NCBI GenBank assembly: GCA_022827945.1
Contig: JAJEIT010000007.1
Coordinates: 1 to 64,000, forward strand
DNA length: 64,000 nucleotides
Direction of reading: 5' to 3'
From: Dehalococcoidia bacterium
Lineage (GTDB): Bacteria > Chloroflexota > Dehalococcoidia > Tepidiformales > Tepidiformaceae
In this document: positions 1-64,000 of the stretch, piece after piece
How the letters are laid out: the number at the start of each line of letters is the position of its first letter
Numbering within the stretch: position 1 is the first letter of the stretch
Notes under the pieces: model-generated
Told to the model about the DNA's origin: nothing
What the model saw: the letters and a program-made list of their open reading frames with translations, nothing else
Database searches by the model: none
Made by a program: the position numbers and the translations under genes

Positions 1-588
1 GTCGACATCGTGGTCGACCCACCACCGGGAGTGGAGGAGCACGTGGTCCGCAAGGGCATCGAACCGCGCAGCCGGACGATCCTCATCTACGCGGGAGACG
101 CGCTGTGGACCCGCAAGGAGGCGCTCACGGCAACGGTGGCCGGGGAAGTCCTCGGCACCCGCCTGCGCGAGCGCGTGCGCGAGGAGCTGGGCGGCACGTA
201 CGCCATCCGCGTTGGCGCCAGCATCAGTTTCATGCCCGACTCCGAGTACCTCCTGTACATCCTCTTCGGCAGCGACCCCGCCCGCGTGGAGGAGCTGACC
301 GCGGAGGTCGCGGTGGAGGTCGCCTGGCTCCGGGATGGTGGCGAGCAGAGCTACCTGGACTCCGCCAAGGAGCAGCTGCGGACCTCTCGCGAGGAGCAGC
401 TCCGCGAGAACGGCTTCTGGCTGAGCCAGATCCGGGACGCGACGTGGCGGGGTGAGCCGCTCGGCGAGATCAACGGCTTCGACGAGATGCTGGAGGCGCT
501 GACGCTGGAGGAGGTCGCAGCCGCTGCCCGGCGCTACCTGCTCGACGACCGTTATATCCATATCGTGCTGCTCCCGGAGGAGGAGTAG
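1..588 (+). CDS. M16 family metallopeptidase, C-terminal fragment (5' truncated)
   Basis: The frame is open from base 1 and the window cuts off the N-terminal half, so the true start is not seen. The visible ~195 residues resemble the inactive C-terminal lobe of insulinase/pitrilysin (M16) zinc peptidases. There is an LGTRLRERVREELGGTYAI stretch matching the R/Y substrate-binding motif of M16 C-lobes, followed by the usual helical region and a final YLLDDRYIHIVLLP strand. The HxxEH zinc motif lies in the missing part. A processing-peptidase-like role is expected from the family. The next gene starts about 40 bp downstream on the same strand and could be cotranscribed. Confidence 0.8.
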   Translation, partial: VDIVVDPPPGVEEHVVRKGIEPRSRTILIYAGDALWTRKEALTATVAGEVLGTRLRERVREELGGTYAIRVGASISFMPDSEYLLYILFGSDPARVEELTAEVAVEVAWLRDGGEQSYLDSAKEQLRTSREEQLRENGFWLSQIRDATWRGEPLGEINGFDEMLEALTLEEVAAAARRYLLDDRYIHIVLLPEEE

Positions 589-631
589 ACCTCGGGGAGG
601 CGACGGCGCGCGGGCGCAGGCCGGAGTGAGG

Positions 632-1993
632 ATGGACATGCGGCGAATTGCCATCGTCGGCGGAGGCGTATCCGGGCTTGGCGCCGCCTGGGCGCTGAAC
701 CATCACCCCGATCGCTTCGACTTCCGGCTGTTCGAGGCCCAGGACCAGATCGGCGGGAACGCCATCACGGCCGACATGCCCCAGGGCGGTGGCGGCTCCG
801 TCCCCTTCGACATCTCCGTCACCGCCTGTATTCCCTCCATCTACCACCACATGGTGCTGCTGATGGAGCGCTTCGGCATCGACCTCGTCGATACCAGGTT
901 CAACTACAGCGTGAAGTACCAGGGCCGCCTCTACGCGCACGACTTCGACTCCGACATCCGGGAGCAGCTACAGCCCGAAATCGCGAAATTCCAGGGCCTC
1001 CTCAGGCGCCTGCACCGGATCGGCTGGCTGACCCGGGCACAGTCGAAATTCCTGAACGCCCTCAACCCATTCAACTACATAACCATGGGAACGGTGCTCA
1101 ACCTGGGCGGCTTCTCCGGGGACTTCCGCTACAAGGTCCTGAAGCCGATGTTCGTCAACTTCCTGATGGCGACGAACGTCTTCGACATGCCCGCCGCGCT
1201 CTTCTCGCGCTACCTCGAGTTCTTCGACATCGAGACCGCCACGCCCATGCAGACGTGGGACCAGGGCACCCGCCGCATCTACGAAGAGCTGTCGGCCGGC
1301 TTCCGCGACAAGATCTCGCTCAACCGGCCCGTCCGAAAGGTCTACCGGGAAAAGGGGCGCGTCGTCGTCGAGGACGCGGAAGGCGTGCGGGAGACGTTCG
1401 ATGACGTCATCTTCGCCTGCAACGCCAACCAGACCCTGATGCTCCTCGACCAACCCACCTTCCTTGAGCGCTCCATCCTCTCGTCGGTCCGCTACGAGAG
1501 CGAGCTTCACAACCACACGGTGGTCCACTCCGATGCCTCCGTCCTCCCAGACAACGAGACGCAGCCCCTCACGACGCGGAGCAACTACATCGAGCAGTAC
1601 GGCGCGAGGCCGGACAACTACGAGATCACCTACATCATGCACAACCAGCAGCCGTGGGCTCGGGAGTCCGACAAGCCCTGCCTCGTGACCTACAACCCGA
1701 TCAGCCCCATCGACGAAGGCAAGATCGTGAAGCGGTGGTGGTTCCAGCACATCGTCCACGACGTTCGCCACGTGGCGCTGACGGTCAACATCTTCCGCTT
1801 TGTCCAGGGCAGGCGGCGGACGTGGCACTGCGGAGCCCACACCCTCGTGAATGCCCAGGAGACCTGCTTCGTGACGGGCCTCGCCGCCGCCCGTCAGCTC
1901 GGTGCGGACTACCCGTTCGAGGACGAGGCCGCGAGGCGCTCATTCAACTACTACGGGAGCATCCTCTACGGCTGGCGATTCCGGAAGGCGTAG
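632..1993 (+). CDS. FAD/NAD(P)-binding oxidoreductase (amine-oxidase-like, COG2907 type)
   Basis: About 453 residues. The N-terminus carries a Rossmann dinucleotide-binding motif, IAIVGGGVSGLGAAWAL, followed by an acidic residue at the end of the second strand (LFEAQDQIGG), typical of FAD-dependent flavin amine oxidase/phytoene desaturase-like enzymes. The rest resembles the predicted NAD/FAD-binding proteins often found beside fatty-acid or lipid-modifying genes. Starts are possible at GTG 626, ATG 632 and ATG 638; GGAG at 623-626 favours ATG 632. The 3' end overlaps the convergent Rieske oxygenase gene by 54 bp. In this neighbourhood a role in oxidising or desaturating a polycyclic lipid is reasonable, but the substrate cannot be read from the sequence. 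Confidence 0.85.
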   Translation: MDMRRIAIVGGGVSGLGAAWALNHHPDRFDFRLFEAQDQIGGNAITADMPQGGGGSVPFDISVTACIPSIYHHMVLLMERFGIDLVDTRFNYSVKYQGRLYAHDFDSDIREQLQPEIAKFQGLLRRLHRIGWLTRAQSKFLNALNPFNYITMGTVLNLGGFSGDFRYKVLKPMFVNFLMATNVFDMPAALFSRYLEFFDIETATPMQTWDQGTRRIYEELSAGFRDKISLNRPVRKVYREKGRVVVEDAEGVRETFDDVIFACNANQTLMLLDQPTFLERSILSSVRYESELHNHTVVHSDASVLPDNETQPLTTRSNYIEQYGARPDNYEITYIMHNQQPWARESDKPCLVTYNPISPIDEGKIVKRWWFQHIVHDVRHVALTVNIFRFVQGRRRTWHCGAHTLVNAQETCFVTGLAAARQLGADYPFEDEAARRSFNYYGSILYGWRFRKA

Positions 1994-3070
1994 TTCCGCA
2001 TCCGGGTGTCGAACCGCCCGATCGAGTTCGGGCAGCGGATCTGCCGCGCCCGTCGGGGCGGGATAGAACTGGGTGCAGTAGTCCCGGAACATCATGATCT
2101 CCCCATCGGCACGATTGAGCCGCGGTCGTGGCCGGTATTGCTTGCGGCTCCAGATCACGACGTCCTGCAGCACGTCCATCTTCTGCATCGGGCCGATGAA
2201 CCGGTTGATGACGCCGGCGCGCAACCCATGCGGCAGAAAACCCGCTCCTGCGACGAACCGCTTCGGCCTGGGCCCCACCTTCACCTGGGACGCCAGCGAC
2301 ATGTCGATCAGGGTGCCGTCCACGGGAGTTGCCAGCACCCACAGGCGCATCTCCATGGGGATCGAGCGCTCCCGCACCTGCACGAAGGAGTAGCCCAGCC
2401 CGAAGATGCGGGCGTGGGCGGAGAAATCGAGTGTGAGCCTGGCGATCCCGGCGATCTTTCGGACCGTCCGGAAGTCCCAACGGCTCACCAGAAGGGTGCC
2501 CTCCACCTCGACCGGGTGCGTCCGGTCCACGTTGTCGTAGCCGTGCACGTAGCGCAGGTGGGCGATGTCCACCGAGTTCTCCGTGGTCTCCTGCGGGTGC
2601 CCGGGGAAGCGCAGGGTCTGGACGCGGAGGTCGCTCCAGCCTTCCTGGTCCACGGCCTCGTCCGGCACGCTCCACTGCGACGGCCGTCCCTCGATCCCCG
2701 ACCAGGCGAAGATCAGCCCGGCGATCTCTTGCGTCTCGAAGACTCGCAGCCTCGCCGATCGCGGCGGGGCGGCGAAAGGCGTGGCCACGCACTGCCCGGT
2801 GGCGTCGAACTCGAAGCCGTGGAAGGGACAGACCAGCCGGCCCTCGCAGACGCGTCCCCCCGCGGCCGGCCCGAGCTCGGACCCGAGGTGCGGGCAGACC
2901 GACTCGGCGACGCAGATGCGCCCGTCCTCGTCACACCAGGCGACGACCTGTTCGCCCATCCAGGTCTTCTGCATGAGCCCGGCCTGTTCGATGGCCTTGC
3001 GACTCTCGACGAAGTACCAGCCCTCGGGATACGGGGAGGGCAGCGCCGTCCGCTTCAGCTCGGTCTGCAT
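1940..3070 (-). CDS. Rieske non-heme iron oxygenase (Neverland/DAF-36 or sterol-demethylase-like)
   Basis: 376 residues. The Rieske [2Fe-2S] ligands are visible as CPH (C59, H61) and CPFHG (C81, H84). The mononuclear iron site is ENSVDIAHLRYVHG, with D168, H171 and H176 as bridging Asp and facial-triad His. The PYPEGW start and the ligand layout resemble oxygenases acting on sterols and steroids: Neverland/DAF-36 cholesterol 7-desaturase, KshA and bacterial SdmA. ATG 3070 was chosen because GGGGG lies about 10 bp upstream; the longer open frame to 3337 lacks family similarity. No ferredoxin or reductase partner is encoded nearby. It is divergent from the GPP34-P450 gene and overlaps the FAD gene tail-to-tail. 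Substrate assignment is inference from neighbours. Confidence 0.88.
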   Translation of the reverse strand: MQTELKRTALPSPYPEGWYFVESRKAIEQAGLMQKTWMGEQVVAWCDEDGRICVAESVCPHLGSELGPAAGGRVCEGRLVCPFHGFEFDATGQCVATPFAAPPRSARLRVFETQEIAGLIFAWSGIEGRPSQWSVPDEAVDQEGWSDLRVQTLRFPGHPQETTENSVDIAHLRYVHGYDNVDRTHPVEVEGTLLVSRWDFRTVRKIAGIARLTLDFSAHARIFGLGYSFVQVRERSIPMEMRLWVLATPVDGTLIDMSLASQVKVGPRPKRFVAGAGFLPHGLRAGVINRFIGPMQKMDVLQDVVIWSRKQYRPRPRLNRADGEIMMFRDYCTQFYPAPTGAADPLPELDRAVRHPDAELRLPESPAVEDAPVVVE

Positions 3071-3130
3071 CCCTACCCCCTGACCCCGCCTCGTCTGTTG
3101 ACGGTTGATCCCGGCCCAGTTTCTCCATCC

Positions 3131-3136
3131 AGAATA
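3131..3136 (-). promoter_or_regulatory. Possible -10 element for the Rieske gene
   Basis: The minus strand reads TATTCT here, about 60 bp upstream of ATG 3070 in the 241-bp divergent intergenic region. No convincing -35 hexamer is seen. On the plus strand TTGCCT (3214-3219) and TACACT (3239-3244) could serve the GPP34-P450 gene, but their 19-bp spacing is poor. Confidence 0.25.
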
Positions 3137-3311
3137 CGAAAGTCTCCCGTCTGGCTCATCCCCCGGCACTGGTCCGTTGGTGCGCTCGCTCACGTTGTTT
3201 ACCGGCCTGGCGATTGCCTCTGCCCGCATTCGTTGGGATACACTGTTAAGGAGCTCGGTGCGGGAATTTCGGCCCTCAACAGGCTCGTAATCGGGCGATG
3301 GACTGGGGCTC

Positions 3312-5339
3312 ATGACACTCGCTGAAGCAGAACCCACGACTCAGACCCTGACCCTGACCGAGGAGCTCCTCTTGATGCTCCTCAACGAGGAGAGCGGCTA
3401 CTTCCACCAGGTACCCGGCTGGGACTTGAACTGCACCGTCGTGGGCGCTGTGCTCGCCGAACTGTCCCTCGCTTCTCGCATCGATACCGATGTGGAGTCG
3501 CTGATCCTGCTGGACAGCACCGAGACGGGTGACCCCATCCTGGACCCGATCCTGAAGGATATCGCCGCTGAGTCGGAGCAGCGCAACGCCCAGTACTGGA
3601 TCGAGCGGCTTGCTCCCCGGGCGGAGTCGATCATCGACCTCACGCTGGAGCGCCTGGTCGACCTGAAGATCCTGGAACACCACGATGGCGAATTCTGGAC
3701 CCTGTCCCGTACCGCCCGCCACGCGGATGTCTTCGGCGGGTCCGAAGACGGGACGGCTGCCGAGTTCGTCAGGACCCGTATCAGCAAGGTCATCTTCGAC
3801 AACGTGATTCCCGACCCCCGGGACGTCATCATCATCGCCCTCGTCAACGCGGTCGATGTTCTCCGCTTCATGTTCCAGCTGGATGACGAGACGGAAGAGC
3901 GGATCGAACTCATCTGCAGGCTCGATCTGATCGCCCGCGCCATCGTCGATGCCGTTGGCCAGACCGTTGCCGGCCCCCTGCTGCGCCGCCCCGCCCTGAC
4001 CAGGCAAATCCCCAGGGTGCCGATGCACAAGCTCATCCGCAATCGGAACGCCCGCAAGGGGAACCTTCCCGCCCTCTTTGCGGACCTTGCGAAAGAGTAC
4101 GGCCCCGTATTCGAGCTACGCCCGCCGTTCGTCGAGCCCATGATCTTCCTGGCCGGGCCCGAGACCAATCGCTGGGCCCACCGCCAGGGGCGTATGCACC
4201 TGAGGGCCAGGGACTACCTCAACGACTTCGAGAAGATCTACGGCGCTTCCGGAATCCTGCCCGCTCTCGACGGGGCCGACCACTTCCGCTTCCGCAAGGC
4301 CCTGCAGCCCGGCTACTCCCGCGCGCGCCTGGAAGGTCAGCTCGACAGCCTCTACCGCGACACCCGCGGGCACATGGCGACCTGGAATGTCGGAGAGTCC
4401 TATCCGGGCAGCGAATTTTGCCGCGCGCTGATCAACGCCGAGCTCTCACCCCTCATGATCAGTGTTGAGTCCCAGGATCTCATGGGCGACCTGATCAAGT
4501 TCAAAGAACGAGCGCTGATGACGCACCTCGTCAAGGTTCTGCCCAAGTTCCTGCTCAGCACGCCCGGGATGAAGCGCCACGCAGCCGCCATCGACACGTT
4601 GCTGGAGCGCGTCGAGACCGTGCATACCCCCGCCCAGCGGGCGGGGTGTCCTCGCGACCTCGCGGACGACCTGCTCAGCCTGCACGCCAGCGACCCCCAG
4701 TTCCTTCCCGGGTCGAACCTGCGGTTTGCGCTCTCCGCTCCCCTGATCGCCAGCGTGTACCTCGGTGATGGTCTGGCTTTCGCCCTCTACAACATGGCAA
4801 CGCACCCCGATCTCTACGAGCGGATCCGGCAGGAAGCCGACGCCCTGTTCGAGAACGGCGATCCGGAAGGCCGCGACATCAGCACGGACGTGATCGACAC
4901 CACGCACCGCCTCATCATGGAGTCCATGCGCATGTACCCCATCGTCCCGGTGTCGATTCGGAACGTGATGAACGCCTGCGTGGTGGAGGGTTACAACATC
5001 TCGGAGGGAACGCGGATCAACATCGCCCAGTCGGCCTCCCACTACATGGAGGACATTTTCCCTGACCCGTTCACGTTCGATATCGACCGCTACTTGCCGC
5101 CGCGGGATGAGCACCGTCATCCCGGCTACGCCCCGTACGGCCTCGGTACGCACACGTGCCTCGGATCCCGCTGGATGGAGCTGCAGCTGTCCATCAACCT
5201 GCTGATGCTCGCGCACTACTTCACGATCGAGGCGACCCCCTCGGAGGGTCAGGCGCCCATCAACCCGTTCCCCTCGCTCTCCCTCGGAGGCAAGGCGAAA
5301 TTCCACATCACCGAACAGCGCCGCGAGATCCCAGCCTGA
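3312..5339 (+). CDS. GPP34 (GOLPH3-like) - cytochrome P450 fusion protein
   Basis: 675 residues, two domains. Residues about 14-220 match the GPP34/GOLPH3 fold: TEELLLMLLNEESGYF start, W37 in VPGWDL, and IPDPRDVIIIALVNA around 166-180, regions used by eukaryotic members to bind phosphatidylinositol-4-phosphate. Residues about 233-670 are a P450: ExxR is E537-S-M-R540, and the heme loop PYGLGTHTCLGSRW places the axial thiolate at C616. By alignment the conserved I-helix acid/threonine region reads ASVYLGDG (about 480-487), so the usual Thr seems replaced by Tyr483. The P450 should oxidise a lipid; the GPP34 part may anchor it to membrane or lipid. The gene lies between Rieske and SMT-like genes, suggesting a sterol/triterpenoid substrate (inference). 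No redox partner is nearby. Confidence 0.9.
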   Translation: MTLAEAEPTTQTLTLTEELLLMLLNEESGYFHQVPGWDLNCTVVGAVLAELSLASRIDTDVESLILLDSTETGDPILDPILKDIAAESEQRNAQYWIERLAPRAESIIDLTLERLVDLKILEHHDGEFWTLSRTARHADVFGGSEDGTAAEFVRTRISKVIFDNVIPDPRDVIIIALVNAVDVLRFMFQLDDETEERIELICRLDLIARAIVDAVGQTVAGPLLRRPALTRQIPRVPMHKLIRNRNARKGNLPALFADLAKEYGPVFELRPPFVEPMIFLAGPETNRWAHRQGRMHLRARDYLNDFEKIYGASGILPALDGADHFRFRKALQPGYSRARLEGQLDSLYRDTRGHMATWNVGESYPGSEFCRALINAELSPLMISVESQDLMGDLIKFKERALMTHLVKVLPKFLLSTPGMKRHAAAIDTLLERVETVHTPAQRAGCPRDLADDLLSLHASDPQFLPGSNLRFALSAPLIASVYLGDGLAFALYNMATHPDLYERIRQEADALFENGDPEGRDISTDVIDTTHRLIMESMRMYPIVPVSIRNVMNACVVEGYNISEGTRINIAQSASHYMEDIFPDPFTFDIDRYLPPRDEHRHPGYAPYGLGTHTCLGSRWMELQLSINLLMLAHYFTIEATPSEGQAPINPFPSLSLGGKAKFHITEQRREIPA

Positions 5340-5415
5340 CGAGCTGGTCTCTTCGGACTCCACTCGCCAATTTGTCAGCTGGCCACAGACGACAGGCACG
5401 GGAGAACGCCGCGCA

Positions 5416-6450
5416 GTGCAGCTAAAGACACTCCTGAAAGAGTTGAACCGCTCCTACCGCGGCTCTGACGTCACGGGTCGCGTGCGAGACTTCGACAAGT
5501 GGACTGACCTCGCGGCGATGGGCGTTGATGGGTCGAGCGACTACTCCCACAGCCAGACGGCGAAGGAGTACTACGATTTGTGTACGCCGTTCATGGTCTG
5601 GGGCTGGGGCGAATCCCTGCACTTCGCACCACTTAGGCCCACCGAGAGCGTGGAGCAATCCCAAGCACGGCATCAGCGGCTGATGATGTCCAAGCTGGAA
5701 TTGCAGGAGGGCATGACCGTGATCGACGTTGGATGTGGAGTCGGCGGCCCAATGCGGCGGGTTGTACGTGAGGCTGGTGTTCGCGTTTCCGGAATCAACA
5801 TCAACGAAATCCAGTTGGCCATGGCAAAGCGGTTGACCGCTGAGGCGGGCCTCGACCATATGGTCGATTACGAGACGTGCAGTTTCATGGACATGAACGC
5901 CATACAGGACGGCGCTTTTGACCGGGGCTACGCCATCGAGTCAACCTGCCATGCGCCAGACAAGCAAGGCGCATTCGCCGAGATCTTCCGGGTCCTGAAG
6001 CCCGGAGCCCTCTTCTGGGGACAGGAGATGTGTCTGACGGAGAGGTTCGATCCGAACGACAACCGCCACAAGACCATCAAGCAAGAGCTCATGCACGGTA
6101 TTGCGCTGAACGACATCGCGACGTTTGCGGAAGTGAATCACGCGCTTGAAGCGGTTGGGTTCGAGGTCATCGAAGGTGTGGACCGGGATGTCCAGGAAGG
6201 ACCATCCACCCCCTGGTATCAGCCCATGGAGAGCCGGAAGGGAACGCTGGAGGGCGCCTTGCGCAGGCTCCCATGGGGCCGCAGAGCGATGATCGCAGGA
6301 CTAAAGCTGACCGAAGCGGTGCGGCTGTTTCCGGCGGGCTCTGCGGAAGTCGTCCGGCTGTTGGATCGGACCGCTGATGCCTACGTCGCAGGCGGTAAGA
6401 CGGGAATCTTCACACCGCTCTACTGTTTTCTGGCTCGAAAGCCCCTCTAG
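5416..6450 (+). CDS. Sterol C-24 methyltransferase-like SAM methyltransferase
   Basis: 344 residues, GTG start with GGAG 11 bp upstream. The SAM motif is VIDVGCGVGGPMR (102-114). Several signatures are those of Erg6/SMT rather than generic methyltransferases: the GWGESLHFAP block (63-72), YAIESTCHAPD (172-182), PWYQP (266-270) and the C-terminal GGKTGIFTP with FLARKP (326-343), i.e. a complete sterol-MT C-terminal domain. SMTs transfer methyl to C-24 of a sterol side chain. The related tocopherol methyltransferases lack the C-terminal block. Codon use is clearly less GC-rich at third positions than in neighbours (many TTG, GTT, GGA, CAA), suggesting transfer. It follows the P450 by 76 bp and converges with the RND exporter 10 bp away. 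Activity on sterols is a family-based inference. Confidence 0.88.
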   Translation: MQLKTLLKELNRSYRGSDVTGRVRDFDKWTDLAAMGVDGSSDYSHSQTAKEYYDLCTPFMVWGWGESLHFAPLRPTESVEQSQARHQRLMMSKLELQEGMTVIDVGCGVGGPMRRVVREAGVRVSGININEIQLAMAKRLTAEAGLDHMVDYETCSFMDMNAIQDGAFDRGYAIESTCHAPDKQGAFAEIFRVLKPGALFWGQEMCLTERFDPNDNRHKTIKQELMHGIALNDIATFAEVNHALEAVGFEVIEGVDRDVQEGPSTPWYQPMESRKGTLEGALRRLPWGRRAMIAGLKLTEAVRLFPAGSAEVVRLLDRTADAYVAGGKTGIFTPLYCFLARKPL

Positions 6451-6460
6451 CCCCTGGCGC

Positions 6461-8947
6461 CTACGACGACGAGTCCTGCCGCTGCTCGTACTGCTCGTGC
6501 ACGCCCTCGATCGCTTCGTCCAGCTCTTCCCACACCCGCTCGACCATCGAACGGAGCCGCATGTTCTGATACGCGCCCCAGACGGTCATCGCCGGCGGCA
6601 CCAGCAGGATGGACACGATCAGCGCGTACGCGATCGTGATCGCCGCTGTGATGCCGAACTCCTGCGAGGCGAGCGTAGGCGAAAGCACCAGCGCTCCAAG
6701 TCCGAGGGCTGTCGTCAGCGCCGACCCGAGCAGCGCCGAACCCGTCGTCGCCAGCGTGCGGATTGCCGCCTGCTCGGGATTTCGCAGGTGGGCGAACTCC
6801 TCCCGGTAGCGATGAATCACGTGGATCGTGTAGTCGACCCCGATTCCGATCGAAAGCGCCGTGATGATCGCCGTGACCAGCGTGTAGGGAATGCCGATCA
6901 GGGCCATCGTGCCCAGTACCCAGATGAGCACGAACACAACCGGCGCCACCGCGATGAAGGCCAGCACCGGCTGCCGGAGGGTGACCCAGAAGAAGATCGC
7001 GAGGATGCCGAACGCCATCGCGATGGTCGTGCTGATCGCCTCGGTCTGGCGCCCGGTGATCTCGTCCGTGACCGCGATGGAGACGATGCTTCCGGACGTG
7101 GCCGTGACCGTACCGTCTTCGCCGAACCAGAGGGCCTCGAGGTCCTCCTGGAGCGCTCTCGTCGTATCCGGATCACCCGAGTAGGCGGGGAACTGGACCA
7201 GCAGTGAGTCGATACCGTCGGGATTGTCGACCAACGCATGGGCGACGGCAGGGTCCATCTCCCTGAGCCTGTCGAGGAACTCCTGCAAGAGCTCGGGATC
7301 GAATTCCACCCCCGCCGAAGCCTCGCGGAAGAGCGCCGCCAGCTCTGGGTCATAGTTGTCGCCCGGCTCCCCGCTATCCGTGGTCCAGTCGCGAACGATC
7401 AGCTCATATGACATCTGGATGGGGCCTGCCGCCGCCCGGGGACGGCGCTCCGGATCTTCGAAGGCCTCCCTCAGGTCGTGGAGGTTCAGGTACGTGCGGG
7501 TTTCCGTTGCTTCCGCGCTTACCAGGACCGTGACCATCTCCGTCGAACCTCCGACGGCCGTCTCGAGAGTCTCGATGTCCTCCAGGACGGTGCCGACCCG
7601 GGGCAGGATGTCGCGGATGTCGAAGCCCGATTCGAGCCTGGTCGCAGCGAATCCGAGACCGACGGTGATCGCCAGCACGACGATGAAGTAGGGCGCAGGC
7701 TGGCGCGCCACCGATGTCCCCAGTACCTCGGCGAGGCGTCCGATTCCCGGCAGTGCGGCGGAGACCGGTCGGGGCGGCGTCAGCTTGCCCCGTGACTCGC
7801 GCCGCCGGTCGATGATCGTTCGTGCGGCCGGGATCAGCGTGAGCATGACGATCAGGCTCAACCCGACACCCAGAGCCGCGACGATGCCGAAGTCCCTTAC
7901 CACGGAGATCGGTGAGAACAGGTTCGCCAGGAGGCTCACGATGGTCGTGACGGCCGCCAGCACGAGCGGAATCGTGACGTTCCGCAATCCCGTCCTGACT
8001 GCGTCCACCACCGAGGTGCCGGCAGTCCGCTGCTCGCGGTAGTGCGAGACGGCCTGGATGGCGTAGTCCACCGTGAGGCTGATCACGATGATCGGGACCA
8101 TTGCCGTGAGCGAGCTCGGCGGGCCGATGAGGCCGAGCGCGTCCGGCCCCAGCCAGCCTTCCGCGCCGATGACCCAGATCAGGGAGATCAGCAATCCCGC
8201 CAGCGTGAGCAGGAGGTCGGAGAGCGTGCGCAGGAACACCAGGATCAGGGCGAGAATCAGGACCAGCGCCAGCCCGATGAGCGGCACCATCCCCTCTTCC
8301 GTGGCCTTCTTGTACTCGTCCTCGATCACCACGGGCGAGACGCTGCTCACCCGCAGCGGACCTTCGTCGTCGGCCGCCAGCTCATTGATCGACCGTTCAG
8401 CTTCCTGGATGCGCTCGTCGCCGGTGTCGATCAGCCTGATGGTGGCGATCGCGACGGCCGTGCCGTCCTCATCGGTTCCGGTCATCTCGGCAAGCGCCGC
8501 CGCGATTTCGGGCACGCTGCGGGCGGACTCGATCTCCGCCTGCGTGACCGACTCGAAGCTGTCCGTCTGGAGCACCGATCCGAGCAGGAACGTGGGCGCG
8601 ACGACCGCATCGCCGGGCGCCAACAAGCCACCGATCGCCGGGTCGCCGAGGATGCCGTCCACCAGGGCGTCCATCTGTGAGAGCCCGTCGGGCGTGAATG
8701 CCTCTCCCCGGAAGACGAGGGTCACGACTCGGACGTCGCCCGACTCCGAGAAGAGCTCGTCGATCTCGTTGATCGCATCGGCAACGTCGTTCCCGGGGGG
8801 AAGAAACGCCAGCGCCGCGCCCTCGATCACTTCCGCGCGCCGTCCCGCTCCCAGGGCCAGCACGACCGTAATGATGAGGAGGATGGCGATCGTGATATAC
8901 GGGCGAACGGTGACCAGCCAGCTCAGCCTCTCGAGAACACGGCTCAT
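6461..8947 (-). CDS. RND/MMPL family transporter (HpnN-like lipid exporter)
   Basis: 828 residues with the duplicated RND/MMPL architecture: N-terminal TM (about 17-34), large periplasmic loop, a TM bundle at about 220-375, a second loop, and a second bundle at about 625-785. The proton-relay aspartates sit in matching sites, D294 in LTVDYAIQ and D705 in IGVDYTIH. Such single-polypeptide RND proteins move lipids; HpnN (hopanoids) and MmpL (mycolate glycolipids) are examples. The hydrophilic C-terminal tail is rich in Glu and Gln. It converges on the SMT-like gene with a 10-bp gap. Export of the locus's modified lipid is the natural guess, but not shown. No Shine-Dalgarno precedes ATG 8947; a -10-like hexamer lies 8 bp upstream. 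Confidence 0.9.
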   Translation of the reverse strand: MSRVLERLSWLVTVRPYITIAILLIITVVLALGAGRRAEVIEGAALAFLPPGNDVADAINEIDELFSESGDVRVVTLVFRGEAFTPDGLSQMDALVDGILGDPAIGGLLAPGDAVVAPTFLLGSVLQTDSFESVTQAEIESARSVPEIAAALAEMTGTDEDGTAVAIATIRLIDTGDERIQEAERSINELAADDEGPLRVSSVSPVVIEDEYKKATEEGMVPLIGLALVLILALILVFLRTLSDLLLTLAGLLISLIWVIGAEGWLGPDALGLIGPPSSLTAMVPIIVISLTVDYAIQAVSHYREQRTAGTSVVDAVRTGLRNVTIPLVLAAVTTIVSLLANLFSPISVVRDFGIVAALGVGLSLIVMLTLIPAARTIIDRRRESRGKLTPPRPVSAALPGIGRLAEVLGTSVARQPAPYFIVVLAITVGLGFAATRLESGFDIRDILPRVGTVLEDIETLETAVGGSTEMVTVLVSAEATETRTYLNLHDLREAFEDPERRPRAAAGPIQMSYELIVRDWTTDSGEPGDNYDPELAALFREASAGVEFDPELLQEFLDRLREMDPAVAHALVDNPDGIDSLLVQFPAYSGDPDTTRALQEDLEALWFGEDGTVTATSGSIVSIAVTDEITGRQTEAISTTIAMAFGILAIFFWVTLRQPVLAFIAVAPVVFVLIWVLGTMALIGIPYTLVTAIITALSIGIGVDYTIHVIHRYREEFAHLRNPEQAAIRTLATTGSALLGSALTTALGLGALVLSPTLASQEFGITAAITIAYALIVSILLVPPAMTVWGAYQNMRLRSMVERVWEELDEAIEGVHEQYEQRQDSSS

Positions 8948-8955
8948 GGTCCGTC

Positions 8956-8961
8956 ATTCTA
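8956..8961 (-). promoter_or_regulatory. -10 hexamer TAGAAT, leaderless-type, for the RND gene
   Basis: Minus strand reads TAGAAT (5 of 6 to TATAAT) ending 8 bp before ATG 8947, with no Shine-Dalgarno between. Transcription would begin at or next to the start codon. Confidence 0.5.
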
Positions 8962-9068
8962 GCGAAGCGGCTCCCCGCTGAGTGTCGGCTGGCTTGCCAC
9001 GCTCGGGAAGCAGGAGGACGCTCCGGCGCCGGTGCTGTCGTTCCCCCCGCCTGGCCGGGGGCTGCCGC

Positions 9069-9074
9069 TATACT
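9069..9074 (+). promoter_or_regulatory. -10 hexamer TATACT upstream of first sulfatase
   Basis: TATACT about 70 bp before ATG 9143. No clear -35. The transcript would carry a leader with a hairpin-prone segment (AGCGC...CCCT...AGGG...GCGCT, about 9093-9119) and a GAGGTG ribosome-binding site near 9130. Confidence 0.4.
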
Positions 9075-9142
9075 GCGCGAACTTGTGCCACGAAGCGCTC
9101 TCCCTCGGGGAGGGCGCTCCCCAGCCAGCCGAGGTGTGAGCG

Positions 9143-11389
9143 ATGAGCAGCGAACCGTATTTCCAGGGTCATATCGGGCGATACACGAGCGAGTCGACGC
9201 CGTGGTGGCCCGAGCCGCCGAAGCCGGCCCCGGGCAGCCCCAACGTCGTCTTCGTCATGCTCGACGACGTCGGGTTCGGCCACCTTGGGTGCTACGGCTC
9301 CTCGATCGATACGCCCAACATGGACCGGCTCGCGGCCAACGGGCTTCGCTACCGCAACTTCCATACCACCACCATCTGCTCGCCGTCGCGCGCCTGCCTG
9401 CTGACCGGACGGAATCACCACTCCGTCGGCATGCGCACCATCTCCAACTACGACACCGGCTTCCCCAGCGCGCGCGGCGCCATCTCGCCCAGCGCCGCCA
9501 CGATCGCGCAGATGCTCCAGCAGACCGGCTACAACACGGCCGCCTTCGGCAAATGGCACCTCGCCCCCATGGCCGACGGCTCCGCCGTGGGGCCATTCAG
9601 CGGCTGGCCCCTGGGCAAAGGCTTCGAGCGCTACTACGGTTTCCTCGACGCGCTCACCGACCAGTTCGCCCCCGAGCTCATCCTTGACAACCGCCACATC
9701 CCCTCGCCCTCCGACCCGGACTATCACCTGAGCGAGGCCATCGTCGACGAGGCCATCGAGTTCGTCCGCGATCAGACCTCGCTTTCGACCAGCCCCTTCT
9801 TCCTGTACGTCGCCTTCGGGGCCTGCCACTCGCCCCACCAGGCCCCGCAGGAGTACCTCGACAAGTATCGCGGCAAGTTCGACCAGGGGTGGGATGCCAC
9901 GCGTGAGGCCTGGTTCCAGCGGCAGCTCGAGCTCGGCATCGTCCCCGAAGGGACGCAGTTGGCCCCGCGCAATAACGGTGTCCCCGCCTGGGACGACCTC
10001 TCCGAGGACGAGAGAGCCGTGCGCGCCCGCCTGCAGGAGGCGTTCGCGGCCATGCTCGACCACATGGACCACCAGATCGGACGCATCGCCGACTACCTTG
10101 AGGCGATCGACCAGCTCGACAACACCCTCTTCGTTGTCGTCTCGGACAACGGCGCCAGCCAGGAGGGCGGCCCTCTCGGCGTCTTCAACGAGGGCCGGTT
10201 CTACAACCAGATTCCGGCCGACGAGGGCTACAACCAGGCCAACATCGACGAGATCGGCGGACCCAGGTCCCACACGAACTACCCGTGGGGCTGGGCGCAG
10301 GTGGGGAACACGCCCCTGAAGCGGTACAAGCAGAACACCCACGGCGGCGGCATCCGTGACCCGCTCATCATCCACTGGCCCGATCGCATCAAGGATGCGG
10401 GGGCGATCCGTCCCCAGTTCCACCACATCTCGGACATCGTGCCCACGGTGCTGGAAGTGCTCGGGGTCGAGGCGCCGGAGATGCATCAGGGTGTTCCCCA
10501 GCTCCCCATCCACGGCACGAGCATGCTCTACACGTTCGACTCCGGCGACGAGCCGACGCGCAAGCGCAACCAGCACTTCGAGATGTTCGGCCACCGCGGC
10601 ATCTGGCACGACGGCTGGAAGGCCGTCACCTTCCACGCGCCGGGGACCACCTTCGAGGAGGATGTGTGGGAGCTCTACCACCTCGATGAGGACTTCTCCG
10701 AGTGCAACGACCTCGCCGAGTCCGAGCCGGAGAAGCTCAAGGAGATGATCGAGCACTGGTGGATCGAGGCGGCCAAGTACGACGTGCTGCCGCTCGAAGA
10801 CGGGCTCCGCGGAGCACGGGGCACGCCGCCCAAGAAGGGCTCTCCCCAGGACCGCACGAGCTTCGTCTACCGCCAGGGCATGGCTCACACGCCGACGAAC
10901 GCCGCCGCCGACGTCCGCAACCGCGACTACACCATCACCGTCGAGCTGACGCGCCAGAGCGAGGCGGACGAGGGCGTGCTCATCGCGCACGGCGGGATCA
11001 CCGGCGGCTATTCCCTGTTCATCAAGGACAACCGCCTGGTGCACGAGTACAGCTACGTCGGCGAGCGTTACCGCATCGTCTCCGACACGGCGGTTCCGAT
11101 CGGCGAGTCCGTGGTGACGCTCGACTTCACCAAGACTGGCGAGCTGCAGGGATCTGCCGTCCTCACGATCAACGGCCGCCAGGTGGGGAGCGGAGATCTG
11201 CCCGCGACCCTCGGCGGCATGTTCGCGATCGAGGGTCTCGATGTCGGGCAGGACCTGTATACGCCCGTGAGCGAGGACTACGAGGTGCCGTTTGCCTTCC
11301 CCGGCGTGATCGCCGCGGTGCGCATCGAGCTCGGGTCGCAGACCCTCGATCGCGAGGCGGAGCTGCGGGGCCGCGTCATCGCCCAGTAG
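9143..11389 (+). CDS. Arylsulfatase (formylglycine-dependent, S1 family)
   Basis: 748 residues. Hydrolyses sulfate esters; belongs to the alkaline-phosphatase superfamily. The N-terminal metal site is visible in NVVFVMLDDVGFG (D41, D42). The formylglycine motif is CSPSRACLLTGR, with C79 as the residue converted by FGE. GKWHL, and VSDNGASQEGG with metal-binding D-N, follow further down. Beyond about residue 530 there is an extra ~200-residue C-terminal region, predicted beta-rich, common in long arylsulfatases. No signal peptide is evident, so it may be cytoplasmic; the FGE gene nearby supplies activation. Downstream lies the TSUP exporter, which could remove sulfite or related anions. Substrate unknown. 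Confidence 0.93.
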   Translation: MSSEPYFQGHIGRYTSESTPWWPEPPKPAPGSPNVVFVMLDDVGFGHLGCYGSSIDTPNMDRLAANGLRYRNFHTTTICSPSRACLLTGRNHHSVGMRTISNYDTGFPSARGAISPSAATIAQMLQQTGYNTAAFGKWHLAPMADGSAVGPFSGWPLGKGFERYYGFLDALTDQFAPELILDNRHIPSPSDPDYHLSEAIVDEAIEFVRDQTSLSTSPFFLYVAFGACHSPHQAPQEYLDKYRGKFDQGWDATREAWFQRQLELGIVPEGTQLAPRNNGVPAWDDLSEDERAVRARLQEAFAAMLDHMDHQIGRIADYLEAIDQLDNTLFVVVSDNGASQEGGPLGVFNEGRFYNQIPADEGYNQANIDEIGGPRSHTNYPWGWAQVGNTPLKRYKQNTHGGGIRDPLIIHWPDRIKDAGAIRPQFHHISDIVPTVLEVLGVEAPEMHQGVPQLPIHGTSMLYTFDSGDEPTRKRNQHFEMFGHRGIWHDGWKAVTFHAPGTTFEEDVWELYHLDEDFSECNDLAESEPEKLKEMIEHWWIEAAKYDVLPLEDGLRGARGTPPKKGSPQDRTSFVYRQGMAHTPTNAAADVRNRDYTITVELTRQSEADEGVLIAHGGITGGYSLFIKDNRLVHEYSYVGERYRIVSDTAVPIGESVVTLDFTKTGELQGSAVLTINGRQVGSGDLPATLGGMFAIEGLDVGQDLYTPVSEDYEVPFAFPGVIAAVRIELGSQTLDREAELRGRVIAQ

Positions 11390-11508
11390 CGGAAGTAGCC
11401 GGGGCGGCGGGGGTATCGTGCGGTTGTGACCCGCCTGCGCCGTTTGTCCGCTGCGTTGTTCGGTAGCAGGGTCGACCGTGCCGGACAGCGCGTGGCAGGG
11501 AGCCCGAC

Positions 11509-12336
11509 GTGCTAGAGGCGGTCCTCCTCGTCCTGCTTGGGCTCGGTGTGGGCGTCTTCGGCGCGATCATCGGCGCCGGAGGGGGCTTCCTCCTCGTCCC
11601 CATCCTGCTGCTCGCTTACCCCGACCGCGACCCCGCCACGGTTACGGCCATCTCGCTCGCCGCCGTCTTTGCCAACGCGACCTCCGGCGCCATCGCCTAC
11701 GCCTACCAGAAGCGCATCGACTTCCGCAGCGGTATCTGGTGGGCGCTGGCCGCCATCCCGGGCGCGCTGGGCGGCGCGCTGCTCGTGGGGATACTCCCGC
11801 GGGACGTCTTCGTGGTGGTGTTCGCGGTGGCGCTGGCGGGTGTTGCGACGCATCTCATCCTGCGCCGCGAGGCCACCGTCCTGCGCGAACCGATCACGGG
11901 TCGCGGGGCGATCTCCCGCCGCATCAGGGATCGCGAAGGGCAGAACTTCTTCTACACCTTCCGCCTCTGGCACGGCCTCTCGATCGCCGGGACGATGGGG
12001 TTCGTCTCCGGCCTGCTGGGGGCCGGCGGCGGCGTTCTCCAGGTGCCGCTCCTGACGATCGTCCTGCGCTTCCCCGTCCACATCGCGACCGCCACCAGCC
12101 AGTTCGCCTACGCGCTCATCGCCCTCGAGGCGACGGTCGTGCACGCCGTGACCGGCGGCCTCCACCTGGATGAGCACCTCCTCGAGGCAGGGTTCATCGC
12201 CATCGGCGCCGTCGTCGGCGCCCAGGCCGGCGCCCGCGTCGCCTCGAGGGTCCGCGGCGCCGTCATCCTGCGAGTCCTCTCGACGACGCTGCTGCTGGTG
12301 GTGGCGTGGCTCGTGGTGGACACGTTCGTCCGCTAG
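11509..12336 (+). CDS. TSUP family transporter (TauE/SafE-like sulfite/anion exporter)
   Basis: 275 residues, GTG start with GGGAG 5 bp upstream. Two repeats of four hydrophobic segments, each containing the family's glycine-rich turn: GAIIGAGGGFLLVP near the N-terminus and GLLGAGGGVLQVP near residue 170, diagnostic of the sulfite exporter TauE/SafE family. Members export sulfite, sulfoacetate or other organosulfur anions, or act as permeases. Its place between a sulfatase and FGE suggests handling of sulfur released from sulfate esters. It converges with the FGE gene with a 15-bp gap. Confidence 0.9.
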   Translation: MLEAVLLVLLGLGVGVFGAIIGAGGGFLLVPILLLAYPDRDPATVTAISLAAVFANATSGAIAYAYQKRIDFRSGIWWALAAIPGALGGALLVGILPRDVFVVVFAVALAGVATHLILRREATVLREPITGRGAISRRIRDREGQNFFYTFRLWHGLSIAGTMGFVSGLLGAGGGVLQVPLLTIVLRFPVHIATATSQFAYALIALEATVVHAVTGGLHLDEHLLEAGFIAIGAVVGAQAGARVASRVRGAVILRVLSTTLLLVVAWLVVDTFVR

Positions 12337-12351
12337 CGCCGGTGCCCTGCC

Positions 12352-13377
12352 CTACAGGTCCCGGACGCAGCGGAAGCCGGAGTTGGCCGTCGACGAGTCC
12401 GGCGTGTTGCCGGTGCGCGCCGCTACCCGGTAGCGGTTGCAGTACGACACATGACACAGGAACGACCCGCCCCGCTGCACACGATGCGTGCCCGTGGGCG
12501 GCCCGGTGGGGTTGTCGCGCGTGGCTGCGTCCTCCTGCCGGTGGTAGTCCGGGCTGAACCAGTCGGCGGTCCACTCCCAGACATTCCCCGAGCAGTTGTA
12601 GAGCCCGTAGCCGTTCGGCTCGAAGCTGTCGACGGGAGAGGTTCCCGTGAAGCCGTCGGCGCCCGTGTCGTGGTCGGGGAAGGTTCCCTGCCAGATGTTG
12701 CAGCGATGCTCCCCGCCCGGCTCCAGCTCGTCGCCCCACGGGTAGACGGCCTGCTCGAGCCCGCCCCGGGCGGCGTACTCCCACTCCGCTTCGGTCGGGA
12801 GGCGGGCGCCGGCCCACTCGCAGTACGCCTGCGCGTCGTTCCACGAGACGTGCACGGCGGGGTGCTGCTCGCGGCCGCGGAGATCGCGGCCGGGGCCTTC
12901 CGGCAGGTCCCAGCGTGCGCCGGGCACGGCCAGCCACCAGGGGGCCTGCACGACTGCGTTCGTCTTCTCCAGGCGCCGCGCCATCTGTCGTGAGAGGTGT
13001 TGCCGGAAGACGAACGACCACCCGAAGCGCTCAGCCTCGGTCACGTAGTCGGTGGCCTCGACGAAGGCCGCGAACTGGGCGTTCGTGACGGCGTGCACGT
13101 CAATGGCGAACGGCTTGAGCGTCACCTCGCGTACCGGCCCCTCGCCGTCTTGATCGGGTTGGCCGTTCGGCGGCGCGCCCATCAGGAAGGCGCCACCCGG
13201 CAGCTCGACTGCACCGTTGCTGGACGGTGCGGGCTCGGGCCGGATGCCGGCCGTTTCGGCGCGCCGGCTCGACCGCTCGGCCTCCCCGGGCGCGGAGTCG
13301 GACCGCGATGGCGCCCAGGAGGTCGTGCTGGGCGTGCAGCAGGCGTCTCCCGGTTCGTGCGTCACCCGCTCCTCCAA
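12352..13377 (-). CDS. Formylglycine-generating enzyme (FGE, sulfatase-modifying factor)
   Basis: 341 residues. Copper-dependent oxidase that converts the Cys of CxPxR in sulfatases to formylglycine. The FGE-sulfatase fold is clear: GGAFLMGAP (61-69), HPAVHVSWNDAQAYCEWAG (172-190), RLPTEAEWEYAARGG (192-206), NVWEWTADW, and RGGSFLCHVSYCNRYRVAAR. The last contains the two active-site cysteines C308 and C313, spaced five apart as in known FGE. An N-terminal DACCTPS stretch is typical of bacterial FGE. TTG 13377 is the longest start; a GTG a few codons in is also possible. Both sulfatases in the window carry CxPxR, so they are its likely clients. Confidence 0.94.
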   Translation of the reverse strand: MEERVTHEPGDACCTPSTTSWAPSRSDSAPGEAERSSRRAETAGIRPEPAPSSNGAVELPGGAFLMGAPPNGQPDQDGEGPVREVTLKPFAIDVHAVTNAQFAAFVEATDYVTEAERFGWSFVFRQHLSRQMARRLEKTNAVVQAPWWLAVPGARWDLPEGPGRDLRGREQHPAVHVSWNDAQAYCEWAGARLPTEAEWEYAARGGLEQAVYPWGDELEPGGEHRCNIWQGTFPDHDTGADGFTGTSPVDSFEPNGYGLYNCSGNVWEWTADWFSPDYHRQEDAATRDNPTGPPTGTHRVQRGGSFLCHVSYCNRYRVAARTGNTPDSSTANSGFRCVRDL

Positions 13378-13422
13378 CCCGCCGGCTGCGCCGGCGGCTG
13401 CGACCGTGGGCGCTTGGTGTCG

Positions 13423-13428
13423 TAGAAT
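13423..13428 (+). promoter_or_regulatory. -10 hexamer TAGAAT upstream of the Dpp-type binding protein
   Basis: TAGAAT lies about 80 bp before ATG 13507 and points toward the importer operon. The gene itself has a strong GGAGG about 7 bp before its start. No recognisable -35. Confidence 0.35.
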
Positions 13429-13506
13429 CCCGCCACTCCACTGTCCCGGTCAAGGGATGTGGGAACCGGAGTCCAGGCAGGCATCGGCCTGCAGGAGGGA
13501 TGACTC

Positions 13507-15225
13507 ATGACCTATCTGAAGGATCGAAAGATTAGCCGCCGGGCCCTGCTGGCCGGGAGCGGCGCGGCAGCGGCAGGCCTCGGGGCGGCAGCCCTGGTGG
13601 GCTGCGGCGATGACGACGACGACGCGCCCGCCCCCGCCGCGACACAGGCTGCGGCGACCGAGGCCGCCGCGACCGAAGCTGCCGCCACCGAGGCTGCAGC
13701 GACCGAAGCCGCCGCCACCGAGGCTGCGGCCACCGAAGCCGCCGAGGCGGCTGCCACCGAGGCGCCCGCCGCAGGCGGCCCCCAGACCGGCGGTACCCTC
13801 CGCGGCTCCGCTCCGACGTTCATCTGGAACACGGGTTTCCCGTACTCCTTCACCTGGGAGAACGAGCCCTACTTCTCGGTCCTCGAGCCGCTCGTCCGCT
13901 ACCGCGACAGCCTCGATCCGTTTCCGGTGCTCGCTGAGCGCTTCGAGTACAACGACGACCGCAGCAAGCTGACCGTCACCCTGAAACCCGACCTCGAGTT
14001 CCACGACGGCTCGCCCGTCACGACCGACGACGTGTTCCACGGCATCGAGGTCATGCTCGACCCCGAGCCCTGGGGCATCACCGGCGTTTTCCAGATCAGC
14101 TCCTTCGCGGCAGCGCTCACGCGCTGGGAGGCGGTCGACTCTCGCACCATGGAGTTCGAGTTCGACAAGCCTCGCCCCAACATGACCGACTTCTTTGCCC
14201 AGCTTCTCGTGACGAAGAAGGACACCTACCGGGAGTTGCAGGAAGGCACGAACATTCAGGGCACCGGGCCGTTCGCCTTCGAGCAGTGGACCCCTGACGT
14301 CGGCGCGAGTTTCGTCGCGAACCGCGGCTGGCATCAGAGCGCCGTGGAGGGCGGTCCCTACGTCGATCGTATCGAGCTGCAGAACTTCCCCGATGCGGAG
14401 TCGCTGGGCCTCGCCCTTGAGGCGGGCGATATCGACTGGTCGCTCGGCGTGGCGCCCTCGGTCGCCAGGCGCACGGGCCAGGGCTTCCTCGCCCCGAAGG
14501 CCGGCATCGTCTACGTCGGCTGTGTCACAAACAGCCCCAAGCTGGTGGACCCGCGCGTGCGCCAGGCGCTCCTCTACGCCATTGACCGCAGGCGCATGAC
14601 GGAAGAGCTGCGCGAGGGCTTCGGTGACCTCACGGCACAGCCGTGGCCGAGCTCCTCGCCCGCTTTCGACCCCGACCTCGAGAGCGAGCTCTACGAGCCC
14701 GACCGCTCCCGCGCCATCCTCGACGAGGCTGGCTGGTCGCAGGACGAGCCCTTGATGATCGAACCCATCCCGGGCACGGAAGTCACCGCCGAGATCCTGA
14801 AGAGCAACTTCGCGGACATTGGCGTGGACGTCGAGATCGTCACGCAGGAGATTGGCGCCTGGGTCGGCAAGCTGCGGCAGCGCGGCTTCGTCGACCTGTG
14901 GGTCGCGCCCCACAAGTTCTCCAATCTCTCGCCGCTCACCACCATGCAGCAGACGTTCCCGTATCGCATGGGGAATCCGAGCTACTACGAGACGGAGACC
15001 TACCTCGACATCATCGCCAACCTCGAGCGGTTGGACCCGCTCGGCGAAGAGGCGAGGGAGCAGTACGCCCGCTTCAACCGGATGTGGCTCGAAGACCCCT
15101 GGCTCCTGCCGGTCCACACGAACCAGCGAATCGAGGTGGCCAACGCCAACGTGAAGGGGTACGACGAGCACTTCGTGACGATCTTCGAGCAGCCGAATCT
15201 GGCGAAGGTTTGGCTCGAGGGGTAA
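13507..15225 (+). CDS. ABC transporter substrate-binding lipoprotein (SBP_bac_5, Dpp/Opp type)
   Basis: 572 residues. The N-terminus has a twin arginine (SRRALLAG, R11-R12), a hydrophobic stretch and a lipobox ALVGC with C33 as the lipidated residue, so it is probably a Tat-exported lipoprotein. C33 is followed by an acidic run and the (AATEA)n linker at about 45-87. The mature domain shows the family-5 pattern: SVLEPLVRY, LKPDLEFHDGSPVTTDDV, and GTGPFAFEQW. Family members bind peptides, nickel chelates, sugars or other amphiphiles. GGAGG precedes the ATG. It heads an operon with two permeases; the ATPases are absent, so they must be encoded elsewhere. Confidence 0.93.
   Translation: MTYLKDRKISRRALLAGSGAAAAGLGAAALVGCGDDDDDAPAPAATQAAATEAAATEAAATEAAATEAAATEAAATEAAEAAATEAPAAGGPQTGGTLRGSAPTFIWNTGFPYSFTWENEPYFSVLEPLVRYRDSLDPFPVLAERFEYNDDRSKLTVTLKPDLEFHDGSPVTTDDVFHGIEVMLDPEPWGITGVFQISSFAAALTRWEAVDSRTMEFEFDKPRPNMTDFFAQLLVTKKDTYRELQEGTNIQGTGPFAFEQWTPDVGASFVANRGWHQSAVEGGPYVDRIELQNFPDAESLGLALEAGDIDWSLGVAPSVARRTGQGFLAPKAGIVYVGCVTNSPKLVDPRVRQALLYAIDRRRMTEELREGFGDLTAQPWPSSSPAFDPDLESELYEPDRSRAILDEAGWSQDEPLMIEPIPGTEVTAEILKSNFADIGVDVEIVTQEIGAWVGKLRQRGFVDLWVAPHKFSNLSPLTTMQQTFPYRMGNPSYYETETYLDIIANLERLDPLGEEAREQYARFNRMWLEDPWLLPVHTNQRIEVANANVKGYDEHFVTIFEQPNLAKVWLEG
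13639..13767 (+). repeat. In-frame 15-bp tandem repeats encoding (AATEA)n
   Basis: About seven copies of a GC-rich 15-bp unit encode an Ala-Ala-Thr-Glu-Ala repeat between the lipidated Cys and the ligand-binding domain. One unit near the end is imperfect (AEAAATEAPA). It looks like a flexible linker lifting the binding domain from the membrane, and it is prone to copy-number change. Confidence 0.85.
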
Positions 15226-15228
15226 ACC

Positions 15229-16173
15229 TTGCTCGCCTACGTCCTCGCCCGCGTTCTGCAGGCGGTTCCCGTTCTTGTGCTGGCGAGCATCGGGGTCTTC
15301 CTGATGCTCCGGCTCGTCCCCGGGGACCCTGCAGAACTCCTGGCGGGCCAAGACGCCACCCAGGAGGATGTCGACCGGCTCCGGGGCCAGCTGGGCCTTG
15401 ACGACTCGCTCCCCGAGCAGTACATCAGCTGGCTCGGGGACATCTTCCAGGGCGACCTCGGCGTCTCCTTCGCCCGCGGCCTCCCCGTCACCCGCATGCT
15501 CCGCACGGCCATCCCGCCGACGCTGGAGCTGACGGTCGCCGCCTACGTCGTCGCCGTCGTTGTCGGCATACCCCTGGGGATCCTGGGAGGTATCCGTCCC
15601 CGCTCGGGGTGGGACTGGTTGCTCTCCGGCTACACCCTCGTGACGATCGGCATCCCCGGGTTCCTCTTCGGCATCATCATGCTCTGGATATTCAGCGTCA
15701 GGCTGGATTGGTTTCCCACGTTTGGCGAGGTGTCCATCCTCGACGACCCCGTGGAGTCGCTCCGCCACCTCACCCTGCCCGCGCTCGCAACGGGGGTCGG
15801 GGTGGCGGCAGTCCTCGCTCGCTACACGCGCACCACCATTTCCGAGGTTATGGGCAACGACTTCGTCCGTACCGCGCGGGCGAAGGGGCTTGCCGAGAGC
15901 CGCGTCGTGGTCCGCCACGCCCTGCGGAACTCCATGATCCCGGTTGTGACGGTCATGGCCCTGCAGGTCGGAGGGCTGCTCGGGGGCGCCGTGATCGTTG
16001 AGCAGGTCTTCACTCGCCCCGGACTCGGCCGGTTGATGGTGAACGCCATCCAGGCCCGCGACTACCTCGTCGTCCAGAGCACGCTCATCATCCTCGTGTC
16101 GGTGTTCATCACCGCCAACCTCGCTGCGGACATCGCCTACGGCTTCCTCGACCCCAGGGTGCGCGGACGATGA
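15229..16173 (+). CDS. ABC transporter permease, DppB/OppB type
   Basis: 314 residues, TTG start 3 bp after the binding-protein stop. An N-terminal TM (VLARVLQAVPVLVLASIGVF) and the extracytoplasmic LVPGDPAELLAGQ segment are typical of DppB. Five further hydrophobic segments follow. The EAA loop that docks to the ATPase is seen in NDFVRTARAKGLAESRVVVRHALRNS. It forms the pore with the next gene, whose ATG overlaps this stop codon. The ligand is not known. Confidence 0.93.
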   Translation: MLAYVLARVLQAVPVLVLASIGVFLMLRLVPGDPAELLAGQDATQEDVDRLRGQLGLDDSLPEQYISWLGDIFQGDLGVSFARGLPVTRMLRTAIPPTLELTVAAYVVAVVVGIPLGILGGIRPRSGWDWLLSGYTLVTIGIPGFLFGIIMLWIFSVRLDWFPTFGEVSILDDPVESLRHLTLPALATGVGVAAVLARYTRTTISEVMGNDFVRTARAKGLAESRVVVRHALRNSMIPVVTVMALQVGGLLGGAVIVEQVFTRPGLGRLMVNAIQARDYLVVQSTLIILVSVFITANLAADIAYGFLDPRVRGR

Positions 16174-17072
16174 GCGCGGCCCAGATGGACGCCGAGCTTC
16201 AGCTCTCCTGGTGGGGACGCAAGACCCGCGAGTCCCTGCTCTTCGCCACCATCAACGGCATCATCCACAACCCCCAGGGCGCCATCGCCATCGTCGGGCT
16301 TGTGTTGCTGGTTGTCGGGGCCGTTGGCGCGCCCCTCATCGCCCAGCACGACCCCATCGCCCAGGATGCCGCCGGGCGCTTCCTCTCTCCCTCCACGGAA
16401 CACTGGTTCGGCACCGACGAGCTCCGCCGTGACCTGTTCTCGCGCACGCTCTTCGGGCTGCGCGCCTCCTTCGCGGTGAGCCTGATCAGCGTAGCCGTTG
16501 GCACGGCCATTGGCGTGACAGTCGGTTTCCTCGCCGGCTTCCTCGGCGGGCTTGCCGAAGCTGCTGCCATGCGCATCGTCGATGCCTTGCTCGCGTTCCC
16601 CGGCCTGCTTGCCGCCCTGGCCATCCTCAACATCCTGGGGCCCGGCGTGAGGAGCATCGGCATCGCGATCGCGTTCTTCACGATCCCCGCCTTCGCGAGG
16701 CTGGCGCGCGCCCAGATGCTCGCCGAGAAGAACAAGGACTACGTCCTCGCCTCCCAGGCGCTGGGCGCCAGTCCGCAACGCATCATCTTCCGCCACATCG
16801 CCATCAACGCATTCCCGCCCCTCCTCACGCAGATGGCGCTGCTGATGGCGGTGGCCGTGCTCATCACCGCCGCTCTCAGCTTCCTCGGGCTGGGCGACAA
16901 CCCGCCCGCGCCCTCGCTGGGCGGCCTCCTGAACGTCAGCCGCCAGTACCTGCGCGAGGCCTGGTGGTACGCCGTCTGCCCCGGAGCTGTCTTTGCCCTG
17001 CTCCTCTTCTGCCTGAACCTCCTCTCCGACGCCATCAACGAAGCATCGAGCCCGTACCAGAGGCGTCGATGA
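16170..17072 (+). CDS. ABC transporter permease, DppC/OppC type
   Basis: 300 residues; ATG overlaps the preceding stop (ATGA). It has an N-terminal TM at about 35-55, the family's periplasmic GTDELRRDLFSRTLFGLRAS element, and an EAA loop in DYVLASQALGASPQRIIFRHIAINAF. It pairs with the DppB-type permease. The gene after it is a sulfatase, not the DppD/DppF ATPases that normally follow, so this importer depends on ATPases encoded elsewhere. Confidence 0.93.
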   Translation: MSAAQMDAELQLSWWGRKTRESLLFATINGIIHNPQGAIAIVGLVLLVVGAVGAPLIAQHDPIAQDAAGRFLSPSTEHWFGTDELRRDLFSRTLFGLRASFAVSLISVAVGTAIGVTVGFLAGFLGGLAEAAAMRIVDALLAFPGLLAALAILNILGPGVRSIGIAIAFFTIPAFARLARAQMLAEKNKDYVLASQALGASPQRIIFRHIAINAFPPLLTQMALLMAVAVLITAALSFLGLGDNPPAPSLGGLLNVSRQYLREAWWYAVCPGAVFALLLFCLNLLSDAINEASSPYQRRR

Positions 17073-17120
17073 CGGCCATCATGCCGATGGAGCGCCCGCA
17101 TACCCCAGGAGGAACATCCC

Positions 17121-18644
17121 ATGCCCGCTGACACCCGGCCGAACATCGTCGTCATCATGGCCGACCAGCACCGCGCCGACGCGCTCGGCTGCTACGGCAA
17201 CGACATCATCCGCACGCCCAACATCGACCGCCTCGCGGCCGAGGGCGCGCGTTTCGGCCGGGCCTTCTGCCAGGGCCCGTTGTGCATGCCCGCTCGCTGG
17301 TCGCTGCTGACGGGACGCTACGTGCGCGACCACGGCGTGTTCGAGAACGACTGGGACATGACCCAGGACATCCCCAACCTTGCCCAGCATCTCCAGCAAG
17401 CCGGCTACTACACGAGCTGCATCGGCAAGATGCACCTCTTCGCCGACGAGACGCTCGTCTGCGGAAGGCCGGACATGGTGTCCGACCCCAGCGTGACGGC
17501 GCGCTATCGAGCGGTCGGCTTCGACGAGCCGCACCCGGGGCCCGAGAAGAACGGGGTCATGGGCCTCGACTGCGAGTATGTGGACCACCTGAAGGAACGG
17601 GGCCTCTTCGAGATGTATGGGGAGTGGTTCCACCTGCGCGCCTACCCCAAGAAGACGCGTGACCACCTCGGACTCCCCATGTGGTTCCCCGAGTCGACGC
17701 CCCTGCCCAACGACGCCTACCTCGATACCTGGACCGGCCAGCAGGTCGTTGACTGGATCGACGGGTACGACGGCGACAGGCCCTTCTTCCAGTGGGTCGG
17801 GTTCCCCGGGCCGCACGAGCCCCACGACGCCCCCAGCGAGTACGTCGACCTCTACCGCAGGACCGAGATCCCCGTCGGCGAGCGCATTCCCCCGCAGGTC
17901 CCCGAGTCGGGACCGCTCCACACGCTCATGCGCTGGCTCCAGACCACCGCCCAGTGGGAGGGGCTCACCGACGACATCGTCGAGCTCCTCACCCGTTACT
18001 ACTACGCCAACATCACCGCTATCGACGACCAGGTCGGGGCCATCGTCGACGCGCTCGAGCGCAAGGGCATCCTCGACAACACCTGGATCATCTACACCGC
18101 CGACCACGGCGAGATGATGGGCGACCACTGGATGCTCTGGAAGATGCTCTTCTACGAGCAGTCCGCCACCGTTCCCCTCATCATCCGCCCGCCCGCCGGC
18201 ATGGAGGGGCTCAGCGTCGACGGCATCGTCGAGCACGTGGACGTGACCGCCACGATCGAGGCCCTCACGGGCATCGCGCCGCTCCCGGGCAACGAGGGCA
18301 ACTCGCTCATCGGCCACGTCGATGGCAGCGGCGCCGGGCCGACCCGCGAGGTCGCGCACAGCGAGAACTACGGGTTCGGCATGTTCGCGACCGACCGCTA
18401 CAAGCTGGTCGTCTTCGAGGACACGCAGGAGCCGGTCCAGCTCTTCGACTTCCAGGAGGATCCCGACGAGAACTGGAACGTCGTCGCGGATCCCGCCTAT
18501 GCGGACGTGATCGAGCAGATGATGCAGGACCACGTCCGCCCGTTCTTCGAGACACCGCCACAGCGGCCGGCGAGGGGCATCTGGGAGGTCCAGGCCGGGC
18601 GTTACGAAGGCAACCGCCACCTGGCCGTGCGGAACCCGCGCTAG
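17121..18644 (+). CDS. Sulfatase (S1 family, choline-sulfatase-like)
   Basis: 507 residues, preceded by a strong AGGAGGAA site. The metal site NIVVIMADQHRAD (D15, Q16) and the formylglycine motif CMPARWSLLTGRY, with C55 as the modified residue, are present, followed by GKMHLF and YTADHGEMMGDH (metal-binding D, H). There is no signal peptide. It resembles COG3119 sulfatases acting on small sulfate esters. It sits directly after the two importer permeases on the same strand, so the imported molecule may be its sulfated substrate (inference). FGE at 12352-13377 would activate it. Confidence 0.93.
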   Translation: MPADTRPNIVVIMADQHRADALGCYGNDIIRTPNIDRLAAEGARFGRAFCQGPLCMPARWSLLTGRYVRDHGVFENDWDMTQDIPNLAQHLQQAGYYTSCIGKMHLFADETLVCGRPDMVSDPSVTARYRAVGFDEPHPGPEKNGVMGLDCEYVDHLKERGLFEMYGEWFHLRAYPKKTRDHLGLPMWFPESTPLPNDAYLDTWTGQQVVDWIDGYDGDRPFFQWVGFPGPHEPHDAPSEYVDLYRRTEIPVGERIPPQVPESGPLHTLMRWLQTTAQWEGLTDDIVELLTRYYYANITAIDDQVGAIVDALERKGILDNTWIIYTADHGEMMGDHWMLWKMLFYEQSATVPLIIRPPAGMEGLSVDGIVEHVDVTATIEALTGIAPLPGNEGNSLIGHVDGSGAGPTREVAHSENYGFGMFATDRYKLVVFEDTQEPVQLFDFQEDPDENWNVVADPAYADVIEQMMQDHVRPFFETPPQRPARGIWEVQAGRYEGNRHLAVRNPR

Positions 18645-18692
18645 CGCCGGCGTTCGCTCCGGGGCCGGCTCCAGCCCGGGGCCGGCGTACCG
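18645..18692 (+). terminator. GC-rich hairpins after the second sulfatase
   Basis: Immediately after the stop codon GCCGGC occurs three times and CCGGGGC/GCCCGG can pair across an 8-nt loop. There is no T-tract, so this is at best a non-canonical terminator or structured 3' end. Confidence 0.3.
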
Positions 18693-18792
18693 CCTCGCGG
18701 CGCCGCCTGCGGGGTGAGCGGGGTTACGCCGGAGATATTCGCTTTTCGTGTAGGCTCCCGGCACGTTTCCGACGTGTCTGGGAGGCCTGAGC

Positions 18793-20226
18793 ATGGTCGC
18801 GAAACTCCGTCCCTATCGCCGCCCGGCCATCATTCTTGCGATAACCGCCATCGGCGCGGCCGCCATCTTCCTCGGCCGCCCCGCCATTGCCGAGGCCGCC
18901 GCCGTCGACGGCGAAACCGAGTTCGTCCTCAACACCTTCGCCTTCCTCATCTGGGGGGCGCTCGTGATGTGGATGTGCGCCGGGTTCACCATGCTCGAGT
19001 CCGGCTCCGTCCGCACCAAGAACGCCTCGATGATCTGCCTGAAGAACATCGGCATCTACTCGATCGCCGGCCTCGCCTACTTCGTCATCGGCTACAACCT
19101 CATGTACGTCGACGTCGTCGGCGACTTCATCGGTTCCTTCAACCTGCTCTACCAGGCCTCCGACGTTGAGCTCGCCCTCCTCGAAGGCGAAGCCACTGCT
19201 GACGCCGTCCTGGCCGATGAGTCCTACGCGACCATGTCCGACTGGTTCTTCCAGATGGTCTTCGTGGCCACTGCTGCCTCGATCGTCTCCGGCGCACTCG
19301 CCGAGCGGGTCAAGATGTGGCCGTTCTTCTTCTTCACCCTCGCCCTCACGGCCGTCATCTACCCCATCGTTGGCGCCTGGACGTGGGGCGGCGGCTGGCT
19401 CGCCGACCTCGGCTTCCAGGACTTCGCCGGTTCGACCATCGTCCACGGCGTCGGGGGCTGGGCCGCGCTCGCCGGCATCCTCGTCGTCGGACCCCGACTC
19501 GGGAAGTTCCGCGGGGATGGTAGCGTCCGGCCGACGCCGCCCTCGAATGTTCTTGTCGTAACCCTCGGCGTCTTCATCCTCTGGCTCGGCTGGTTCGGCT
19601 TCAACGGAGGCTCGCAGCTCGCCCTCGCCAGCACCCTCGATGCCGTCTCCATGAGCCATGTGCTCGTCAACACGAACCTCGCCGCCGCCGCTGGAGTCAT
19701 GGCCGCCCTCGCCATCTCGCGCTTCGTTCTGCGTCGTATCGACCTGATCGCCGGGCTCAACGGGGCCATCGCCGGCCTCGTCGCCATCACCGCCGGCCCC
19801 ACGATGACCGAGCACTGGTGGGCCATCGTGATCGGCGGCATCGGCGGCGTGATCTGCACCGTCGGTATCAAGGTCCTCGAGAAGCTCAAGCTTGATGATG
19901 TCGTCGGCGCCGTTCCCGCCCACCTCTTCGCCGGCATCTGGGGCACCCTCGCGGTTTGCATCGCCGCCGGCGGCGACTTCGGCGCACAGATCGCGGGCGT
20001 TGCCGCCATCGGCGCGTTCGTGTTCGTGGTTTCGTTCGCGCTCTGGAAGGCCCTGGCCCTGACGGTGCAGGCCCGAGTCTCGCCCGAAGTGGAACAGATC
20101 GGGCAGGACGCCGGCGAGCTCGGCATCGAGGCCTATCCCGAGTTCGTCGTCATGCCCGAGGAACTCCCGGAGATGTCGCCGCCACCGCCGCCTCCGGAGC
20201 CCGAGGAGGCGCCCGCCGAGACATAG
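18793..20226 (+). CDS. amt: Ammonium transporter (Amt family)
   Basis: 477 residues. A probable signal peptide (to about residue 38) is followed by eleven expected TM segments. Family signatures are visible: GFTMLESGSVRTKNA, GALAERVKMW, STIVHGVGGWAAL, and FGFNGGSQLA. The twin conducting histidines are expected in the VHGVGG and HLFAG segments. The protein conducts NH3/NH4+ across the inner membrane. The cytoplasmic tail is long and ends in a Pro/Glu-rich stretch (PPPPPPEPEE). No glnK/glnB gene adjoins it. GGGAGG precedes ATG 18793. A toxin-antitoxin pair lies directly downstream. Confidence 0.95.
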   Translation: MVAKLRPYRRPAIILAITAIGAAAIFLGRPAIAEAAAVDGETEFVLNTFAFLIWGALVMWMCAGFTMLESGSVRTKNASMICLKNIGIYSIAGLAYFVIGYNLMYVDVVGDFIGSFNLLYQASDVELALLEGEATADAVLADESYATMSDWFFQMVFVATAASIVSGALAERVKMWPFFFFTLALTAVIYPIVGAWTWGGGWLADLGFQDFAGSTIVHGVGGWAALAGILVVGPRLGKFRGDGSVRPTPPSNVLVVTLGVFILWLGWFGFNGGSQLALASTLDAVSMSHVLVNTNLAAAAGVMAALAISRFVLRRIDLIAGLNGAIAGLVAITAGPTMTEHWWAIVIGGIGGVICTVGIKVLEKLKLDDVVGAVPAHLFAGIWGTLAVCIAAGGDFGAQIAGVAAIGAFVFVVSFALWKALALTVQARVSPEVEQIGQDAGELGIEAYPEFVVMPEELPEMSPPPPPPEPEEAPAET

Positions 20227-20238
20227 CGGAGCGTCGGG

Positions 20239-20255
20239 ACATGTGCTTCACATGT
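20239..20255. promoter_or_regulatory. Perfect inverted repeat, candidate operator of the toxin-antitoxin pair
   Basis: ACATGTG-CTT-CACATGT is a perfect 7-bp inverted repeat, 15 bp before the antitoxin start and abutting the predicted -10. Ribbon-helix-helix antitoxins of FitA/VapB type bind such palindromes to repress their own operon. Confidence 0.5.
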
Positions 20256-20261
20256 GATAAT
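20256..20261 (+). promoter_or_regulatory. -10 hexamer GATAAT (extended, TGTGATAAT) of the toxin-antitoxin operon
   Basis: A good -10 ends 9 bp before ATG 20271, with a TG dinucleotide upstream and no Shine-Dalgarno. The operator palindrome overlaps its upstream side. The mRNA would be leaderless or nearly so. Confidence 0.5.
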
Positions 20262-20270
20262 GTGGAACGC

Positions 20271-20501
20271 ATGTCGAAGATGATACAGATCCGGAACGTG
20301 CCCGATGACGTGCATCGGGAGGCGAAGGTGCGCGCCGCCCGCGCCGGCATGACCCTCTCCGCCTACCTGCTGCGCCAGATCGAGCGTGCCCTTGAGGTGC
20401 CCGACATCGAGGATCTGATGGAGCGAATAGGGTCGCTGGAGCGTATCCGGACTACCGAGACTGCTGCTGAGATCATTCGGGCGGAACGTGACGCGCGGTG
20501 A
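20271..20501 (+). CDS. FitA/VapB-like ribbon-helix-helix antitoxin
   Basis: 76 residues. MSKMIQIRNVPDDVHREAKV followed by RAARAGMTLSAYLLRQIERA is the classic beta-strand/helix/helix of FitA-type Arc/MetJ repressors. The C-terminal acidic and helical part would wrap the toxin. A longer open frame runs back into amt, but ATG 20271 sits correctly after the promoter and operator. The stop overlaps the toxin's GTG start (GTGA), so the two are translationally coupled. It neutralises the PIN toxin and probably autoregulates through the palindrome at 20239-20255. Confidence 0.9.
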   Translation: MSKMIQIRNVPDDVHREAKVRAARAGMTLSAYLLRQIERALEVPDIEDLMERIGSLERIRTTETAAEIIRAERDAR

Positions 20502-20908
20502 TCGTCGCCGACGCCTCCGTGGTGGTCGACATGTTCATTGGCCGTGGGGGGGTGGCGGGCGATGAGCTGCGCGAGCGGCTCGCCAGCGAGGAGTCGGTGA
20601 GCGCTCCCCACTTGCTGGACGCTGAAGTCGCTCAAGCCCTGAGGCGTCTGTTGATGCAGCGTGAGGTGGCGGTCCCCAGGGCCACGACCTCCTTGCGTGA
20701 CCTGGCGCTACTCCCGATCACGCGCTACGCCCACGGATGGCTCCTGCCCCGCGCCTTCGAGCTGCGCGATAACGTGACCCTCTACGACGGGCTCTACCTC
20801 GCCCTCGCGGAGGCGCTTGATGCGCCCCTTCTCACTACCGATGGGGCGTTGGCGAACGTCCCCGGATGCTACGCCCGGGTGGAGGTTCTACCCGCCGCCG
20901 GCCAGTAG
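20498..20908 (+). CDS. PIN-domain ribonuclease toxin (VapC/FitB-like)
   Basis: 136 residues, GTG start overlapping the antitoxin stop. The four PIN acidic residues can be placed: D5 (VADAS), E43 (DAEV), D97 (YDGLYLALAE) and D115 (TTDGAL). PIN toxins are Mg2+-dependent RNases that cut tRNA or rRNA when freed from the antitoxin. Length is normal and no motif is missing, so the module looks intact. Confidence 0.92.
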   Translation: MIVADASVVVDMFIGRGGVAGDELRERLASEESVSAPHLLDAEVAQALRRLLMQREVAVPRATTSLRDLALLPITRYAHGWLLPRAFELRDNVTLYDGLYLALAEALDAPLLTTDGALANVPGCYARVEVLPAAGQ

Positions 20909-21011
20909 CTCCCCGCCCCGTCAGGCCGCTTACACCAGCGTCCACCGGCGCCCCCGAACCCATTCGGGCTGGCCGTGTAGCATGGGCGCGTCAGGGAGGC
21001 GCTAGACCGTA

Positions 21012-21668
21012 ATGCTGAGATTCGCCGAAGAGATCATTCTGCTCCTGTTGCGTGACGAGGACGGCACCTTCGTCCACGTGCCCAACTGGTCGATGGACCG
21101 TGCGATTGCCGGCGCCGTCCTCATGGACCTCGCCCTGGAGAACCGCATCGACACGGACCTCGAGAGCCTCACCCTGGTCGACTCCACTCCTATCGGCGAC
21201 AGCCTCCTCGACCCCACCCTTGCGGAGATTGCTTCCGACGAGACCCGCGAACCCCGTTACTGGGTCGAGAAGGTGGCCCAGCGCGCCCCCGAGCTGCGCG
21301 AGGAGGCCCTCAAGCGCCTGGTGAGCGGCGGCATCCTCGAGCGCCAGGACGACCGCTTCCTCTGGGTCTTCCGCTCCCGCCGCTATCCCATGGTCGATGG
21401 CAAGGCCGAGCGCGAAGTCAAGCTGCGAATCATGGGCATCCTCTTCAGCGAAGAGATCCCCGACCCGCGTGACGTCGTCATCATCTGTCTCGTCGATGCC
21501 TGCCGCATCTTCAACGAGCTTCTCTCCAAGCGTGAGCTGGAGCAGGTCACGCCCCGCATCGAGCAGGTTCGCAAGCTCGACCTCATCGGTCAGGCCATGG
21601 CCCAGGCCATCCGCGACATCGAGGTCTGGATCACGACCGCCCAGATCGAAGGGCGGATGCTCTACTAG
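21012..21668 (+). CDS. GPP34 (GOLPH3-like) family protein, stand-alone
   Basis: 218 residues. FAEEIILLLLRDEDGTF, W26 in VPNWSM, the LENRIDTDLESL segment and IPDPRDVVIICLVDA match the N-terminal domain of the P450 fusion at 3312-5339 along its whole length. The two are paralogues. Eukaryotic GOLPH3 binds phosphatidylinositol-4-phosphate at Golgi membranes; the function in bacteria is unsettled, with membrane lipid association expected. A GGGAGG site lies near 20990. It is followed at once by a methyltransferase gene, as the fusion is followed by the SMT-like gene. Confidence 0.88.
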   Translation: MLRFAEEIILLLLRDEDGTFVHVPNWSMDRAIAGAVLMDLALENRIDTDLESLTLVDSTPIGDSLLDPTLAEIASDETREPRYWVEKVAQRAPELREEALKRLVSGGILERQDDRFLWVFRSRRYPMVDGKAEREVKLRIMGILFSEEIPDPRDVVIICLVDACRIFNELLSKRELEQVTPRIEQVRKLDLIGQAMAQAIRDIEVWITTAQIEGRMLY

Positions 21669-21775
21669 GGAAGGGGCAGCCCACGACCACGCCGCGGGAC
21701 GAGCTGATCGACCACTGGCTCCGGGAAGAGCAGGAGCCGTTCACCGGCTGGGACTTCTCCCATCTCCACGGCCGC

Positions 21776-22447
21776 ATGGACGAAGGCCGGGAGCCCTGGT
21801 CCTACCTCGACCGCGCCGCCGAACTCATGGCGCGCTCCAGGTCCGTGCTCGACATGGATACCGGTGGCGGCGAGAAGCTGCTGAGCCTGCGCGACCACTG
21901 GCCCGCGAGGGTTGTCGCCACCGAGGACTACCCGCCCAACTTCGAGCTGGCCTCCGGACGGCTGTCACCGCTGGGCGCGACGGTCGTCCGGGTGGCGCTC
22001 TCCGACACGGCGCTCATGCCGTTCGCAACCGGCGAGTTCGACCTCGTTCTGAACCGGCACGCCGCCTTCAACCCGGACGAGGTCGCCCGCATCCTCGCGC
22101 CTGGTGGCTCTTTCCTCACGCAGCAGGTGCACGGCATGTGGGCCTGGGACCTGCTGGCCGCCTTCGACGCCGCGCCTCAGCGGCCCGATGCAACGCCCGA
22201 GAAGTACGTGCCCCTGCTCGAAGCGGCCGGTCTGGCCAGCGAGGCCCTCGAGGAGTGGGAGGGCCGCCTGGTCTTCGCCGATGTGGGCGCAATCGTCTAC
22301 TACCTGAAGGCCACTCCCTGGGAAGTGCCCGGCTTCACCGTGAGGACCCATCTCCGGTACCTGCTCGCCCTGCAGGAGCGACTGGAAGTGGGCGAGGAGC
22401 TGGGATTCCACGCCGCGAAGTACCTCATCGAGGCGCGCAACCCGTAG
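21776..22447 (+). CDS. Class I SAM-dependent methyltransferase
   Basis: 223 residues from the first standard start. The SAM-binding pattern is VLDMDTGGGEKLLSL, then VVATEDYPPNFELA, FDLVLNRHAAFNP and ILAPGGSFLTQQVHG. The substrate is unknown. The N-terminus looks too short: in-frame codons upstream read DELIDHWLREEQEPFTGWDF, which looks like protein of this family, yet contain no ATG, GTG or TTG. An ACG at 21683, 6 bp after AAGGGG, would give a 254-residue protein beginning 14 bp after the GPP34 stop. It is probably cotranscribed with the GPP34 gene. It converges with the deoxyribosyltransferase gene. Confidence 0.85.
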   Translation: MDEGREPWSYLDRAAELMARSRSVLDMDTGGGEKLLSLRDHWPARVVATEDYPPNFELASGRLSPLGATVVRVALSDTALMPFATGEFDLVLNRHAAFNPDEVARILAPGGSFLTQQVHGMWAWDLLAAFDAAPQRPDATPEKYVPLLEAAGLASEALEEWEGRLVFADVGAIVYYLKATPWEVPGFTVRTHLRYLLALQERLEVGEELGFHAAKYLIEARNP

Positions 22448-22459
22448 CCCCCGCCGGAG

Positions 22460-22939
22460 TCAGGCGCTCGCCCAGCGCGCGAGCGCCCTGTCCGGGTCAC
22501 CCAGGTCCGCGACCGACTCGTAGTACCAGTCGCGCCAGCCCTCGCGCGGCAGTCCCGTGAACAGCATCAGGTTGAGCGGGTAGCCCTCGCTGTCGGTCGC
22601 GCGGCGGAAGTCGTCGCGGAACAGGAACGTCGGCTTCCCCAGCGCGATCGCCATCCCCAGCTCCACCATCACGCCCTCGTCCGGGGGCACGCCGTTCACG
22701 ACCGCGAAGATGCCGTCCGCTTCACGCACGTCCTCGAAGTCCGCCTGCCCGATGCGCCACGCCCAGTCCGGCTGCGCCCGGTCGACCTGGTTGTTCCGCG
22801 CGAACGGCTCCCACACCTCCAGCCCCAGCCCCTCCAGCGCCCCCACGAGCTGCGGCAACAGCAGCGTCTTCTGCTGCTCCGAGAACCCATACGGACTCGC
22901 CAGGTAGACGGTCTTTCGGCGCGACTCAGAGGCGGCCAT
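22460..22939 (-). CDS. Nucleoside 2-deoxyribosyltransferase family protein
   Basis: 159 residues. KTVYLASPYGF near the N-terminus, an ADGIFAVVNG strand and the catalytic segment PDEGVMVELGMAIALGKP (Asp plus Glu) match the nucleoside 2-deoxyribosyltransferase fold. Members swap or hydrolyse bases of (deoxy)nucleosides or nucleotides; the exact substrate is not clear. ATG 22939 was chosen over the longer frame to 23032 because similarity begins here and a -10 hexamer lies just upstream. It is divergent from the secreted protein gene at 23001. Confidence 0.85.
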   Translation of the reverse strand: MAASESRRKTVYLASPYGFSEQQKTLLLPQLVGALEGLGLEVWEPFARNNQVDRAQPDWAWRIGQADFEDVREADGIFAVVNGVPPDEGVMVELGMAIALGKPTFLFRDDFRRATDSEGYPLNLMLFTGLPREGWRDWYYESVADLGDPDRALARWASA

Positions 22940-22949
22940 GGCGGGCGTC

Positions 22950-22955
22950 AGTATA
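22950..22955 (-). promoter_or_regulatory. -10 hexamer TATACT, near-leaderless, for the deoxyribosyltransferase
   Basis: Minus strand TATACT ends 10 bp before ATG 22939 with no Shine-Dalgarno. It shares a 61-bp divergent region with the promoter for 23001. Confidence 0.45.
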
Positions 22956-22987
22956 GGCGCCGTCCCGGCTACCCTTGCCCCCACTGC

Positions 22988-22993
22988 TACCCT
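22988..22993 (+). promoter_or_regulatory. -10-like TACCCT, leaderless-type, for the secreted Cys protein
   Basis: TACCCT fits TANNNT only loosely to TATAAT but ends exactly 7 bp before ATG 23001, and no Shine-Dalgarno is present. Confidence 0.35.
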
Positions 22994-23000
22994 TCCCCCA

Positions 23001-23603
23001 ATGCGTTCCTGGCTCCTCCGGATTGCCGCCATCGCCCTCCTGCTAGGGCTTCCGCCAGCCCTGAGTTCGAAGAGCGCCTCCGCCTGCGTGTGCGTGTATG
23101 TCTATCCTGATCCTCTGGAACTGCTAGAGGAGGCGGACGTTGTCATTGCCGGGCGCGTGGTTGCCGGGGGCGCCATCGGAGAGCCTGGGGAGTTCCAGGT
23201 TTCCCGTGTATGGAAGGGAACCCGGTACGCTACCAGGCTTGTTGACCACGGGGGTGTGGTCCACGACGACGGTTCTACGACCATCACTTCCTGCACCGTC
23301 TGGCTTGAGGATGGTGTGGAATACCTTCTCTATGCCTCTGTAGACACCGGCGGGATTCTCCTGGTCAACAAGTGCTTCGTCTTTGAACTCAGGTACGCCC
23401 ACGAGCATCTGGAAGCGCTGGGCGAGGGAGAGTCTCCCGTACCGGGCTTGGAGCCTCCCGTACCGAGCTTGGCTCCTGCTGAAGCGGGTTCGGACGCTGG
23501 ATTCCCTCGTTGGGCCATCGGCCTGATAGGCGCCGCCGCCGCTATCCTGGTCGTCGGTGTGGGTTTCGCCGCCATCTCCCGCCGCCGCGCACGCCACACC
23601 TGA
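23001..23603 (+). CDS. Secreted, membrane-anchored NTR/TIMP-like protein (hypothetical)
   Basis: 200 residues. The N-terminal signal peptide (MRSWLLRIAAIALLLGLPPA) is followed right after the expected cleavage site by SACVCVYVYPDPLELLEEADVVIAGRVV. That CxC start and 'ADVVIAGRV' strand resemble the tissue-inhibitor-of-metalloproteinase/netrin-like fold found in some secreted bacterial proteins. Other cysteines lie at SCTVWLEDG and NKCFVF. A Pro-rich spacer with a repeated SPVPGLEPPVPSLAP pattern leads to a C-terminal TM (WAIGLIGAAAAILVVGVGFA) and a basic tail RRRARHT, so the domain would sit outside the cell. Function is unknown; the fold assignment is tentative. A longer frame from 22938 lacks a sensible start. 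Confidence 0.8.
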   Translation: MRSWLLRIAAIALLLGLPPALSSKSASACVCVYVYPDPLELLEEADVVIAGRVVAGGAIGEPGEFQVSRVWKGTRYATRLVDHGGVVHDDGSTTITSCTVWLEDGVEYLLYASVDTGGILLVNKCFVFELRYAHEHLEALGEGESPVPGLEPPVPSLAPAEAGSDAGFPRWAIGLIGAAAAILVVGVGFAAISRRRARHT

Positions 23604-23653
23604 GCAACCGGCGCCGCCGGCCGCTCAGGCCCGATGTCCAGGGTCCGAATCGG

Positions 23654-24097
23654 CTAGACCGGGACCGCGATCTTCGCGAACTCGCCGCTCAGGTCGGCCG
23701 GGCCGCGGTAGAGCGCCTGGAACTCGCGCGTCTGGATGTACCACTGCCCGTCGATGCGCGTGTACGTATCGACGTAGCAGATCGAGTTCATCGAACGCGA
23801 GCCGTCGGCCATGTTCAGGAACTCGCCCATGTACCAGCGGCCACGCGCCGTGTCGCCCGTCACGTCGTCGACGACGCCCGAGTACACGTGCATGTAGACG
23901 TTGGGGATGCTGCCCATGATCTGTGTCCAGAGCGGCACCATCACCTCGCGGCCCTTGTGGACCTCGCCCACGTTCCACTCGCCGTCCGGCGCCCACGTCT
24001 GGCCCCAGGCCTCGGCGTCGAAGCGGTTGACCGCGTCGACGTAGCGCTCGGCCACCATGCGGATGGCGGTGTAGTCCTCAACTGTCGGCTTTCCCAT
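23654..24097 (-). CDS. SnoaL-like/NTF2-fold protein
   Basis: 147 residues starting MGKPTVEDYTAIRMVAERY, behind a strong GGAGGAA site. The AERYVDAVNRFDAEAWGQTWAPDGEW segment and later VDTYTRIDGQWYIQTREF are typical of the SnoaL-like cone fold used by many small isomerases, hydrolases and dehydratases. The longer frame to 24265 is an artefact. It is a close paralogue of the next gene on the same strand (24162-24587). Reaction unknown. Confidence 0.88.
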   Translation of the reverse strand: MGKPTVEDYTAIRMVAERYVDAVNRFDAEAWGQTWAPDGEWNVGEVHKGREVMVPLWTQIMGSIPNVYMHVYSGVVDDVTGDTARGRWYMGEFLNMADGSRSMNSICYVDTYTRIDGQWYIQTREFQALYRGPADLSGEFAKIAVPV

Positions 24098-24161
24098 TGC
24101 GTTCCTCCGGATGTGGTGTGCCCTGTGCGCTCTTGCGCCAGCGGGCCGCTGTTGGTCGCGT

Positions 24162-24587
24162 TCAGCGCGGGTCGTAGGGGTAGAAGGATCCCTCCAGTTC
24201 GGCGCTGAAGAGCACGTAGTGCTCTCGCAGCGCGAAGCGCCACTCCCCGTCGATACGCACAACATTGTCTTCGTACAGGGTCAGGCCGGTCAGGGGTGTA
24301 GCCTCGCCCCGCTGGACGTACTCCGTGTGGTACCACCGTGCCTTGGCTGTGTCGCCCTCGACGCGCTCAACGACGCCGGAGGTGACGGACATGAGAACCT
24401 CCATCCCCTCCACTGACATGTCCCAGAAGCGGGCCAACGCGTTGTGGCCGCGGGGCGGATCGTCGCGCCCGTAATCGAACACGCTTTCCGGCGCCCACGT
24501 CGCCAGCCATGCGTCCTGGTCGCGGCGGTTGACGGCGTCGACGTAGCGCTCGGCGAGTTGGCGAATGGCGGAGTACTCGTCCGGCAT
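24162..24587 (-). CDS. SnoaL-like/NTF2-fold protein, tandem paralogue
   Basis: 141 residues, MPDEYSAIRQLAERYVDAVN onward. It shares the YxAIRxxAERYVDAVNRxDxxAWxxTWAP pattern and the C-terminal RIDGEWRF strand with the gene at 23654-24097, so the two arose by tandem duplication. The long reading frame extending to 25178 is a shadow of the DinB gene. There is no Shine-Dalgarno; TACCAT lies 9 bp upstream of the ATG. Function unknown. Confidence 0.88.
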   Translation of the reverse strand: MPDEYSAIRQLAERYVDAVNRRDQDAWLATWAPESVFDYGRDDPPRGHNALARFWDMSVEGMEVLMSVTSGVVERVEGDTAKARWYHTEYVQRGEATPLTGLTLYEDNVVRIDGEWRFALREHYVLFSAELEGSFYPYDPR

Positions 24588-24596
24588 GGGCAGCGC

Positions 24597-24602
24597 ATGG
24601 TA
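24597..24602 (-). promoter_or_regulatory. -10-like TACCAT upstream of the SnoaL-like gene
   Basis: Minus strand TACCAT (4 of 6) ends 9 bp before ATG 24587 with no ribosome-binding site between. Confidence 0.35.
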
Positions 24603-24704
24603 CAGGGTTCGCGCCGCCGTTGGGGTGGTGGGCCGGGATGGCGCGCCTTGGACACCGCCGTCGCGAGCAGGCACGATCGCTCTACTTCCTTCCGCGAGGC
24701 CGAT

Positions 24705-25235
24705 ATGAGCACCACCCCACTCGAAATCCTCCGCACCGGACTCGGCTCGATGCACGCCCTCCTCGACGAGGCGATCGGTGACATGACGCTGGAGCAGCTC
24801 AACTTCCGCCCCACCGAGGGCGGCCTGAGCCCCTTCTTCAGCCTCTGGCACTACGTTCGCACCGAGGACAACATCGTCAACTTCATCGCCCAGGGCAGGC
24901 CCACCGTCTGGCTCGAGGGCGGCTACGACCAGCGCTTCGGCCTCCATCGGACCTCGCAGGGCACGGGCATGTCCGAGGAGGAGGCGAAGGCAATGACCCT
25001 CAACGACCTCGAAGGCTGGCGCCAGTACCAGCCCCGCGTCTGGCAGGCCACCGACGACTACCTCGCCACCATGTCGCCCGACGAGTTCGACACCCGCACC
25101 GTCACCATCAAGCCCCTCGGCGAGATGTCCCTCTGGCAGGGCCTGAACGGCGTTTGCCTGAGCCACGGCTACCGCCACGTGGGCGAGATCGAATACGCGC
25201 GCGGCATCCTCGGCCTCGGCGGGCTGACGATCTAG
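24705..25235 (+). CDS. DinB-superfamily protein
   Basis: 176 residues. The four-helix DinB/YfiT pattern shows three candidate metal-binding histidines: H49 in SLWHYVRTEDN and H154/H158 in CLSHGYRHVGEIEYARG. Relatives include nickel- or zinc-binding DinB proteins and thiol-dependent (bacillithiol, mycothiol) transferases. The LEQLNFRPTEGGLSPFFSLWH segment is typical. ATG 24705 is preceded by GAGG. The gene converges with the small membrane protein at 25242. Confidence 0.88.
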   Translation: MSTTPLEILRTGLGSMHALLDEAIGDMTLEQLNFRPTEGGLSPFFSLWHYVRTEDNIVNFIAQGRPTVWLEGGYDQRFGLHRTSQGTGMSEEEAKAMTLNDLEGWRQYQPRVWQATDDYLATMSPDEFDTRTVTIKPLGEMSLWQGLNGVCLSHGYRHVGEIEYARGILGLGGLTI

Positions 25236-25241
25236 CGGCCG

Positions 25242-25496
25242 CTACGAGTCCTCCTCGTCCTCACCGCGCTCCTCGATGACGGCGATGCGCCGGTCGAGGC
25301 TGCGCAGCGAGTAGCGGATGATCGCCATCGTCACGAAGAAGTCGAACCACAGCATCACCGCGCCCACGATCATGAAGGCGTCCTGGATGATCTGGTGGTT
25401 CACGAGGATGGCGGCGAGGATGAAGGCGATGCCCACTCCCGAGAGGAGCGAGGGCACGACGATGAGCGCGCCGCCGACCGTTCGCCGCACCGTCAT
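25242..25496 (-). CDS. Small membrane protein (hypothetical)
   Basis: 84 residues with two clear TM segments (about 8-30 and 38-62) and a basic then highly acidic tail (SLRSLDRRIAVIEERGEDEEDS). Its ATG overlaps the stop of the DUF885 gene (ATGA), so it is translationally coupled to that peptidase-like protein. I do not recognise a family. Confidence 0.75.
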   Translation of the reverse strand: MTVRRTVGGALIVVPSLLSGVGIAFILAAILVNHQIIQDAFMIVGAVMLWFDFFVTMAIIRYSLRSLDRRIAVIEERGEDEEDS

Positions 25497-27163
25497 GCGC
25501 CGTCCCCCAGCCGGGCGCTCTCCTGGGCGAGCAGCCCCAGCCCCATCGGCCCCATCGCGAGGGCCTCGCGGTGGAACGTGGTCAGGTCGAACGCGTCGCC
25601 GAGGCTCCGGCGCGCCTCTTCCCGCGCCGCCAGCCAGTAGCGCTCCCCGACCTTGTAGCTGATCGCCTGCCCCGGAAGCCCGAGGTAGCGGTCGATCTCG
25701 CTCGCGATGAAGTCAGGCGGGAAGTGGCTCCTCGTCCTCGCGAACTCGTCGCCGAGGACCGGCGTCCAGACCTCCCCGGGGTGGAACGGCTGCCCATCCG
25801 GGATGGCAAGCTCCATGTGCATCCCGATATCGATGATGACTCGCACGGTCCGCAGCGCCTGCGAGGCCAGCAGCCCCATCCGGTAGTCGGGTACCTCCAG
25901 GTATCCGAGCTCGCCCATGAGGCGCTCGGCGTACAACGCCCAGCCCTCGACGTAGCCCGAGCAGTCGCCGATCAACCGCTGGAAGCGCGACAGGTCGAGC
26001 AGGCGCGTGTTGCCCCGTTCCAGGTGGTGTCCGGGGACGCCCTCGTGGTACGCGATCGAGACCTCGCCCCAGAGCGGGAAGCGCGTCTTGCCGCCGGTCG
26101 GATACCACGTCCGCCCCGGCCGCGAGAAGTCCTCGGAGGGGCTCGTGTAGTACATCGCCAGCGCCCCGCCCGGTGGCGCGATCATCGCTTCGAGGCGCTG
26201 CAGCTTCTCGGGAATGTCGAAGTGCGTGCCGTTCAGGTCCGCGATGGTTCGCTCCTGCAGATCCTGCATCCACTGCCGGAACGGCTCGACGCCCTCGATG
26301 GCGCGGTCGGGGTCGGTTTCGAGCACGTGCTTGGCCGCCTCGACGCCCTCGCCCGGTGCGATCTGCTCCGCGGCCTCCTCCATTTCGCGCTGGATGCGGT
26401 GGATCTCGTCCCAGCCCCACGCGTAGGTCTCGCGCAGGTCGAGATCGCAGCGGTTGTAGGAACGCGCGTACCGTGCGTACCGCTCCTCGCCCACGCCGTC
26501 GCGTTCCCCGGCGTGGGGCAGGTAGGTCTCGCGGAGAAACTCGCCGAAGGCGCGATAGCTTTCCGCGGCTGCGGTGGCCGCCGCGTCTAGGTCGCGCCGC
26601 AAGCCATCGGAGACATCGCCCGAACGTCCCACGAACTCCGCGAAAAAGCCGCCGCTGCCGTTGCCGGCCCATGTCTCGCACTGCTTCACGCACGCTTCGA
26701 CCTGCCGCCGGGCGGCGGCGCGGCCCCCTGCCATCCCCGCCTCAAGCGTGGTCCGGTAACCGGCCAGCGCTTCCGGAAGCCGCGCGAGCCGCCGCGCGAT
26801 CGTGGCCCAGTCGGACTCGTCATCGGTGGGCATCAGGTCGAACGTGCTCCGCAGCCCCTGCATCGGGGAAGCGAGCACGTTCAGTCCCGCGAGGTAGTCC
26901 CCGGTCTCGTGCAGCTCGGCGTCGACCGTGAGCGCCTCGCGCATCACCTCGCGCAGGATGCGGTCGCTGTCCGCTTCGTCCGCCAGCGCTTCGAGCTTCG
27001 CGAGCGTGTCCCGCGTGAGCCGGTCGCGCGCCTCGAACCCCTCGACCGAGTAGTCCGTGAGCTCGTCCTCGTGCCCGGCGATGCCCAGGCTGGTGGCGGC
27101 GTTGGGGTGAAGGGCCGCCAGGTCCTCGACGTACGTGTCCCCGAGATCAGTGATGGCTGACAT
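25493..27163 (-). CDS. DUF885 family protein (putative zinc metallopeptidase)
   Basis: 556 residues. The DUF885 signature HEGVPGHHLERGN, an HExxxGH-like metal motif, lies past the middle after WGEVSIAY, and the GYVEGWALYAERLMGELGYL helix follows. Members are predicted metallopeptidases related to M2/M3-like enzymes. There is no signal peptide. The reading frame continues upstream to 27796 through the nitroreductase in a different frame, which is an artefact. ATG 27163 overlaps the nitroreductase stop by one base (TAATG). Nitroreductase, DUF885 and the small membrane protein form one operon. Confidence 0.9.
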   Translation of the reverse strand: MSAITDLGDTYVEDLAALHPNAATSLGIAGHEDELTDYSVEGFEARDRLTRDTLAKLEALADEADSDRILREVMREALTVDAELHETGDYLAGLNVLASPMQGLRSTFDLMPTDDESDWATIARRLARLPEALAGYRTTLEAGMAGGRAAARRQVEACVKQCETWAGNGSGGFFAEFVGRSGDVSDGLRRDLDAAATAAAESYRAFGEFLRETYLPHAGERDGVGEERYARYARSYNRCDLDLRETYAWGWDEIHRIQREMEEAAEQIAPGEGVEAAKHVLETDPDRAIEGVEPFRQWMQDLQERTIADLNGTHFDIPEKLQRLEAMIAPPGGALAMYYTSPSEDFSRPGRTWYPTGGKTRFPLWGEVSIAYHEGVPGHHLERGNTRLLDLSRFQRLIGDCSGYVEGWALYAERLMGELGYLEVPDYRMGLLASQALRTVRVIIDIGMHMELAIPDGQPFHPGEVWTPVLGDEFARTRSHFPPDFIASEIDRYLGLPGQAISYKVGERYWLAAREEARRSLGDAFDLTTFHREALAMGPMGLGLLAQESARLGDGA

Positions 27164-27792
27164 TAGCGTTCTAGCTTGCCACTCCGCCGCCCGCCTCGCG
27201 AGGGATCGCGCGCGGGCACGCTGTTCCCCGCCCCCCAGCTGTCGACCGCAACCAGCCGGTCGAGCGGCTGGCGCCGTTGCTCGCGCTGTTCCCGACGCTG
27301 CAGGTCCTCGGGCAGCGACTCGACCGGCCCCGGATACCCGATCGCGAACACGACCAGCACCCGCAACTCGGAGGGGGCGCCGAAGACGTCCCGTACCGCC
27401 GCCTCGTCGAACCCCGCCATGGGGTGCGCGACCAGCCCGAGCGCCGTCGCCTGCGTCATCAGGTTTCCCGCGGCGATGCCCGCATGGAACGACCAGAGCG
27501 CGCGTTCCTCGCCGTATGAGTCGGCGTGCTCGTGGTCCGGAATCGAGCCCAGCGCGACGAGGAGGGGCGCGGCCGGCGCCCAGTTCCGGTTGCCCTCGGA
27601 CAGAGCCGCAACGAGCTTGTCGCGCGCTCCCTTCGACTGCGCCACGAGCAGCCGCGCCGACTGCACGTTGCCGTGGCTCGGCGCGACCGAGACCGCCCGC
27701 CAGAGCAGTTCCTGCGTCTCCGCCGGAACCGTGCGGGGGTCGAACGCGCGCCGAGCCCGCCTTCCCGACAGCGCTTCGATGAGATCCGCCAT
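27163..27792 (-). CDS. Nitroreductase family protein
   Basis: 209 residues beginning MADLIEALSGRRARRAFDPRTVP, behind GGAGGGT. The FMN-binding RR-x-R N-terminus, the SVAPSHGNVQSARLLVA segment and the later ALGLVAHPMAGFDEAAVRDVFG block match NAD(P)H-dependent FMN nitroreductases. VVFAIGYPGPVESLPEDL ends the fold. A basic, Gln/Arg-rich tail of about 35 residues follows. Substrate unknown. First gene of the operon with DUF885. Confidence 0.88.
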   Translation of the reverse strand: MADLIEALSGRRARRAFDPRTVPAETQELLWRAVSVAPSHGNVQSARLLVAQSKGARDKLVAALSEGNRNWAPAAPLLVALGSIPDHEHADSYGEERALWSFHAGIAAGNLMTQATALGLVAHPMAGFDEAAVRDVFGAPSELRVLVVFAIGYPGPVESLPEDLQRREQREQRRQPLDRLVAVDSWGAGNSVPARDPSRGGRRSGKLER

Positions 27793-27836
27793 GCACCCTC
27801 CGGCGCGCGATCGTGCCACCCTCCCGCTCCCGGTGC

Positions 27837-27842
27837 TAGGGT
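27837..27842 (+). promoter_or_regulatory. -10-like TAGGGT, leaderless-type, for the DUF429 gene
   Basis: TAGGGT ends 8 bp before ATG 27851; no Shine-Dalgarno. Confidence 0.4.
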
Positions 27843-27850
27843 GAAGCACC

Positions 27851-28618
27851 ATGCCGACCTTCATCGGGCTCGACCTCGCGTGGACCTCCCACCGCGAGAG
27901 CGGCATCTGCTGGTTCGAAGGTGAAAGCGCCGCGGACCTGCGCTGCACCCGCCTCGAGGCCGCCGTCTGTAACACCGAGCGGCTTGCCGACGAACTGGCA
28001 GCCATCGAAGGCCCCCTCGTCGTGACGATTGACGCTCCCCTGCTCTACACGCCGGAACGCTGGACCGAACGCGAGGTCGCCCGCCGCTTCGGTCGCTACA
28101 AGGCCTCGCCCCACCAGGCGCACCACGCCGTGCGGCAGGGCTACACCGCCGGCATCGACCTCGGCCAGGCGCTCGCCGAACGCGGCTTCGTGCTCGACCC
28201 TGCCCCGCTGCTGCGTGGCGAGCTCGGCCGCTACGCCGTCGAAGTCTTTCCCCACACGGTCCACGTGCGACTCTTCGGCCTCAGCGAACGCCTGCCCTAC
28301 AAGCCGAAGGGCGGCCGCAGCGTAGCCTTCCGCCGCGAGGTCATGCGCCAATACCAGTGCCACCTGCGGAAGGTGCTGGAGCGTGAGGCGCCCGCCGTTC
28401 TCGATAGCGAGAAGGTCCGGCGAGTCCTCGCGCCCGATGCCGCAGCAGCGGCGAAGGGCGCCGCGCTGAAACGCCTCGACGACACCCTCGACGGTCTGAC
28501 CTGTGCGCTCTCCGCGTGGCTCCTGTGGAGGGAGCCCGATCGCTGGGAGACGCTCGGCGACCTGAACGGCTACATCGTCGCCCCGCGCGCTCCCGAGGAG
28601 CGCGCGCCGCTGGCCTGA
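27851..28618 (+). CDS. DUF429 family protein (predicted RNase H-like nuclease)
   Basis: 255 residues. It opens with FIGLDLAWTSHRESGICWF, the strand bearing the first acidic residue of the RNase H-like fold, and continues with VVTIDAPLLYTPERWTEREV and YAVEVFPHTVHVRLFGL. DUF429 proteins are predicted nucleases of the RNase H superfamily, without a settled role. D8 and D39-equivalent acids are preserved by eye. The gene converges with argS with a 4-bp gap. Confidence 0.85.
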   Translation: MPTFIGLDLAWTSHRESGICWFEGESAADLRCTRLEAAVCNTERLADELAAIEGPLVVTIDAPLLYTPERWTEREVARRFGRYKASPHQAHHAVRQGYTAGIDLGQALAERGFVLDPAPLLRGELGRYAVEVFPHTVHVRLFGLSERLPYKPKGGRSVAFRREVMRQYQCHLRKVLEREAPAVLDSEKVRRVLAPDAAAAAKGAALKRLDDTLDGLTCALSAWLLWREPDRWETLGDLNGYIVAPRAPEERAPLA

Positions 28619-28622
28619 CTCG

Positions 28623-30338
28623 CTACATCCGCTCCGGAGCCGTCATGCCCATCAGGTCGAGCACGCGCCCGAGCGCAATCTTCGCGGCCAGCACGAGCCG
28701 CAGCCGCGCGGCCGTCAGCGCCGCGTCGTCCGTGATCACCTTCAGGTTCGGGTCGCCCTGCTGCCGGAAGGCGTCGTTGAAGGCGTGGAACGAGGTCGCC
28801 AGCTCCATGCCGTAGTGGGCCAGGTGCTGTGGTTCGTACGTCGTCGCGACCAGCTCGATCACCTCCGACAGGCGCAGCATCTCCCGCACGAGGGCCAGTT
28901 CGTGCGGCGCCGTCAGCATCGCGACGTCGCCACCGTCGGGCGTGTGCCCCTCGCCGGCTGCCCTGTCCAGGATGCTCGCCAGCCGCGCGTGCGCGTACTG
29001 GATGTAGTACACGGGATTCTCGTTCGACTGCTTCACCGCGAGGTCCAGGTCGAACTCCATCTGCGAGCTGGGCGCCCGCAGCAGGAAGAAGAAGCGCGCC
29101 GCGTCCGGCCCCACCTCCTCGACAAGCTCGTCCAGCGTGATGATCTCGCCGCCCCGCTTCGAGAGCCGCACGATCTCGTCTCCCCGCTTCAGCGTTACCA
29201 GCTGGTAGAGGAGCAGGTGGAGCGCATCGCCCTTCCCCGTGACCGCCTCCGTCCCCACCTCCAGGCGCGAGACGTGCCCGTGGTGATCGGCGCCCCACAC
29301 GTTGATGACCTGGTCGAATCCCCGCCGCAGGAACTTGTCGTAGTGGTAGGCGATGTCGCTGGCGAAGTAGGTTGGGCGCCCGTCGGATCGAACGACCACG
29401 TTGTCCTTGTCTTCCCCGAGATCGCTCGACGTCAGCCAGAGGGCGCCCTCGCGCTGGGCGAGGTGGCCGTGCTCCCGCAGGATCGCGAGGGCCGCGTCGT
29501 ACGCTGAGTCGTCACCGTCCGCGGTGGGCTCGTAGAGCGACCGCTCGCTGAACCAGCGGTCGTAGGTCGTGCCGAAGGCGTTCAGCGTGTCCCGGATCTG
29601 CTCGACGATGAGCTCGATGCCCATCTCCCGCACACCGGCCGGGGGTGGTTCGCCCGGCGTCGCGAGGAAGCGGTCGCCCTCGCGCTCCCGCATCTGTGTG
29701 GCCAGGTCGACCATGTATTCGCCCGGATAGCCGCCTTCGGGCAGGGGCACGTCGCGGCCGTGCTGCTGCTGGTAGCGGGCGTACAGCGTCTCCGCGAACA
29801 CGTCCGTCTGCGTGCCCGCGTCATTCACATAATATTCGCGCTCGACCTCGTACCCCGCCGCCGACAGCGCGGACGCGAGCGTGTCGCCGATGGCCGCCCC
29901 CCGGCCGTTCCCCACGTGGAGCGGCCCGGTCGGATTCGCCGAGACGAACTCGAGCTGCACCCGCTTCCCCTGCCCGTGGGCGCTGTCGGCGAACGCGGGC
30001 CCCTGCTCGATGACGCGGTTGACCTCGGCCTGCACGAAATGCTCGGCCAGGCTCAGGTTGATGAAGCCGGGCGGCGCGACTTGCGGCGCGTCGATAACGT
30101 CGTTGGCGGGAAGGTGCTCGGCGATCGCCTCGGCAATGGCCAGCGGCGGCATCATCGCCGAGCGCGCGAGGCGCAGGGGAAGGGAGCTGGCGTAGTCGCC
30201 GTGGCTCGCGTCGCGAGGCCGCTCGACGAGCTCGTCCGGCAGCGCAACGTCGGGCAGGCTGCCCGCTTCGATCGCCGCCCGGGTCGCCCCCGCGACGAGC
30301 GCGCCCACGCGGTCTCGCAGTGTCGTGGTATCAGTCAC
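28623..30338 (-). CDS. argS: Arginyl-tRNA synthetase
   Basis: 571 residues. Class I synthetase charging tRNA-Arg. The N-terminal Add1-like tRNA-binding domain is followed by the HIGH-type motif in ANPTGPLHVGNGRGAAIGD, then EYYVNDAGTQTDVF. The KMSKS counterpart is the degenerate VRLSKRGGEI, common in ArgRS. The DALR anticodon-binding domain (YYIQYAHARLASIL onward) ends with LDLMGMTAPERM. GTG 30338 is the likely start, with TACGCT 6 bp upstream and no Shine-Dalgarno. Monocistronic. Confidence 0.96.
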   Translation of the reverse strand: MTDTTTLRDRVGALVAGATRAAIEAGSLPDVALPDELVERPRDASHGDYASSLPLRLARSAMMPPLAIAEAIAEHLPANDVIDAPQVAPPGFINLSLAEHFVQAEVNRVIEQGPAFADSAHGQGKRVQLEFVSANPTGPLHVGNGRGAAIGDTLASALSAAGYEVEREYYVNDAGTQTDVFAETLYARYQQQHGRDVPLPEGGYPGEYMVDLATQMREREGDRFLATPGEPPPAGVREMGIELIVEQIRDTLNAFGTTYDRWFSERSLYEPTADGDDSAYDAALAILREHGHLAQREGALWLTSSDLGEDKDNVVVRSDGRPTYFASDIAYHYDKFLRRGFDQVINVWGADHHGHVSRLEVGTEAVTGKGDALHLLLYQLVTLKRGDEIVRLSKRGGEIITLDELVEEVGPDAARFFFLLRAPSSQMEFDLDLAVKQSNENPVYYIQYAHARLASILDRAAGEGHTPDGGDVAMLTAPHELALVREMLRLSEVIELVATTYEPQHLAHYGMELATSFHAFNDAFRQQGDPNLKVITDDAALTAARLRLVLAAKIALGRVLDLMGMTAPERM

Positions 30339-30344
30339 CGGCTA

Positions 30345-30350
30345 AGCGTA
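30345..30350 (-). promoter_or_regulatory. -10-like TACGCT, leaderless-type, for argS
   Basis: Minus strand TACGCT ends 6 bp before GTG 30338; no ribosome-binding site. Confidence 0.4.
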
Positions 30351-30381
30351 TCGCCTGCAGTCGCACCGGGGGAGTCGCGCC

Positions 30382-30876
30382 CTACAGGTCGAACGGGAAC
30401 TGGTGGCGCTGCGCCAGCTCGGACAGTTCCCCCACGGCCGCCTGGGCGTGTTCCACGACATCGGGCGGGTAGCCGTACTTCAGCCGGTGCTCCTCGAACT
30501 CGTCCGCATCGAGCAGCTCGATCGTTCCGCCTGCCCGCACCGTCACGTCAAGGTCGAGATCGATGTACCGAATCTCGCCGTCCTCGAACTCCGGCGGCGT
30601 GGTGACGTTGCAGTACCAGAGCGCCGTTTCCTCGCCGGGCTCGGCCAGGCGAAAGACGTTGTACCAGCGGTCCCTCCAGAAGTGGACGTAGCTCTCGTAG
30701 CGGGAGCGGAACTCGCCGCGGCTCGTGAAGATGGGGCTGCCCGCCGAGGCGTGCGCCTGCACGAGCGATCCGTCGTCCGAGATGACGCGCAGGTGCTGGA
30801 TCCAGTGCGCCTCGCCGTCGTACTTGGTGACGCGCAACAGGAGAGGGTCGCCGCGAGTAATGGGGGCGCCGTTCAT
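30382..30876 (-). CDS. DUF402 domain protein
   Basis: 164 residues. The fold's WYNVFRL, ALWYCNVTTPPEFEDGEIRYI and DLDLDVTVRAGGTIELLDADEF blocks match DUF402 proteins, which include FomD and nucleoside di/triphosphate phosphatases with metal-binding Asp residues (IDLDLDV). Which substrate applies here is not clear. A near-consensus -10 hexamer lies 6 bp before the ATG. It follows argS upstream on the same strand but has its own promoter. Confidence 0.85.
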   Translation of the reverse strand: MNGAPITRGDPLLLRVTKYDGEAHWIQHLRVISDDGSLVQAHASAGSPIFTSRGEFRSRYESYVHFWRDRWYNVFRLAEPGEETALWYCNVTTPPEFEDGEIRYIDLDLDVTVRAGGTIELLDADEFEEHRLKYGYPPDVVEHAQAAVGELSELAQRHQFPFDL

Positions 30877-30882
30877 GCCTCG

Positions 30883-30888
30883 ATCATA
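30883..30888 (-). promoter_or_regulatory. -10 hexamer TATGAT, leaderless-type, for the DUF402 gene
   Basis: Minus strand TATGAT (5 of 6 to consensus) ends 6 bp before ATG 30876, placing transcription start on the A of the start codon. One of the best examples in the window. Confidence 0.55.
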
Positions 30889-30943
30889 CCCCGCCGCAAC
30901 GGCCCTCGACCGGGCGCTTACGTGAAGCGGAGGGACGTATTGG

Positions 30944-31096
30944 CTAGGTCGTGTAGACGAGCCCCAGGACCGTGCCGGCGATGATGGCCACCGCGCCCAG
31001 CCCGAGGACCAGGGCGATAGCGGATGGGCTGAACTCCGACCGCGCGTCCGTGTGCGCCGGCGCGACTTCTGGCGTTTCCTGTTCGGCGTCGCTCAT
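30944..31096 (-). CDS. Small single-TM protein (hypothetical)
   Basis: 50 residues. A polar, acidic N-terminus (MSDAEQETPEVAPAHTDARS) leads into one TM (ALVLGLGAVAIIAGTVLGLV) ending in YTT. ATG 31096 is preceded by GGGAG. No family recognised. It is divergent from the ABC/FtsX operon. Short length and simple composition make this a moderate call. Confidence 0.5.
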   Translation of the reverse strand: MSDAEQETPEVAPAHTDARSEFSPSAIALVLGLGAVAIIAGTVLGLVYTT

Positions 31097-31229
31097 GACG
31101 TGCTCCCGCGCACATTGTGCGTCGCGCCCGCCGTCCGCGCACCCTGAGCGGCGCCCAAACTTGCTCGGGTGACATGAGTGGGCCACGCTCGACGGAGCGC
31201 GTCCGCGAGTGGCGCCAGGTGGAGCTGGT

Positions 31230-31961
31230 ATGACGAGTGACGGCAGCATGGCGGACCTGGTCATCGACGCCAGGGGCGTCACGAAGACGTATGACACCGG
31301 TGAGGTGCAGGTCCAGGCGCTGCGTGGCGTCGACCTCCTGGTGCCGCGGGGCGAGATGGTCGCTGTCATGGGCCCCTCCGGCTGCGGCAAGACGACCCTC
31401 CTGAACTGCCTCTCCGGGCTCGACGCCTTCGATGACGGCCAGGTGCTCATCAACGGCGAGGACATCGCACGCATGGCCGACAACGAGAAGACCGAGTTCC
31501 GCGCGCAGGGTATGGGCTTCGTCTTCCAGACCTACAACCTTCTGCCTGTCCTCTCCGCCGTCGAGAACGTCGAGCTGCCCCTCATCGTCTCCGGGACGCG
31601 ACCCCGCCAGGCGCGCGAGCTCGCCCTCTCGGCGCTGGAGCGCGTCGAGCTGCGCCAGTACGCGGAACACCGTCCGGCGCAGCTCTCCGGGGGTCAGCGC
31701 CAGCGCGTGACCGTCGCCCGCGCCGTCGTGAATAGCCCCTCCATCGTCTGGGCCGACGAGCCCACCGGCGCCCTCGACTCGACCACCGCCGGGGGCATCA
31801 TGGACCTCCTCGTCGAGTTGAACGCGAACGCGAACCAGACGCAGGTCATCGTCACCCACGCTCCCGAGGTGGCCGCCCGCTGCCACCGGACCATCTACAT
31901 GGCCGACGGCCTCATCGAACGCGAAGAGGCGATCCGTCCCCTGGCCGGGGCTCCCGCGTAA
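31230..31961 (+). CDS. ABC transporter ATP-binding protein (MacB/LolD type)
   Basis: 243 residues from ATG 31230, preceded by GGAG at 31221-31224; a GTG at 31209 is less likely. Walker A is GPSGCGKTT, the signature LSGGQRQR, Walker B IVWADEP, followed by the LolD/MacB-typical TGALDS. These ATPases drive mechanotransmission or lipoprotein extraction rather than solute import. The permease gene starts 6 bp downstream, so the two make one complex. Confidence 0.94.
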
Positions 31962-31967
31962 GGCTCC

Positions 31968-34900
31968 ATGGAAGAACTGTTCGGCGTCTCCATGAACACC
32001 ATCGCGGCCGTGGTCGTCGTGATCACGGTCGGCATTCTGCTGCTCCTGGCGTTCGTCGCCTTCCGCAACCCGGTGATGTTCAAGACGGGCCTGCGCAACA
32101 TCCCTCGCCGGCGCGCCCAGACCACCCTCATCATCTTTGGCTTGATGCTGGCGACCGTGATCATGACCGTCGCCTTCGGCACCGGCGACACCGTCTCGAG
32201 CACCGTAACAGACGACATCTACGAGCTCACCGGCGAGACCGACATGCTCATCGTCTGGGATGAGGAAGGCAGCCCGCGCCCCGAGGACGAACGTGTCATC
32301 CCCCTTGAGGAAGTTGCCGCCTGGGAGGAGCGATTCGCCGACGACCCCGACATCGACGGCTTCCTGCCGATCCTCCTGGAGACCCTCCCCGTCGTCAACA
32401 CGGCCACCGGGTTGAACGAGGCCGGCGCCACCATCGTCGCCTACGACACCGAGGCGGCGGCGCCGTTCGGCTCGCTTCGGGACCTTGACGGGAACGTGGT
32501 CACGGTCAGCGGCAACGAGATCGTCGTCAACGAAGACCTTGCCGGCGAGATTGATGCGGAGGTCGGGCAGACGCTCGTGCTGCTCCTGGGCGGGTACCCG
32601 GTGGAGGTCGTCGTCTCGGCGATCGCACCCAACAGCTTCCTCAGCGGCACCTTCAACGTCGGGGCGTCGGAGTTCCCGGGCGGCACGGTCAGCTTCGACT
32701 TCCTCTCCGAGATCCTCGAATTGGACGGGATTGCCTATGCCGTCGTCGTTACGAATGCGGGCGGCGTGCGGGACGGGCTGGAGCGCTCCGACGTGGTGGA
32801 GGAGAAGCTCAACGAGGTCATCGACGGCACGCCGTATGAGGTCCAGCCGCTGAAGAAGGATGCGATCGAGATTGCAAAGCTGGTTGGCAGCCTCTTCACC
32901 ACCATCTTCATCATTTTCGGGCTCTTCTCGATCGCCGCCGGCATCCTCCTCATCTTCCTCATCTTCATCATGCTTGCAGCCGAGCGGAAGCCGGAGATGG
33001 GCATGGCCCGCGCGGTCGGGGCCAAGCGCCGCCACCTCGTCGAGTCCTTCCTCGCCGAGGGCATGGGCTACGACCTCGGCGCCGCCATCGTTGGTCTCGT
33101 CGCGGGCGTTTTCGTGACGTTCGGCATGGTCGGGCTCATCAACGCCTTCGCCGAGTCAGGCCTCGGACTGGAGTTGCGGACGAACCTGACGCCGCGCAGC
33201 CTCGTCGTCGCCTTCTGCCTCGGGGTCATCTCGACGTTCATTGTCATTTTCCTCGCGGCGGTGCGGGCGAGCCGCCTCAACATCGTCTCCGCCATCCGCG
33301 ACCTTCCCGAGCCAATCGTCACAAACCCGGAGGCGGCCACCTGGCGCGGCTACGCGCGGGCAGTGCTCAACGCGGTGGTCGCCGGCGGAGCCATCGCCGT
33401 GAGCGTGTTCGCCCTTTACCGGCTCCCGGACCTTGCCCCCCTGCTCACGATCGCGCTCCTCTTCGGGCTCGTCGGCCCCTACCTGTACGTGCTCCGCCGG
33501 CACAACTTCGGCGCGCCCCGCCACGAGCGCATCTCCGGACAGCGCATACCCCTCTGGCCGTTTCTGCTCGTCCCCCTCATCCCCTTCTACCTCGTCGCCC
33601 TCCTCATCGTGCGCATCATGCGCGACCGCAATCCGACCGTTGGCCTTCCGCTCATCGTCCTCGGCATCCTCGTACCGCCCGTCGGACTGTTCCTGGTGGC
33701 CTCCCAGGACCGGGATCGTCCCATCGCGTGGGGAGCCGGGTTCGGCGTCGTGGGGCTGGCCCTCGCCGCCCTCTTCATGGAGTGGGCCTTCTCCTCCGAC
33801 AGCTACTTCTTCTTCGCAGGCGGCATCTCATTGGCCTTTAGCTGGGCGGCCTTCACGCTCCGCTACTTCCGCATGCAAGAGCGCATCTCGTTCACGATCC
33901 TCGCCTGCCTGCTCCTCGCCTTCTGGTATGTGTCGCCCGCCGGCGCGCTCGACTTCATCATCGGCGACCTCGAGGGAGGACCCGAGCTCTTCTTCCTCAG
34001 CGGCATCGTCATGGTCGCCTGCGGCACCTTCCTCGTCGTCTATAACGCCGACATCCTGCTCCCGCCCATCGCCACCCTGGGGGCGCGGCTGGGACGCATC
34101 GTGCCCGCCGTCAAGACCGCCGTCGCCTACCCCCTCACGGCCCGTATGCGCACCGGCATGACGATCATGATGATCGGCCTCATCACCTTCTCCCTCGTCA
34201 TGTTCTCCACCGTCAACGACAACTTCGACAACATCTTCCTCTCCGATGATGCGAAGGGCGGCTTCGATACGATCGTCTTCGTCAACAGCAATAACCGTAC
34301 GGACGACCTTGTCGCGACGCTGGAGCAGAACGGCGTCGACACCTCGCCCATCGTCGCGGTGAGCGAGCAACGCATCGCCTCCGCGGGGGAGACGGAGATA
34401 TTCGCCGGCAACGCCAATGACCCGTTCGGTCCGGGCGTGACCGGCACCTACTCGGTGATCGGCGCCGACGCCGCCTTCTTCGCCACGAACGAGTTCAAGC
34501 TCAAGCGGCGCGCTGCCGGCTACGCGACCGACGAAGAGGTCTGGGCCGCCGTCGCCAGCGACCCCACCCTTGCCGTCATCCCCGGGAACTTGACCGGCGA
34601 GGGGGGCGACTTCTCCGATTTCGACCTGCTCAAGCTCGACCCCGCGCTTGTGGGTGAGGGTTTCGAACCGTTCACCCTGCACCTCCATGCCCCCGGCACC
34701 GACCTCAACACCACCGTCACGGTTATCGGACAGATGGACGATCCCGCGGACATCTTCTGGGCCGCCATCATCGTGCGGCGCGACACCGTCGTCGCCGCCT
34801 TCCCCGACTCCGATTCCCAGCGCTTCGTCCTCAAGACCCGTGACGGAACGGACCAGGAGGCCTTCGCCAAGTCCATCGAATCCGGCCTGGCCCAGGCGTC

Positions 34901-35357
34901 GGCTGAGTCCTTCCAGAAGTTGCTCGACGACCAGCGCGCCGCCTCGCAGGGCTTCCTCCTGCTCTTCCAGGGATTCATGGGGCTCGGCCTCATCATCGGC
35001 ATCGCCGCCCTCGGCGTGATCGCCTTCCGCGCCGTCGTCGAGCGCCGCCAGCAGATCGGGATGCTCCGCGCCATCGGCTATCAGCGCTCGATGGTCGCCC
35101 TCAGCTTCGTCTTCGAGTCAGGCTTCGTCGCCCTCTCCGGAATCATCCTGGGGGCGGTCCTCGGGGTCTCCCTGTCCTGGGTCCTCTTCACCTCGGGTGG
35201 CATCGGCGAGGCTTCGGAGGGCGCGGACTTCATCGTTCCCTGGCTCCAACTTATCGTCATCTGCGGAATCGCCTTCGGAGCCTCGATGATCATGACCTGG
35301 TTCCCTGCCCAGAGCGCCTCGCGCGTCGCCGTCGCCGAGGCCCTCCGCTACGAATGA
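31968..35357 (+). CDS. FtsX-like ABC permease, very large
   Basis: 1129 residues. Two FtsX domains: one around 300-445 (FTTIFIIFGLFSIAAG, then AERKPEMGMARAVGAKRRHL) and one around 1000-1125 (GLIIGIAALGVIAFRAVVERRQQIGMLRAIG). Each is preceded by an extracytoplasmic MacB-periplasmic-core-like domain. Between them lies a long hydrophobic insert (about 455-715) of many further TM segments, unusual for MacB/LolC-type permeases. It probably moves lipoproteins, lipids or peptides, or transmits force with the ATPase. Its stop overlaps the SDR gene start (ATGA). Confidence 0.93.
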   Translation: MEELFGVSMNTIAAVVVVITVGILLLLAFVAFRNPVMFKTGLRNIPRRRAQTTLIIFGLMLATVIMTVAFGTGDTVSSTVTDDIYELTGETDMLIVWDEEGSPRPEDERVIPLEEVAAWEERFADDPDIDGFLPILLETLPVVNTATGLNEAGATIVAYDTEAAAPFGSLRDLDGNVVTVSGNEIVVNEDLAGEIDAEVGQTLVLLLGGYPVEVVVSAIAPNSFLSGTFNVGASEFPGGTVSFDFLSEILELDGIAYAVVVTNAGGVRDGLERSDVVEEKLNEVIDGTPYEVQPLKKDAIEIAKLVGSLFTTIFIIFGLFSIAAGILLIFLIFIMLAAERKPEMGMARAVGAKRRHLVESFLAEGMGYDLGAAIVGLVAGVFVTFGMVGLINAFAESGLGLELRTNLTPRSLVVAFCLGVISTFIVIFLAAVRASRLNIVSAIRDLPEPIVTNPEAATWRGYARAVLNAVVAGGAIAVSVFALYRLPDLAPLLTIALLFGLVGPYLYVLRRHNFGAPRHERISGQRIPLWPFLLVPLIPFYLVALLIVRIMRDRNPTVGLPLIVLGILVPPVGLFLVASQDRDRPIAWGAGFGVVGLALAALFMEWAFSSDSYFFFAGGISLAFSWAAFTLRYFRMQERISFTILACLLLAFWYVSPAGALDFIIGDLEGGPELFFLSGIVMVACGTFLVVYNADILLPPIATLGARLGRIVPAVKTAVAYPLTARMRTGMTIMMIGLITFSLVMFSTVNDNFDNIFLSDDAKGGFDTIVFVNSNNRTDDLVATLEQNGVDTSPIVAVSEQRIASAGETEIFAGNANDPFGPGVTGTYSVIGADAAFFATNEFKLKRRAAGYATDEEVWAAVASDPTLAVIPGNLTGEGGDFSDFDLLKLDPALVGEGFEPFTLHLHAPGTDLNTTVTVIGQMDDPADIFWAAIIVRRDTVVAAFPDSDSQRFVLKTRDGTDQEAFAKSIESGLAQASAESFQKLLDDQRAASQGFLLLFQGFMGLGLIIGIAALGVIAFRAVVERRQQIGMLRAIGYQRSMVALSFVFESGFVALSGIILGAVLGVSLSWVLFTSGGIGEASEGADFIVPWLQLIVICGIAFGASMIMTWFPAQSASRVAVAEALRYE

Positions 35358-36148
35358 GCGCCGCCGCCGACCGTCCCGAGCTGTGCGGTACGCAGCTTTT
35401 CGACCTCACCGGGCGCGTCGCCATCATGACCGGCGCCGGGCGCGGCCTCGGCCGCACGATGGCCCTCGCGCTGGCCGCCGCCGGCGCCGACCTCGCCCTC
35501 GCCAGCCGCACCGGCTCCGAGCTTGAGTCGCTTGTCGAAGAGGTGCAGGCCCTCGGCCGTCGCGCCATCGCCGTTCCCACCGACGTCACCTCCCCCGAGG
35601 CGTGCGAGGCGATGGTGGCCGCCGCTCTCGAACGGCTCGGCCGGCTCGACATCCTCGTCAACAACGCCGGCACCAACATTCGCAAGCCGGCCCTCGACCT
35701 CACCCCGGACGAGTTCGACTCCGTGCTCCAGGTCAACCTGAAGGGCTACTACAACGGCGCCCGGGCAGCGGGCCGCCACTTCGTTGCGCAGGGTTCCGGG
35801 AAGCTGATCAACGTCTCCAGCATCCTCGGCAGCGTCGCCCTGGCGAACCAGGCCGCCTACGCCTCGTCCAAGGGCGCCATCGACCAGCTCACGAAGGTGC
35901 TCGCAATCGAGTGGGCCGATGCCTCGGTTCAGGTCAACGGCCTCGCCCCGACCTATTTCGAGACCGACCTGACCCGTCCCCTCTACGAGGACCCCGAGCG
36001 CAAGGCGTTCATCGAGGATCGCACGCCCATGGGCCGCTGGGGCCAACCGCACGAGCTGGCCGGCGCCGTCATCTTCCTCGCGAGCGACGCCAGCAACTTC
36101 GTGACCGGCCAGACGATCCTCGTCGACGGCGGCTGGACCGCCTGGTAG
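35354..36148 (+). CDS. Short-chain dehydrogenase/reductase (SDR)
   Basis: 264 residues. Classical SDR: cofactor motif TGAGRGLGRTMA, NNAGTN, and the S-Y-K triad in INVSSILGSVALANQAAYASSKGA. The VTGQTILVDGGWTAW ending is standard. NAD(P)-dependent oxidation or reduction of an alcohol or ketone; substrate unknown, with gluconate-5-dehydrogenase-like and 3-ketoacyl reductase-like enzymes the closest style. Its start overlaps the stop of the FtsX permease, though a functional link is not evident. It converges with the VOC gene 4 bp away. Confidence 0.92.
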   Translation: MSAAADRPELCGTQLFDLTGRVAIMTGAGRGLGRTMALALAAAGADLALASRTGSELESLVEEVQALGRRAIAVPTDVTSPEACEAMVAAALERLGRLDILVNNAGTNIRKPALDLTPDEFDSVLQVNLKGYYNGARAAGRHFVAQGSGKLINVSSILGSVALANQAAYASSKGAIDQLTKVLAIEWADASVQVNGLAPTYFETDLTRPLYEDPERKAFIEDRTPMGRWGQPHELAGAVIFLASDASNFVTGQTILVDGGWTAW

Positions 36149-36152
36149 CCCC

Positions 36153-36548
36153 CTACGTTCCGCCGATCTGCGGTTCCCAGAAGGTGAAGAAGTACCCGTT
36201 TGGCCCCATGATCTGGCAGGTTCGCCCCGTCCCGTCGTCGTGCGGCCGCTGGATGGTGACGTAGCCCATCTCGATTGCCTTGCGATGCCGGGCGTCGACT
36301 GCGTCCACACGCACCCGCACCTCCGCCCCGATGCCCCGCGCCGCCCCCTCGTTGGCAAGCGCCTCACGCCAGGGATGGCCCGCGTACGACTCATCCGAGT
36401 GCAGCTGGATCTGCGCGCCCTCCAGCGCAAGCGCCGCGAAGCCGGGGTGGCGTGTCTCCAGCGTCGCGCCGGCAACCTCGGTCAGGAACGCGGCGAAGCC
36501 GTTCAGGTCGGTCGCCCAGAGGACGATGCTGAGTGCCCCCTGTGGCAT
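36153..36548 (-). CDS. VOC (glyoxalase/bleomycin-resistance) family protein
   Basis: 131 residues. The paired beta-alpha-beta-beta-beta modules of the vicinal oxygen chelate fold are suggested by LSIVLWATDLNGFAAFLTEVAGATLE at the start and GRTCQIMGPNGYFFTFWEP at the end; H53-region and terminal Glu could bind metal. Reaction unknown. It lies last in the thiolase-DUF35-VOC run on the minus strand. Confidence 0.82.
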   Translation of the reverse strand: MPQGALSIVLWATDLNGFAAFLTEVAGATLETRHPGFAALALEGAQIQLHSDESYAGHPWREALANEGAARGIGAEVRVRVDAVDARHRKAIEMGYVTIQRPHDDGTGRTCQIMGPNGYFFTFWEPQIGGT

Positions 36549-36554
36549 GGGGCG

Positions 36555-36968
36555 TCAGGCCACGGGGCGGAAGCGGGGGACGGGCGCCTCCCCTTCGTGT
36601 TCCCAGGCCACCTCGACCGCCATGCCGACGGCGATCTCGTCGTTCGAGACGCCGATGATGTTCGCGGGCATGCGCGGCCCTTCGTCCAGCTCCACGACCG
36701 CGATGTTGTAGGGAAGATCGGGCTCCCAGGCGGGATGGTAGCGCTGGTGCATGATCCCGAACGTGTAGACGGTCCCGCGCCCGCTTACCTCGTTCCAGCT
36801 CAGCCCCTCGCCGAGGCAGGTAGGGCAGGTGGGGGACGTGGGGAGGCGCATCTCGCCGCAGGAGTCGCAGGTCGCGAGCAGCAGCCGCCCCTCCTGGCCC
36901 GCGGCGAAAAAGGGCTCCGTCAGCTCGTCGGGCTGGGAGACGGGCTTCACGGGTGGGGAATCGGCCAT
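36555..36968 (-). CDS. DUF35 Zn-ribbon/OB-fold acyl-CoA-binding protein (ChsH2-like)
   Basis: 137 residues from ATG 36968. A rubredoxin-like zinc ribbon (C34, C37, C48, C51) is followed by an OB fold (GRGTVYTFGIMHQRY, YNIAVVELDEGPRMPANI). DUF35 proteins partner with thiolase-like or hydratase enzymes and bind acyl-CoA; ChsH2 DUF35 pairs with the Ltp2 aldolase in steroid side-chain degradation. The gene lies 11 bp after the Ltp2-like thiolase, the expected arrangement for a complex. Confidence 0.9.
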   Translation of the reverse strand: MADSPPVKPVSQPDELTEPFFAAGQEGRLLLATCDSCGEMRLPTSPTCPTCLGEGLSWNEVSGRGTVYTFGIMHQRYHPAWEPDLPYNIAVVELDEGPRMPANIIGVSNDEIAVGMAVEVAWEHEGEAPVPRFRPVA

Positions 36969-36979
36969 CGTGCTGCGCC

Positions 36980-38170
36980 TCAGTTCGCGTGCGGGCTCAG
37001 GATGAGCGAGGCGTGGTAGCTCAGCGCTCCCCCGTTCCCCGTCGAGAGGATGAGGTCGTTCTTCTCGACCTGGCGCTCCCCGCCCTGGCCGCGTCCCTGG
37101 ATGATCGCTTCGCTCAGCGGGGTCATGCCCCACATGTAGTACGCGGAGAGCTGCCCGCCCCCCGTGTTCGTCGGCAGCGAGCCCCCCGGACCGAGCTTGC
37201 CGTCCTCAACGAAGGCGCCGCCCTCGCCTTTCTTGCAGAAGCCGTAGTCCTCCAGCGTCACGAGCACCGTGTAGGTGTAGCAGTCGTACAGCTCGCAGAC
37301 GTCGATGTCCTCGGGGCCGACGCCCGCCATGCGGAAAACGGTTTCGGCGGCGAGCCGCGCGCCCGTCTCCGTCTCCGGGGCGTCGCCGGCGCGACGGCTG
37401 TCGCCCGGATGTCCCTGGCCCATTCCGTGGACGTACACGGGCGGCTGGGGCATGTCCTTCGCCTCGTCAGGCGGACTCACGATCACTGCCACCGCTCCGT
37501 TCGAGACGAGGCAGCAGTCTAGCAGATGGAGCGGCTCCACGATCCAGCGCGAGGCGTGGTACTCCTCCAGCGTGAGCGGATCGCGCATCTTCGCGTGCGG
37601 GTTCATCGTCGCCCACGAACGCTCCGCCACGGCAATCGCGCCGAGCTGATCCTGCGTCGTGCCGTAGAGGGACATGTGCCGCCTGGCGGCGAGCGCATAC
37701 GAGGTGTTCGCGCCGAAGTGGCCCGCCCCCGCCGAGAGCCCGAGGATGCCCGTCGGACCCGCTCGGCGCCCGGCATTGCCGTAGGCCGCCGCCGAGGATC
37801 CGCCCTGCTGCAGGGGCGCGTCGGCGAACACGCAGACGACGTGCCTGGCCATGCCCGCGTCGATCGCCAGCGTCGCGTACTGGACCATCTGCGCCGCCGT
37901 CGAACCGGCCGCGTTCATGTGGTTCAGGAGGCGCAGGTTGCCCATTCCGAGGGCGTTCTGGAGCTGCAAGCTCACGCCCTGGCCTGAGAAGCCGGTGATG
38001 CCCGCGTTGATGAGCAAGCCGTCGATGTCGGACTTCTCCAGCCCGGCGTCGGCGATGGCGAGGCGCACGGCGTCGACCGCGAAGTCGGTCGAGCTCTTGC
38101 CGTAGATGCGCCCCATGGGCGTGATGCCGAGACCGGTGATGGCGGCCGCGCCGCGTAGTCGATGTGCCAT
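36980..38170 (-). CDS. Thiolase-superfamily protein, Ltp2-like (lipid-transfer/aldolase type)
   Basis: 396 residues. Thiolase fold with GITGFSGQG, ELYDCYTYTVLVTLEDYGF and NTGGGQLSAYYMWGM near the C-terminus, as in SCP2-thiolase/Ltp proteins. The usual nucleophilic Cys site reads HMNAAGSTAAQ (about 84-94), so the thiolase Cys is missing, as in Ltp2, which instead performs retro-aldol cleavage of acyl-CoA side chains. With the adjacent DUF35 protein it probably forms an Ltp2-ChsH2-like heteromer. Substrate could be a steroid or other branched acyl-CoA; this is inference. TAGAAT lies 7 bp upstream of ATG 38170. Confidence 0.9.
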   Translation of the reverse strand: MAHRLRGAAAITGLGITPMGRIYGKSSTDFAVDAVRLAIADAGLEKSDIDGLLINAGITGFSGQGVSLQLQNALGMGNLRLLNHMNAAGSTAAQMVQYATLAIDAGMARHVVCVFADAPLQQGGSSAAAYGNAGRRAGPTGILGLSAGAGHFGANTSYALAARRHMSLYGTTQDQLGAIAVAERSWATMNPHAKMRDPLTLEEYHASRWIVEPLHLLDCCLVSNGAVAVIVSPPDEAKDMPQPPVYVHGMGQGHPGDSRRAGDAPETETGARLAAETVFRMAGVGPEDIDVCELYDCYTYTVLVTLEDYGFCKKGEGGAFVEDGKLGPGGSLPTNTGGGQLSAYYMWGMTPLSEAIIQGRGQGGERQVEKNDLILSTGNGGALSYHASLILSPHAN

Positions 38171-38177
38171 GGCGGCG

Positions 38178-38183
38178 ATTCTA
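38178..38183 (-). promoter_or_regulatory. -10 hexamer TAGAAT, leaderless-type, for the Ltp2-like operon
   Basis: Minus strand TAGAAT (5 of 6) ends 7 bp before ATG 38170; no Shine-Dalgarno. Same hexamer and arrangement as at 8956-8961. Confidence 0.55.
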
Positions 38184-38214
38184 GCGCAGGCCCTTCCGGC
38201 ACGCCGCCCTCGAG

Positions 38215-38940
38215 CTAGAAGCGGTAGGTCTCGTAGTCCTTCGCGACCACCGTGCGCGCCAGGTCCGTCTCCACGTCCGGCGTGACGTGCGTGAGCACGA
38301 GCCGTGCCGTCCCGGTAAGGGCCGCGTGGACCTCCGGAATGTCATCGACCAGGTTCATGTGGATCGGGATGGGAATGTCGCGTGAGGCGCACTCGGCCAC
38401 GAGCACATCCGCCCCGCGCGCGAGGTCGAGCACGGCATCGCAGAGGCGCGTATCCCCCGTGTAGGCGAAGTGCTCTCCCGCCAGCTGGGCGTGGTAGCCG
38501 AGGTTGAGCGAGAGCCGGTCGTCGTGCTCGACCGCGACTGCCTCGACCGTCAGGTTCCCGACCGTGGCGGAGTCGCCGGCCGCGACCTCCCGCCATTCGA
38601 TGCCGAAGTCGCTCTCGAACAGCCCTGGGTAGACGGTCCCGCCGATCTCGCGCGCCAGCCGCTCCGTCTCCGGCGGCCCCACGATCGTGACCGGCGTCTC
38701 CCGCCCCTGGTGCTTCCAATGCAGCAGCAGGAAGGGCAGCCCGAGGAAGTGGTCGCCGTGGTGGTGGCTCAACACGACCGCCTCGACCGCGTTCGGGTCG
38801 ACCCCGACACGGTGCAGGGACATGAGCGCGGTCGGCGGCGCCTCGAAGAGGTAGCGCCCGTTCGCAAGGAACCCGTTCCAGCAGAGCCCGCCCGCCGCGA
38901 ACGCATTTCCCGTGCCGATGAAGGTCAGGTCGAGCGACAT
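38215..38940 (-). CDS. MBL-fold metallo-hydrolase (RNase Z/phosphodiesterase-like)
   Basis: 241 residues from MSLDLTFIGTGNAF. The metal motif SHHHGDHFLG (HxHxDH) and the later FAYTGDTRL and VLTHVT metal sites are present. Of the metallo-beta-lactamase classes it looks most like RNase Z/ElaC or cyclic phosphodiesterases. It may process tRNA 3' ends or hydrolyse a small ester; the short exosite region leaves this open. ATG 38940 preferred over 38949, given the -10 hexamer position. Divergent from argC. Confidence 0.88.
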   Translation of the reverse strand: MSLDLTFIGTGNAFAAGGLCWNGFLANGRYLFEAPPTALMSLHRVGVDPNAVEAVVLSHHHGDHFLGLPFLLLHWKHQGRETPVTIVGPPETERLAREIGGTVYPGLFESDFGIEWREVAAGDSATVGNLTVEAVAVEHDDRLSLNLGYHAQLAGEHFAYTGDTRLCDAVLDLARGADVLVAECASRDIPIPIHMNLVDDIPEVHAALTGTARLVLTHVTPDVETDLARTVVAKDYETYRF

Positions 38941-38947
38941 GGCCGGC

Positions 38948-38953
38948 ATCCTA
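38948..38953 (-). promoter_or_regulatory. -10-like TAGGAT, leaderless-type, for the MBL gene
   Basis: Minus strand TAGGAT ends 7 bp before ATG 38940; no Shine-Dalgarno. Confidence 0.45.
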
Positions 38954-39014
38954 ATGCGCTCGCGTGACGCGCGTTCGCGCATGCCCGCAATTCGCGCATG
39001 CCCGCAACAGGCGA

Positions 39015-39020
39015 GACAAT
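39015..39020 (+). promoter_or_regulatory. -10-like GACAAT, leaderless-type, for the arg operon
   Basis: GACAAT (4 of 6) ends 6 bp before ATG 39027, with no ribosome-binding site between. No ArgR-type box was recognised around it. Confidence 0.4.
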
Positions 39021-39026
39021 GCGGAT

Positions 39027-40052
39027 ATGACGGTTCGGGCAGGCATCATCAATGTCACCGGCTTCGCGGGGATGGAAGCGGCGCGCCTGCTCTGGAACCA
39101 CCCCGAGGCCGAGCTGGTCGCTGCGACGGGCCGCTCCCTCGCCGGCCAGAAGCTCGGTGAAGCCTTCCCCCACCTCGCTGCCTACGCCGACTTCCCCATC
39201 ACGAGCGAGATCGAGACCGAGGTCGACGTCGTCTTCTCGGCGCTGCCCACGGGCGCGAGCGCCGAGGCCTGCGCCCCGCTCGTCGAGCAGGGCGTGCGCG
39301 TCATCGACATCGCTGCCGACTTCCGCCTGCGCGAAGCCGAGGCGTTTGCGCAGTGGTTCGGGGCCGAGCACCCCGCTCCGGGGCTGCTTGGCCGGGCGGT
39401 CTACGGACTCGCCGAGCTGTACGCGACCGACATCGCCGGCGCCGACCTTGTCGCCAACCCGGGCTGCTATCCGGCCGCCACCATCCTCGCCCTCGCGCCC
39501 GCCGTCGCCGCGGGAATCGTCGAGCCGCGCGTGTTCGTCGACGCCAAGTCGGGCATCTCCGGCGCTGGCCGGGGTACGGGGGGCGGCTTCAGCTACAGCG
39601 ACGTGAACGAGGACGTCTCCGCCTACCGCGTCGCGAACCACAATCACCAGCCCGAGATGGCGCAGGAGCTCTCGCGGCTGCGCGAGGGCCCGGAGGTCGC
39701 CGTCACCTTCGTACCCCACCTCGTCCCCATGACGCGCGGCATCCACTCGACCTGCTACGCGCCTCTCGCGGAGGACGTCTCCCCCGCCCAGGCGCTCGCC
39801 ATCTACCGCGACTTCTACGCAGACGCGCCCTTTACCTCCGTGACCGACGCGCCCCCACACACGAAGCACACCTATGGCAGTAACGACTGCCTCGTGCACC
39901 CCACCGTCGACGAGCGCAACGGCGCCCTCGTGGCTGTGGGCGTGCTCGACAACCTCATGAAGGGCGCTGCCGGCAGCGCCATCGAGAACATGAACCTGAT
40001 GTTCGGTCTGCCCCGGCAGGCCGGCCTCGACCGCCCGGCCCTCTACCCGTGA
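39027..40052 (+). CDS. argC: N-acetyl-gamma-glutamyl-phosphate reductase
   Basis: 341 residues from ATG 39027. Third step of arginine synthesis: NADPH-dependent reduction of N-acetylglutamyl phosphate. The N-terminal Rossmann segment (AGIINVTGFAGMEAARLL) and the catalytic ANPGCYPAA with C147 are clear. The HPEAELVAATGRS and GISGAGRGTGGGFSYSDVNED segments match ArgC. It heads argC-argJ-argB, linked by stop/start overlaps. The frame extends upstream to 38964, but similarity begins at 39027. Confidence 0.97.
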   Translation: MTVRAGIINVTGFAGMEAARLLWNHPEAELVAATGRSLAGQKLGEAFPHLAAYADFPITSEIETEVDVVFSALPTGASAEACAPLVEQGVRVIDIAADFRLREAEAFAQWFGAEHPAPGLLGRAVYGLAELYATDIAGADLVANPGCYPAATILALAPAVAAGIVEPRVFVDAKSGISGAGRGTGGGFSYSDVNEDVSAYRVANHNHQPEMAQELSRLREGPEVAVTFVPHLVPMTRGIHSTCYAPLAEDVSPAQALAIYRDFYADAPFTSVTDAPPHTKHTYGSNDCLVHPTVDERNGALVAVGVLDNLMKGAAGSAIENMNLMFGLPRQAGLDRPALYP

Positions 40053-41248
40053 GCATTCAGATCGACCCGACTGGGAGCGCCACCAGCCCCGCCGGATACC
40101 GCGCAGGCGCGACCTACGCCGGCATCAAGACCTACGGCGAGAACAAGCTCGACCTCGGCATCCTCCTTTCCGACCTCCCGGCTACGGCGGCGGGTGTCTT
40201 CACGGTCACGCGCCTCCACGGAGCGGCCATCGACGTGGACCGCGAACGGCTGGCGGCGGGGCAGGGGCGGGCGGTCGTCGTGAACAGCGGCAATGCCAAC
40301 GACAGCACCGGTGAGCGCGGGGTGCGTGACGCCTACCGCATGGCGGAGCTGGCCGCGGAGAAGGTGGGAATCCCAGCGGAGGCCATGTTCGTTTGCCACA
40401 CGGGCGTCATCGGTCACTACCTGCCCATGGACAAGATCGAGGCGGGCATCGAGACCGTCGAGCTTGCCGGCGATGCCGGCCCCGAATTCGCCCGCGCCAT
40501 CATGACGACCGACCTCGTGCCCAAGCACTGCTCGGTGCGCTTCGGTCCCTACACCCTCGGTGGCTGCGCCAAGGGCTCGGGGATGATCCACCCGAACATG
40601 GCGACCATGCTCGCCTACCTCACGACCGACGCTCCCATCGGCCAGGAGACCCTGCAGGCCGCCCTCTCCGAGGCGGCCGACCGCAGCTTCAACCTCATCA
40701 CGGTCGACGGCGACACCAGTCCCAGCGACACCGTCCTCCTGTTCGCGAACGGCGCCGCCGGCGGCGAAACGATCGTTCCCGGCAGCGAGCACTATGGCGC
40801 TTTCCGCGAGGCCCTCGACGCTGTCTGCATCCACCTCGCGAAGGCCATCGCCCGCGACGGCGAGGGCGCCACGAGGCTCATCGAAATCACCGTCAATGGC
40901 GCTGCCACGGATGCCGATGCTCGCCGCCTCGTGCGCGACATCGGCACCTCCCCCCTGGTCAAGACCGCCGTCCACGGCGCCGACCCCAACTGGGGCCGTA
41001 TCGTCGGCGTCATCGGGCGCTCCGACGTCGCCATCGTCGAGGAGGCGGTGACCGTCGCTGTCTGCGGCCACCAGCTCTTCGAGCGAACCGTGCCCATCCC
41101 CTACGAGGAGGCCGAGGTCTCGCGTGCCATGTCCGGCGACGAGGTCACGATTGAAGTGTCCCTCGGCGCGGGCGATGCGAGCGCCACCGGCTGGACCTGC
41201 GACTTCAGCGCCGAGTACATCAGCATCAACGCCGACTACACGACGTGA
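40049..41248 (+). CDS. argJ: Glutamate N-acetyltransferase/amino-acid acetyltransferase, bifunctional type
   Basis: 399 residues, GTG start overlapping the argC stop. ArgJ transfers acetyl from N-acetylornithine to glutamate. The self-cleavage site is present in KGSGMIHPNMATMLAYLTTD, with T186 as the new N-terminal nucleophile. The N-terminal GENKLDLGILLSD and C-terminal ISINADYTT are typical. As no argA, argE or argF lies here, a cyclic acetyl pathway is likely. Confidence 0.96.
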   Translation: MSIQIDPTGSATSPAGYRAGATYAGIKTYGENKLDLGILLSDLPATAAGVFTVTRLHGAAIDVDRERLAAGQGRAVVVNSGNANDSTGERGVRDAYRMAELAAEKVGIPAEAMFVCHTGVIGHYLPMDKIEAGIETVELAGDAGPEFARAIMTTDLVPKHCSVRFGPYTLGGCAKGSGMIHPNMATMLAYLTTDAPIGQETLQAALSEAADRSFNLITVDGDTSPSDTVLLFANGAAGGETIVPGSEHYGAFREALDAVCIHLAKAIARDGEGATRLIEITVNGAATDADARRLVRDIGTSPLVKTAVHGADPNWGRIVGVIGRSDVAIVEEAVTVAVCGHQLFERTVPIPYEEAEVSRAMSGDEVTIEVSLGAGDASATGWTCDFSAEYISINADYTT

Positions 41249-42024
41249 GCGACGTGCGGCCTCTCGTCATCAAGGTGGGTGGCAGCACCCTCGGCGACGC
41301 CGACACGACCTTCCACGACATCGCCGCCCTCGACCGCGCCGGGGAGCGCCCAATCGTCGTCCACGGTGGCGGCGCCGAAGCCAGCCGCTGGCTCGACGCG
41401 ATGGGTATCGAGAGCCGCTTCATCGACGGCCTGCGCGCCACCGACGAGCGCGCCCTGCCCGTCATCGTGGCCGTCTTCGCTGGACTCGTGAACAAGCGCA
41501 TCGTCTCCGCCCTGAACGCCGCCGGCGCCCGTGCCGCCGGCCTCTCGGGCGCCGACGGGCGCACGCTCGAGTGTGAGCAGCGCCGACCCGAGCTCGGTTT
41601 CGTCGGGTCGCCCGTCGCCGCCCATCCCGAGGCGGTGCTCGCGCTCCGCGACGCCGGCTTCGTGCCCGTCGTCAGCCCCGTCGGTTACGTCCCCGGCGAG
41701 GACGGCGACCAGCTCGTGAACGTGAACGCCGATGAGGCCGCAGGCTGGATCGCCAGCGCAGTCGACGCCCGCGAGCTCGTCTTCCTGACCGATGTAGAAG
41801 GCGTCCGCGGCGAGGACGGCGCCGTCATCCCCGAGCTGGGCTCCGCCACGGTGCGCGACCTGCGCGAGCGCGGGGTCATCGCTGGCGGGATGATCCCGAA
41901 GACCGATGCTTGCCTGCTCGCCGCCGACCTCGGCGTGCCCAGCCACATCATCGACGGGCGCGTCCCCGGCGCTCTTCTCGCTCGCGAGGGCCGCGGCACT
42001 GTCTTCCCGCCCGCTCGTCCCTGA
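41245..42024 (+). CDS. argB: Acetylglutamate kinase
   Basis: 259 residues, GTG start overlapping the argJ stop. Phosphorylates N-acetylglutamate with ATP. VIKVGGSTLGD at the N-terminus and IVVHGGGAEASRWL are the amino-acid-kinase phosphate loops. The KVGGS Lys, NVNADEAAGWIA and GGMIPKTDACL are preserved. It lacks the extended N-terminal helix of arginine-sensitive hexameric enzymes, so simple feedback inhibition may be absent; relatives in LysW-type systems also look alike. Confidence 0.94.
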   Translation: MSDVRPLVIKVGGSTLGDADTTFHDIAALDRAGERPIVVHGGGAEASRWLDAMGIESRFIDGLRATDERALPVIVAVFAGLVNKRIVSALNAAGARAAGLSGADGRTLECEQRRPELGFVGSPVAAHPEAVLALRDAGFVPVVSPVGYVPGEDGDQLVNVNADEAAGWIASAVDARELVFLTDVEGVRGEDGAVIPELGSATVRDLRERGVIAGGMIPKTDACLLAADLGVPSHIIDGRVPGALLAREGRGTVFPPARP

Positions 42025-42051
42025 CCGCAGGGCCCGTACACGGTCGCGGCG

Positions 42052-42057
42052 TACAAT
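42052..42057 (+). promoter_or_regulatory. -10 hexamer TACAAT upstream of argD
   Basis: TACAAT (5 of 6) lies 45 bp before ATG 42102, in the gap after argB, with AGGAG at 42087-42091 serving as ribosome-binding site. It suggests argD can be transcribed separately. Confidence 0.45.
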
Positions 42058-42101
42058 CCCTATCCCGACCCCAACTTCACCCCCACAGGAGCCCCACCGC
42101 C

Positions 42102-43292
42102 ATGAGCGACTGGATCGAGCGCGAGAGCAAGTACGTCTTTCAGAACTACGGCCGCCAGCCGATCGTGCTTGAGCGCGGCGAGGGCTCGCGCGTCTGGGAC
42201 AGCGATGGCAACGAGTACCTCGACTTCGTCGGCGGCCTCGCTGTCACGTCGCTGGGCCACGCCCACCCCGCCGTCACCGCCGCCGCCGCCGCCCAGGCGG
42301 AGAAGCTCATCCACGTCTCCAACCTCTACTACACGACCCCGATGATCGAGCTGGCCGAGCTGCTCGTGGAGAATTCGCCCCTCGACCGCGTCTTCTACTG
42401 CAACTCCGGCGCGGAGGCGATTGAGGCCGCCATCAAGCTCGCGCGCCGCTGGGGGCACGACGAGCAGGGCGGGAAGCACGGCATCATCGCCATGCAGGAC
42501 GGCTTCCACGGGCGCAGCCTCGGCGCGCTCGCGGCGACCGGCACGGCCCGTTACCGCGAGCCGTTCGAGCCGATGCCCGCCGGTTTCTCGCACGTCCCCT
42601 GGAACGACCTCGACGCCCTGAAGAGCGCCACCGATGACAACACGGTCGCCGTCCTCATGGAGCCCATCCAGGGCGAGGGTGGCGTGAACGTGCCCGCTCC
42701 CGGCTACCTGCAGGGCGTCCGCGACTGGTGCGACGAGAACGGCCTCCTCCTCATCCTCGACGAGATCCAGTCCGGCATTGGCCGGACCGGGACGCTCTGG
42801 GCGCATGAGCAGGATGGCATCGAGCCCGACATCATGTGCGTCGCAAAGGGCCTCGCCGGCGGCCTGCCGATCGGCGCCGTCCTCGCCCGTGAGGAGCTTG
42901 CCGCCCACCTCGTCCCCGGTGACCACGGCACGACCTTCGGCGCGAATCCCGTCGCGACTGCCGCCGGTGTCGCCGTCCTCCGCCACATCTTCGAGAACGA
43001 CGTGCTCGCCGCCGCACGCCGCGCCTCGGACCGCCTCGTCGCCCGCCTGCGCGCGATGGAGGACCGGCTTCCCGCCGTTACAGAGGTGCGCGGACGCGGC
43101 CTGCTGCTCGCCGTCAGCCTCTCCAGCGAGGCCGCCGCCGGCGTTGTCACACTCTGCCGCGAGCGGGGCCTGCTCGTGAACAACGTGCGCCCCGACCGCA
43201 TCCGTCTAATGCCCGCCCTCATCGTGGAAGACGACGAGATCGACCGCGCCTGCGACATCCTCGAGGAGGCTATCCAGTTAGCGACCTCGTAA
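42102..43292 (+). CDS. argD: Acetylornithine aminotransferase
   Basis: 396 residues from ATG 42102 behind AGGAG. Class III PLP aminotransferase converting N-acetylglutamate semialdehyde to N-acetylornithine. NSGAEAIEAAIKLAR, the DEIQSGIGRTGTLWA cofactor Asp, and CVAKGLAGGLPIGA carrying the PLP lysine are visible, with TTFGANPVATAAG after it. Length is normal. Frames reaching back to 41910 are argB shadows. Confidence 0.96.
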   Translation: MSDWIERESKYVFQNYGRQPIVLERGEGSRVWDSDGNEYLDFVGGLAVTSLGHAHPAVTAAAAAQAEKLIHVSNLYYTTPMIELAELLVENSPLDRVFYCNSGAEAIEAAIKLARRWGHDEQGGKHGIIAMQDGFHGRSLGALAATGTARYREPFEPMPAGFSHVPWNDLDALKSATDDNTVAVLMEPIQGEGGVNVPAPGYLQGVRDWCDENGLLLILDEIQSGIGRTGTLWAHEQDGIEPDIMCVAKGLAGGLPIGAVLAREELAAHLVPGDHGTTFGANPVATAAGVAVLRHIFENDVLAAARRASDRLVARLRAMEDRLPAVTEVRGRGLLLAVSLSSEAAAGVVTLCRERGLLVNNVRPDRIRLMPALIVEDDEIDRACDILEEAIQLATS

Positions 43293-43333
43293 CGGGTCTG
43301 CTCCTTGCCCTCGGCACGCTCGCGTCCGTCGGC

Positions 43334-43570
43334 GTGGCGGGTGTGGGCTTGCGGCTGCTGCTTGCCGCTCGGGCCGCCGAGGCCGCCATCGCCCCTCCCG
43401 CGACGCTCGTCCTGGGAAGCGTGGCGGCGGGAGCAATCGGTCTCGCCTTCACCCCCTTCGCACTGGCGGGGTCTCTCCCCACCGCCCTTGGCGTGGTCGT
43501 GTTCGTGCTGGTCGTGGTCGCGCTCGCGAGCACCGTCGGGGCCTGGACGGTGCTCCGGAAGGTGGCCTGA
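43334..43570 (+). CDS. Small membrane protein between argD and argG (hypothetical)
   Basis: 78 residues from GTG 43334 with two to three hydrophobic segments (LVLGSVAAGAIGLAFTPFAL and VVVFVLVVVALASTVGAW). In-frame codons upstream also read as a hydrophobic helix (TGLLLALGTLASVGV) but hold no standard start back to argD, so the true N-terminus is uncertain. No family recognised. Confidence 0.5.
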   Translation: MAGVGLRLLLAARAAEAAIAPPATLVLGSVAAGAIGLAFTPFALAGSLPTALGVVVFVLVVVALASTVGAWTVLRKVA

Positions 43571-43629
43571 CTGCCGCACGAGCGGCGGGCGCGCTACGCT
43601 TGGGGGACTAGACCGAAAGGCAGGCCCGC

Positions 43630-44874
43630 GTGCCCAAACTCGTTCTCGCCTACAGCGGCGGCCTCGATACCACGACCGCGATCACCTGGCTCACGAAGGA
43701 GCGCGGCTACGACGTCGTCGCCCTCAACATCGACGTGGGCATGAGCCGTGAGCAGGCCGTGCTGGAAGAGCGCGGCCTCGCAGCCGGCGCGGCCAAGGTC
43801 ATCGTCGAGGACGCGCGCGAGGACTTCCTCCGCTACTTCGCCTTCCCCGCCCTCGCAGCCGGCGCCCTCTACCAGGACGCCTATCCCCTGGCCACCGCCC
43901 TTGCCCGACCGCTCATGGCCAAGCTGCTCGTCGATGTCGCGCACGACGAGGGCGCCGTCGCGGTCGCCCACGGCTGCACGGGCAAGGGCAACGACCAGGT
44001 CCGCTTCGATGTCGGCATCCGCACCCTCGACCCCGCCCTCGCCATCGTCGCCCCCACGCGCGAGGAGGCGATGTCACGCGAGATGGAGATCGAATACCTC
44101 CAGGAGCACGGCATCGCACTTGCCTGGGAGGTGAAGGGCTCCTTCAGCATCGACGAGAACATCTGGGGCCGCAGCGTCGAGGCAGGCGTGCTCGAAGACC
44201 CCTGGACTGCGCCTCCCCCCGAGGCCTACGTCTGGACGACCGCTCCCGAGGATGCCCCCGCCGAGGGCGTCGACGTCGAGATCGGCTTCGAACGCGGCTT
44301 CCCCACGACCGTCGACGGCGAGGCGCTCGACCCAGTCGCCCTCGTCGAGCGCCTGAACGACCTCGGCGGCCGGCACGGCGTCGGCCGCGTCGACCACATC
44401 GAGGACCGCCTCGTCGGCATCAAGAGCCGCGAGATCTACGAGGCGCCCGCCGCCACCATCCTCTTCGCCGCCCACCGCGGGCTCGAGACGATGACGCTTT
44501 CGAAGCAGCAGCTGAAGCTGAAGCGCGAGATCGCCGCCCGGTACGCCGAGCTCATCTACGACGGCCTCTGGTTCAGCGCCCACCACCAGGACATTGCCGC
44601 CTACACCGCCAGCACCCAGCGCTTCGTCAGCGGGCAGGTGCGCCTGCGCCTCCATCGCGGCGCCGTCACCGTGACCGGCCGCCGCGCCGAGTCCTCGCTC
44701 TACGACCGGGCGCTCGCCACTTACGACCGCGAGGATGCGTTCGACCACGCATCGGCGGTTGGTTTCATCGACATCTGGGGGTTGCAGACGCGCGTGCAGG
44801 CCCGCCAGCAGCTGCTCGACCAGCTGCCCCAGGCCCTCCGTATCGCGCAGCCCCGCGAGGAGGCGTCAGAGTGA
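43630..44874 (+). CDS. argG: Argininosuccinate synthase
   Basis: 414 residues, GTG start. Condenses citrulline and aspartate with ATP. The N-type ATP loop AYSGGLDTTTAI, the GCTGKGNDQVRFD citrulline/aspartate site and WEVKGSFSIDENIWGRS are present. AAGAAK-type residues follow. A TACGCT hexamer at about 43594 and AAAGGCAGG upstream of the start suggest its own promoter. argF and argH are not in the window. Confidence 0.97.
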   Translation: MPKLVLAYSGGLDTTTAITWLTKERGYDVVALNIDVGMSREQAVLEERGLAAGAAKVIVEDAREDFLRYFAFPALAAGALYQDAYPLATALARPLMAKLLVDVAHDEGAVAVAHGCTGKGNDQVRFDVGIRTLDPALAIVAPTREEAMSREMEIEYLQEHGIALAWEVKGSFSIDENIWGRSVEAGVLEDPWTAPPPEAYVWTTAPEDAPAEGVDVEIGFERGFPTTVDGEALDPVALVERLNDLGGRHGVGRVDHIEDRLVGIKSREIYEAPAATILFAAHRGLETMTLSKQQLKLKREIAARYAELIYDGLWFSAHHQDIAAYTASTQRFVSGQVRLRLHRGAVTVTGRRAESSLYDRALATYDREDAFDHASAVGFIDIWGLQTRVQARQQLLDQLPQALRIAQPREEASE

Positions 44875-45224
44875 GCGCAGTGTCCGACACGACCACGATC
44901 AGCTACCACGGTCCCGGTGATGGCGCCGAACTCTGGGGCGGAACCCAGGCCGACTTCGTCCTCGACTGGCCCAACCGCCCCGCCCGCGAAGTAGCCGTCC
45001 TCCTGCAGGACGCCGCCGCCGAGGCGCTTGCGCAGGCGGCCTCCACCGAGGACGGTCCCGACTTCCGCGCCGAAGCCGCCCGCGCCGTGGGCGAGGCCTG
45101 GCTGGAGGCGCAGGTCGAGCGCGAAGGACGCATCGACTCCATCGTCGTGATCTCCGCCGCGACACTCGCGGAGCGTCCAGAGCTCGTCGCCGTCGCCCGC
45201 GGCCTCCCTTCGGGCGCATCATGA
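44871..45224 (+). CDS. Hypothetical protein coupled to argG
   Basis: 117 residues, GTG overlapping the argG stop. No recognised domain. The first ~35 residues are beta-like (TTISYHGPGDGAELWGGTQADFVLDW), the middle is Ala/Glu-rich and helical, and the end has IDSIVVISAATLAERPELVAVA. Its stop overlaps the next gene's ATG, so argG and the two unknown genes are translated together. GC3 matches the neighbours, which supports a real gene. Confidence 0.75.
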   Translation: MSAVSDTTTISYHGPGDGAELWGGTQADFVLDWPNRPAREVAVLLQDAAAEALAQAASTEDGPDFRAEAARAVGEAWLEAQVEREGRIDSIVVISAATLAERPELVAVARGLPSGAS

Positions 45225-45778
45225 CCGAAGAGCGCCGCCGCGTTCCCGTTGACCAGGTCGGCGGAAGCCGCCCGTCTCCCGTCGATGGGCCGGAGCCCTG
45301 CGAATGCCCGCGACTCGACCGGAACGAGTGGCACGAGGTGGAGAGCGACTGGAGCGACATCGCCTTCGCGAAGATAGGCATCCCTGCCTTCTTCGGCGTC
45401 CCCATCGGCTTCTGGGCCAACCGGCGCAAGCTCGTCGCCCGCGCCGAGGCCGCCGGGAACGTCCCCGAAGACGCCATGCTGCTCATGGGCCCCGGACGCC
45501 TGCGCCGCACGGTCATGATGGAAGTGGAGGACGCCGACACCTCCCGCCGCGACATCGTCACCCCCGGCGGCGTCGTCTTCACCCGGCTGATGGCGGCCCC
45601 CTGGGGCCAGATGCGGACCCTCGTGAAGGAAACCCGCGATATGGCCCGGGAGCGCTACGGTCGCAATCCCGCCGGCATCTGGGTGTGGTACCTCACCTGC
45701 CAGACCTGTTCCCCCGAACGCAACTTCGAAACGCTCTTCGTTGCGCACTACCCGAAGCGCCCTGCAGCCGCGGGATGA
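45221..45778 (+). CDS. Hypothetical Cys-containing protein
   Basis: 185 residues, ATG overlapping the previous stop. It has a CECPRLDRNEWHEVESDW segment near the N-terminus and a TCQTCSPERNFETLFVAHYP segment at the C-terminus, giving C-x-C and C-x-x-C pairs that could bind metal. The central part (IPAFFGVPIGFWANRRKL, RRTVMMEVEDAD) is mixed. No known family recognised; it looks like a conserved lineage protein rather than a random frame. It precedes leuS by 178 bp. Confidence 0.75.
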   Translation: MTEERRRVPVDQVGGSRPSPVDGPEPCECPRLDRNEWHEVESDWSDIAFAKIGIPAFFGVPIGFWANRRKLVARAEAAGNVPEDAMLLMGPGRLRRTVMMEVEDADTSRRDIVTPGGVVFTRLMAAPWGQMRTLVKETRDMARERYGRNPAGIWVWYLTCQTCSPERNFETLFVAHYPKRPAAAG

Positions 45779-45853
45779 CGCTCACGGCGGGCTTCGCTAC
45801 CATCGTCAACACGATGCATTCGATGTGGCCCGGCTCCAGGCTCGCCCTTCGAC

Positions 45854-45932
45854 GGCCTCGCGGCTCCTAGCCGGCGAGGCCTCCCCCCACCTGTCCCCGT
45901 TTTCTCCCCGCCCGGACCCGTCGTGGGCCGGG
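45854..45932 (+). promoter_or_regulatory. Structured leader upstream of leuS (two hairpins)
   Basis: Hairpin 1: GGCCTCGC (45854-45861) pairs perfectly with GCGAGGCC (45874-45881), and inside it GGCT (45862-45865) pairs with AGCC (45869-45872). Hairpin 2: CCCGGACCC (45911-45919) pairs with GGGCCGGG (45925-45932) around one bulged A. Further down, CTCC at 45935-45938 can pair with the GGAG of the ribosome-binding site (45949-45952). This could be a regulated leader. No T-box signature was seen. Confidence 0.4.
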
Positions 45933-45956
45933 ACCTCCCCCTGAACGAGGAGCCTC

Positions 45957-48395
45957 ATGGCAGATCGCTACGACCCGCACACCATCGAGCCGAAGTGGCG
46001 CGAACGCTGGCAAGCCGACGGCATCGACCACGCCCGCGACGACGACGAGCGCCCCCCGTGGTACGTACTCACGATGTTCCCCTACCCCTCGGGCGACTTC
46101 CACACGGGCCACTGGTACGCCATGACGCCCTCCGACTCCTTCGCCCGTTTCCGCCGCATGCAGGGGTACAACGTGCTCTTCCCCATCGGCTTCGACGCCT
46201 TCGGCCTGCCCGCCGAGAACGCCGCCATCCAGCGTGGCGTCGACCCGAAGGAGTGGACCTACGGGAACATCGAGCGCATGCGCCAGCAGCTCCGCTCGAT
46301 GGGGGCCAGCTTCGACTGGGAACGCGAGATCGTGACCTGCGACCCCGAGTACTACCGCTGGACCCAGTGGTGGTTCCTGAAGCTGTACGAGCGCGGCCTT
46401 GCCTACCGCGCCGAGGCCGCCGCCAACTGGTGCCCCGGCTGCCAGACCGTGCTCGCCAACGAGCAGGTGCTCGACGGCCTCTGCGAGCGCTCCGACGACC
46501 CCGTCGAGCGCCGCTTCCTCACGCAGTGGTTCTTCCGTATCACCGAGTACGCCGAGGAGCTGCTCGACTTCGGCGGCATGGACTGGCCCGAGCGCGTCAC
46601 CACCATGCAGCGGAACTGGATCGGCCGCTCCGAGGGCGCCAACCTGCGCTTCCCAGTCGACGTCGAGGGTGTCGATGAGCCCCTGACCGTCTTCACGACC
46701 CGTCCCGACACCGTCTACGGAGCCACCTTCATGGTGCTCGCCCCCGAGCACGAGCTCGTCGAGCGCATCACCACCGATGTTCAGCGTGAGACCGTCGAGG
46801 CGTACGTCGCCGCCACGTCCCGCGTTGCCGAGGTCGAGCGGCTCTCCACCGAGCGCGAGAAGACGGGCGTCTTCACCGGGGCCTACGCGGTCAACCCGTT
46901 CAACGGCGAGCGCATCCCCATCTGGATCGCCGACTACGTGCTCGTGACCTACGGGACCGGCGCGATCATGGCCGTTCCCGCGCACGACGAGCGGGACTTC
47001 GAGTTCGCCCGTGACCACGGGCTCGACATCGTCCCGGTGTTCGACCACCCCGAGATCGACGTAAGCGCGCCGCTTGAGGCGGCCTTCACGCAGGGCGGCG
47101 CCATGATCAACTCGGGGCCCTTCGACGGGACTCCGGCGAACGAGGCCATCCCCGCGGTCATCTCCCACGCTGAGGCCGACGGGGCCGGGACCGGCGCTAT
47201 CACCTACCGCCTGCGCGACTGGCTCATCTCGCGTCAGCGCTACTGGGGCACGCCCATCCCCATGATTCACTGCGACTCCTGCGGCGTAGTGCCCGTGCCC
47301 GAGGGCGACCTGCCCGTCGTCCTCCCGGATGACGTGCACTTCGAGCCGACCGGCCAGTCGCCCCTGACGCAGATCGAGGAGTGGGTCAACGTCGACTGCC
47401 CCCAGTGCGGCGCTTCCGCTCGCCGCGAGACGGACACGCTCGACACCTTCATGTGCTCGAGCTGGTACCAGATGCGCTACGTCGACCCCCACAACCCCGA
47501 GGGCCCCTTCTCCGCGGAGACGATGCGCCAGTGGCTCCCGGTCGACCTCTACACGGGCGGCGCCGAGCACGCGGTCATGCATCTGCTCTACACGCGTTTC
47601 TTCTGGAAAGCGGCGCGCGACATGGGCATCGTCGAGGGCGATGAGCCGATGAAGCGCCTCTTCAACCAGGGCGTCATCCTCGGACCCGACGGCAACCGTA
47701 TGTCGAAGAGCCGCGGCAACGTCGTCGCACCCGACGACCTGGTCGCGCAGCACGGCGCCGACGCCTTCCGTTGCCAGCTGATGTTCGTCGGCCCCTGGGA
47801 CCAGGGTGGCCCCTACAACCCGAGCGGCATGCCCGGCATCGTGCGCTGGCTCAACCGCCTCTGGTCCGTGGCGACCGAAGCCCCTCCCGAAGCCGGGGAC
47901 GGCGCCGGGTCACGGGACCTCGTCGCCGCCACCCACCGCACCATCCGCGACGTGAGCGCCGACATCGAGGAGTTCCGCTTCAACACCGCTATCGCGCGCC
48001 TGATGGAGCTGACGACCGCCCTCTCGCGTGCGCGAGAGTCGGGAGGCGTCGACGCCGCCACCTGGGAGCGCTCCGTCGAGACGCTCATCCTGCTGGCGGC
48101 CCCCCTCGCCCCCCACATCGCCGAGGAGCTCTGGGAGCAGCGCGGCAAGCCCTTCAGCATCCACCAGCAGGCCTGGCCCGAGTTCGACGAGTCACTCGTC
48201 GTCGAGGAGACGGTCGAGATCGTCGTGCAGGTCAACGGCCGGGTGCGGGACCACCTCACCCTCCCCGTCGACGCCGGCGAGGACGCCGCGCTCTCCGGTG
48301 CGCTGGCGAGCGACCGGGTGCAGGGCTGGGTCGAGGGCAAGGAACCGCGCCGCGTGATCTACGTGCCCGGCAAGCTGCTCAACATCGTCGTCTAG
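45957..48395 (+). CDS. leuS: Leucyl-tRNA synthetase
   Basis: 812 residues. The HIGH motif is PYPSGDFHTGHW (H49-T-G-H52) and KMSKS is GNRMSKSRGN. The CP1 editing domain shows TTRPDTVYGATFMVLAPEH and GTGAIMAVPAHDERDFEFA, so post-transfer editing should work. The Zn/leucine-specific region HCDSCGVVPVPE and VDCPQCGASARRETDTLDTF follow. The C-terminal anticodon and LeuRS-specific domains end at 48395. GAGGAG precedes the ATG. It converges with yggT at a 13-bp gap. Confidence 0.97.
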   Translation: MADRYDPHTIEPKWRERWQADGIDHARDDDERPPWYVLTMFPYPSGDFHTGHWYAMTPSDSFARFRRMQGYNVLFPIGFDAFGLPAENAAIQRGVDPKEWTYGNIERMRQQLRSMGASFDWEREIVTCDPEYYRWTQWWFLKLYERGLAYRAEAAANWCPGCQTVLANEQVLDGLCERSDDPVERRFLTQWFFRITEYAEELLDFGGMDWPERVTTMQRNWIGRSEGANLRFPVDVEGVDEPLTVFTTRPDTVYGATFMVLAPEHELVERITTDVQRETVEAYVAATSRVAEVERLSTEREKTGVFTGAYAVNPFNGERIPIWIADYVLVTYGTGAIMAVPAHDERDFEFARDHGLDIVPVFDHPEIDVSAPLEAAFTQGGAMINSGPFDGTPANEAIPAVISHAEADGAGTGAITYRLRDWLISRQRYWGTPIPMIHCDSCGVVPVPEGDLPVVLPDDVHFEPTGQSPLTQIEEWVNVDCPQCGASARRETDTLDTFMCSSWYQMRYVDPHNPEGPFSAETMRQWLPVDLYTGGAEHAVMHLLYTRFFWKAARDMGIVEGDEPMKRLFNQGVILGPDGNRMSKSRGNVVAPDDLVAQHGADAFRCQLMFVGPWDQGGPYNPSGMPGIVRWLNRLWSVATEAPPEAGDGAGSRDLVAATHRTIRDVSADIEEFRFNTAIARLMELTTALSRARESGGVDAATWERSVETLILLAAPLAPHIAEELWEQRGKPFSIHQQAWPEFDESLVVEETVEIVVQVNGRVRDHLTLPVDAGEDAALSGALASDRVQGWVEGKEPRRVIYVPGKLLNIVV

Positions 48396-48408
48396 CGGGC
48401 CCCGCGCC

Positions 48409-48666
48409 TCAGTTCGAGACGCGGTTGACGACCCAGATCATCAGCCAGAGCAGGATGATGACGACCATGGGGCTCAGGTCGATCATCCCCGTGCGCGGCA
48501 TGACGCGGCGCAGGGGGTCGATCAGTGGGTCTGTGATCTGGTGGACCAGCCGAACGAACGGATTCCCGCGCGAGATCGGAAACCAGCTCAGCAGCGCCCG
48601 CGCCACGATCGCCACGATGAGGATGTAGAGAAAGGCCCGGAACAGGTCGGCGATGACCGGGTTCAT
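48409..48666 (-). CDS. yggT: YggT family membrane protein
   Basis: 85 residues from ATG 48666. Two TM segments flank the YggT core: LFRAFLYILIVAIVARALLSW, FVRLVHQITDPLIDPLRRVMP and SPMVVIILLWLMIWV. YggT proteins lie with proC, yggS and division genes in many bacteria. The ATG overlaps the proC stop. Confidence 0.92.
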   Translation of the reverse strand: MNPVIADLFRAFLYILIVAIVARALLSWFPISRGNPFVRLVHQITDPLIDPLRRVMPRTGMIDLSPMVVIILLWLMIWVVNRVSN

Positions 48667-49457
48667 TGCGCTGCCCCCAGCTCCCGCGAGCGCTCGCAGG
48701 CGGCGCGCACGCACGCCTCGATGAGCGCGCGGAAATCCCCGCGATCCAGCTCCGCGAGCCCGGCCGCCGTCGTGCCACCCTTCGAGGTGACGCGCTCGCG
48801 CAGGGTCGCCGGCGGGAAGTCGCTGACCTGTGCGTAGGTGGCGGACCCCGCGAGCGTCTGCATCGTCATCGCTTCCGCCTCCTCGGCCGTGAGTCCGATG
48901 GCCACACCCGCGTCGATGAGCGCCTCGATGAACAGGAACACGTAGGCGGGACCGCTGCCGCTGAGAGCCGTGGCCATGTCGAGCTTGCCCTCGTCGTTAA
49001 CGAATAGCTCCTGCCCGACTGCGCCCAGAAGCGCGCGCACGGTCTCCCGCTGCCCCTCGTCCACCGACTCGGTCGCGGCCCAGACGCTCATGCCGGCGTT
49101 GACTGCGGCGGGCGTGTTCGGCATGACGCGCACGATCCGGTTGTGCCCGAAGTGTTCCGCGAGGCTCGCGATGCGCACCCCCGCCATGATGGACATGAGG
49201 AGCGCGTCGCTTGCCAGCCTCCCGGAGAGGCTGTGGAATTCCTGTGGCTTCACCGCCAGCAGCACCAGGTCGGCGGCTGTGAGGGCGTCGCCGGCCTCTG
49301 GCGCCGTGGCCACGCCGTAGCGAGCCGCCAGATCCTCCCGGCGCTCGGCGATGAGCTCGACGACCGTCACGTCGCTCGCCACGAATACCCCCCGGTCGAG
49401 CGCACCGGCCAGGATGGCCTCGCCCATCACCCCTCCGCCCACGATCGCGACCGTCAC
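48663..49457 (-). CDS. proC: Pyrroline-5-carboxylate reductase
   Basis: 264 residues, GTG start overlapping the yggS stop. Last step of proline synthesis. TVAIVGGGVMGEAILAG is the NAD(P) loop. LLAVKPQEFHSLSG, VRVMPNTPAAVNAGMSVW, and ALSGSGPAYVFLFIEALIDAGV are the standard ProC blocks. Length is normal. It is the middle gene of yggS-proC-yggT. Confidence 0.96.
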   Translation of the reverse strand: MTVAIVGGGVMGEAILAGALDRGVFVASDVTVVELIAERREDLAARYGVATAPEAGDALTAADLVLLAVKPQEFHSLSGRLASDALLMSIMAGVRIASLAEHFGHNRIVRVMPNTPAAVNAGMSVWAATESVDEGQRETVRALLGAVGQELFVNDEGKLDMATALSGSGPAYVFLFIEALIDAGVAIGLTAEEAEAMTMQTLAGSATYAQVSDFPPATLRERVTSKGGTTAAGLAELDRGDFRALIEACVRAACERSRELGAAQ

Positions 49458-50140
49458 GTCGTGCGCTCCCCGAAGATGGCGCGCCCCACTCGCACGAGCG
49501 TCGCCCCCTCCTCGATCGCGACCTCGAAGTCGTCCGTCATCCCCATCGAGAGATCCGTCAGCGCGAAGCGGTCGGCCAGTGCCCGCAGATCGCGGAATAC
49601 CGGCCGTACCTCTTCGGGATCCGCGGCCATCGGCGCGATCGTCATGAGGCCGCGCAGGCGCAGGTTGGCCGCCACGCGCGCCCCCTCGACCAACGCCTCG
49701 ACCTCCTCGGGCGCCACCCCTTGCTTCTGCGGCTCGGCAGCGATGTTGACCTGGAGGAGCACGTCGCGCGGTGCGGGCGCCGCCCCGTCGAGTCGCGCCA
49801 GCAGCCGCGCGGAGTCGACCGAGTGGATGACGTCGAAGGTCGTAGCGGCAGCCTTCGCCTTGTTCGACTGGAGGTGCCCCACCAGGTGCCAGGTGGCGCC
49901 GACGCCGGCGCGGGTCGCCGCGTCGATCTTCGGCAGCGCTTCCTGGATGCGGTTCTCGCCGAAATGCCGGAGACCTGCCGCGTACGCCGCCCGCACCGCC
50001 TCGACCGGCTGGCCCTTGCTGATGGCCACGAGCGTCACGGAGCCCGGGTCTCGACCGGCTCGCTGACAGGCGCGGGTAATGCGCTCGCGCACACGCTCGA
50101 CGCCCGCTTCCAGGTCTCGCTGCAGGGAAACCGCGCTCAC
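49454..50140 (-). CDS. yggS: PLP homeostasis protein YggS/PLPBP
   Basis: 228 residues, GTG start. VTLVAISKGQPVEAVRAAYA carries the PLP lysine. HFGENRIQEALPKI, WHLVGHLQSNKAK and LSMGMTDDFEVAI are family signatures. YggS binds PLP and buffers vitamin B6 and amino-acid metabolism. First gene of the operon; TAAGAT lies 7 bp upstream of the start. Confidence 0.95.
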   Translation of the reverse strand: MSAVSLQRDLEAGVERVRERITRACQRAGRDPGSVTLVAISKGQPVEAVRAAYAAGLRHFGENRIQEALPKIDAATRAGVGATWHLVGHLQSNKAKAAATTFDVIHSVDSARLLARLDGAAPAPRDVLLQVNIAAEPQKQGVAPEEVEALVEGARVAANLRLRGLMTIAPMAADPEEVRPVFRDLRALADRFALTDLSMGMTDDFEVAIEEGATLVRVGRAIFGERTT

Positions 50141-50147
50141 GGGCTCG

Positions 50148-50153
50148 ATCTTA
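50148..50153 (-). promoter_or_regulatory. -10-like TAAGAT, leaderless-type, for yggS-proC-yggT
   Basis: Minus strand TAAGAT ends 7 bp before GTG 50140; no Shine-Dalgarno. Confidence 0.42.
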
Positions 50154-50182
50154 CCCGTGCGCGGGAGGGGCCGGAGGGCCCC

Positions 50183-52594
50183 CTAGCCGCACTTGTTGTA
50201 GCCGCAGCTCCGGCACACGAGGCAGCCCTCGCCGTACTCCAGGACGGAGCCGCAGTCGGGGCAGCCCACGCCGCTCGGCACCGTGTTTCCGTGCGCCAGC
50301 GCTGGCTCGTCCACTCCCAGGCTGTCCGCAACCTCGTAAGGCGGAATGAGCGTCGGCTGCACCACCGGCTCGCTGTCGCCGAACTTCAGCTCCAGCCAGC
50401 GGAAGATGTAGTCGGTGATGCTCGTCGCGATCGGGATCTCGGGGTTGCTCGTGGGGCCGCTCGGCTCGAAGCGGCTTCCCTGCATCCTGCTCGCGAGCAC
50501 CGAGACCGGCACCCCGAACTGGAGCGCGTAGCTCGTCAGCATCGCGAGGCTGTCCATCAGCGCCATCACCGTCGAGCCCTGCTTGCTCACGTTCACGAAG
50601 AGCTCCCCGGGGGTGCCGTCCTCGAAGAGCCCGACGGTCATGTACCCCTCCTGCTCCCCCACGCGGAACTTGTGGGTGATCGACTGGCGCTCGTCGGGAA
50701 GGCGGCGGCGGATGGGCCGGCCCTTCTCCGCCACCAGCGCCTCGGCCGCTGCGATCGCCTCGGCCGCTGCTTCTTCGCTGTCCCCCTCCTCTTCGCCCGC
50801 GTGCTTCAGCACCTGCAGGTCGCGAGAGCCGTCGCGGTAGATCGTGATGCCCTTGCAGCCCGTGTCGTACGCCAGCTGGTAGGCGGTGGCGACGTCCTCG
50901 ACCGTGGCCTCGTTGGGGAAGTTGATTGTCTTCGAGACGGCGTTGTCGGTGTGCTCCTGGAACGCCGCCTGCATGCGCACGTGCGCCTCGGGGGCGATGT
51001 CGTGCGCTGTCACGAACACTTCCTTCACCCAGTCGGGCACATCCGTGCGCTCGGCCAGGTGGCCGCCGTGGGCGAGGAAGTCGATCAGGTCGTCGCTGTA
51101 GAAGCCCTCGGTCTGCGCGACGTGCTCGAAGTGCTCGTTCACCTCGTTCAGCTCAACCCGCTTCGTGGGGTCGTCCTTGTCGAGGTAGTGGGAGCGCACG
51201 AAGGCCAGCGCGAACACCGGCTCAACCCCGCCCGAGCAGTCGGCGATGATGCTGAGCGTCCCCGTCGGCGCGATCGTCGTGCGGGTCGAGTTGCGCAGGG
51301 GCATCGGCCCCTCGCCGCCGCCCGGCCCGTACATCGACTGTCCCCACTCCGGGAAGTTGCCGCGTACGGCTGCGAGGTTGTGCGAGGCCGCGTCAGCCTC
51401 GCGCTGGATGAAGCCCATCACCTCGCGGGCCAGCGCGAGCGCCTGCTCGGAGTCGTAGGGGATGCGCAGCTCGAGCAGCATGTCCGCCCAGCCCATCACC
51501 CCCAGTCCGATGCGGCGGATGGCGAGCGAGGTCTCCTCGATCTCCTCGATCGGGTACTGGTTCATCTCGATCACGTTGTCGAGCAGGTGCACGCAGCGGT
51601 GCACCGTCGAGCCCAGCCGCTCGAAGTCCACCGCCTTCGCGCCCGGCTCCCCGACCACGAAGTGGGCCAGGTTGAGCGAGCCCAGGTTGCACGAGTCGTA
51701 GGAATACAGCGGCTGCTCGCCGCAGGGGTTCGTCGACTCGATCGGTCCCCGCCCGGGGACCGGGTTCGCTCGCCCCCCGTTGATGCGGTCGATGAAGATC
51801 ACGCCCGGGTCACCGTTCTGCCAGGCGTTCTCCACCATCGTCTGCCAGACCTCGCGGGCGTTCCGCTTGTCGATCGCCTCGCCCGTCTTGGGGCTGATCA
51901 GGTTGTAGTCGCCGCCCTCCTCCAGCGCCGTCATGAACTCGTCCGTCACGGCCACGCTGATGTTGAAGTTCGTGAGCGTGGTCATGTCCGCCTTCATCTC
52001 GATGAAGTGGTCGATGTCCGGGTGGTCGACGCGCAGGATGCCCATGTTGGCGCCCCGCCGCGTGCCGCCCTGCTTGATCGCCTCCGTGGCCGAGTCGAAC
52101 ACCGTCATGAAGGAGACGGGGCCGCTGGCGACGCCCATCGTGCTGCGCACGCGGTCGTTCGCCGGGCGCAGGCGCGAGAAGGCGAAGCCCGTGCCGCCGC
52201 CCGACTTGTGGATGACGGCCGTATCGCGGATCGCCTTGAAGATCCCGTCGATCGAGTCCGGCACCGGCAGCACGAAGCATGCCGAGAGCTGCTGCAGATC
52301 GCGTCCCGCGTTCACCAGCGTCGGCGAGTTCGGGAGGAAGTCGAGCGAAGAAAGCAGGCGGTAGAAATCCTGCTCGGAGGCCGCGCGATCGGCCTCCGTT
52401 CCGCCGTACCGCAACTCCGCCTGCGAGAGGTTGCGCGCCACCCGCTGGAAGCACTGGTCGGGGGTCTCGATAGGATCGCCCTTGTCGTCGCGCGCCACGA
52501 TGCGACGTTCCATGACCACGACGGCGTTCTCCGAGAGCGGTGTCGCGGCGAACCCGGCGCCGGTGTCGGGAGTGGGCTCAGAAGTGGTAACCAT
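50183..52594 (-). CDS. nrdJ: Vitamin B12-dependent (class II) ribonucleoside-diphosphate reductase
   Basis: 803 residues from ATG 52594, with GGAGG just upstream. It makes deoxyribonucleotides using adenosylcobalamin. FLPNSPTLVNAG, FVLPVPDSIDGIF, KSGGGTGFAFSRLRP, NPCGEQPLYSYDSCNLGS and APTGTLSIIADCSGGVEPVFA are NrdJ/NrdZ blocks. The active-site region NPCGE is intact. The C-terminal CPDCGSVLEYGEGCLVCRSCGY ends in a four-Cys zinc finger of the long class II type. No cobalamin riboswitch was seen. A candidate LexA box lies in its upstream region, and nrdR lies next upstream on the same strand. Confidence 0.96.
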   Translation of the reverse strand: MVTTSEPTPDTGAGFAATPLSENAVVVMERRIVARDDKGDPIETPDQCFQRVARNLSQAELRYGGTEADRAASEQDFYRLLSSLDFLPNSPTLVNAGRDLQQLSACFVLPVPDSIDGIFKAIRDTAVIHKSGGGTGFAFSRLRPANDRVRSTMGVASGPVSFMTVFDSATEAIKQGGTRRGANMGILRVDHPDIDHFIEMKADMTTLTNFNISVAVTDEFMTALEEGGDYNLISPKTGEAIDKRNAREVWQTMVENAWQNGDPGVIFIDRINGGRANPVPGRGPIESTNPCGEQPLYSYDSCNLGSLNLAHFVVGEPGAKAVDFERLGSTVHRCVHLLDNVIEMNQYPIEEIEETSLAIRRIGLGVMGWADMLLELRIPYDSEQALALAREVMGFIQREADAASHNLAAVRGNFPEWGQSMYGPGGGEGPMPLRNSTRTTIAPTGTLSIIADCSGGVEPVFALAFVRSHYLDKDDPTKRVELNEVNEHFEHVAQTEGFYSDDLIDFLAHGGHLAERTDVPDWVKEVFVTAHDIAPEAHVRMQAAFQEHTDNAVSKTINFPNEATVEDVATAYQLAYDTGCKGITIYRDGSRDLQVLKHAGEEEGDSEEAAAEAIAAAEALVAEKGRPIRRRLPDERQSITHKFRVGEQEGYMTVGLFEDGTPGELFVNVSKQGSTVMALMDSLAMLTSYALQFGVPVSVLASRMQGSRFEPSGPTSNPEIPIATSITDYIFRWLELKFGDSEPVVQPTLIPPYEVADSLGVDEPALAHGNTVPSGVGCPDCGSVLEYGEGCLVCRSCGYNKCG

Positions 52595-52634
52595 GATGTC
52601 CTCCAGCAGGATCCAGGTGGCGAGTCTAGAGCTA

Positions 52635-52646
52635 GAACGTTTGTTC
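52635..52646 (-). promoter_or_regulatory. Candidate LexA/SOS box upstream of nrdJ
   Basis: GAAC-GTTT-GTTC is a perfect GAAC-N4-GTTC, the core of Gram-positive-type LexA boxes, centred about 45 bp upstream of ATG 52594 and between nrdR and nrdJ. It would place nrdJ under DNA-damage control. No lexA gene is in the window. Confidence 0.45.
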
Positions 52647-52693
52647 GGGGCGGGAAGCTTAGCGCCGCTCGCTCCGGGTTGCAACCTCCATCG

Positions 52694-53248
52694 CTACCCC
52701 ACCGTCCGCAGGATTGGCGCCGGCTCTTCCGAGTCCGTCTCCTCTCGTGCGGCGTCTTCGGGAAAGGCTAGCTGCTGGGTGCGCTCATCGAAGGTGGGCA
52801 CGCGCCCCTCGTCCAGCGCCTGGAGCGCGTCCTTGAGCGAATCAAGGTCGGCGAAGGCGCGATAGACCGAGGCGAAGCGGATGTAGGCGATATGGTCGAT
52901 CCGCCTCAGCGCATCGACGGCGAGCTCGCCGATGACCGAGGACGGCACCTCGAGGCGCCCGTCGCGGGTGACGCGCCCCTCAATGTCGGCCACGACGGCG
53001 TCGAGCTGGTCGGCGGAAACGTTGCGCTTGGCGCAGGCCGAGCGCAATCCGGCGAGCAGCTTCTCCCGATCGAAGTCCTCCCGACGCTCGTCCTTCTTGA
53101 CCACCTGCACGGTGGAGCGAAGGACGGTCTCGAGCGTCGTGAAGCGCTCCCCGCAGTCCGCACACTCGCGCCGCCGGCGCACGGCGTTTCCGGTTCCCCG
53201 GCTGTCCGTAACGCGGGAGCTTTCCGAGTGGCAGAAGGGACAGCGCAT
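52694..53248 (-). CDS. nrdR: Transcriptional repressor NrdR
   Basis: 184 residues. Nucleotide-sensing repressor of ribonucleotide reductase. The N-terminal zinc ribbon is C3, C6, C29, C32, followed by the basic NAVRRRREC region. The ATP-cone domain runs from VQVVKKDERREDFDREKLLAGL to about residue 145. The C-terminal 35 residues are acidic and poorly conserved. It controls nrdJ directly downstream and probably itself. No obvious Shine-Dalgarno precedes ATG 53248. Confidence 0.97.
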   Translation of the reverse strand: MRCPFCHSESSRVTDSRGTGNAVRRRRECADCGERFTTLETVLRSTVQVVKKDERREDFDREKLLAGLRSACAKRNVSADQLDAVVADIEGRVTRDGRLEVPSSVIGELAVDALRRIDHIAYIRFASVYRAFADLDSLKDALQALDEGRVPTFDERTQQLAFPEDAAREETDSEEPAPILRTVG

Positions 53249-53261
53249 AACGACTCAGAAC

Positions 53262-53279
53262 TGTTAACGGGTGTTAACG
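53262..53279 (-). repeat. Tandem TGTTAACG direct repeats in the nrdR upstream region
   Basis: TGTTAACG occurs at 53262-53269 and 53272-53279, exactly 10 bp (one helical turn) apart, 14 bp before the nrdR ATG. A third copy is at 53354-53361, where CTGTTA also pairs with TAACAG at about 53367. This is a possible operator or initiation element, distinct from the NrdR boxes. Confidence 0.4.
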
Positions 53280-53306
53280 CCTTTCTCGCTGGATGCGCAT
53301 CATCGC

Positions 53307-53316
53307 CTATATCTTG
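53307..53316. promoter_or_regulatory. nrdR: Candidate NrdR box 1
   Basis: CTATATCTTG matches the NrdR-box core CWATATATWG at 9 of 10 positions. It lies 59 bp upstream of nrdR. Paired with box 2 at 33-bp start-to-start spacing, close to the about 31-32 bp (three turns) typical of NrdR sites. Confidence 0.5.
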
Positions 53317-53339
53317 GGGGCCTGTCAATACAGGAGCCA

Positions 53340-53349
53340 CAACATATTG
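53340..53349. promoter_or_regulatory. nrdR: Candidate NrdR box 2
   Basis: CAACATATTG matches CWATATATWG at 9 of 10 positions; partner of box 1. Suggests autoregulation of nrdR and, through readthrough, of nrdJ. Confidence 0.45.
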
Positions 53350-53412
53350 GGGCTGTTAACGCACCATAACAGTTTACCAGGCGAGCAGGCTCAAGGCCCC
53401 CGATCGGCGCCC

Positions 53413-53790
53413 TTACCGGCGTCGCCGAACCTCGTGGAACTGGCAGGCTTCGGTGTCGGGCCAGGGTGCGAGTACGCCGCTCCCAGGGTGCAGGCAGCGC
53501 CCCCGCCCGGTGTCGCCGGGCACGAACTCGTGGCAGTTTTCGCACGTCAGAGCCGTCTTCGCACCGGGATTGAGGTCTTCCCGCACTGCCGCCATGAGGC
53601 TCCGTGGCCCGGGCTGCCAGGCGAGCGCCCGCAGGTCGTCGTCCGGTGGCGAGGAGGCAACGGCGCCGGCGAAGAAGTCGTCGTCGGAGCGCCGGCGCTT
53701 GCGGCGCGCTTCCGAGCGCCGCAGCGCCTCCGCTCCCAGGCTCTCCCGGTCACGACGGGAGCGGCGCTTGCGTCCCTTGCGACGGCCCAT
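53413..53790 (-). CDS. Basic N-terminus, Cys-motif protein (hypothetical)
   Basis: 125 residues. The first ~35 are extremely basic (MGRRKGRKRRSRRDRESLG), and the C-terminal half carries TCENCHEFVPGDTGRGRCLHPGSG and EACQFHEV, a set of four cysteines plus His that could hold zinc or an Fe-S cluster. This suggests a nucleic-acid-binding protein, but I recognise no family. It ends 165 bp upstream of nrdR on the same strand. TAGGCT lies 6 bp before the ATG. Confidence 0.75.
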   Translation of the reverse strand: MGRRKGRKRRSRRDRESLGAEALRRSEARRKRRRSDDDFFAGAVASSPPDDDLRALAWQPGPRSLMAAVREDLNPGAKTALTCENCHEFVPGDTGRGRCLHPGSGVLAPWPDTEACQFHEVRRRR

Positions 53791-53796
53791 GTCCGC

Positions 53797-53802
53797 AGCC
53801 TA
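53797..53802 (-). promoter_or_regulatory. -10-like TAGGCT, leaderless-type, for the Cys-motif protein
   Basis: Minus strand TAGGCT ends 6 bp before ATG 53790; no Shine-Dalgarno. Confidence 0.35.
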
Positions 53803-53843
53803 GCGAGACGCCACCCCCGCGTCGAGCAGTTCCGGCCACGGCC

Positions 53844-54368
53844 CTAGAACCCGGGCAGCCTCCCCTCGCCCACGACCCCCGCGACCGCTGCCTCGTGTGC
53901 GAGAAGTGCCCGTTTCGTGTCAAGGCCGCCGGCGAATCCGGTGAGCGACCCGCTCGCCCCGACGACCCGGTGGCAGGGCACGATCACCGGCGCCGGATTG
54001 CGTCCGGTGGCCGCGCCAACGGCCCGCGCCGCCGCTGGCCGCCCCACCTCGCCGGCGATGACGCCGTAGCTCCGTGTCTCCCCGAAGGGGATACGCGCCA
54101 GCGCACCCCAGACGAGGCGCTGGAACGCCGTTCCCTCCAGGTCGAGCGCCAGGTCGAACTCCCGGCGCTCGCCACGGAAGTACTCACCGAGCTGGCTGAC
54201 CGCCTGCTCCAGGTGCTCCCTCGCTCGCGGTTCCGGGCGGCTTCCGCCGTCGTCCTCGCGTCCCCACCGTACCTCCCGGACACCCCGCGCCGACGCGACG
54301 ACCGTGAGGTCGCCGATCGGCGTCGCGATCGCGTGCGTAGCCAACGACGTGGGCTCTACCGGCGCCAC
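53844..54368 (-). CDS. ogt: Methylated-DNA-protein-cysteine S-methyltransferase
   Basis: 174 residues. Suicide repair enzyme moving alkyl groups from O6-guanine to its own Cys. The active site is PVIVPCHRVVGASGSLTGFAGG, with the PCHRV Cys. The upstream FGETRSYGVIAGEVGRPAAARAVG helix-turn-helix with the Arg finger is present. Its start overlaps the 3' end of the binding-protein gene by 13 bp on the same strand. Confidence 0.95.
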   Translation of the reverse strand: MAPVEPTSLATHAIATPIGDLTVVASARGVREVRWGREDDGGSRPEPRAREHLEQAVSQLGEYFRGERREFDLALDLEGTAFQRLVWGALARIPFGETRSYGVIAGEVGRPAAARAVGAATGRNPAPVIVPCHRVVGASGSLTGFAGGLDTKRALLAHEAAVAGVVGEGRLPGF

Positions 54369-56053
54369 TCCGCGATGTTCCAGACCTCGCTGTCCCAGGC
54401 GTTGAACTCGACGCCCTTCAGCGTGTTTGCGTGCGCCGAGACGATGCCGCGGCTCACGAGCGGTATCTCGAAAGAGTTTCGCACGAGGATGTCGTTCAGC
54501 CGTTTCACCAGCGCCTCGCGCTCCGCCCCGATCGGGAGCTGCGGCAGCTCCTCGAAGGCCGCGTCGTATGCCGGATCGCAGGCTCGCGCGACGTTCCCCT
54601 CAGCCCAGTTGTTCTCCCGTGCGGGGATGTGCGAGCAGCGCTGGTCGGAGAGGTAGTTCTGCGGCTCGAGCCCACCCCCGGTCGCGTACATCTGCACGTC
54701 CGCGAAGAACCGCCGGTACGACTCGGCCGCCGGGTTGCTGCCGAAATAGATGCCCGCGTCGAAGTGCACCAGCTCCGTCTCGATACCGATCTCGCGCCAC
54801 CAGTCGCGCACCAGCTCCTGGGTCGCCTGCCGGATCGCATTGGTCGAGGTCATGTAGGTGATTCGCAGGGGTACGCCGTTGTGCTCCCGGATGCCGTCCC
54901 CATCGCTGTCGACCACGCCGTGCTCGTCCAGCAGCGCGTTCGCCCCGGCGATGTCCTGGGTGAGGCAGTCGTCGTTCGCTCCCGAGACGTAATGCGCGGG
55001 CCCGGCGATGAGGTCGCATTCGGGCCGTCCCGCGAATCCGTACAGATCCGTCAACCGGTGCCGGTCGATGGCCATCGACATCGCCTGGCGGATCGGCCGG
55101 AAAGAGAGGAATGGATGGGGATTCTCCCCGTCCAGGTACTCCGAGCGGTTATCTCCCAGGGCGGGATCCGGATTCGTCTGGTTCACGACGATGCGCTCCA
55201 CCAGGTCGGCGAATGCGGACACCACGGTGCCGTAGCCCACGGCTTCCAGCTCGGCGAGCAATTCGGGCTCGACCTGGAGGTTCCAGGCGTAGTCGGCGAT
55301 TCCCCATCGCAGGACGGCCGTCGCCGCGGTCACCGCGTCACCGCCACCCTTCAGGACAACCCGGTCGAAGTACGGCTTCTCCCCGCGATAGTGCGGGTTG
55401 CGCTCGAAGACTGCCTCCTTCTCGGGCGTGAAGGAGACGATGCGGTAGGGACCGGTGCCGAGGGGCAGGGTGTTCTGCTCCTCGCAGCTGCGGGCGGCCT
55501 CTCCGATGCAGTCGGCAAACTGGGCCGCGCTGATGACGGGCGAGTCCGTGCTCACAAAGGCGTCGTACGGATAGGGCCGGGGCTCGTCGAAGGTGATCCG
55601 GACGGTCCGCTCGTCCAGCGCTTCGACATTCGCAAGTCCGGCGAACGTGTCCTCGGCGGTGCACCCGGTAGCCTCATCCCGGCAGTAGTTCCAGGTGAAC
55701 ACGAGGTCGTCGGCCGTCATGTCGCTGCCGTCCGACCATTTCACCCCCTCCTTCAACTTCCACGTGATGGAAAGCTGGTCCGTCGACACGCCCCCGTTCT
55801 CGACCGTCGGGATCTCCTCCGCCAGGGCCGGTACGAGCTCGCCGTCCGGGCTGTACCAGGCCAGCGGCTCCAGCGTGATGGCGCCCGCGTCCCGGTCCTT
55901 GAAGCCTCCCGAGAGGTAGGGGCCGGGCAGGGACGGGGCCTGCCAGTAGAGGAGGGTGAGAACCTCTTCCCGGTCGCCTTCCCCGTCGTCGCCGCAGGCG
56001 GCGAACGCGACGAGCAGGGCCAGGCCGAGCAGGATGGTCAGGAAACGGTGCAT
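54356..56053 (-). CDS. ABC transporter substrate-binding lipoprotein (SBP_bac_5), orphan
   Basis: 565 residues. Signal peptide and lipobox at FLTILLGLALLVAFAAC, with C20 lipidated, followed by an acidic stretch but no (AATEA) linker. LSITWKLKEGVKWSDGSDMTADDL, TLPLGTGPYRIVSF and FRPIRQAMSMAIDRHRL are family-5 blocks. No permease or ATPase genes adjoin it; ogt follows downstream. It is only distantly like the binding protein at 13507-15225. There is no clear Shine-Dalgarno upstream of ATG 56053. Confidence 0.93.
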   Translation of the reverse strand: MHRFLTILLGLALLVAFAACGDDGEGDREEVLTLLYWQAPSLPGPYLSGGFKDRDAGAITLEPLAWYSPDGELVPALAEEIPTVENGGVSTDQLSITWKLKEGVKWSDGSDMTADDLVFTWNYCRDEATGCTAEDTFAGLANVEALDERTVRITFDEPRPYPYDAFVSTDSPVISAAQFADCIGEAARSCEEQNTLPLGTGPYRIVSFTPEKEAVFERNPHYRGEKPYFDRVVLKGGGDAVTAATAVLRWGIADYAWNLQVEPELLAELEAVGYGTVVSAFADLVERIVVNQTNPDPALGDNRSEYLDGENPHPFLSFRPIRQAMSMAIDRHRLTDLYGFAGRPECDLIAGPAHYVSGANDDCLTQDIAGANALLDEHGVVDSDGDGIREHNGVPLRITYMTSTNAIRQATQELVRDWWREIGIETELVHFDAGIYFGSNPAAESYRRFFADVQMYATGGGLEPQNYLSDQRCSHIPARENNWAEGNVARACDPAYDAAFEELPQLPIGAEREALVKRLNDILVRNSFEIPLVSRGIVSAHANTLKGVEFNAWDSEVWNIAEWRR

Positions 56054-56079
56054 AGGGAACTCGCTGGTTGATGTAGAGG

Positions 56080-56097
56080 GCTGCCCGGCGGGGCAGC
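56080..56097. repeat. Hairpin in the SBP/menF divergent region
   Basis: GCTGCCC-GGCG-GGGCAGC is a perfect 7-bp stem 27 bp upstream of the SBP start. The 246-bp region also holds a direct repeat GTACGCCG (56110 and 56164). The GTACGCCG next to the TATACT hexamer may be an operator, but there is no further support. Confidence 0.35.
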
Positions 56098-56171
56098 TTG
56101 CGGAGGATCGTACGCCGGGCGCGAATACCGCGCTGCTGTGTTTCGCGCGCCGCCGTAGGAAGGGTACGCCG

Positions 56172-56177
56172 TATACT
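56172..56177 (+). promoter_or_regulatory. -10 hexamer TATACT for the men operon
   Basis: TATACT (5 of 6) lies about 123 bp before GTG 56300. The leader between is GC-rich and can fold. No clear -35. Confidence 0.42.
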
Positions 56178-56299
56178 CTCTTGGGCCTCGCGGGACCGCC
56201 TCACAGCGTCGCGGGCCCGTAGGGCGCGCACCGCAAGGGGCGCAACGCCCACCTGCGTTGAGATCGGGCGGAAGCGATGAGCAGACCTGGAGGGGGCGC

Positions 56300-57697
56300 G
56301 TGACCGAGATCGAGACCGCCCCTTCCCACGTTTCCGCCCTCGATCTCGCCGGCGAACTCCTCGGCCTGCGTTCCCGCCGCGATGGAGCCGGGCTCGCTAC
56401 CGTCGCACTTCCCGTGGAGTTGCTCGGCAGCGCGGCCGCGTGGAGCGTGCAGCAGCTCCGCGCTGCGGCCACGGTGTCCTGGGAGCAGCCCTCCGAAGAC
56501 CTGCACCTGTTCGGCTTCGGGCGCGCCCTCGACCTCGGCTCGGCCGCGGGCGCCCCGCTTGCCGCCGCCGCCCCCGCCCTCCGCGAGGCGGCGGACGAGC
56601 ACCGCGCGGGCGAGATCGACCCCATTGCCCGCCCCCGCTTCTTCGGCGGCGCCCGCTTCGACGCGAGCGCCCCGCACCTGGAGCATGCCTGGGAGGCCTT
56701 CGGAGCCTGGCGATTCGTCCTCCCCGAGGTCATCGTCGCTCTCCACGGGGGCCAGGTCGGGGCGTCCCTCACCCTCGCCGTTCGCCCGCAGCAGACACGG
56801 GAGGGGGTCGCGGCTGCCGTAGCTGCCGCCATCGCCCGCGTCGCCCTCCCCTCCCGCCCTCCCGCCGGACCACCGCGGTACCAGCGCACCGGCCCCGACG
56901 CGCCCCACTGGCGGTCCGCGGTCTCGCAGGCGCTCGGCGAGATCGCCGATGGCCGCTACCGCAAGGTCGTCCTCGCCCTGCAGGCGCGCTGCCACTCCCC
57001 CACCCCCCACGATGTCTCCGCCACGCTCACGGCCCTCGCCGACCGCTACGAGAGCTGCTACGTGTTCGGCTACCGGCTCGGCGACTCGATCTGGGTCGGG
57101 GCCAGCCCGGAGCTGCTCGTGTCGCTGGAGCAGGGCCGCGTGCGCGCCCTCAGCCTGGCGGGAACCTCCGCCCGCGGCCGGGATGGGGAAGAAGACGAAG
57201 AGCTGGCCCGCGTCCTCATCGCCAGCGAGAAGGAGCGCAGCGAGCACGAGCTCGTCGTTCGCGCAGCCCGCGAGACGCTCGCCTCCCTCTGCGCCGAACT
57301 GTCCGTGCCCGACACGCCCCGCATCCTGCGCATGGCTGGCATCCAGCATCTCCAGACGCTCATCGAAGGGCGCGCCGCTCCCGGCGTCGACGTGCTCGAT
57401 GCCCTGCTCGCGATGCACCCCACGCCCGCCGTCGGCGGCTCGCCGCGTGAGCCCGCCCTCGACGCCATCGCCCGGCTTGAAGGCATGGACCGCGGTTGGT
57501 ACGCCGGACCGATCGGCTGGATGGACATGAACGGCGAGGGCGCCTTCGCGGTCGCCTTGCGCGCGGCTCTCCTGCACGGCCGCGAGGCGTTGCTCTACGC
57601 CGGCGCCGGTGTCGTCGCTGGTTCCGACCCCGATCGCGAGCTCGCCGAGGCCGAGCTGAAGCTCCGTCCCCTGCTCGAGGCCCTGCGCGGGGAATAG
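56300..57697 (+). CDS. menF: Isochorismate synthase
   Basis: 465 residues from GTG 56300 behind GGAGGGGG. Converts chorismate to isochorismate, the first menaquinone step. The chorismate-binding domain shows FGYRLGDSIWVGASPELLVSL, SLAGTSARG, HPTPAVGGSPREPALDAI, WYAGPIGWMDMNGEGAFAVALR and the final AGAGVVAGSDPDRELAEAE. The N-terminal half is less conserved, as usual. It heads menF-D-H-B-C-E. Confidence 0.95.
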   Translation: MTEIETAPSHVSALDLAGELLGLRSRRDGAGLATVALPVELLGSAAAWSVQQLRAAATVSWEQPSEDLHLFGFGRALDLGSAAGAPLAAAAPALREAADEHRAGEIDPIARPRFFGGARFDASAPHLEHAWEAFGAWRFVLPEVIVALHGGQVGASLTLAVRPQQTREGVAAAVAAAIARVALPSRPPAGPPRYQRTGPDAPHWRSAVSQALGEIADGRYRKVVLALQARCHSPTPHDVSATLTALADRYESCYVFGYRLGDSIWVGASPELLVSLEQGRVRALSLAGTSARGRDGEEDEELARVLIASEKERSEHELVVRAARETLASLCAELSVPDTPRILRMAGIQHLQTLIEGRAAPGVDVLDALLAMHPTPAVGGSPREPALDAIARLEGMDRGWYAGPIGWMDMNGEGAFAVALRAALLHGREALLYAGAGVVAGSDPDRELAEAELKLRPLLEALRGE

Positions 57698-57699
57698 CG

Positions 57700-59421
57700 G
57701 TGGTTGCCGCCGCCAACACCGCCGCCGCCTGCGCCCTCGTCGCAGGCCTTGCCGCTGCCGGCGTGCGTGATGCTTGCGTCACTCCCGGCTCCCGCTCCAC
57801 TCCCCTGACCGTCGCCCTCGCCGAGCAGGATGCGATTCGCCCCTGGCTCCACCTCGACGAGCGCTCGTCCGCCTTTTTCGCGCTCGGACTTGCCCGCGCG
57901 AGCGGCAGGCCGGTGGCGCTCGTCTGCACCTCCGGCACGGCCGCCGCCAACTTCCACCCCGCCGTCGTCGAAGCGGACCTCTCGCGGGTTCCGCTTATCG
58001 TCTGCACGGCCGACCGGCCTCCCCACCTCCGCAACGTCGGCGCCCCCCAGACCATCGACCAGGTGGGCCTGTACGGCGTGAGCGTGCGCCACGAGCGCGA
58101 CCTCCCCGTCCCTGGCTCCCCGGACGCATCGCCCCAGGTCTTCGCTCAGGCCGCCGCCCAGGCCGTCGAGGCGTCGCTCGGTCCCCTGCCCGGCCCCGTC
58201 CACCTCAACGTCCCCTTCGATGAGCCACTGATCGAGTCTCCCGCTACCCACCCCCCTTCTGCCTTCGCCCCGCAGCCCGGCCCCCTTCCCCTGGTACCGC
58301 CCGTCACGCCCCGTCCCGAAGCGCTTGAGGCAGCGGTCGAGGCCCTGGACCGCAGCCAACGTCCCCTGCTCGTCGCGGGGCCGGAAAGTGGCGGCCTCCC
58401 CGCCGAGCCTCTCGCCGCGCTTGCCCGTGCCCTCGGGGCTCCCCTCCTCGCCGATCCTCTCAGCGGCCTCCGCACCGGCGGCCACGACCGCACCCACCTC
58501 CTCGACGCATACGACGCCTGGCTCCGCGACCCCCGCTCCGGTGCACTCGCGCCCGACTGCGTCCTGCGTTTCGGCGCGGCCCCGACCTCAAAGGCCCTCA
58601 ACCAGTTTCTCGCCGGCGCCGGGGACGCGACCCACATCCTCTGCGACCTCCCCGGCTCTTTCCGCGACCCGAACGGTGTCACCACCCAGCGCCTGACGGC
58701 GGACCCGCGCTCCGCCGCGAACGCCCTGCGCGAGGAGCTGTCGGGACAAGTCAACGGCGATTGGCTGACGCAGTGGCGCGAGCGCGATGCCCGTGCCCGT
58801 CGGTCGCTCGACGCCTACGCGCTGGCTGCGGCGGACCCGTTCGAGGGCCGCGCGGTCGTCGAGCTGCAGCGCGCGCTCTCCCCCGGTGCGACGATCTTCG
58901 CCGGGAACAGCATGCCCGTCCGTGACGTCGACTCGTTCCTTGCGAGCGACGAGAAGGCGCTAACCGTCACCTCTAACCGGGGCGCCAACGGCATCGACGG
59001 CGTCGTCTCGTCGGCCTTGGGGCACGCTGCCGCCGGAGCGGGGCCCGTCGCCCTCCTCATCGGCGACATCTCCCTGTATCACGACCTCAACGGTCTCTGG
59101 GCAGGGATGCGCCACGGGCTCGACCTGACCATCGTCGTGCTCAACAACGGCGGCAGCGCCATCTTCCACTACCTTCCCCAGGCCGCCCACGAGCACGTGT
59201 TCGAGGAGTGGTTCGCCACGCCCAGCGACATCGACTTCGCGGCCGCGGCCCGCGCCTACGGCGTGAGCCACCGCGTGCTCGGCAACTGGTCCGAGCTCGA
59301 GGAGGCCCTTGTCGGGCGGGGGAAAGGCGTCCGCATCGTCGAGGTCCCCACCGACCGCGTCCGCAACCTCGAGATGCACCAGGAGGCGTGGGCAAGGGCC
59401 AACGAGGCGGCCTGGTCATGA
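57700..59421 (+). CDS. menD: SEPHCHC synthase (2-succinyl-5-enolpyruvyl-6-hydroxy-3-cyclohexene-1-carboxylate synthase)
   Basis: 573 residues from GTG 57700, 2 bp after menF. ThDP enzyme joining isochorismate and 2-oxoglutarate. ACVTPGSRSTPLTVAL, DERSSAFFALGLARASGRPVALVCTSGTAAANF and NRGANGIDGVVSSALGHA are MenD-specific. The ThDP/Mg motif is GDISLYHDLNGL ... NNGG. Longer frames back to 57496 lie within menF. Confidence 0.96.
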   Translation: MVAAANTAAACALVAGLAAAGVRDACVTPGSRSTPLTVALAEQDAIRPWLHLDERSSAFFALGLARASGRPVALVCTSGTAAANFHPAVVEADLSRVPLIVCTADRPPHLRNVGAPQTIDQVGLYGVSVRHERDLPVPGSPDASPQVFAQAAAQAVEASLGPLPGPVHLNVPFDEPLIESPATHPPSAFAPQPGPLPLVPPVTPRPEALEAAVEALDRSQRPLLVAGPESGGLPAEPLAALARALGAPLLADPLSGLRTGGHDRTHLLDAYDAWLRDPRSGALAPDCVLRFGAAPTSKALNQFLAGAGDATHILCDLPGSFRDPNGVTTQRLTADPRSAANALREELSGQVNGDWLTQWRERDARARRSLDAYALAAADPFEGRAVVELQRALSPGATIFAGNSMPVRDVDSFLASDEKALTVTSNRGANGIDGVVSSALGHAAAGAGPVALLIGDISLYHDLNGLWAGMRHGLDLTIVVLNNGGSAIFHYLPQAAHEHVFEEWFATPSDIDFAAAARAYGVSHRVLGNWSELEEALVGRGKGVRIVEVPTDRVRNLEMHQEAWARANEAAWS

Positions 59422-60275
59422 CCCTCGTCCCCGTCGACGGCGGCTACTCCCTGAACGTGGAGCGCTGGGGCAGCGGACCGCCCCTGGTGCTGCTGCACGG
59501 ATTTACCGGCTCCGCCATGAGCTGGGGGCCGCTCGCCGAGATGCTGGCCGCGCGCTTCACCCTGCTGGCAATCGACATTGTTGGGCACGGCGCCTCCGGC
59601 AAGCCCGAGGATCTCGCTCCCTACGCCATCGACCGCGCTGCCCGGGACGCCGTTGCCGCGATGCTCGCGTTCGGTTTGCGGCGAAGCTCGTGGCTGGGCT
59701 ACTCGATGGGCGGCCGCCTCGCCCTCTACGTGGCAGCCACCATCCCGAAGGCCGTCGACCGGCTCGTGCTCATCGGCGCCTCTCCCGGCCTCGCCGACCA
59801 CGAGGAGCGCGAGGCCCGCCGGGCCGCCGACGAAGCCCTCGCCGACCGCATCGAGCAGGATGGTGTGCCCGCCTTCGTCGACTACTGGGAATCCCTGCCC
59901 CTCTTCGAGAGCCAGCAGCGACTCCCCAGGGGGATGCGCCTCGCAATCCGGCGTGGCCGTCTCGCCAACGACGCGCGCGGGCTCGCCAACAGCCTTCGTG
60001 GCATGGGGACCGGCGCCCAACCCTCCCTCCACGACCGGCTCCGCGATATCGAAGCGCCTTCCCTGCTGCTCGCGGGGGCGCAGGACGCGAAGTTCGCCGA
60101 CATTGCCGGCGAGATGGCGGGCGCCATGCCCGGCGCCCGCGCCCACCTCGTCCCCGGCGCCGGGCATGCCGCACACATCGAGAAAGCGGCATACTGCGCT
60201 GGCACGATTACGGCCTTCCTCGAGGAAGGCGCGAGGGAGCAGCGACATGGCGGTAGCCTGGGAGCCGGCAGGTGA
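59418..60275 (+). CDS. menH: SHCHC synthase-like alpha/beta hydrolase
   Basis: 285 residues, ATG overlapping the menD stop. Eliminates pyruvate from SEPHCHC. The alpha/beta fold shows [13 protein letters not shown] (oxyanion), [10 protein letters not shown] (nucleophile Ser) and the C-terminal GAGHAAHIE His. Position between menD and menB supports menH over a generic hydrolase. Confidence 0.92.
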
Positions 60276-61074
60276 GTACGAGGACATTCTCTACGGGAAG
60301 GCCGAGGGGATGGCTCGCATCAGCATCAACCGGCCCGAGGTCCACAACGCCTTCCGCCCCGAGACCGTCTTCGAGCTGATCGACGCTTTCCAGAAGGCGC
60401 GCGAGGATTCCGAGGTCGGCGTCGTGCTCTTCACGGGCGAGGGTGGGCGCGCCTTCTGCTCGGGCGGCGACCAGCGCGTTCGCGGTCACGGCGGCTACGT
60501 GGGCGAGGACGACGTCGCGCGCATCAACGTCACCGACCTGCACAAGCTCATCCGCTCCATCCCCATTCCCGTCATCGCCCTCGTGGCCGGCTGGTCGATC
60601 GGCGGAGGCCACGTCCTGCACGTCATCTGCGACCTCACGATCGCCGCCGAGAACGCCCGCTTTGGCCAGACCGGCCCGCGCGTCGGCTCCTTCGACGGCG
60701 GCTTCGGGGCCGGGCAGCTCGCCCGTCTCGTCGGGCAGAAGAAGGCCCGCGAGATCTGGTACCTCTGCCGCCAGTACGACGCGAAGGAAGCCCTCGAGAT
60801 GGGCCTTGTGAACGCCGTCGTCCCCCTCGACCAGCTCGAGGACGAGGGCGTCCAGTGGGCCCGCGAGGCCCTTCGCCACAGCCCCCTCGCCCTGCGCCTC
60901 ATGAAGTCGTCCTTCAACGCCGAGCTCGACGGGATGACCGGCATCACCGAGCTCGCCCACAACGCGACGCTGCTCTTTTACATGAGCGACGAGGGCAAGG
61001 AAGGACGCAACGCGTTCATCGAGAAGCGCGAGCCCGCCTACTCGGACATGGCCAAGTTCCCGCGACGGCCATGA
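60247..61074 (+). CDS. menB: 1,4-dihydroxy-2-naphthoyl-CoA synthase
   Basis: 275 residues; ATG lies 29 bp inside the menH 3' end. Crotonase-fold cyclisation of o-succinylbenzoyl-CoA. [28 protein letters not shown] and [25 protein letters not shown] are MenB signatures, the last carrying the active-site Asp loop. The C-terminal [11 protein letters not shown] is typical. Confidence 0.96.
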
Positions 61075-62204
61075 CCCCCGCCGGGCCCATCGCCGACGTG
61101 CGCTGGCGCCCCTGGCGCATCTCCCTGCGGGACCCCCTCGCGACCGGTGCGGGTGACCTGACCGAACGCGAGGGCGTGCTCGTCCGCATCGAGACCGCCG
61201 ATGGCGCAGCTGGCCTCGGCGAGAGCGCCCCGCTGCCCGCCGAGGGCCTCAACCCGACCGACCTCGCGGCCCGCATCGCGGAGGTTGGCCGGACGTTCGT
61301 GGGCCGAACGCCGGGCGACGCGTGGCCGCTCCCCTCCAGCGAGCGCGTTGACGGCGCGGATGTCGGTGTCGAGACGGCCCTCGCCGACCTGCTTGCCGGG
61401 TCGTGTGGGGTACCCGTCGCGACCTGGCTGGCCGCTGAGGCAGCACTGCCCCCTCCCTCCCTCGCTCCCATCCCTGCGAACGCGCTCCTCGGATCCGCCT
61501 CCCCCGATGCCCTCGCCCGCGAGGCCGAGGCCGCCCTCGACTGCGGCTTCAGGACCGTCAAGGTGAAGGTGGGGCGCGACGTGACCCTTGACGGCGAACG
61601 GCTGCGCGCCGTCCGTGCCGCCCTCGGGACCGAGGTCGAGCTCCGCATCGACGCCAACGGCGCCTGGAGCGAGGAGGAGGCTGTCGCCGCCCTCGCCGCG
61701 CATGCCGTCCACGGCGTCGCCCTGTGTGAGCAGCCGGTCGCCCCCGGCCCCGGGGCCGTTCGGAGCCTCGCGCGGGTCCGTGCGGCCAGCCCCGTCCCCA
61801 TCGCGGCCGACGAGTCCTGCGGCTCCAGGGCCGACCTCTGCGCCCTTCTCGACGCACACGCGGTCGACGCCGTCGTCATCAAGCCGCTGCGCACCGGTCT
61901 GGCCGAGGCGCTCGCCATGATCGGCGAAGCCACCGCCCGCGACGTGCCCTGCATCCTGACCACAACGTTCGATACGGGCATCGGCACTGCCCTCGCGGCT
62001 CACCTCGCCGCCCTCCTCCCCGAACCCCGCCCCGCCTGTGGTCTCGCGACGCTGCCCCTGCTCGCCGGCGACGTCGGGCGCGGCTGCCCCACCCCCGAGG
62101 CAGGCGCGCTGTTACTCCCTGATGTCCCCGGCCTTGGGGTCGAGCTCGACAACGACGCGCTCGACCGCTTCGCCACCGGCCCCTGGGAAGGGGTGTCCGC
62201 ATGA
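61071..62204 (+). CDS. menC: o-Succinylbenzoate synthase
   Basis: 377 residues, ATG overlapping the menB stop. Enolase-superfamily dehydratase. The catalytic KVKVG Lys pair, the three metal ligands in [19 protein letters not shown] and [10 protein letters not shown], and the second lysine in VVIKPLRTG are visible. [15 protein letters not shown] closes the barrel. Confidence 0.94.
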
Positions 62205-63679
62205 GCGCGATGCTCCCCGACTGGCTCACCCATCGCGCCCGCGCTCTCCCGCGCGTGACCGCTATCTCCAGCGGCCGGCGGCGGGGGCTGAGCTACGCCT
62301 CCCTCTACGAATACGCGACTCGCCAGGCAAGCGCCCTCGCCGCCGCTGGGGCGGGGCCCGCCGAGCGGGTCGCGATCGTCGCGGGCACCTCCCGCGACTT
62401 CGTCGTCGCGATGCACGCGACCAGCCTCACCGGCGCCATCTTCGTACCGCTCAACATCCGGCTCACTGCTGCCGAGATCGCCGAACAGCTCCGCAACGCC
62501 GAACCCGCCGTTGTGCTCTGCGACAAGCCCCGCGAGGCGCTCGCGACCGAAGCGGCCGCCCTCGCGGGCTCGCCCCTCCCCCTCCGCATGCCCCTTGAGC
62601 CCGTGCCGGAGAAGGCCTCCTTCGTCGACGCCCACGATGAGGACAGCTGCCACAGCATCGTCTACACCTCGGGCACCGCCGGGAACGCCAAGGGCGTCAT
62701 GCTCACGTACGGCAACTTCTGGGCCAGCGCGAGCGCCTCCGCCCTCAACCTCGGCCTTGACCCTTCCGATCGCTGGCTTGCCTGCCTGCCCCTGAACCAT
62801 GTCGGCGGCCTCTCCATTCCCATCCGCAGCGCCATCTACGGCACCGCCGTCGAGCTCCACACCCACTTCGAACCCGAGACGGTCAACAGGGCCGTGCGCT
62901 CCCGTCAGATCACCCTTCTCTCCGTCGTCCCCACGATGCTCCGCCGCATGCTCAACGCCGACGACCGCCACTTTGATGGCTCGCTGCGAGCCGTGCTCGT
63001 GGGCGGCGGACCCGTCCCCCCCACGCTGCTGGAGCGGGCGACCGCCCGCGGCCTGCCCGTCGTCCAGACCTACGGCCTCACCGAGGCCTGCAGCCAGGTC
63101 ACGACGCTCGCCCCCTCGGAGGCGATGTCGCACCTCGGTTCGGCCGGACGCGCCCTCCTCTCCGCCGACGTGCGCGTCGACGCCCCCACGGGCGAGGCCG
63201 GCGAGATCCTGATCCGTGGTCCCGCCGTCACCCCCGGCTACTACCGCGACCCGGATGCGACCGCCCGCGCCTTCGCCGGTGGCTGGCTGCAGACCGGCGA
63301 CATCGGCTTCCTTGACAGGGACGGCTTTCTCACCGTGCTCGATCGTCGCGACGATGTCATCGTCTCGGGCGGCGAGAACGTTTATCCCGCCGAGGTTGAG
63401 GCCGCCCTGCTTGCCTATCCCGGCATCGAGGCTGCCGCCGTCGTCGGCGTCCCCGACGAGGAATGGGGTCAGCGCGTCGTTGCCGCGGTCGTGGCGCAGC
63501 TGCCGGTCGAGCTCGGCCGCGTCGAGCCCCTCCTCCGCAGCCGCCTCGCCGGCTACAAGATTCCCGCTGCCATCGAGCGCTTCGACGTTCTGCCCGCCAC
63601 CGCCTCCGGCAAGGTCCAGCGGCGGCTCGTCCGCCAGCAGATGGCGGACCGCCTCGCTACACTCCACACCAATCCCTAG
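62201..63679 (+). CDS. menE: o-Succinylbenzoate-CoA ligase
   Basis: 492 residues, ATG overlapping the menC stop. Adenylate-forming ligase: VYTSGTAGNAKGVMLT (P-loop-like), VQTYGLTEACSQVTTL, GWLQTGDIGFLDRDGFLTVLDR and the Lys-containing end TASGKVQRRLVRQ. It joins CoA to OSB and completes the six-gene cluster. menA and ubiE/menG are not here. Confidence 0.95.
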   Translation: MSAMLPDWLTHRARALPRVTAISSGRRRGLSYASLYEYATRQASALAAAGAGPAERVAIVAGTSRDFVVAMHATSLTGAIFVPLNIRLTAAEIAEQLRNAEPAVVLCDKPREALATEAAALAGSPLPLRMPLEPVPEKASFVDAHDEDSCHSIVYTSGTAGNAKGVMLTYGNFWASASASALNLGLDPSDRWLACLPLNHVGGLSIPIRSAIYGTAVELHTHFEPETVNRAVRSRQITLLSVVPTMLRRMLNADDRHFDGSLRAVLVGGGPVPPTLLERATARGLPVVQTYGLTEACSQVTTLAPSEAMSHLGSAGRALLSADVRVDAPTGEAGEILIRGPAVTPGYYRDPDATARAFAGGWLQTGDIGFLDRDGFLTVLDRRDDVIVSGGENVYPAEVEAALLAYPGIEAAAVVGVPDEEWGQRVVAAVVAQLPVELGRVEPLLRSRLAGYKIPAAIERFDVLPATASGKVQRRLVRQQMADRLATLHTNP

Positions 63680-63703
63680 CCGCCAGCCACCAGGGGGTTC
63701 TCC

Positions 63704-64000
63704 ATGAGCGACGACGCGCTCCGCACGCTCCTCGACCGCCAGGCCGTCAGCGACACCGTCCTGCGCTACGCCACCGGAATCGACATGCGGGACTGGGAGG
63801 CGTACCGGTCGTGCTTCACCGACGAGGTCGACATCGACTTCACCTCCTGGAGCGGCGGCGAGCCTTCGACCATGAGCGGCGACGACTGGACGGCGGGCGT
63901 GCGCGCCGGCCTCAGCGGCTTCCAGGCGACCCAGCACATCAGTACCAACCACGTCATCACGTTCGCCGACGGGGGCGACGAGGCGACCTGCGTCTCCTAC
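63704..64000 (+). CDS. SnoaL-like protein (3' truncated by window)
   Basis: The first 99 residues only; the frame runs open to the window end. LLDRQAVSDTVLRYATGIDMRDWEAYRSCFTDEVDIDF is the N-terminal SnoaL/NTF2-like pattern with the early Asp, and STNHVITFADGGDEATCVSY begins the second beta stretch. It is a third member of this fold in the window. GGGGG precedes the ATG. Not obviously part of menaquinone synthesis. Confidence 0.85.
   Translation, partial: MSDDALRTLLDRQAVSDTVLRYATGIDMRDWEAYRSCFTDEVDIDFTSWSGGEPSTMSGDDWTAGVRAGLSGFQATQHISTNHVITFADGGDEATCVSY

Follow-up and report, generated by a model that had tools for sequence, protein, structure and literature searches.

The five closely packed genes described here probably constitute a horizontally spread module with which sponge-associated bacteria tailor and export sterols, most of which would be acquired from the host or its diet. 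The module lies at positions 626-8947 of the window, the 64,000-nucleotide stretch of a Dehalococcoidia contig that was analysed. It encodes an FAD-dependent oxidoreductase of the Amino_oxidase/COG2907-like type (626..1993, plus strand), a Rieske non-haem oxygenase with a KshA_C catalytic domain (1940..3070, minus strand), a cytochrome P450 fusion protein (whole gene 3312-5339, plus strand), a sterol-methyltransferase-family protein with a C-terminal Sterol_MT_C domain, here termed SMT1 (5416..6450, plus strand), and an RND/MMPL transporter closest to HAE3 with a Sterol-sensing Pfam match (6461..8947, minus strand). The 3′ ends of the flavin and Rieske genes overlap by 54 bp, and the stop codons of the SMT1 and RND genes are separated by 10 bp. 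All five genes are intact and under purifying selection, with dN/dS values of 0.07-0.30 in a within-genus comparison. The locus proposed in the initial annotation is therefore real, each gene being found intact in the window and the unit being conserved across phyla; its coordinates hold with the exception of the Rieske translation start, which is corrected to ~3070 rather than 3337. These results support the interpretation of the locus as sterol/steroid-type tailoring combined with a lipid-type pump and conserved as a unit.

SMT1 occurs in 80 loci from about a dozen phyla. GPP34-P450, Rieske and flavin genes accompany it in 67, 56 and 40 of these loci respectively, with all three partners present in 37/80 and none in 10/80; contig ends truncate many loci, and some phyla retain just SMT1 and one partner. 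Of the 393 Dehalococcoidia genomes compared, 29 have both SMT1 and the flavin gene, 2 have SMT1 alone and 3 the flavin gene alone (Fisher p 3e-38; 1e-16 at genus level). The pair also co-occurs unlinked, on different contigs, for example in genomes G029, G107 and G209. Given the recurrence across phyla and the significant SMT1/flavin co-occurrence, the arrangement is not due to chance, and the genes do stay together in relatives, a point that had been left to be checked. Identity between phyla is 72% for SMT1 and 80% for the flavin enzyme against 54% for RpoB, with 319 of 322 SMT1 pairs and 113 of 114 flavin pairs more alike than RpoB. As the cross-phylum identity exceeds that of RpoB, the module genes have moved horizontally. 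Plasmid searches returned distant homologues only, with at most ~32% identity among the matches listed, and no mobile-element copy. Every record with a checkable source is a marine-sponge symbiont, and the carriers, which belong to many phyla, are apparently all of this kind.

The source of sterol in most carriers is likely to be the host or the host's diet and not the cell's own synthesis. An oxidosqualene cyclase occurs in only 10 of the 50 genomes that bear the module, and a cyclase match of either kind is absent from 23 of them. MAGs can hide missing genes, which makes absence of the cyclase less certain for fragmented genomes; carriers without it include the single-chromosome assemblies L074 and L120. 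The initial annotation envisaged sterols that are made elsewhere in the genome or taken up, and the first of these sources fails for most carriers (40/50 without oxidosqualene cyclase). The window's genome was searched for the early genes as that annotation had suggested. An oxidosqualene cyclase is found elsewhere, with its epoxidase domain lost, and the search gave no recognisable epoxidase, CYP51 or SdmA match. The set that marks a de novo sterol biosynthesis cluster (CSG: oxidosqualene cyclase, epoxidase, CYP51) is thus complete neither in the locus nor in the genome. An alternative is that the module represents the late-tailoring part of symbiont sterol clusters and completes de novo synthesis with early genes located elsewhere in the genome. 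This would agree with the presence of both the module and a cyclase cluster (SdmB, SdmA, CYP51, epoxidase-cyclase fusion, SMT2) in three relatives from the same genus and in several Nitrospirota, some of which have the two side by side, and with the cyclase of the window's genome, which adjoins a second GPP34-P450 and is under purifying selection (dN/dS 0.23). However, we regard it as unlikely given the scarcity of the cyclase among carriers, which extends to genomes G030, G031 and G034, and the gaps in the early pathway of the window's own genome.

The module differs from the sterol biosynthesis clusters already described in sponge symbionts (Kelly 2022, Brown 2023). The clusters of steroid genes in Ircinia symbionts contain a cyclase, CYP51, ERG24 and often an SMT, and account for de novo sterols (PMC9531527, Kelly et al. 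2022). These clusters share with the module an occurrence in symbionts of many phyla, horizontal spread and purifying selection, and a matching cluster is present in the three genus relatives of the window. The module differs from the clusters by having no cyclase, CYP51, ERG24 or SdmA/B and by its occurrence mostly in cyclase-free genomes. Flavin, KshA-type Rieske and GPP34-P450 genes are absent from the descriptions in those parts of this KEGG-based study that were considered here. No description of the module in sponge symbionts was found in the open-access literature. If the module does modify host sterols, surveys based on the cyclase greatly underestimate how common this ability is among symbionts: most carriers lack a cyclase and would go uncounted as sterol makers.

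In the model we favour from sequence comparison, SMT1 would C-methylate the acquired sterol, probably at its side chain. The SMT1 product would be the substrate of the flavin enzyme, which would most likely reduce or isomerise the double bond so introduced. The sterol nucleus may be desaturated or hydroxylated by the KshA-type Rieske oxygenase. The GPP34-P450, which its GPP34 domain would anchor at the membrane, may oxidise the sterol further, and transport of the product to the outer envelope or out of the cell would fall to the RND-superfamily pump. The module supplies intact, named enzymes for such a scheme, including an SMT clade whose active-site region is altered, the GPP34-P450 fusion and an SMT-associated flavin enzyme.

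SMT1 combines a methyltransferase domain with a C-terminal Sterol_MT_C domain (PF08498, 62 bits, cut-off 21.7), which places it by domain content among putative sterol C-24 methyltransferases (Erg6/SMT). It is 41-45% identical to the SMT beside oxidosqualene cyclase and, in a comparison of bacterial sequences, is sister to the SMT2 of relatives, which is encoded beside CYP51, SdmA-like, SdmB-like and squalene epoxidase-oxidosqualene cyclase genes. Region I of canonical SMTs reads YEYGWG...FHF. SMT2 retains [FY]E[FY]GW in this region, unlike SMT1, which has FMV[WFY]GW..SLH in nearly all loci. The family and sterol domain named in the initial annotation are therefore upheld and the canonical region is lost, and with region I altered a different substrate or site could be used. 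Outside its C-terminal domain SMT1 has matches to methyltransferases of non-sterol substrates as well (sarcosine/dimethylglycine type, 70 bits), and it matches CMAS at 67 bits. Apparent SMT1 fusions of ~750 aa in loci L104 and L129 were rejected, as their additional N-terminal stretch looks like high-GC DNA translated out of frame. In vitro, bacterial SMTs obtained from sponge metagenomes act on the side chain of sterols, methylating C-24 up to three times (PMC10070321, Brown et al. 2023). Like SMT1, these enzymes are SMT-family proteins with a C-terminal sterol domain from sponge-associated bacteria, including those of Aplysina aerophoba. The main text of Brown et al. (PMC10070321) already mentions fused SMO/OSC (epoxidase-cyclase) proteins; it does not describe the surrounding module and mentions neither Rieske nor GPP34.

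The flavin enzyme is ~30% identical to other known members of its family. The likeness to COG2907-type FAD oxidoreductases found near DUF1365 extends over >90% of the protein at this level of identity, whereas members of the module clade share 77-91% identity across phyla and go with SMT1 rather than with DUF1365. We know of no proven sterol role in this family. An AlphaFold model of the enzyme was poor (mean pLDDT 41) and was set aside. Speculatively, the rewritten active-site region of SMT1 and its near-obligate flavin partner might reflect side-chain alkylation beyond that of canonical SMTs, such as C-26 methylation or cyclopropane formation, making unusual sterols from sponge sterols. If true, some of the unconventional sterols ascribed to sponges would be host sterols that bacteria have reworked and exported back to the holobiont. 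The oldest biomarkers claimed for animals rest on side-chain sterols of sponges, and it is disputed whether the sponge or its bacteria make these sterols. The loss of the YEYGWG motif and the CMAS match could also be read as signs that the module's substrate is a host or bacterial lipid other than a sterol, such as another terpenoid or a methyl-branched/cyclopropane lipid, with sterol-family likeness being ancestral only. COG2907-like enzymes are seen with DUF1365 and often sit with cyclopropane-synthase genes, and the carriers without any cyclase match would also fit. This reading is nevertheless improbable given that SMT1 retains Sterol_MT_C, that the module includes a KshA_C Rieske and that a sterol cyclase cluster is directly adjacent in some genomes.

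The Rieske protein matches KshA_C at 77 bits in a profile search. This domain is matched by 30/30 homologues, in which the CxH/CxxH motif and the iron ligands H162/H167/D294 (numbered from base 3043) are invariant. The combination of a Rieske domain, KshA_C and 2-His-1-Asp ligands predicts a steroid oxygenase of the KshA/Neverland type. KshA, the oxygenase of 3-ketosteroid 9α-hydroxylase (PDB 4qdc, 2zyl), is the best solved-structure match and has both the KshA_C domain and the expected iron ligands in common with the module protein; Neverland/DAF-36 is a related known steroid Rieske system. The Neverland/SdmA-style assignment made initially thus survives in its steroid part, the protein falling in the KshA_C group and not with aromatic oxygenases. 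It does not survive for SdmA, the C-4 methylsterol oxygenase, whose profile NF052579 gives 34 bits (cut-off 600), with KshA_C in place of VanA_C; the SdmA-like Rieske of relatives lies in a separate cluster, scores 405 bits on NF052579 and has the VanA_C domain. That the module instead starts sterol degradation or detoxification through KshA-type 9α-hydroxylation, P450 side-chain oxidation and RND removal of toxic sterols would suit the KshA_C domain of all homologues and the common role of RND pumps in exporting toxic amphiphiles, yet it is highly unlikely, as SMT1 co-occurs almost without exception with the flavin gene while known steroid catabolism includes, to our knowledge, no SMT-type methyltransferase, and as the conserved neighbours of the module include neither ring-opening genes, a KshB-type reductase nor a degradation cluster.

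The P450 of the initial annotation is present, and its N-terminal fusion to a GPP34 (GOLPH3-like) domain had been overlooked. The GPP34 domain (3312..3986, plus strand) is full (113 bits, cut-off 29) and probably serves in membrane/lipid targeting. In the P450 domain (3987..5339, plus strand) the ExxR motif and haem Cys are conserved, and the I-helix reads YLGDxFS without the usual Thr. The domain is not a CYP51 sterol 14α-demethylase, to which it gives partial matches only (66 bits versus 341 for the cluster CYP51), and its best PDB match is another bacterial P450, CYP184A1 (7wzl, 81 bits). A structural search (VIA list) confirmed only the P450 fold of the fusion and barely probed the GPP34 half. 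CYP46A1 (cholesterol 24-hydroxylase), CYP184A1, CYP51 and CYP170A1 tied in Z in its top rows; sterol and non-sterol P450s thus stand level there, and the fold match does not discriminate. No published description of a GPP34 and P450 combination was found in the open-access literature.

The pump belongs to the same MMPL/RND family as the HAE3, HpnN and BstA lipid transporters and scores below the curated cut-off for each. HAE3 is its best subfamily, to which it is similar without being an assigned member (TIGR00921, 198 bits, cut-off 352), and it has Sterol-sensing and Patched matches. Scores are 112 bits against 752 for the hopanoid transporter HpnN (TIGR03480) and 36 bits against 1400 for BstA. 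A lipid-type pump, as first annotated, is consequently retained, with HAE3 closer than HpnN. A hopanoid role is unlikely because so many carriers (23/50) have no cyclase match, and the idea was dropped. An RND-superfamily gene from one of three families lies ≤500 bp from a module gene in 55/80 loci. Adjacency suggests that the HAE3-like pump probably exports the product in Chloroflexota carriers; loci from other phyla have pumps of different RND families instead.

The five genes that the initial annotation had read as one locus are all real, intact and tightly packed. By Pfam and NCBIfam profiles they encode a flavin amine-oxidase-like oxidoreductase (626-1993, +), a Rieske protein with a KshA_C domain (1940-3070, -), a GPP34 domain (113 bits) fused to a P450 (128 bits; 3312-5339, +), a methyltransferase with a Sterol_MT_C domain (62 bits; 5416-6450, +), here SMT1, and an MMPL/RND protein with a Sterol-sensing match (6461-8947, -). 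All five have a dN/dS of 0.07-0.30 in comparisons inside the genus. The kind of locus proposed, sterol tailoring and export, was right, but several parts of that interpretation needed correction, including the GPP34 fusion, which had been overlooked.

The genes also stay together in relatives, a point the initial annotation had left to be checked. SMT1 occurs at 74-87% identity in six of the eight other genus genomes, with most or all module genes on one contig in five and on separate contigs in the sixth (G031), and the module recurs across phyla. When one genome per species was scanned and the best 80 of 413 relatives taken, SMT1 identity was 66-87%, with loci in Chloroflexota, Gemmatimonadota, Acidobacteriota, Nitrospirota, Pseudomonadota, Actinomycetota, Dadabacteria, Nitrospinota, Rhodothermota/Bacteroidota, Latescibacterota, Myxococcota and unclassified bacteria. 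Partners among these best 80 are the GPP34-P450 (67), the Rieske protein (56) and the flavin gene (40), all three being present in 37 loci from six phyla, and gene order and orientation vary. An RND-superfamily pump lies no more than 500 bp from a module gene in 55/80. Three kinds of pump recur in all-against-all clusters. Chloroflexota have an HAE3-like one, Gemmatimonadota, Acidobacteriota and others an AcrB-like one, and a third set of loci has a shorter MMPL protein. Across 393 Dehalococcoidia genomes, regardless of linkage, SMT1 occurs in 31, the flavin gene in 32 and both in 29 (Fisher 3e-38), a value that overstates independence because genomes are related; the genus-level result, with all 10 SMT1 genera within the 11 flavin-gene genera (226 genera, p 1e-16), is fairer.

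Sequence comparison indicates that the module genes have spread horizontally between phyla. Median inter-phylum identity is 72% for SMT1, 80% for the flavin enzyme, 60% for the Rieske protein and 63% for the P450, against 54% for the C-terminal part of RpoB, which is exceeded in 319 of 322 SMT1 pairs and 113 of 114 flavin enzyme pairs. SMT1 forms a single clade (support 100), separate from SMT2, the methyltransferase beside oxidosqualene cyclase in relatives, and inside it phyla interleave on short branches. Binning errors as the cause of this pattern are ruled out, since the carriers include individual long sequences: an Acidobacteria contig of 3.9 Mb (L097) and chromosomes of 2.35 Mb (Nitrospirales, L074) and 1.59 Mb (Dadabacteria, L120).

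Only 10 of 50 module-bearing genomes have a true oxidosqualene cyclase, and so most carriers, if the substrate is a sterol, must obtain it from an external source. Squalene-hopene-cyclase-level matches alone are found in 17; an endogenous hopanoid substrate is unlikely in the 23 with neither cyclase type. Each of the ten true cyclases (L147-L156) is fused to a squalene epoxidase, with at least 60% identity across phyla; fusions of this kind were already mentioned in PMC10070321. In the window's genome (2.85 Mb; completeness 95%), contig C7 carries a squalene-hopene cyclase gene adjoining HpnC/HpnD-like genes. The initial annotation had called for a search of this genome for oxidosqualene cyclase and squalene epoxidase; the former is on contig C74, closely resembles human lanosterol synthase (441 bits) and is under purifying selection (dN/dS 0.23), but of the latter only about 77 residues are left, with no PF08491 match in a profile search. 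Relatives G029, G032 and G033 encode this cyclase as the C-terminal portion of a protein of 1115 aa; the best match of the N-terminal domain is human squalene monooxygenase (E 5e-27), and the gene for this epoxidase-cyclase fusion is clustered with those for SMT2, CYP51 (341 bits), and SdmB-like and SdmA-like proteins. CYP51 and SdmA likewise have no match in the window's genome, which therefore holds no recognisable complete sterol pathway. On C74 (L004:6599-10590) the cyclase, most of its fused epoxidase gone, lies head to head with a second GPP34-P450 whose GPP34 part is shortened; despite the purifying selection on the cyclase, the site looks like a rearrangement junction. A second partial module copy on contig C51 of relative G034 (L034:7317-12391) has kept its RND and GPP34-P450 genes intact, while the SMT1 lying between the two is broken.

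We infer every reaction step of the module. Domain content and an identity of 41-45% to SMT2 place SMT1 in the SMT family. In region I it has FMV[WFY]GW in place of the canonical [FY]E[FY]GW that SMT2 retains, although intermediate forms occur in a few members; as this region shapes product outcome in yeast Erg6, the substrate or position of action of SMT1 has likely changed. The near-obligate pairing suggests that the flavin enzyme acts on the SMT1 product. Methyltransferase/flavin pairs operate in branched-lipid synthesis, and from this analogy our best guess is that it might reduce or isomerise a new side-chain double bond. The Rieske homologues carry the steroid-type KshA_C domain in 30/30, with [2Fe-2S] and iron ligands invariant. 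The pump presumably exports the product, for which the three different RND families beside the module are the best argument. A small protein of about 213 aa, SRPBCC/AHSA1-like by reading, is encoded repeatedly close to SMT1 in Chloroflexota loci (L106, L110, L119, L125, L126, L128, L130, L137) and may be a lipid-binding partner.

The GPP34-P450 fusion is kept in alignments of full-length homologues and its predicted structure is reasonably good (mean pLDDT 81). The N-terminal half shows weak sequence similarity to human GOLPH3 and yeast Vps74 (E 0.002-0.007), and GPP34 would most likely anchor the P450 to a lipid surface. The P450 domain has the ExxR motif and haem cysteine and lacks the usual I-helix threonine; its structural list is headed by the sterol P450s CYP46A1 and CYP51, but these tie with others. 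The relevant papers located make no mention of a GPP34-P450. A stand-alone GPP34 protein (21012-21668, +) shares 42% identity with the GPP34 region of the fusion, which may derive from it; the stand-alone gene is also present in six other genus genomes, in several on the same contig about 15 kb off.

The SB066x names among the carriers presumably match a public Ircinia ramosa set. Wherever a module record was checked against a paper, it came from a sponge symbiont, namely Aplysina aerophoba bins 65, 75 and 80 (PMC5649159) and the 'jk18x' MAGs of Caribbean Ircinia (PMC9531527). The isolate names IRC, RHO, COS and APA appear to match sponge species of PMC8163846. The module belongs with known sterol-modifying gene clusters, as a variant. 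Kelly 2022 (PMC9531527) describes clusters for de novo steroid synthesis in Ircinia symbionts belonging to ten phyla, and Brown 2023 (PMC10070321) showed in vitro sterol alkylation by sponge-symbiont SMTs; the portions available to us of neither text describe the module, which differs in gene content, in being carried mainly by genomes that have no cyclase and in SMT clade. If an SMT1-type enzyme is among those Brown 2023 assayed, part of the function has already been measured. The makers of sponge sterols are disputed, and the named, intact enzymes of the module open this question to a direct test. By reading, two sulfatase-like genes, a TauE-like permease and a formylglycine-generating-enzyme-like gene lie at 9143-13377 and 17121-18644, which would fit the use of sulfated matrix from the host; synteny of the 9143-13377 genes next to the module extends to three relatives in the genus.

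Follow-up and report, generated by a model that had tools for sequence, protein, structure and literature searches.

A widespread bacterial fusion of a GPP34 (GOLPH3-like) domain to a cytochrome P450, with a probable role in the alteration of sponge sterols by symbionts

The window (the whole stretch of 64,000 nucleotides that was analysed) encodes a single chain in which a GPP34 (GOLPH3-like) domain is followed by a cytochrome P450 (Table 1). Both parts are recognised by Pfam: GPP34 (PF05719) matches residues 15-216 with E 2.1e-32 and 113 bits against a cut-off of 29.1, and p450 (PF00067) matches residues 408-658 with E 4e-37, far over its curated cut-off. The whole-protein model (mean pLDDT 78, from a 56-sequence alignment) displayed a helical N-terminal domain and a P450 starting around residue 229.

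Table 1. Coordinates of the fusion gene, its domains and motifs, and the related genes of the window
Feature	Position	Strand	Remarks
FAD amine-oxidase-like oxidoreductase	626..1993	+	conserved neighbour
Rieske oxygenase, KshA-type C-terminal domain	1940..3070	-	divergent from fusion; start inferred from homologues, listed ORF to 3337
GPP34-cytochrome P450 fusion gene	3312..5339	+	675 aa, ATG start
GPP34 (GOLPH3-like) domain	3354..3959	+	residues 15-216; Pfam and predicted fold
W37	3420..3422	+	invariant; probable GOLPH3 W81 counterpart, register ambiguous between alignments
V44	3441..3443	+	at GOLPH3 PI4P contact R90; not conserved
E105	3624..3626	+	at PI4P contact R171; E/D in 80/80 loci
I108	3633..3635	+	at PI4P contact R174; I/V in 80/80 loci
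Predicted beta-hairpin 121-131 with F128/W129	3672..3704	+	site of GOLPH3 membrane-inserting hairpin
Interdomain linker	3960..3995	+	residues ~217-228; low pLDDT at 220-228
Cytochrome P450 domain	3996..5324	+	residues ~229-671; Pfam and fold search
I-helix residues 480-486, ASVYLGD	4749..4769	+	replaces [AG]Gx[DE]T
ExxR motif E537-R540	4920..4931	+	motif alignment
Heme-binding loop APYGLGTHTCLG with Cys616	5130..5165	+	motif alignment
Sterol C-24 methyltransferase-like gene (SMT)	5416..6450	+	Sterol_MT_C; WGWGESLHFAP; 76 bases downstream of fusion
MMPL/HpnN-like RND transporter	6461..8947	-	sterol-sensing-domain profile match
Stand-alone GPP34 protein, 218 aa	21012..21668	+	often in same genomes as fusion

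When 84,980 species genomes were scanned with the fusion alignment, 249 loci encoding relatives came up, and the best 80 were fetched. All of these (best 80 of 249) are long fusions with 63-72% identity. None of the 80 aligned sequences has an internal stop that splits the domains, and all of them keep E537, R540 and C616, which bears out the P450 with ExxR motif and heme Cys616 that the first-pass annotation had seen in the C-terminal part. That annotation had also likened the N-terminal part to the stand-alone GPP34 protein of the window, and the two are in fact 43% identical, besides the GPP34 profile match given above. Its remark that no characterised protein of this kind was known agrees with our literature search, the scope of which is short of most subscription journals and in which no description of a GPP34-P450 protein was found. 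In one MAG the fusion ORF (L248:5760-7783) is frameshifted within the GPP34 part. A sequencing or assembly artefact was ruled out, since the fusion is present in many independent MAGs. The analysis thus confirmed that the fusion is real and widespread and, as far as the searched literature goes, undescribed.

Within the genus of the window, the fusion was found in six congeners: five have it in full length (67-73% identity), and in the sixth (G031) it is a fragment at a contig end. According to record titles, the loci extend over at least eight phyla (Chloroflexota, Gemmatimonadota, Pseudomonadota, Nitrospirota, Latescibacterota, Binatota, Actinomycetota, and Verrucomicrobiota), and spot checks confirmed both Pfam domains in records of Verrucomicrobiota, Gemmatimonadota, Nitrospirota, and Actinomycetota. 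The fusion gene tree presents 14 phylum changes against a minimum of 7, and for Chloroflexota its starred branches require four changes or more. As the phyla are mixed in this tree, the gene has probably moved horizontally; single phylum placements are unsure because MAG bins can hold foreign contigs. No fusion match appeared among 50,697 phage records or viral contigs, and no plasmid record reached 80% coverage of the fusion query. In the plasmid search, a sister fusion matched P450s and the stand-alone GPP34 matched GPP34 proteins. Concerning the habitat, many of the isolate names (RHO, COS, IRC, APA, SB066x, and MPM bins) look like those of sponge MAGs; this link from bin name to host is an interpretation, and sponge species that fit the names are given by Robbins et al. 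(PMC8163846). Moreover, four congener genomes contain stretches identical to records of this apparent sponge type, which makes a sponge-associated lineage of Chloroflexota the most likely identity of the window's genus.

The genes around the fusion point to steroid chemistry, a setting that the first-pass annotation did not bring up, as it did not bring up the spread among sponge symbionts or the altered I-helix. The neighbouring SMT carries Sterol_MT_C (PF08498, E 5.4e-17) and a WGWG motif, and the nearest solved relatives of the Rieske protein are 3-ketosteroid 9alpha-hydroxylases. In the best 80 of 249 loci the Rieske gene recurs in 61, the FAD gene in 51, SMT in 49, and the MMPL gene in 40. 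SMT lies within 1 kb of the fusion in 44 of these 80, with a median gap of 57 bp, and around 40% of them have no SMT inside the fetched flank. Since the orientation of SMT varies among these loci, this is a gene neighbourhood and not a fixed operon. Further along the window (9143-18644), near the sterol genes, there are sulfatases (9143 and 17121), an FGE-type sulfatase-modifying gene (12352), and a TauE/SafE exporter.

The P450 and the KshA-like Rieske oxygenase could also be thought to open a pathway in which host sterols are degraded as a carbon source. The KshA-type neighbour would suit this function, as would the many P450s in the genome of the window (34 matches in 2.85 Mb, which is unusually many). 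Nevertheless, catabolism is highly unlikely: the fusion associates with a biosynthetic SMT, and full ring catabolism was rejected after its single marker, an HsaC/BphC-type ring-cleaving dioxygenase, gave no match over cut-off in nine congeners.

The distribution of sterol genes bears on the origin of the substrate. In the genus, the fusion and SMT occur together in seven genomes, and both are missing from G028 and G035. Among 54 fusion genomes, SMT was called at E 1e-40 in 39 (leaving 15 without it) and an oxidosqualene cyclase (OSC) ortholog in 11 (one by a fragment); for the 21 high-quality Chloroflexota fusion genomes the figures are 18 and 3. The counts of OSC absence are inflated by MAG incompleteness, but the difference between SMT and OSC is not easily explained by such gaps. 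As most fusion genomes lack OSC, an exogenous sterol is the likelier substrate.

Some of these bacteria do carry genes for making sterols. Three congeners (loci L090, L091, and L092) possess a distinct cluster for de novo sterol synthesis with a squalene epoxidase-oxidosqualene cyclase fusion of 1115 aa (L092:6229-9573 and its counterparts in L090 and L091), CYP51 (E 1e-100), SdmA (405 bits), SdmB (294 bits), and a second SMT, with SdmA and SdmB under the strict cut-offs of NCBIfam. In the window's genome the ORF of the cyclase is shorter and has no epoxidase part. This genome also has a second copy of the fusion (L064:9102-10790, C74), which is 52% identical, is missing the first half or so of the GPP34 domain and is divergent from a 2,3-oxidosqualene cyclase gene. 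Three Nitrospirota loci bring the fusion, OSC, and a CYP51-type P450 together in a span of about 10 kb. These arrangements, in which the fusion or its paralogue adjoins OSC, together with the congeners that hold the complete cluster, would fit a step of de novo synthesis on self-made sterols, for instance C-14 demethylation by an alternative enzyme or desaturation of the side chain. Such a role is unlikely, given the 11 of 54 genomes with OSC, its absence from the congeners G030, G031, and G034, and the true CYP51 (E 1e-100) found alongside the fusion, by which C-14 demethylation is already covered.

No OSC or CYP51 was found among the genes scanned around the fusion of the window, and the two cyclase genes of its genome are located on other contigs. 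The steroid gene clusters of Ircinia symbionts (PMC9531527) are comparable in that they come from sponge symbionts of ten phyla, with horizontal transfer and often with SMT. However, their core is ERG24-CYP51-LSS and GPP34 is unmentioned, whereas the fusion genomes are mostly without OSC and the fusion of the window has no OSC or CYP51 among its scanned neighbours, unlike the Ircinia-type arrangement (adjacent OSC, CYP51, and sterol reductase). The C-24 sterol methyltransferases described from sponge symbionts (PMC10070321), some of which yield 24-isopropyl sterols in vitro, are related to this locus through its SMT, but P450 is absent from the main text of that work and a GPP34 partner is undescribed.

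Since the full-length fold search listed P450s only, the GPP34 part was put through modelling and fold search on its own. Its AlphaFold model (pLDDT 83) matched GOLPH3 9qpq (COPI leaf) with Z 19.9 and Vps74 3kn1 with Z 17.7, GOLPH3/Vps74 structures as a whole giving Z 16-20 and the next best unrelated fold Z 4.8 or lower. In human GOLPH3, PI4P is contacted by W81, R90, R171, and R174 (PMC4414131), to which N172 has been added (PMC12494035). When these residues were mapped by profile alignment to human GOLPH3, the positions of R90, R171, and R174 were V/I/A/G, E/D, and I/V across the best 80 of 249 loci, non-basic in every one. The first-pass annotation had proposed W37 and R170 as residues of the PI4P pocket. 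W37 may indeed be the counterpart of W81, with a register that is ambiguous, but R170, while invariant, corresponds to no published contact. The fusion shares with the eukaryotic PI4P effectors GOLPH3 and Vps74 the fold and the profile, with a hairpin predicted at the corresponding place, and differs from them in having V/E/I in place of the basic contacts, in the attached P450 and in a bacterial setting without a coatomer context. Another bacterial GPP34 protein, SCO4440 of Streptomyces coelicolor, is stand-alone, tied to cell-wall changes and without a P450, and GOLPH3-like proteins were stated in that work to be previously undescribed in prokaryotes (PMC12402492).

These results divide the earlier idea that the P450 is tethered to membrane lipids. 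Since three of the four human contacts are replaced, phosphoinositide binding, and with it PI4P reading by this domain, is not supported by the alignment. Tethering itself is plausible from the models, considering the GOLPH3-like fold and the hairpin predicted from strands 121-124 and 128-131, in which F128 and W129 are near-invariant in the 80 loci (best 80 of 249). In GOLPH3 the hairpin inserts into membranes and also mediates dimerisation (PMC12494035). The GPP34 domain would be placed as the N-terminal membrane anchor of microsomal P450s is, just ahead of a proline-containing hinge (IPRVP), and its hairpin probably docks the enzyme to the cytoplasmic face of the membrane, beside a substrate dissolved in it.

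The same domain could act as an oligomerisation or partner-docking module and not as a tether, for example with the stand-alone GPP34, and this would be compatible with a sterol substrate. The dimerisation of GOLPH3 through its hairpin (PMC12494035), the lost PI4P contacts and the stand-alone GPP34 present in 24 of 25 fusion carriers (among 400 Chloroflexota genomes, kinship not corrected) speak for it. We regard it as rather doubtful, since the stand-alone protein was found in 24 of 32 genomes from named loci overall and in none of the Nitrospirota fusion genomes. An obligate pairing, strong in Chloroflexota, fails in Nitrospirota and was rejected. In the window the stand-alone gene is flanked by a PIN-domain gene on one side and a methyltransferase-like gene on the other (20498-22447).

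Regarding the P450 part, the fold search gave Foldseek E 5.8e-16 and VIA Z 32.9. The domain ranks with CYP184A1, CYP46A1, and CYP51 (VIA Z 32-33), a ranking (Z 31-33) that does not set sterol P450s apart from fatty-acid P450s, CYP184A1 and BM3 having like ranks. These enzymes have in common with the fusion the P450 fold, the ExxR motif and the heme cysteine; they differ in their 13-22% identity to it, in matched chains without GPP34, and, for CYP51, in an I-helix that keeps AGxHT. Identity with CYP51 itself was rejected: the fusion matches the CYP51 profile with E 4e-26 only, against E 1e-100 for the true CYP51 of the congener locus L092, its I-helix is different, and congeners have a separate true CYP51. 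The CYP51-ferredoxin fusion of Methylococcus is likewise a bacterial sterol P450 with a second domain, which is there a ferredoxin (electron donor) and here an N-terminal GPP34.

The canonical motif of oxygen-activating monooxygenases, [AG]Gx[DE]T, is absent from the fusion P450. The I-helix of the sterol-linked subfamily reads AS[VM]Y-LGD, one residue shorter than the canonical form; S481, Y483, G485, and D486 are present in all of the best 80 of 249 loci and L484 in 78. Some P450s with unusual chemistry are known to have lost the usual acid-alcohol pair. With this pair lost from the I-helix, a non-standard reaction is worth considering here, and it may be substrate-assisted, peroxide-driven or a desaturation or rearrangement.

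The same genomes, and others too, contain more distant GPP34-P450 fusions (~30-42% identity). Their I-helix is mostly AGxDT-like with the threonine (AGADTS in L244, VGLDTT in L234), and L240 has an intermediate form, AGHY-LGS. In L234, L236, L239, L244, L245, and L249 the distant fusion is directly followed by an acyltransferase-like gene, which in L244, the only one tested, is MdoC-like (NCBIfam). As sister fusions of ~33% identity are often beside an acyltransferase, the members of the GPP34-P450 group are not necessarily sterol enzymes. A Planktothrix plasmid carries a triterpenoid cluster (L250:2096-12496) in which an SHC-type cyclase and squalene synthase are accompanied by several P450s and a cupin protein. 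One of these P450s is a free-standing relative of the P450s of the sister fusions, with GGMETA in the I-helix. A supposed split GPP34 beside this P450 was actually a truncated second (tandem) P450, and a supposed GPP34-P450 in the same-family locus L041 was a stand-alone P450 of 433 aa.

It might be asked whether the P450 modifies hopanoids or other lipids, its sterol neighbours being incidental. SHC-like cyclases are common in fusion genomes, the MMPL neighbour resembles HpnN, and sister subfamilies adjoin an MdoC-like acyltransferase. This reading is very improbable, because G028 and G035 have a squalene-hopene-type cyclase and neither the fusion nor SMT, and because the methyltransferase neighbour has Sterol_MT_C.

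The explanation that we prefer, with about even confidence, is a peripheral-membrane cytochrome P450 with sterols as substrates, belonging to a mobile module for sterol modification in sponge symbionts. The fusion itself, its conservation and distribution, its neighbours and the lost residues are observed; membrane docking, the sterol substrate and its origin in the host, and an unusual chemistry are inferred from them. Its partners in the module would be the C-24 SMT, the KshA-like Rieske oxygenase, and the FAD oxidoreductase, together with the MMPL-type transporter in many Chloroflexota, and the usual substrate is probably a sterol from the sponge or from the food of the sponge. The fusion would then probably be an undescribed step in the alteration of sponge sterols by symbionts. 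A bolder version is rather doubtful: a mobile multi-phylum symbiont module would employ a new class of P450 to remodel the sterols of the host, and this enzyme, docked by a GOLPH3 domain no longer reading PI4P and with a near-invariant Y-L-G-D in place of the oxygen-activation motif, would catalyse a step that may concern the side chain, either ahead of C-24 methylation or following it.

Bacteria would here use a lipid adaptor domain of Golgi type as an enzyme carrier, and the P450 attached to it is a natural one that lacks the usual proton-relay residues. Furthermore, it is of consequence where the unusual sterols of sponges (24-isopropyl, 26-methyl) come from, since in fossil form they serve as the earliest animal biomarkers, and symbiont methyltransferases able to make the 24-isopropyl side chain have been described (PMC10070321). 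Found beside such methyltransferases in many symbiont phyla, the fusion is a direct candidate for another sterol step and offers a specific, testable gene for the processing of sponge sterols by symbionts.
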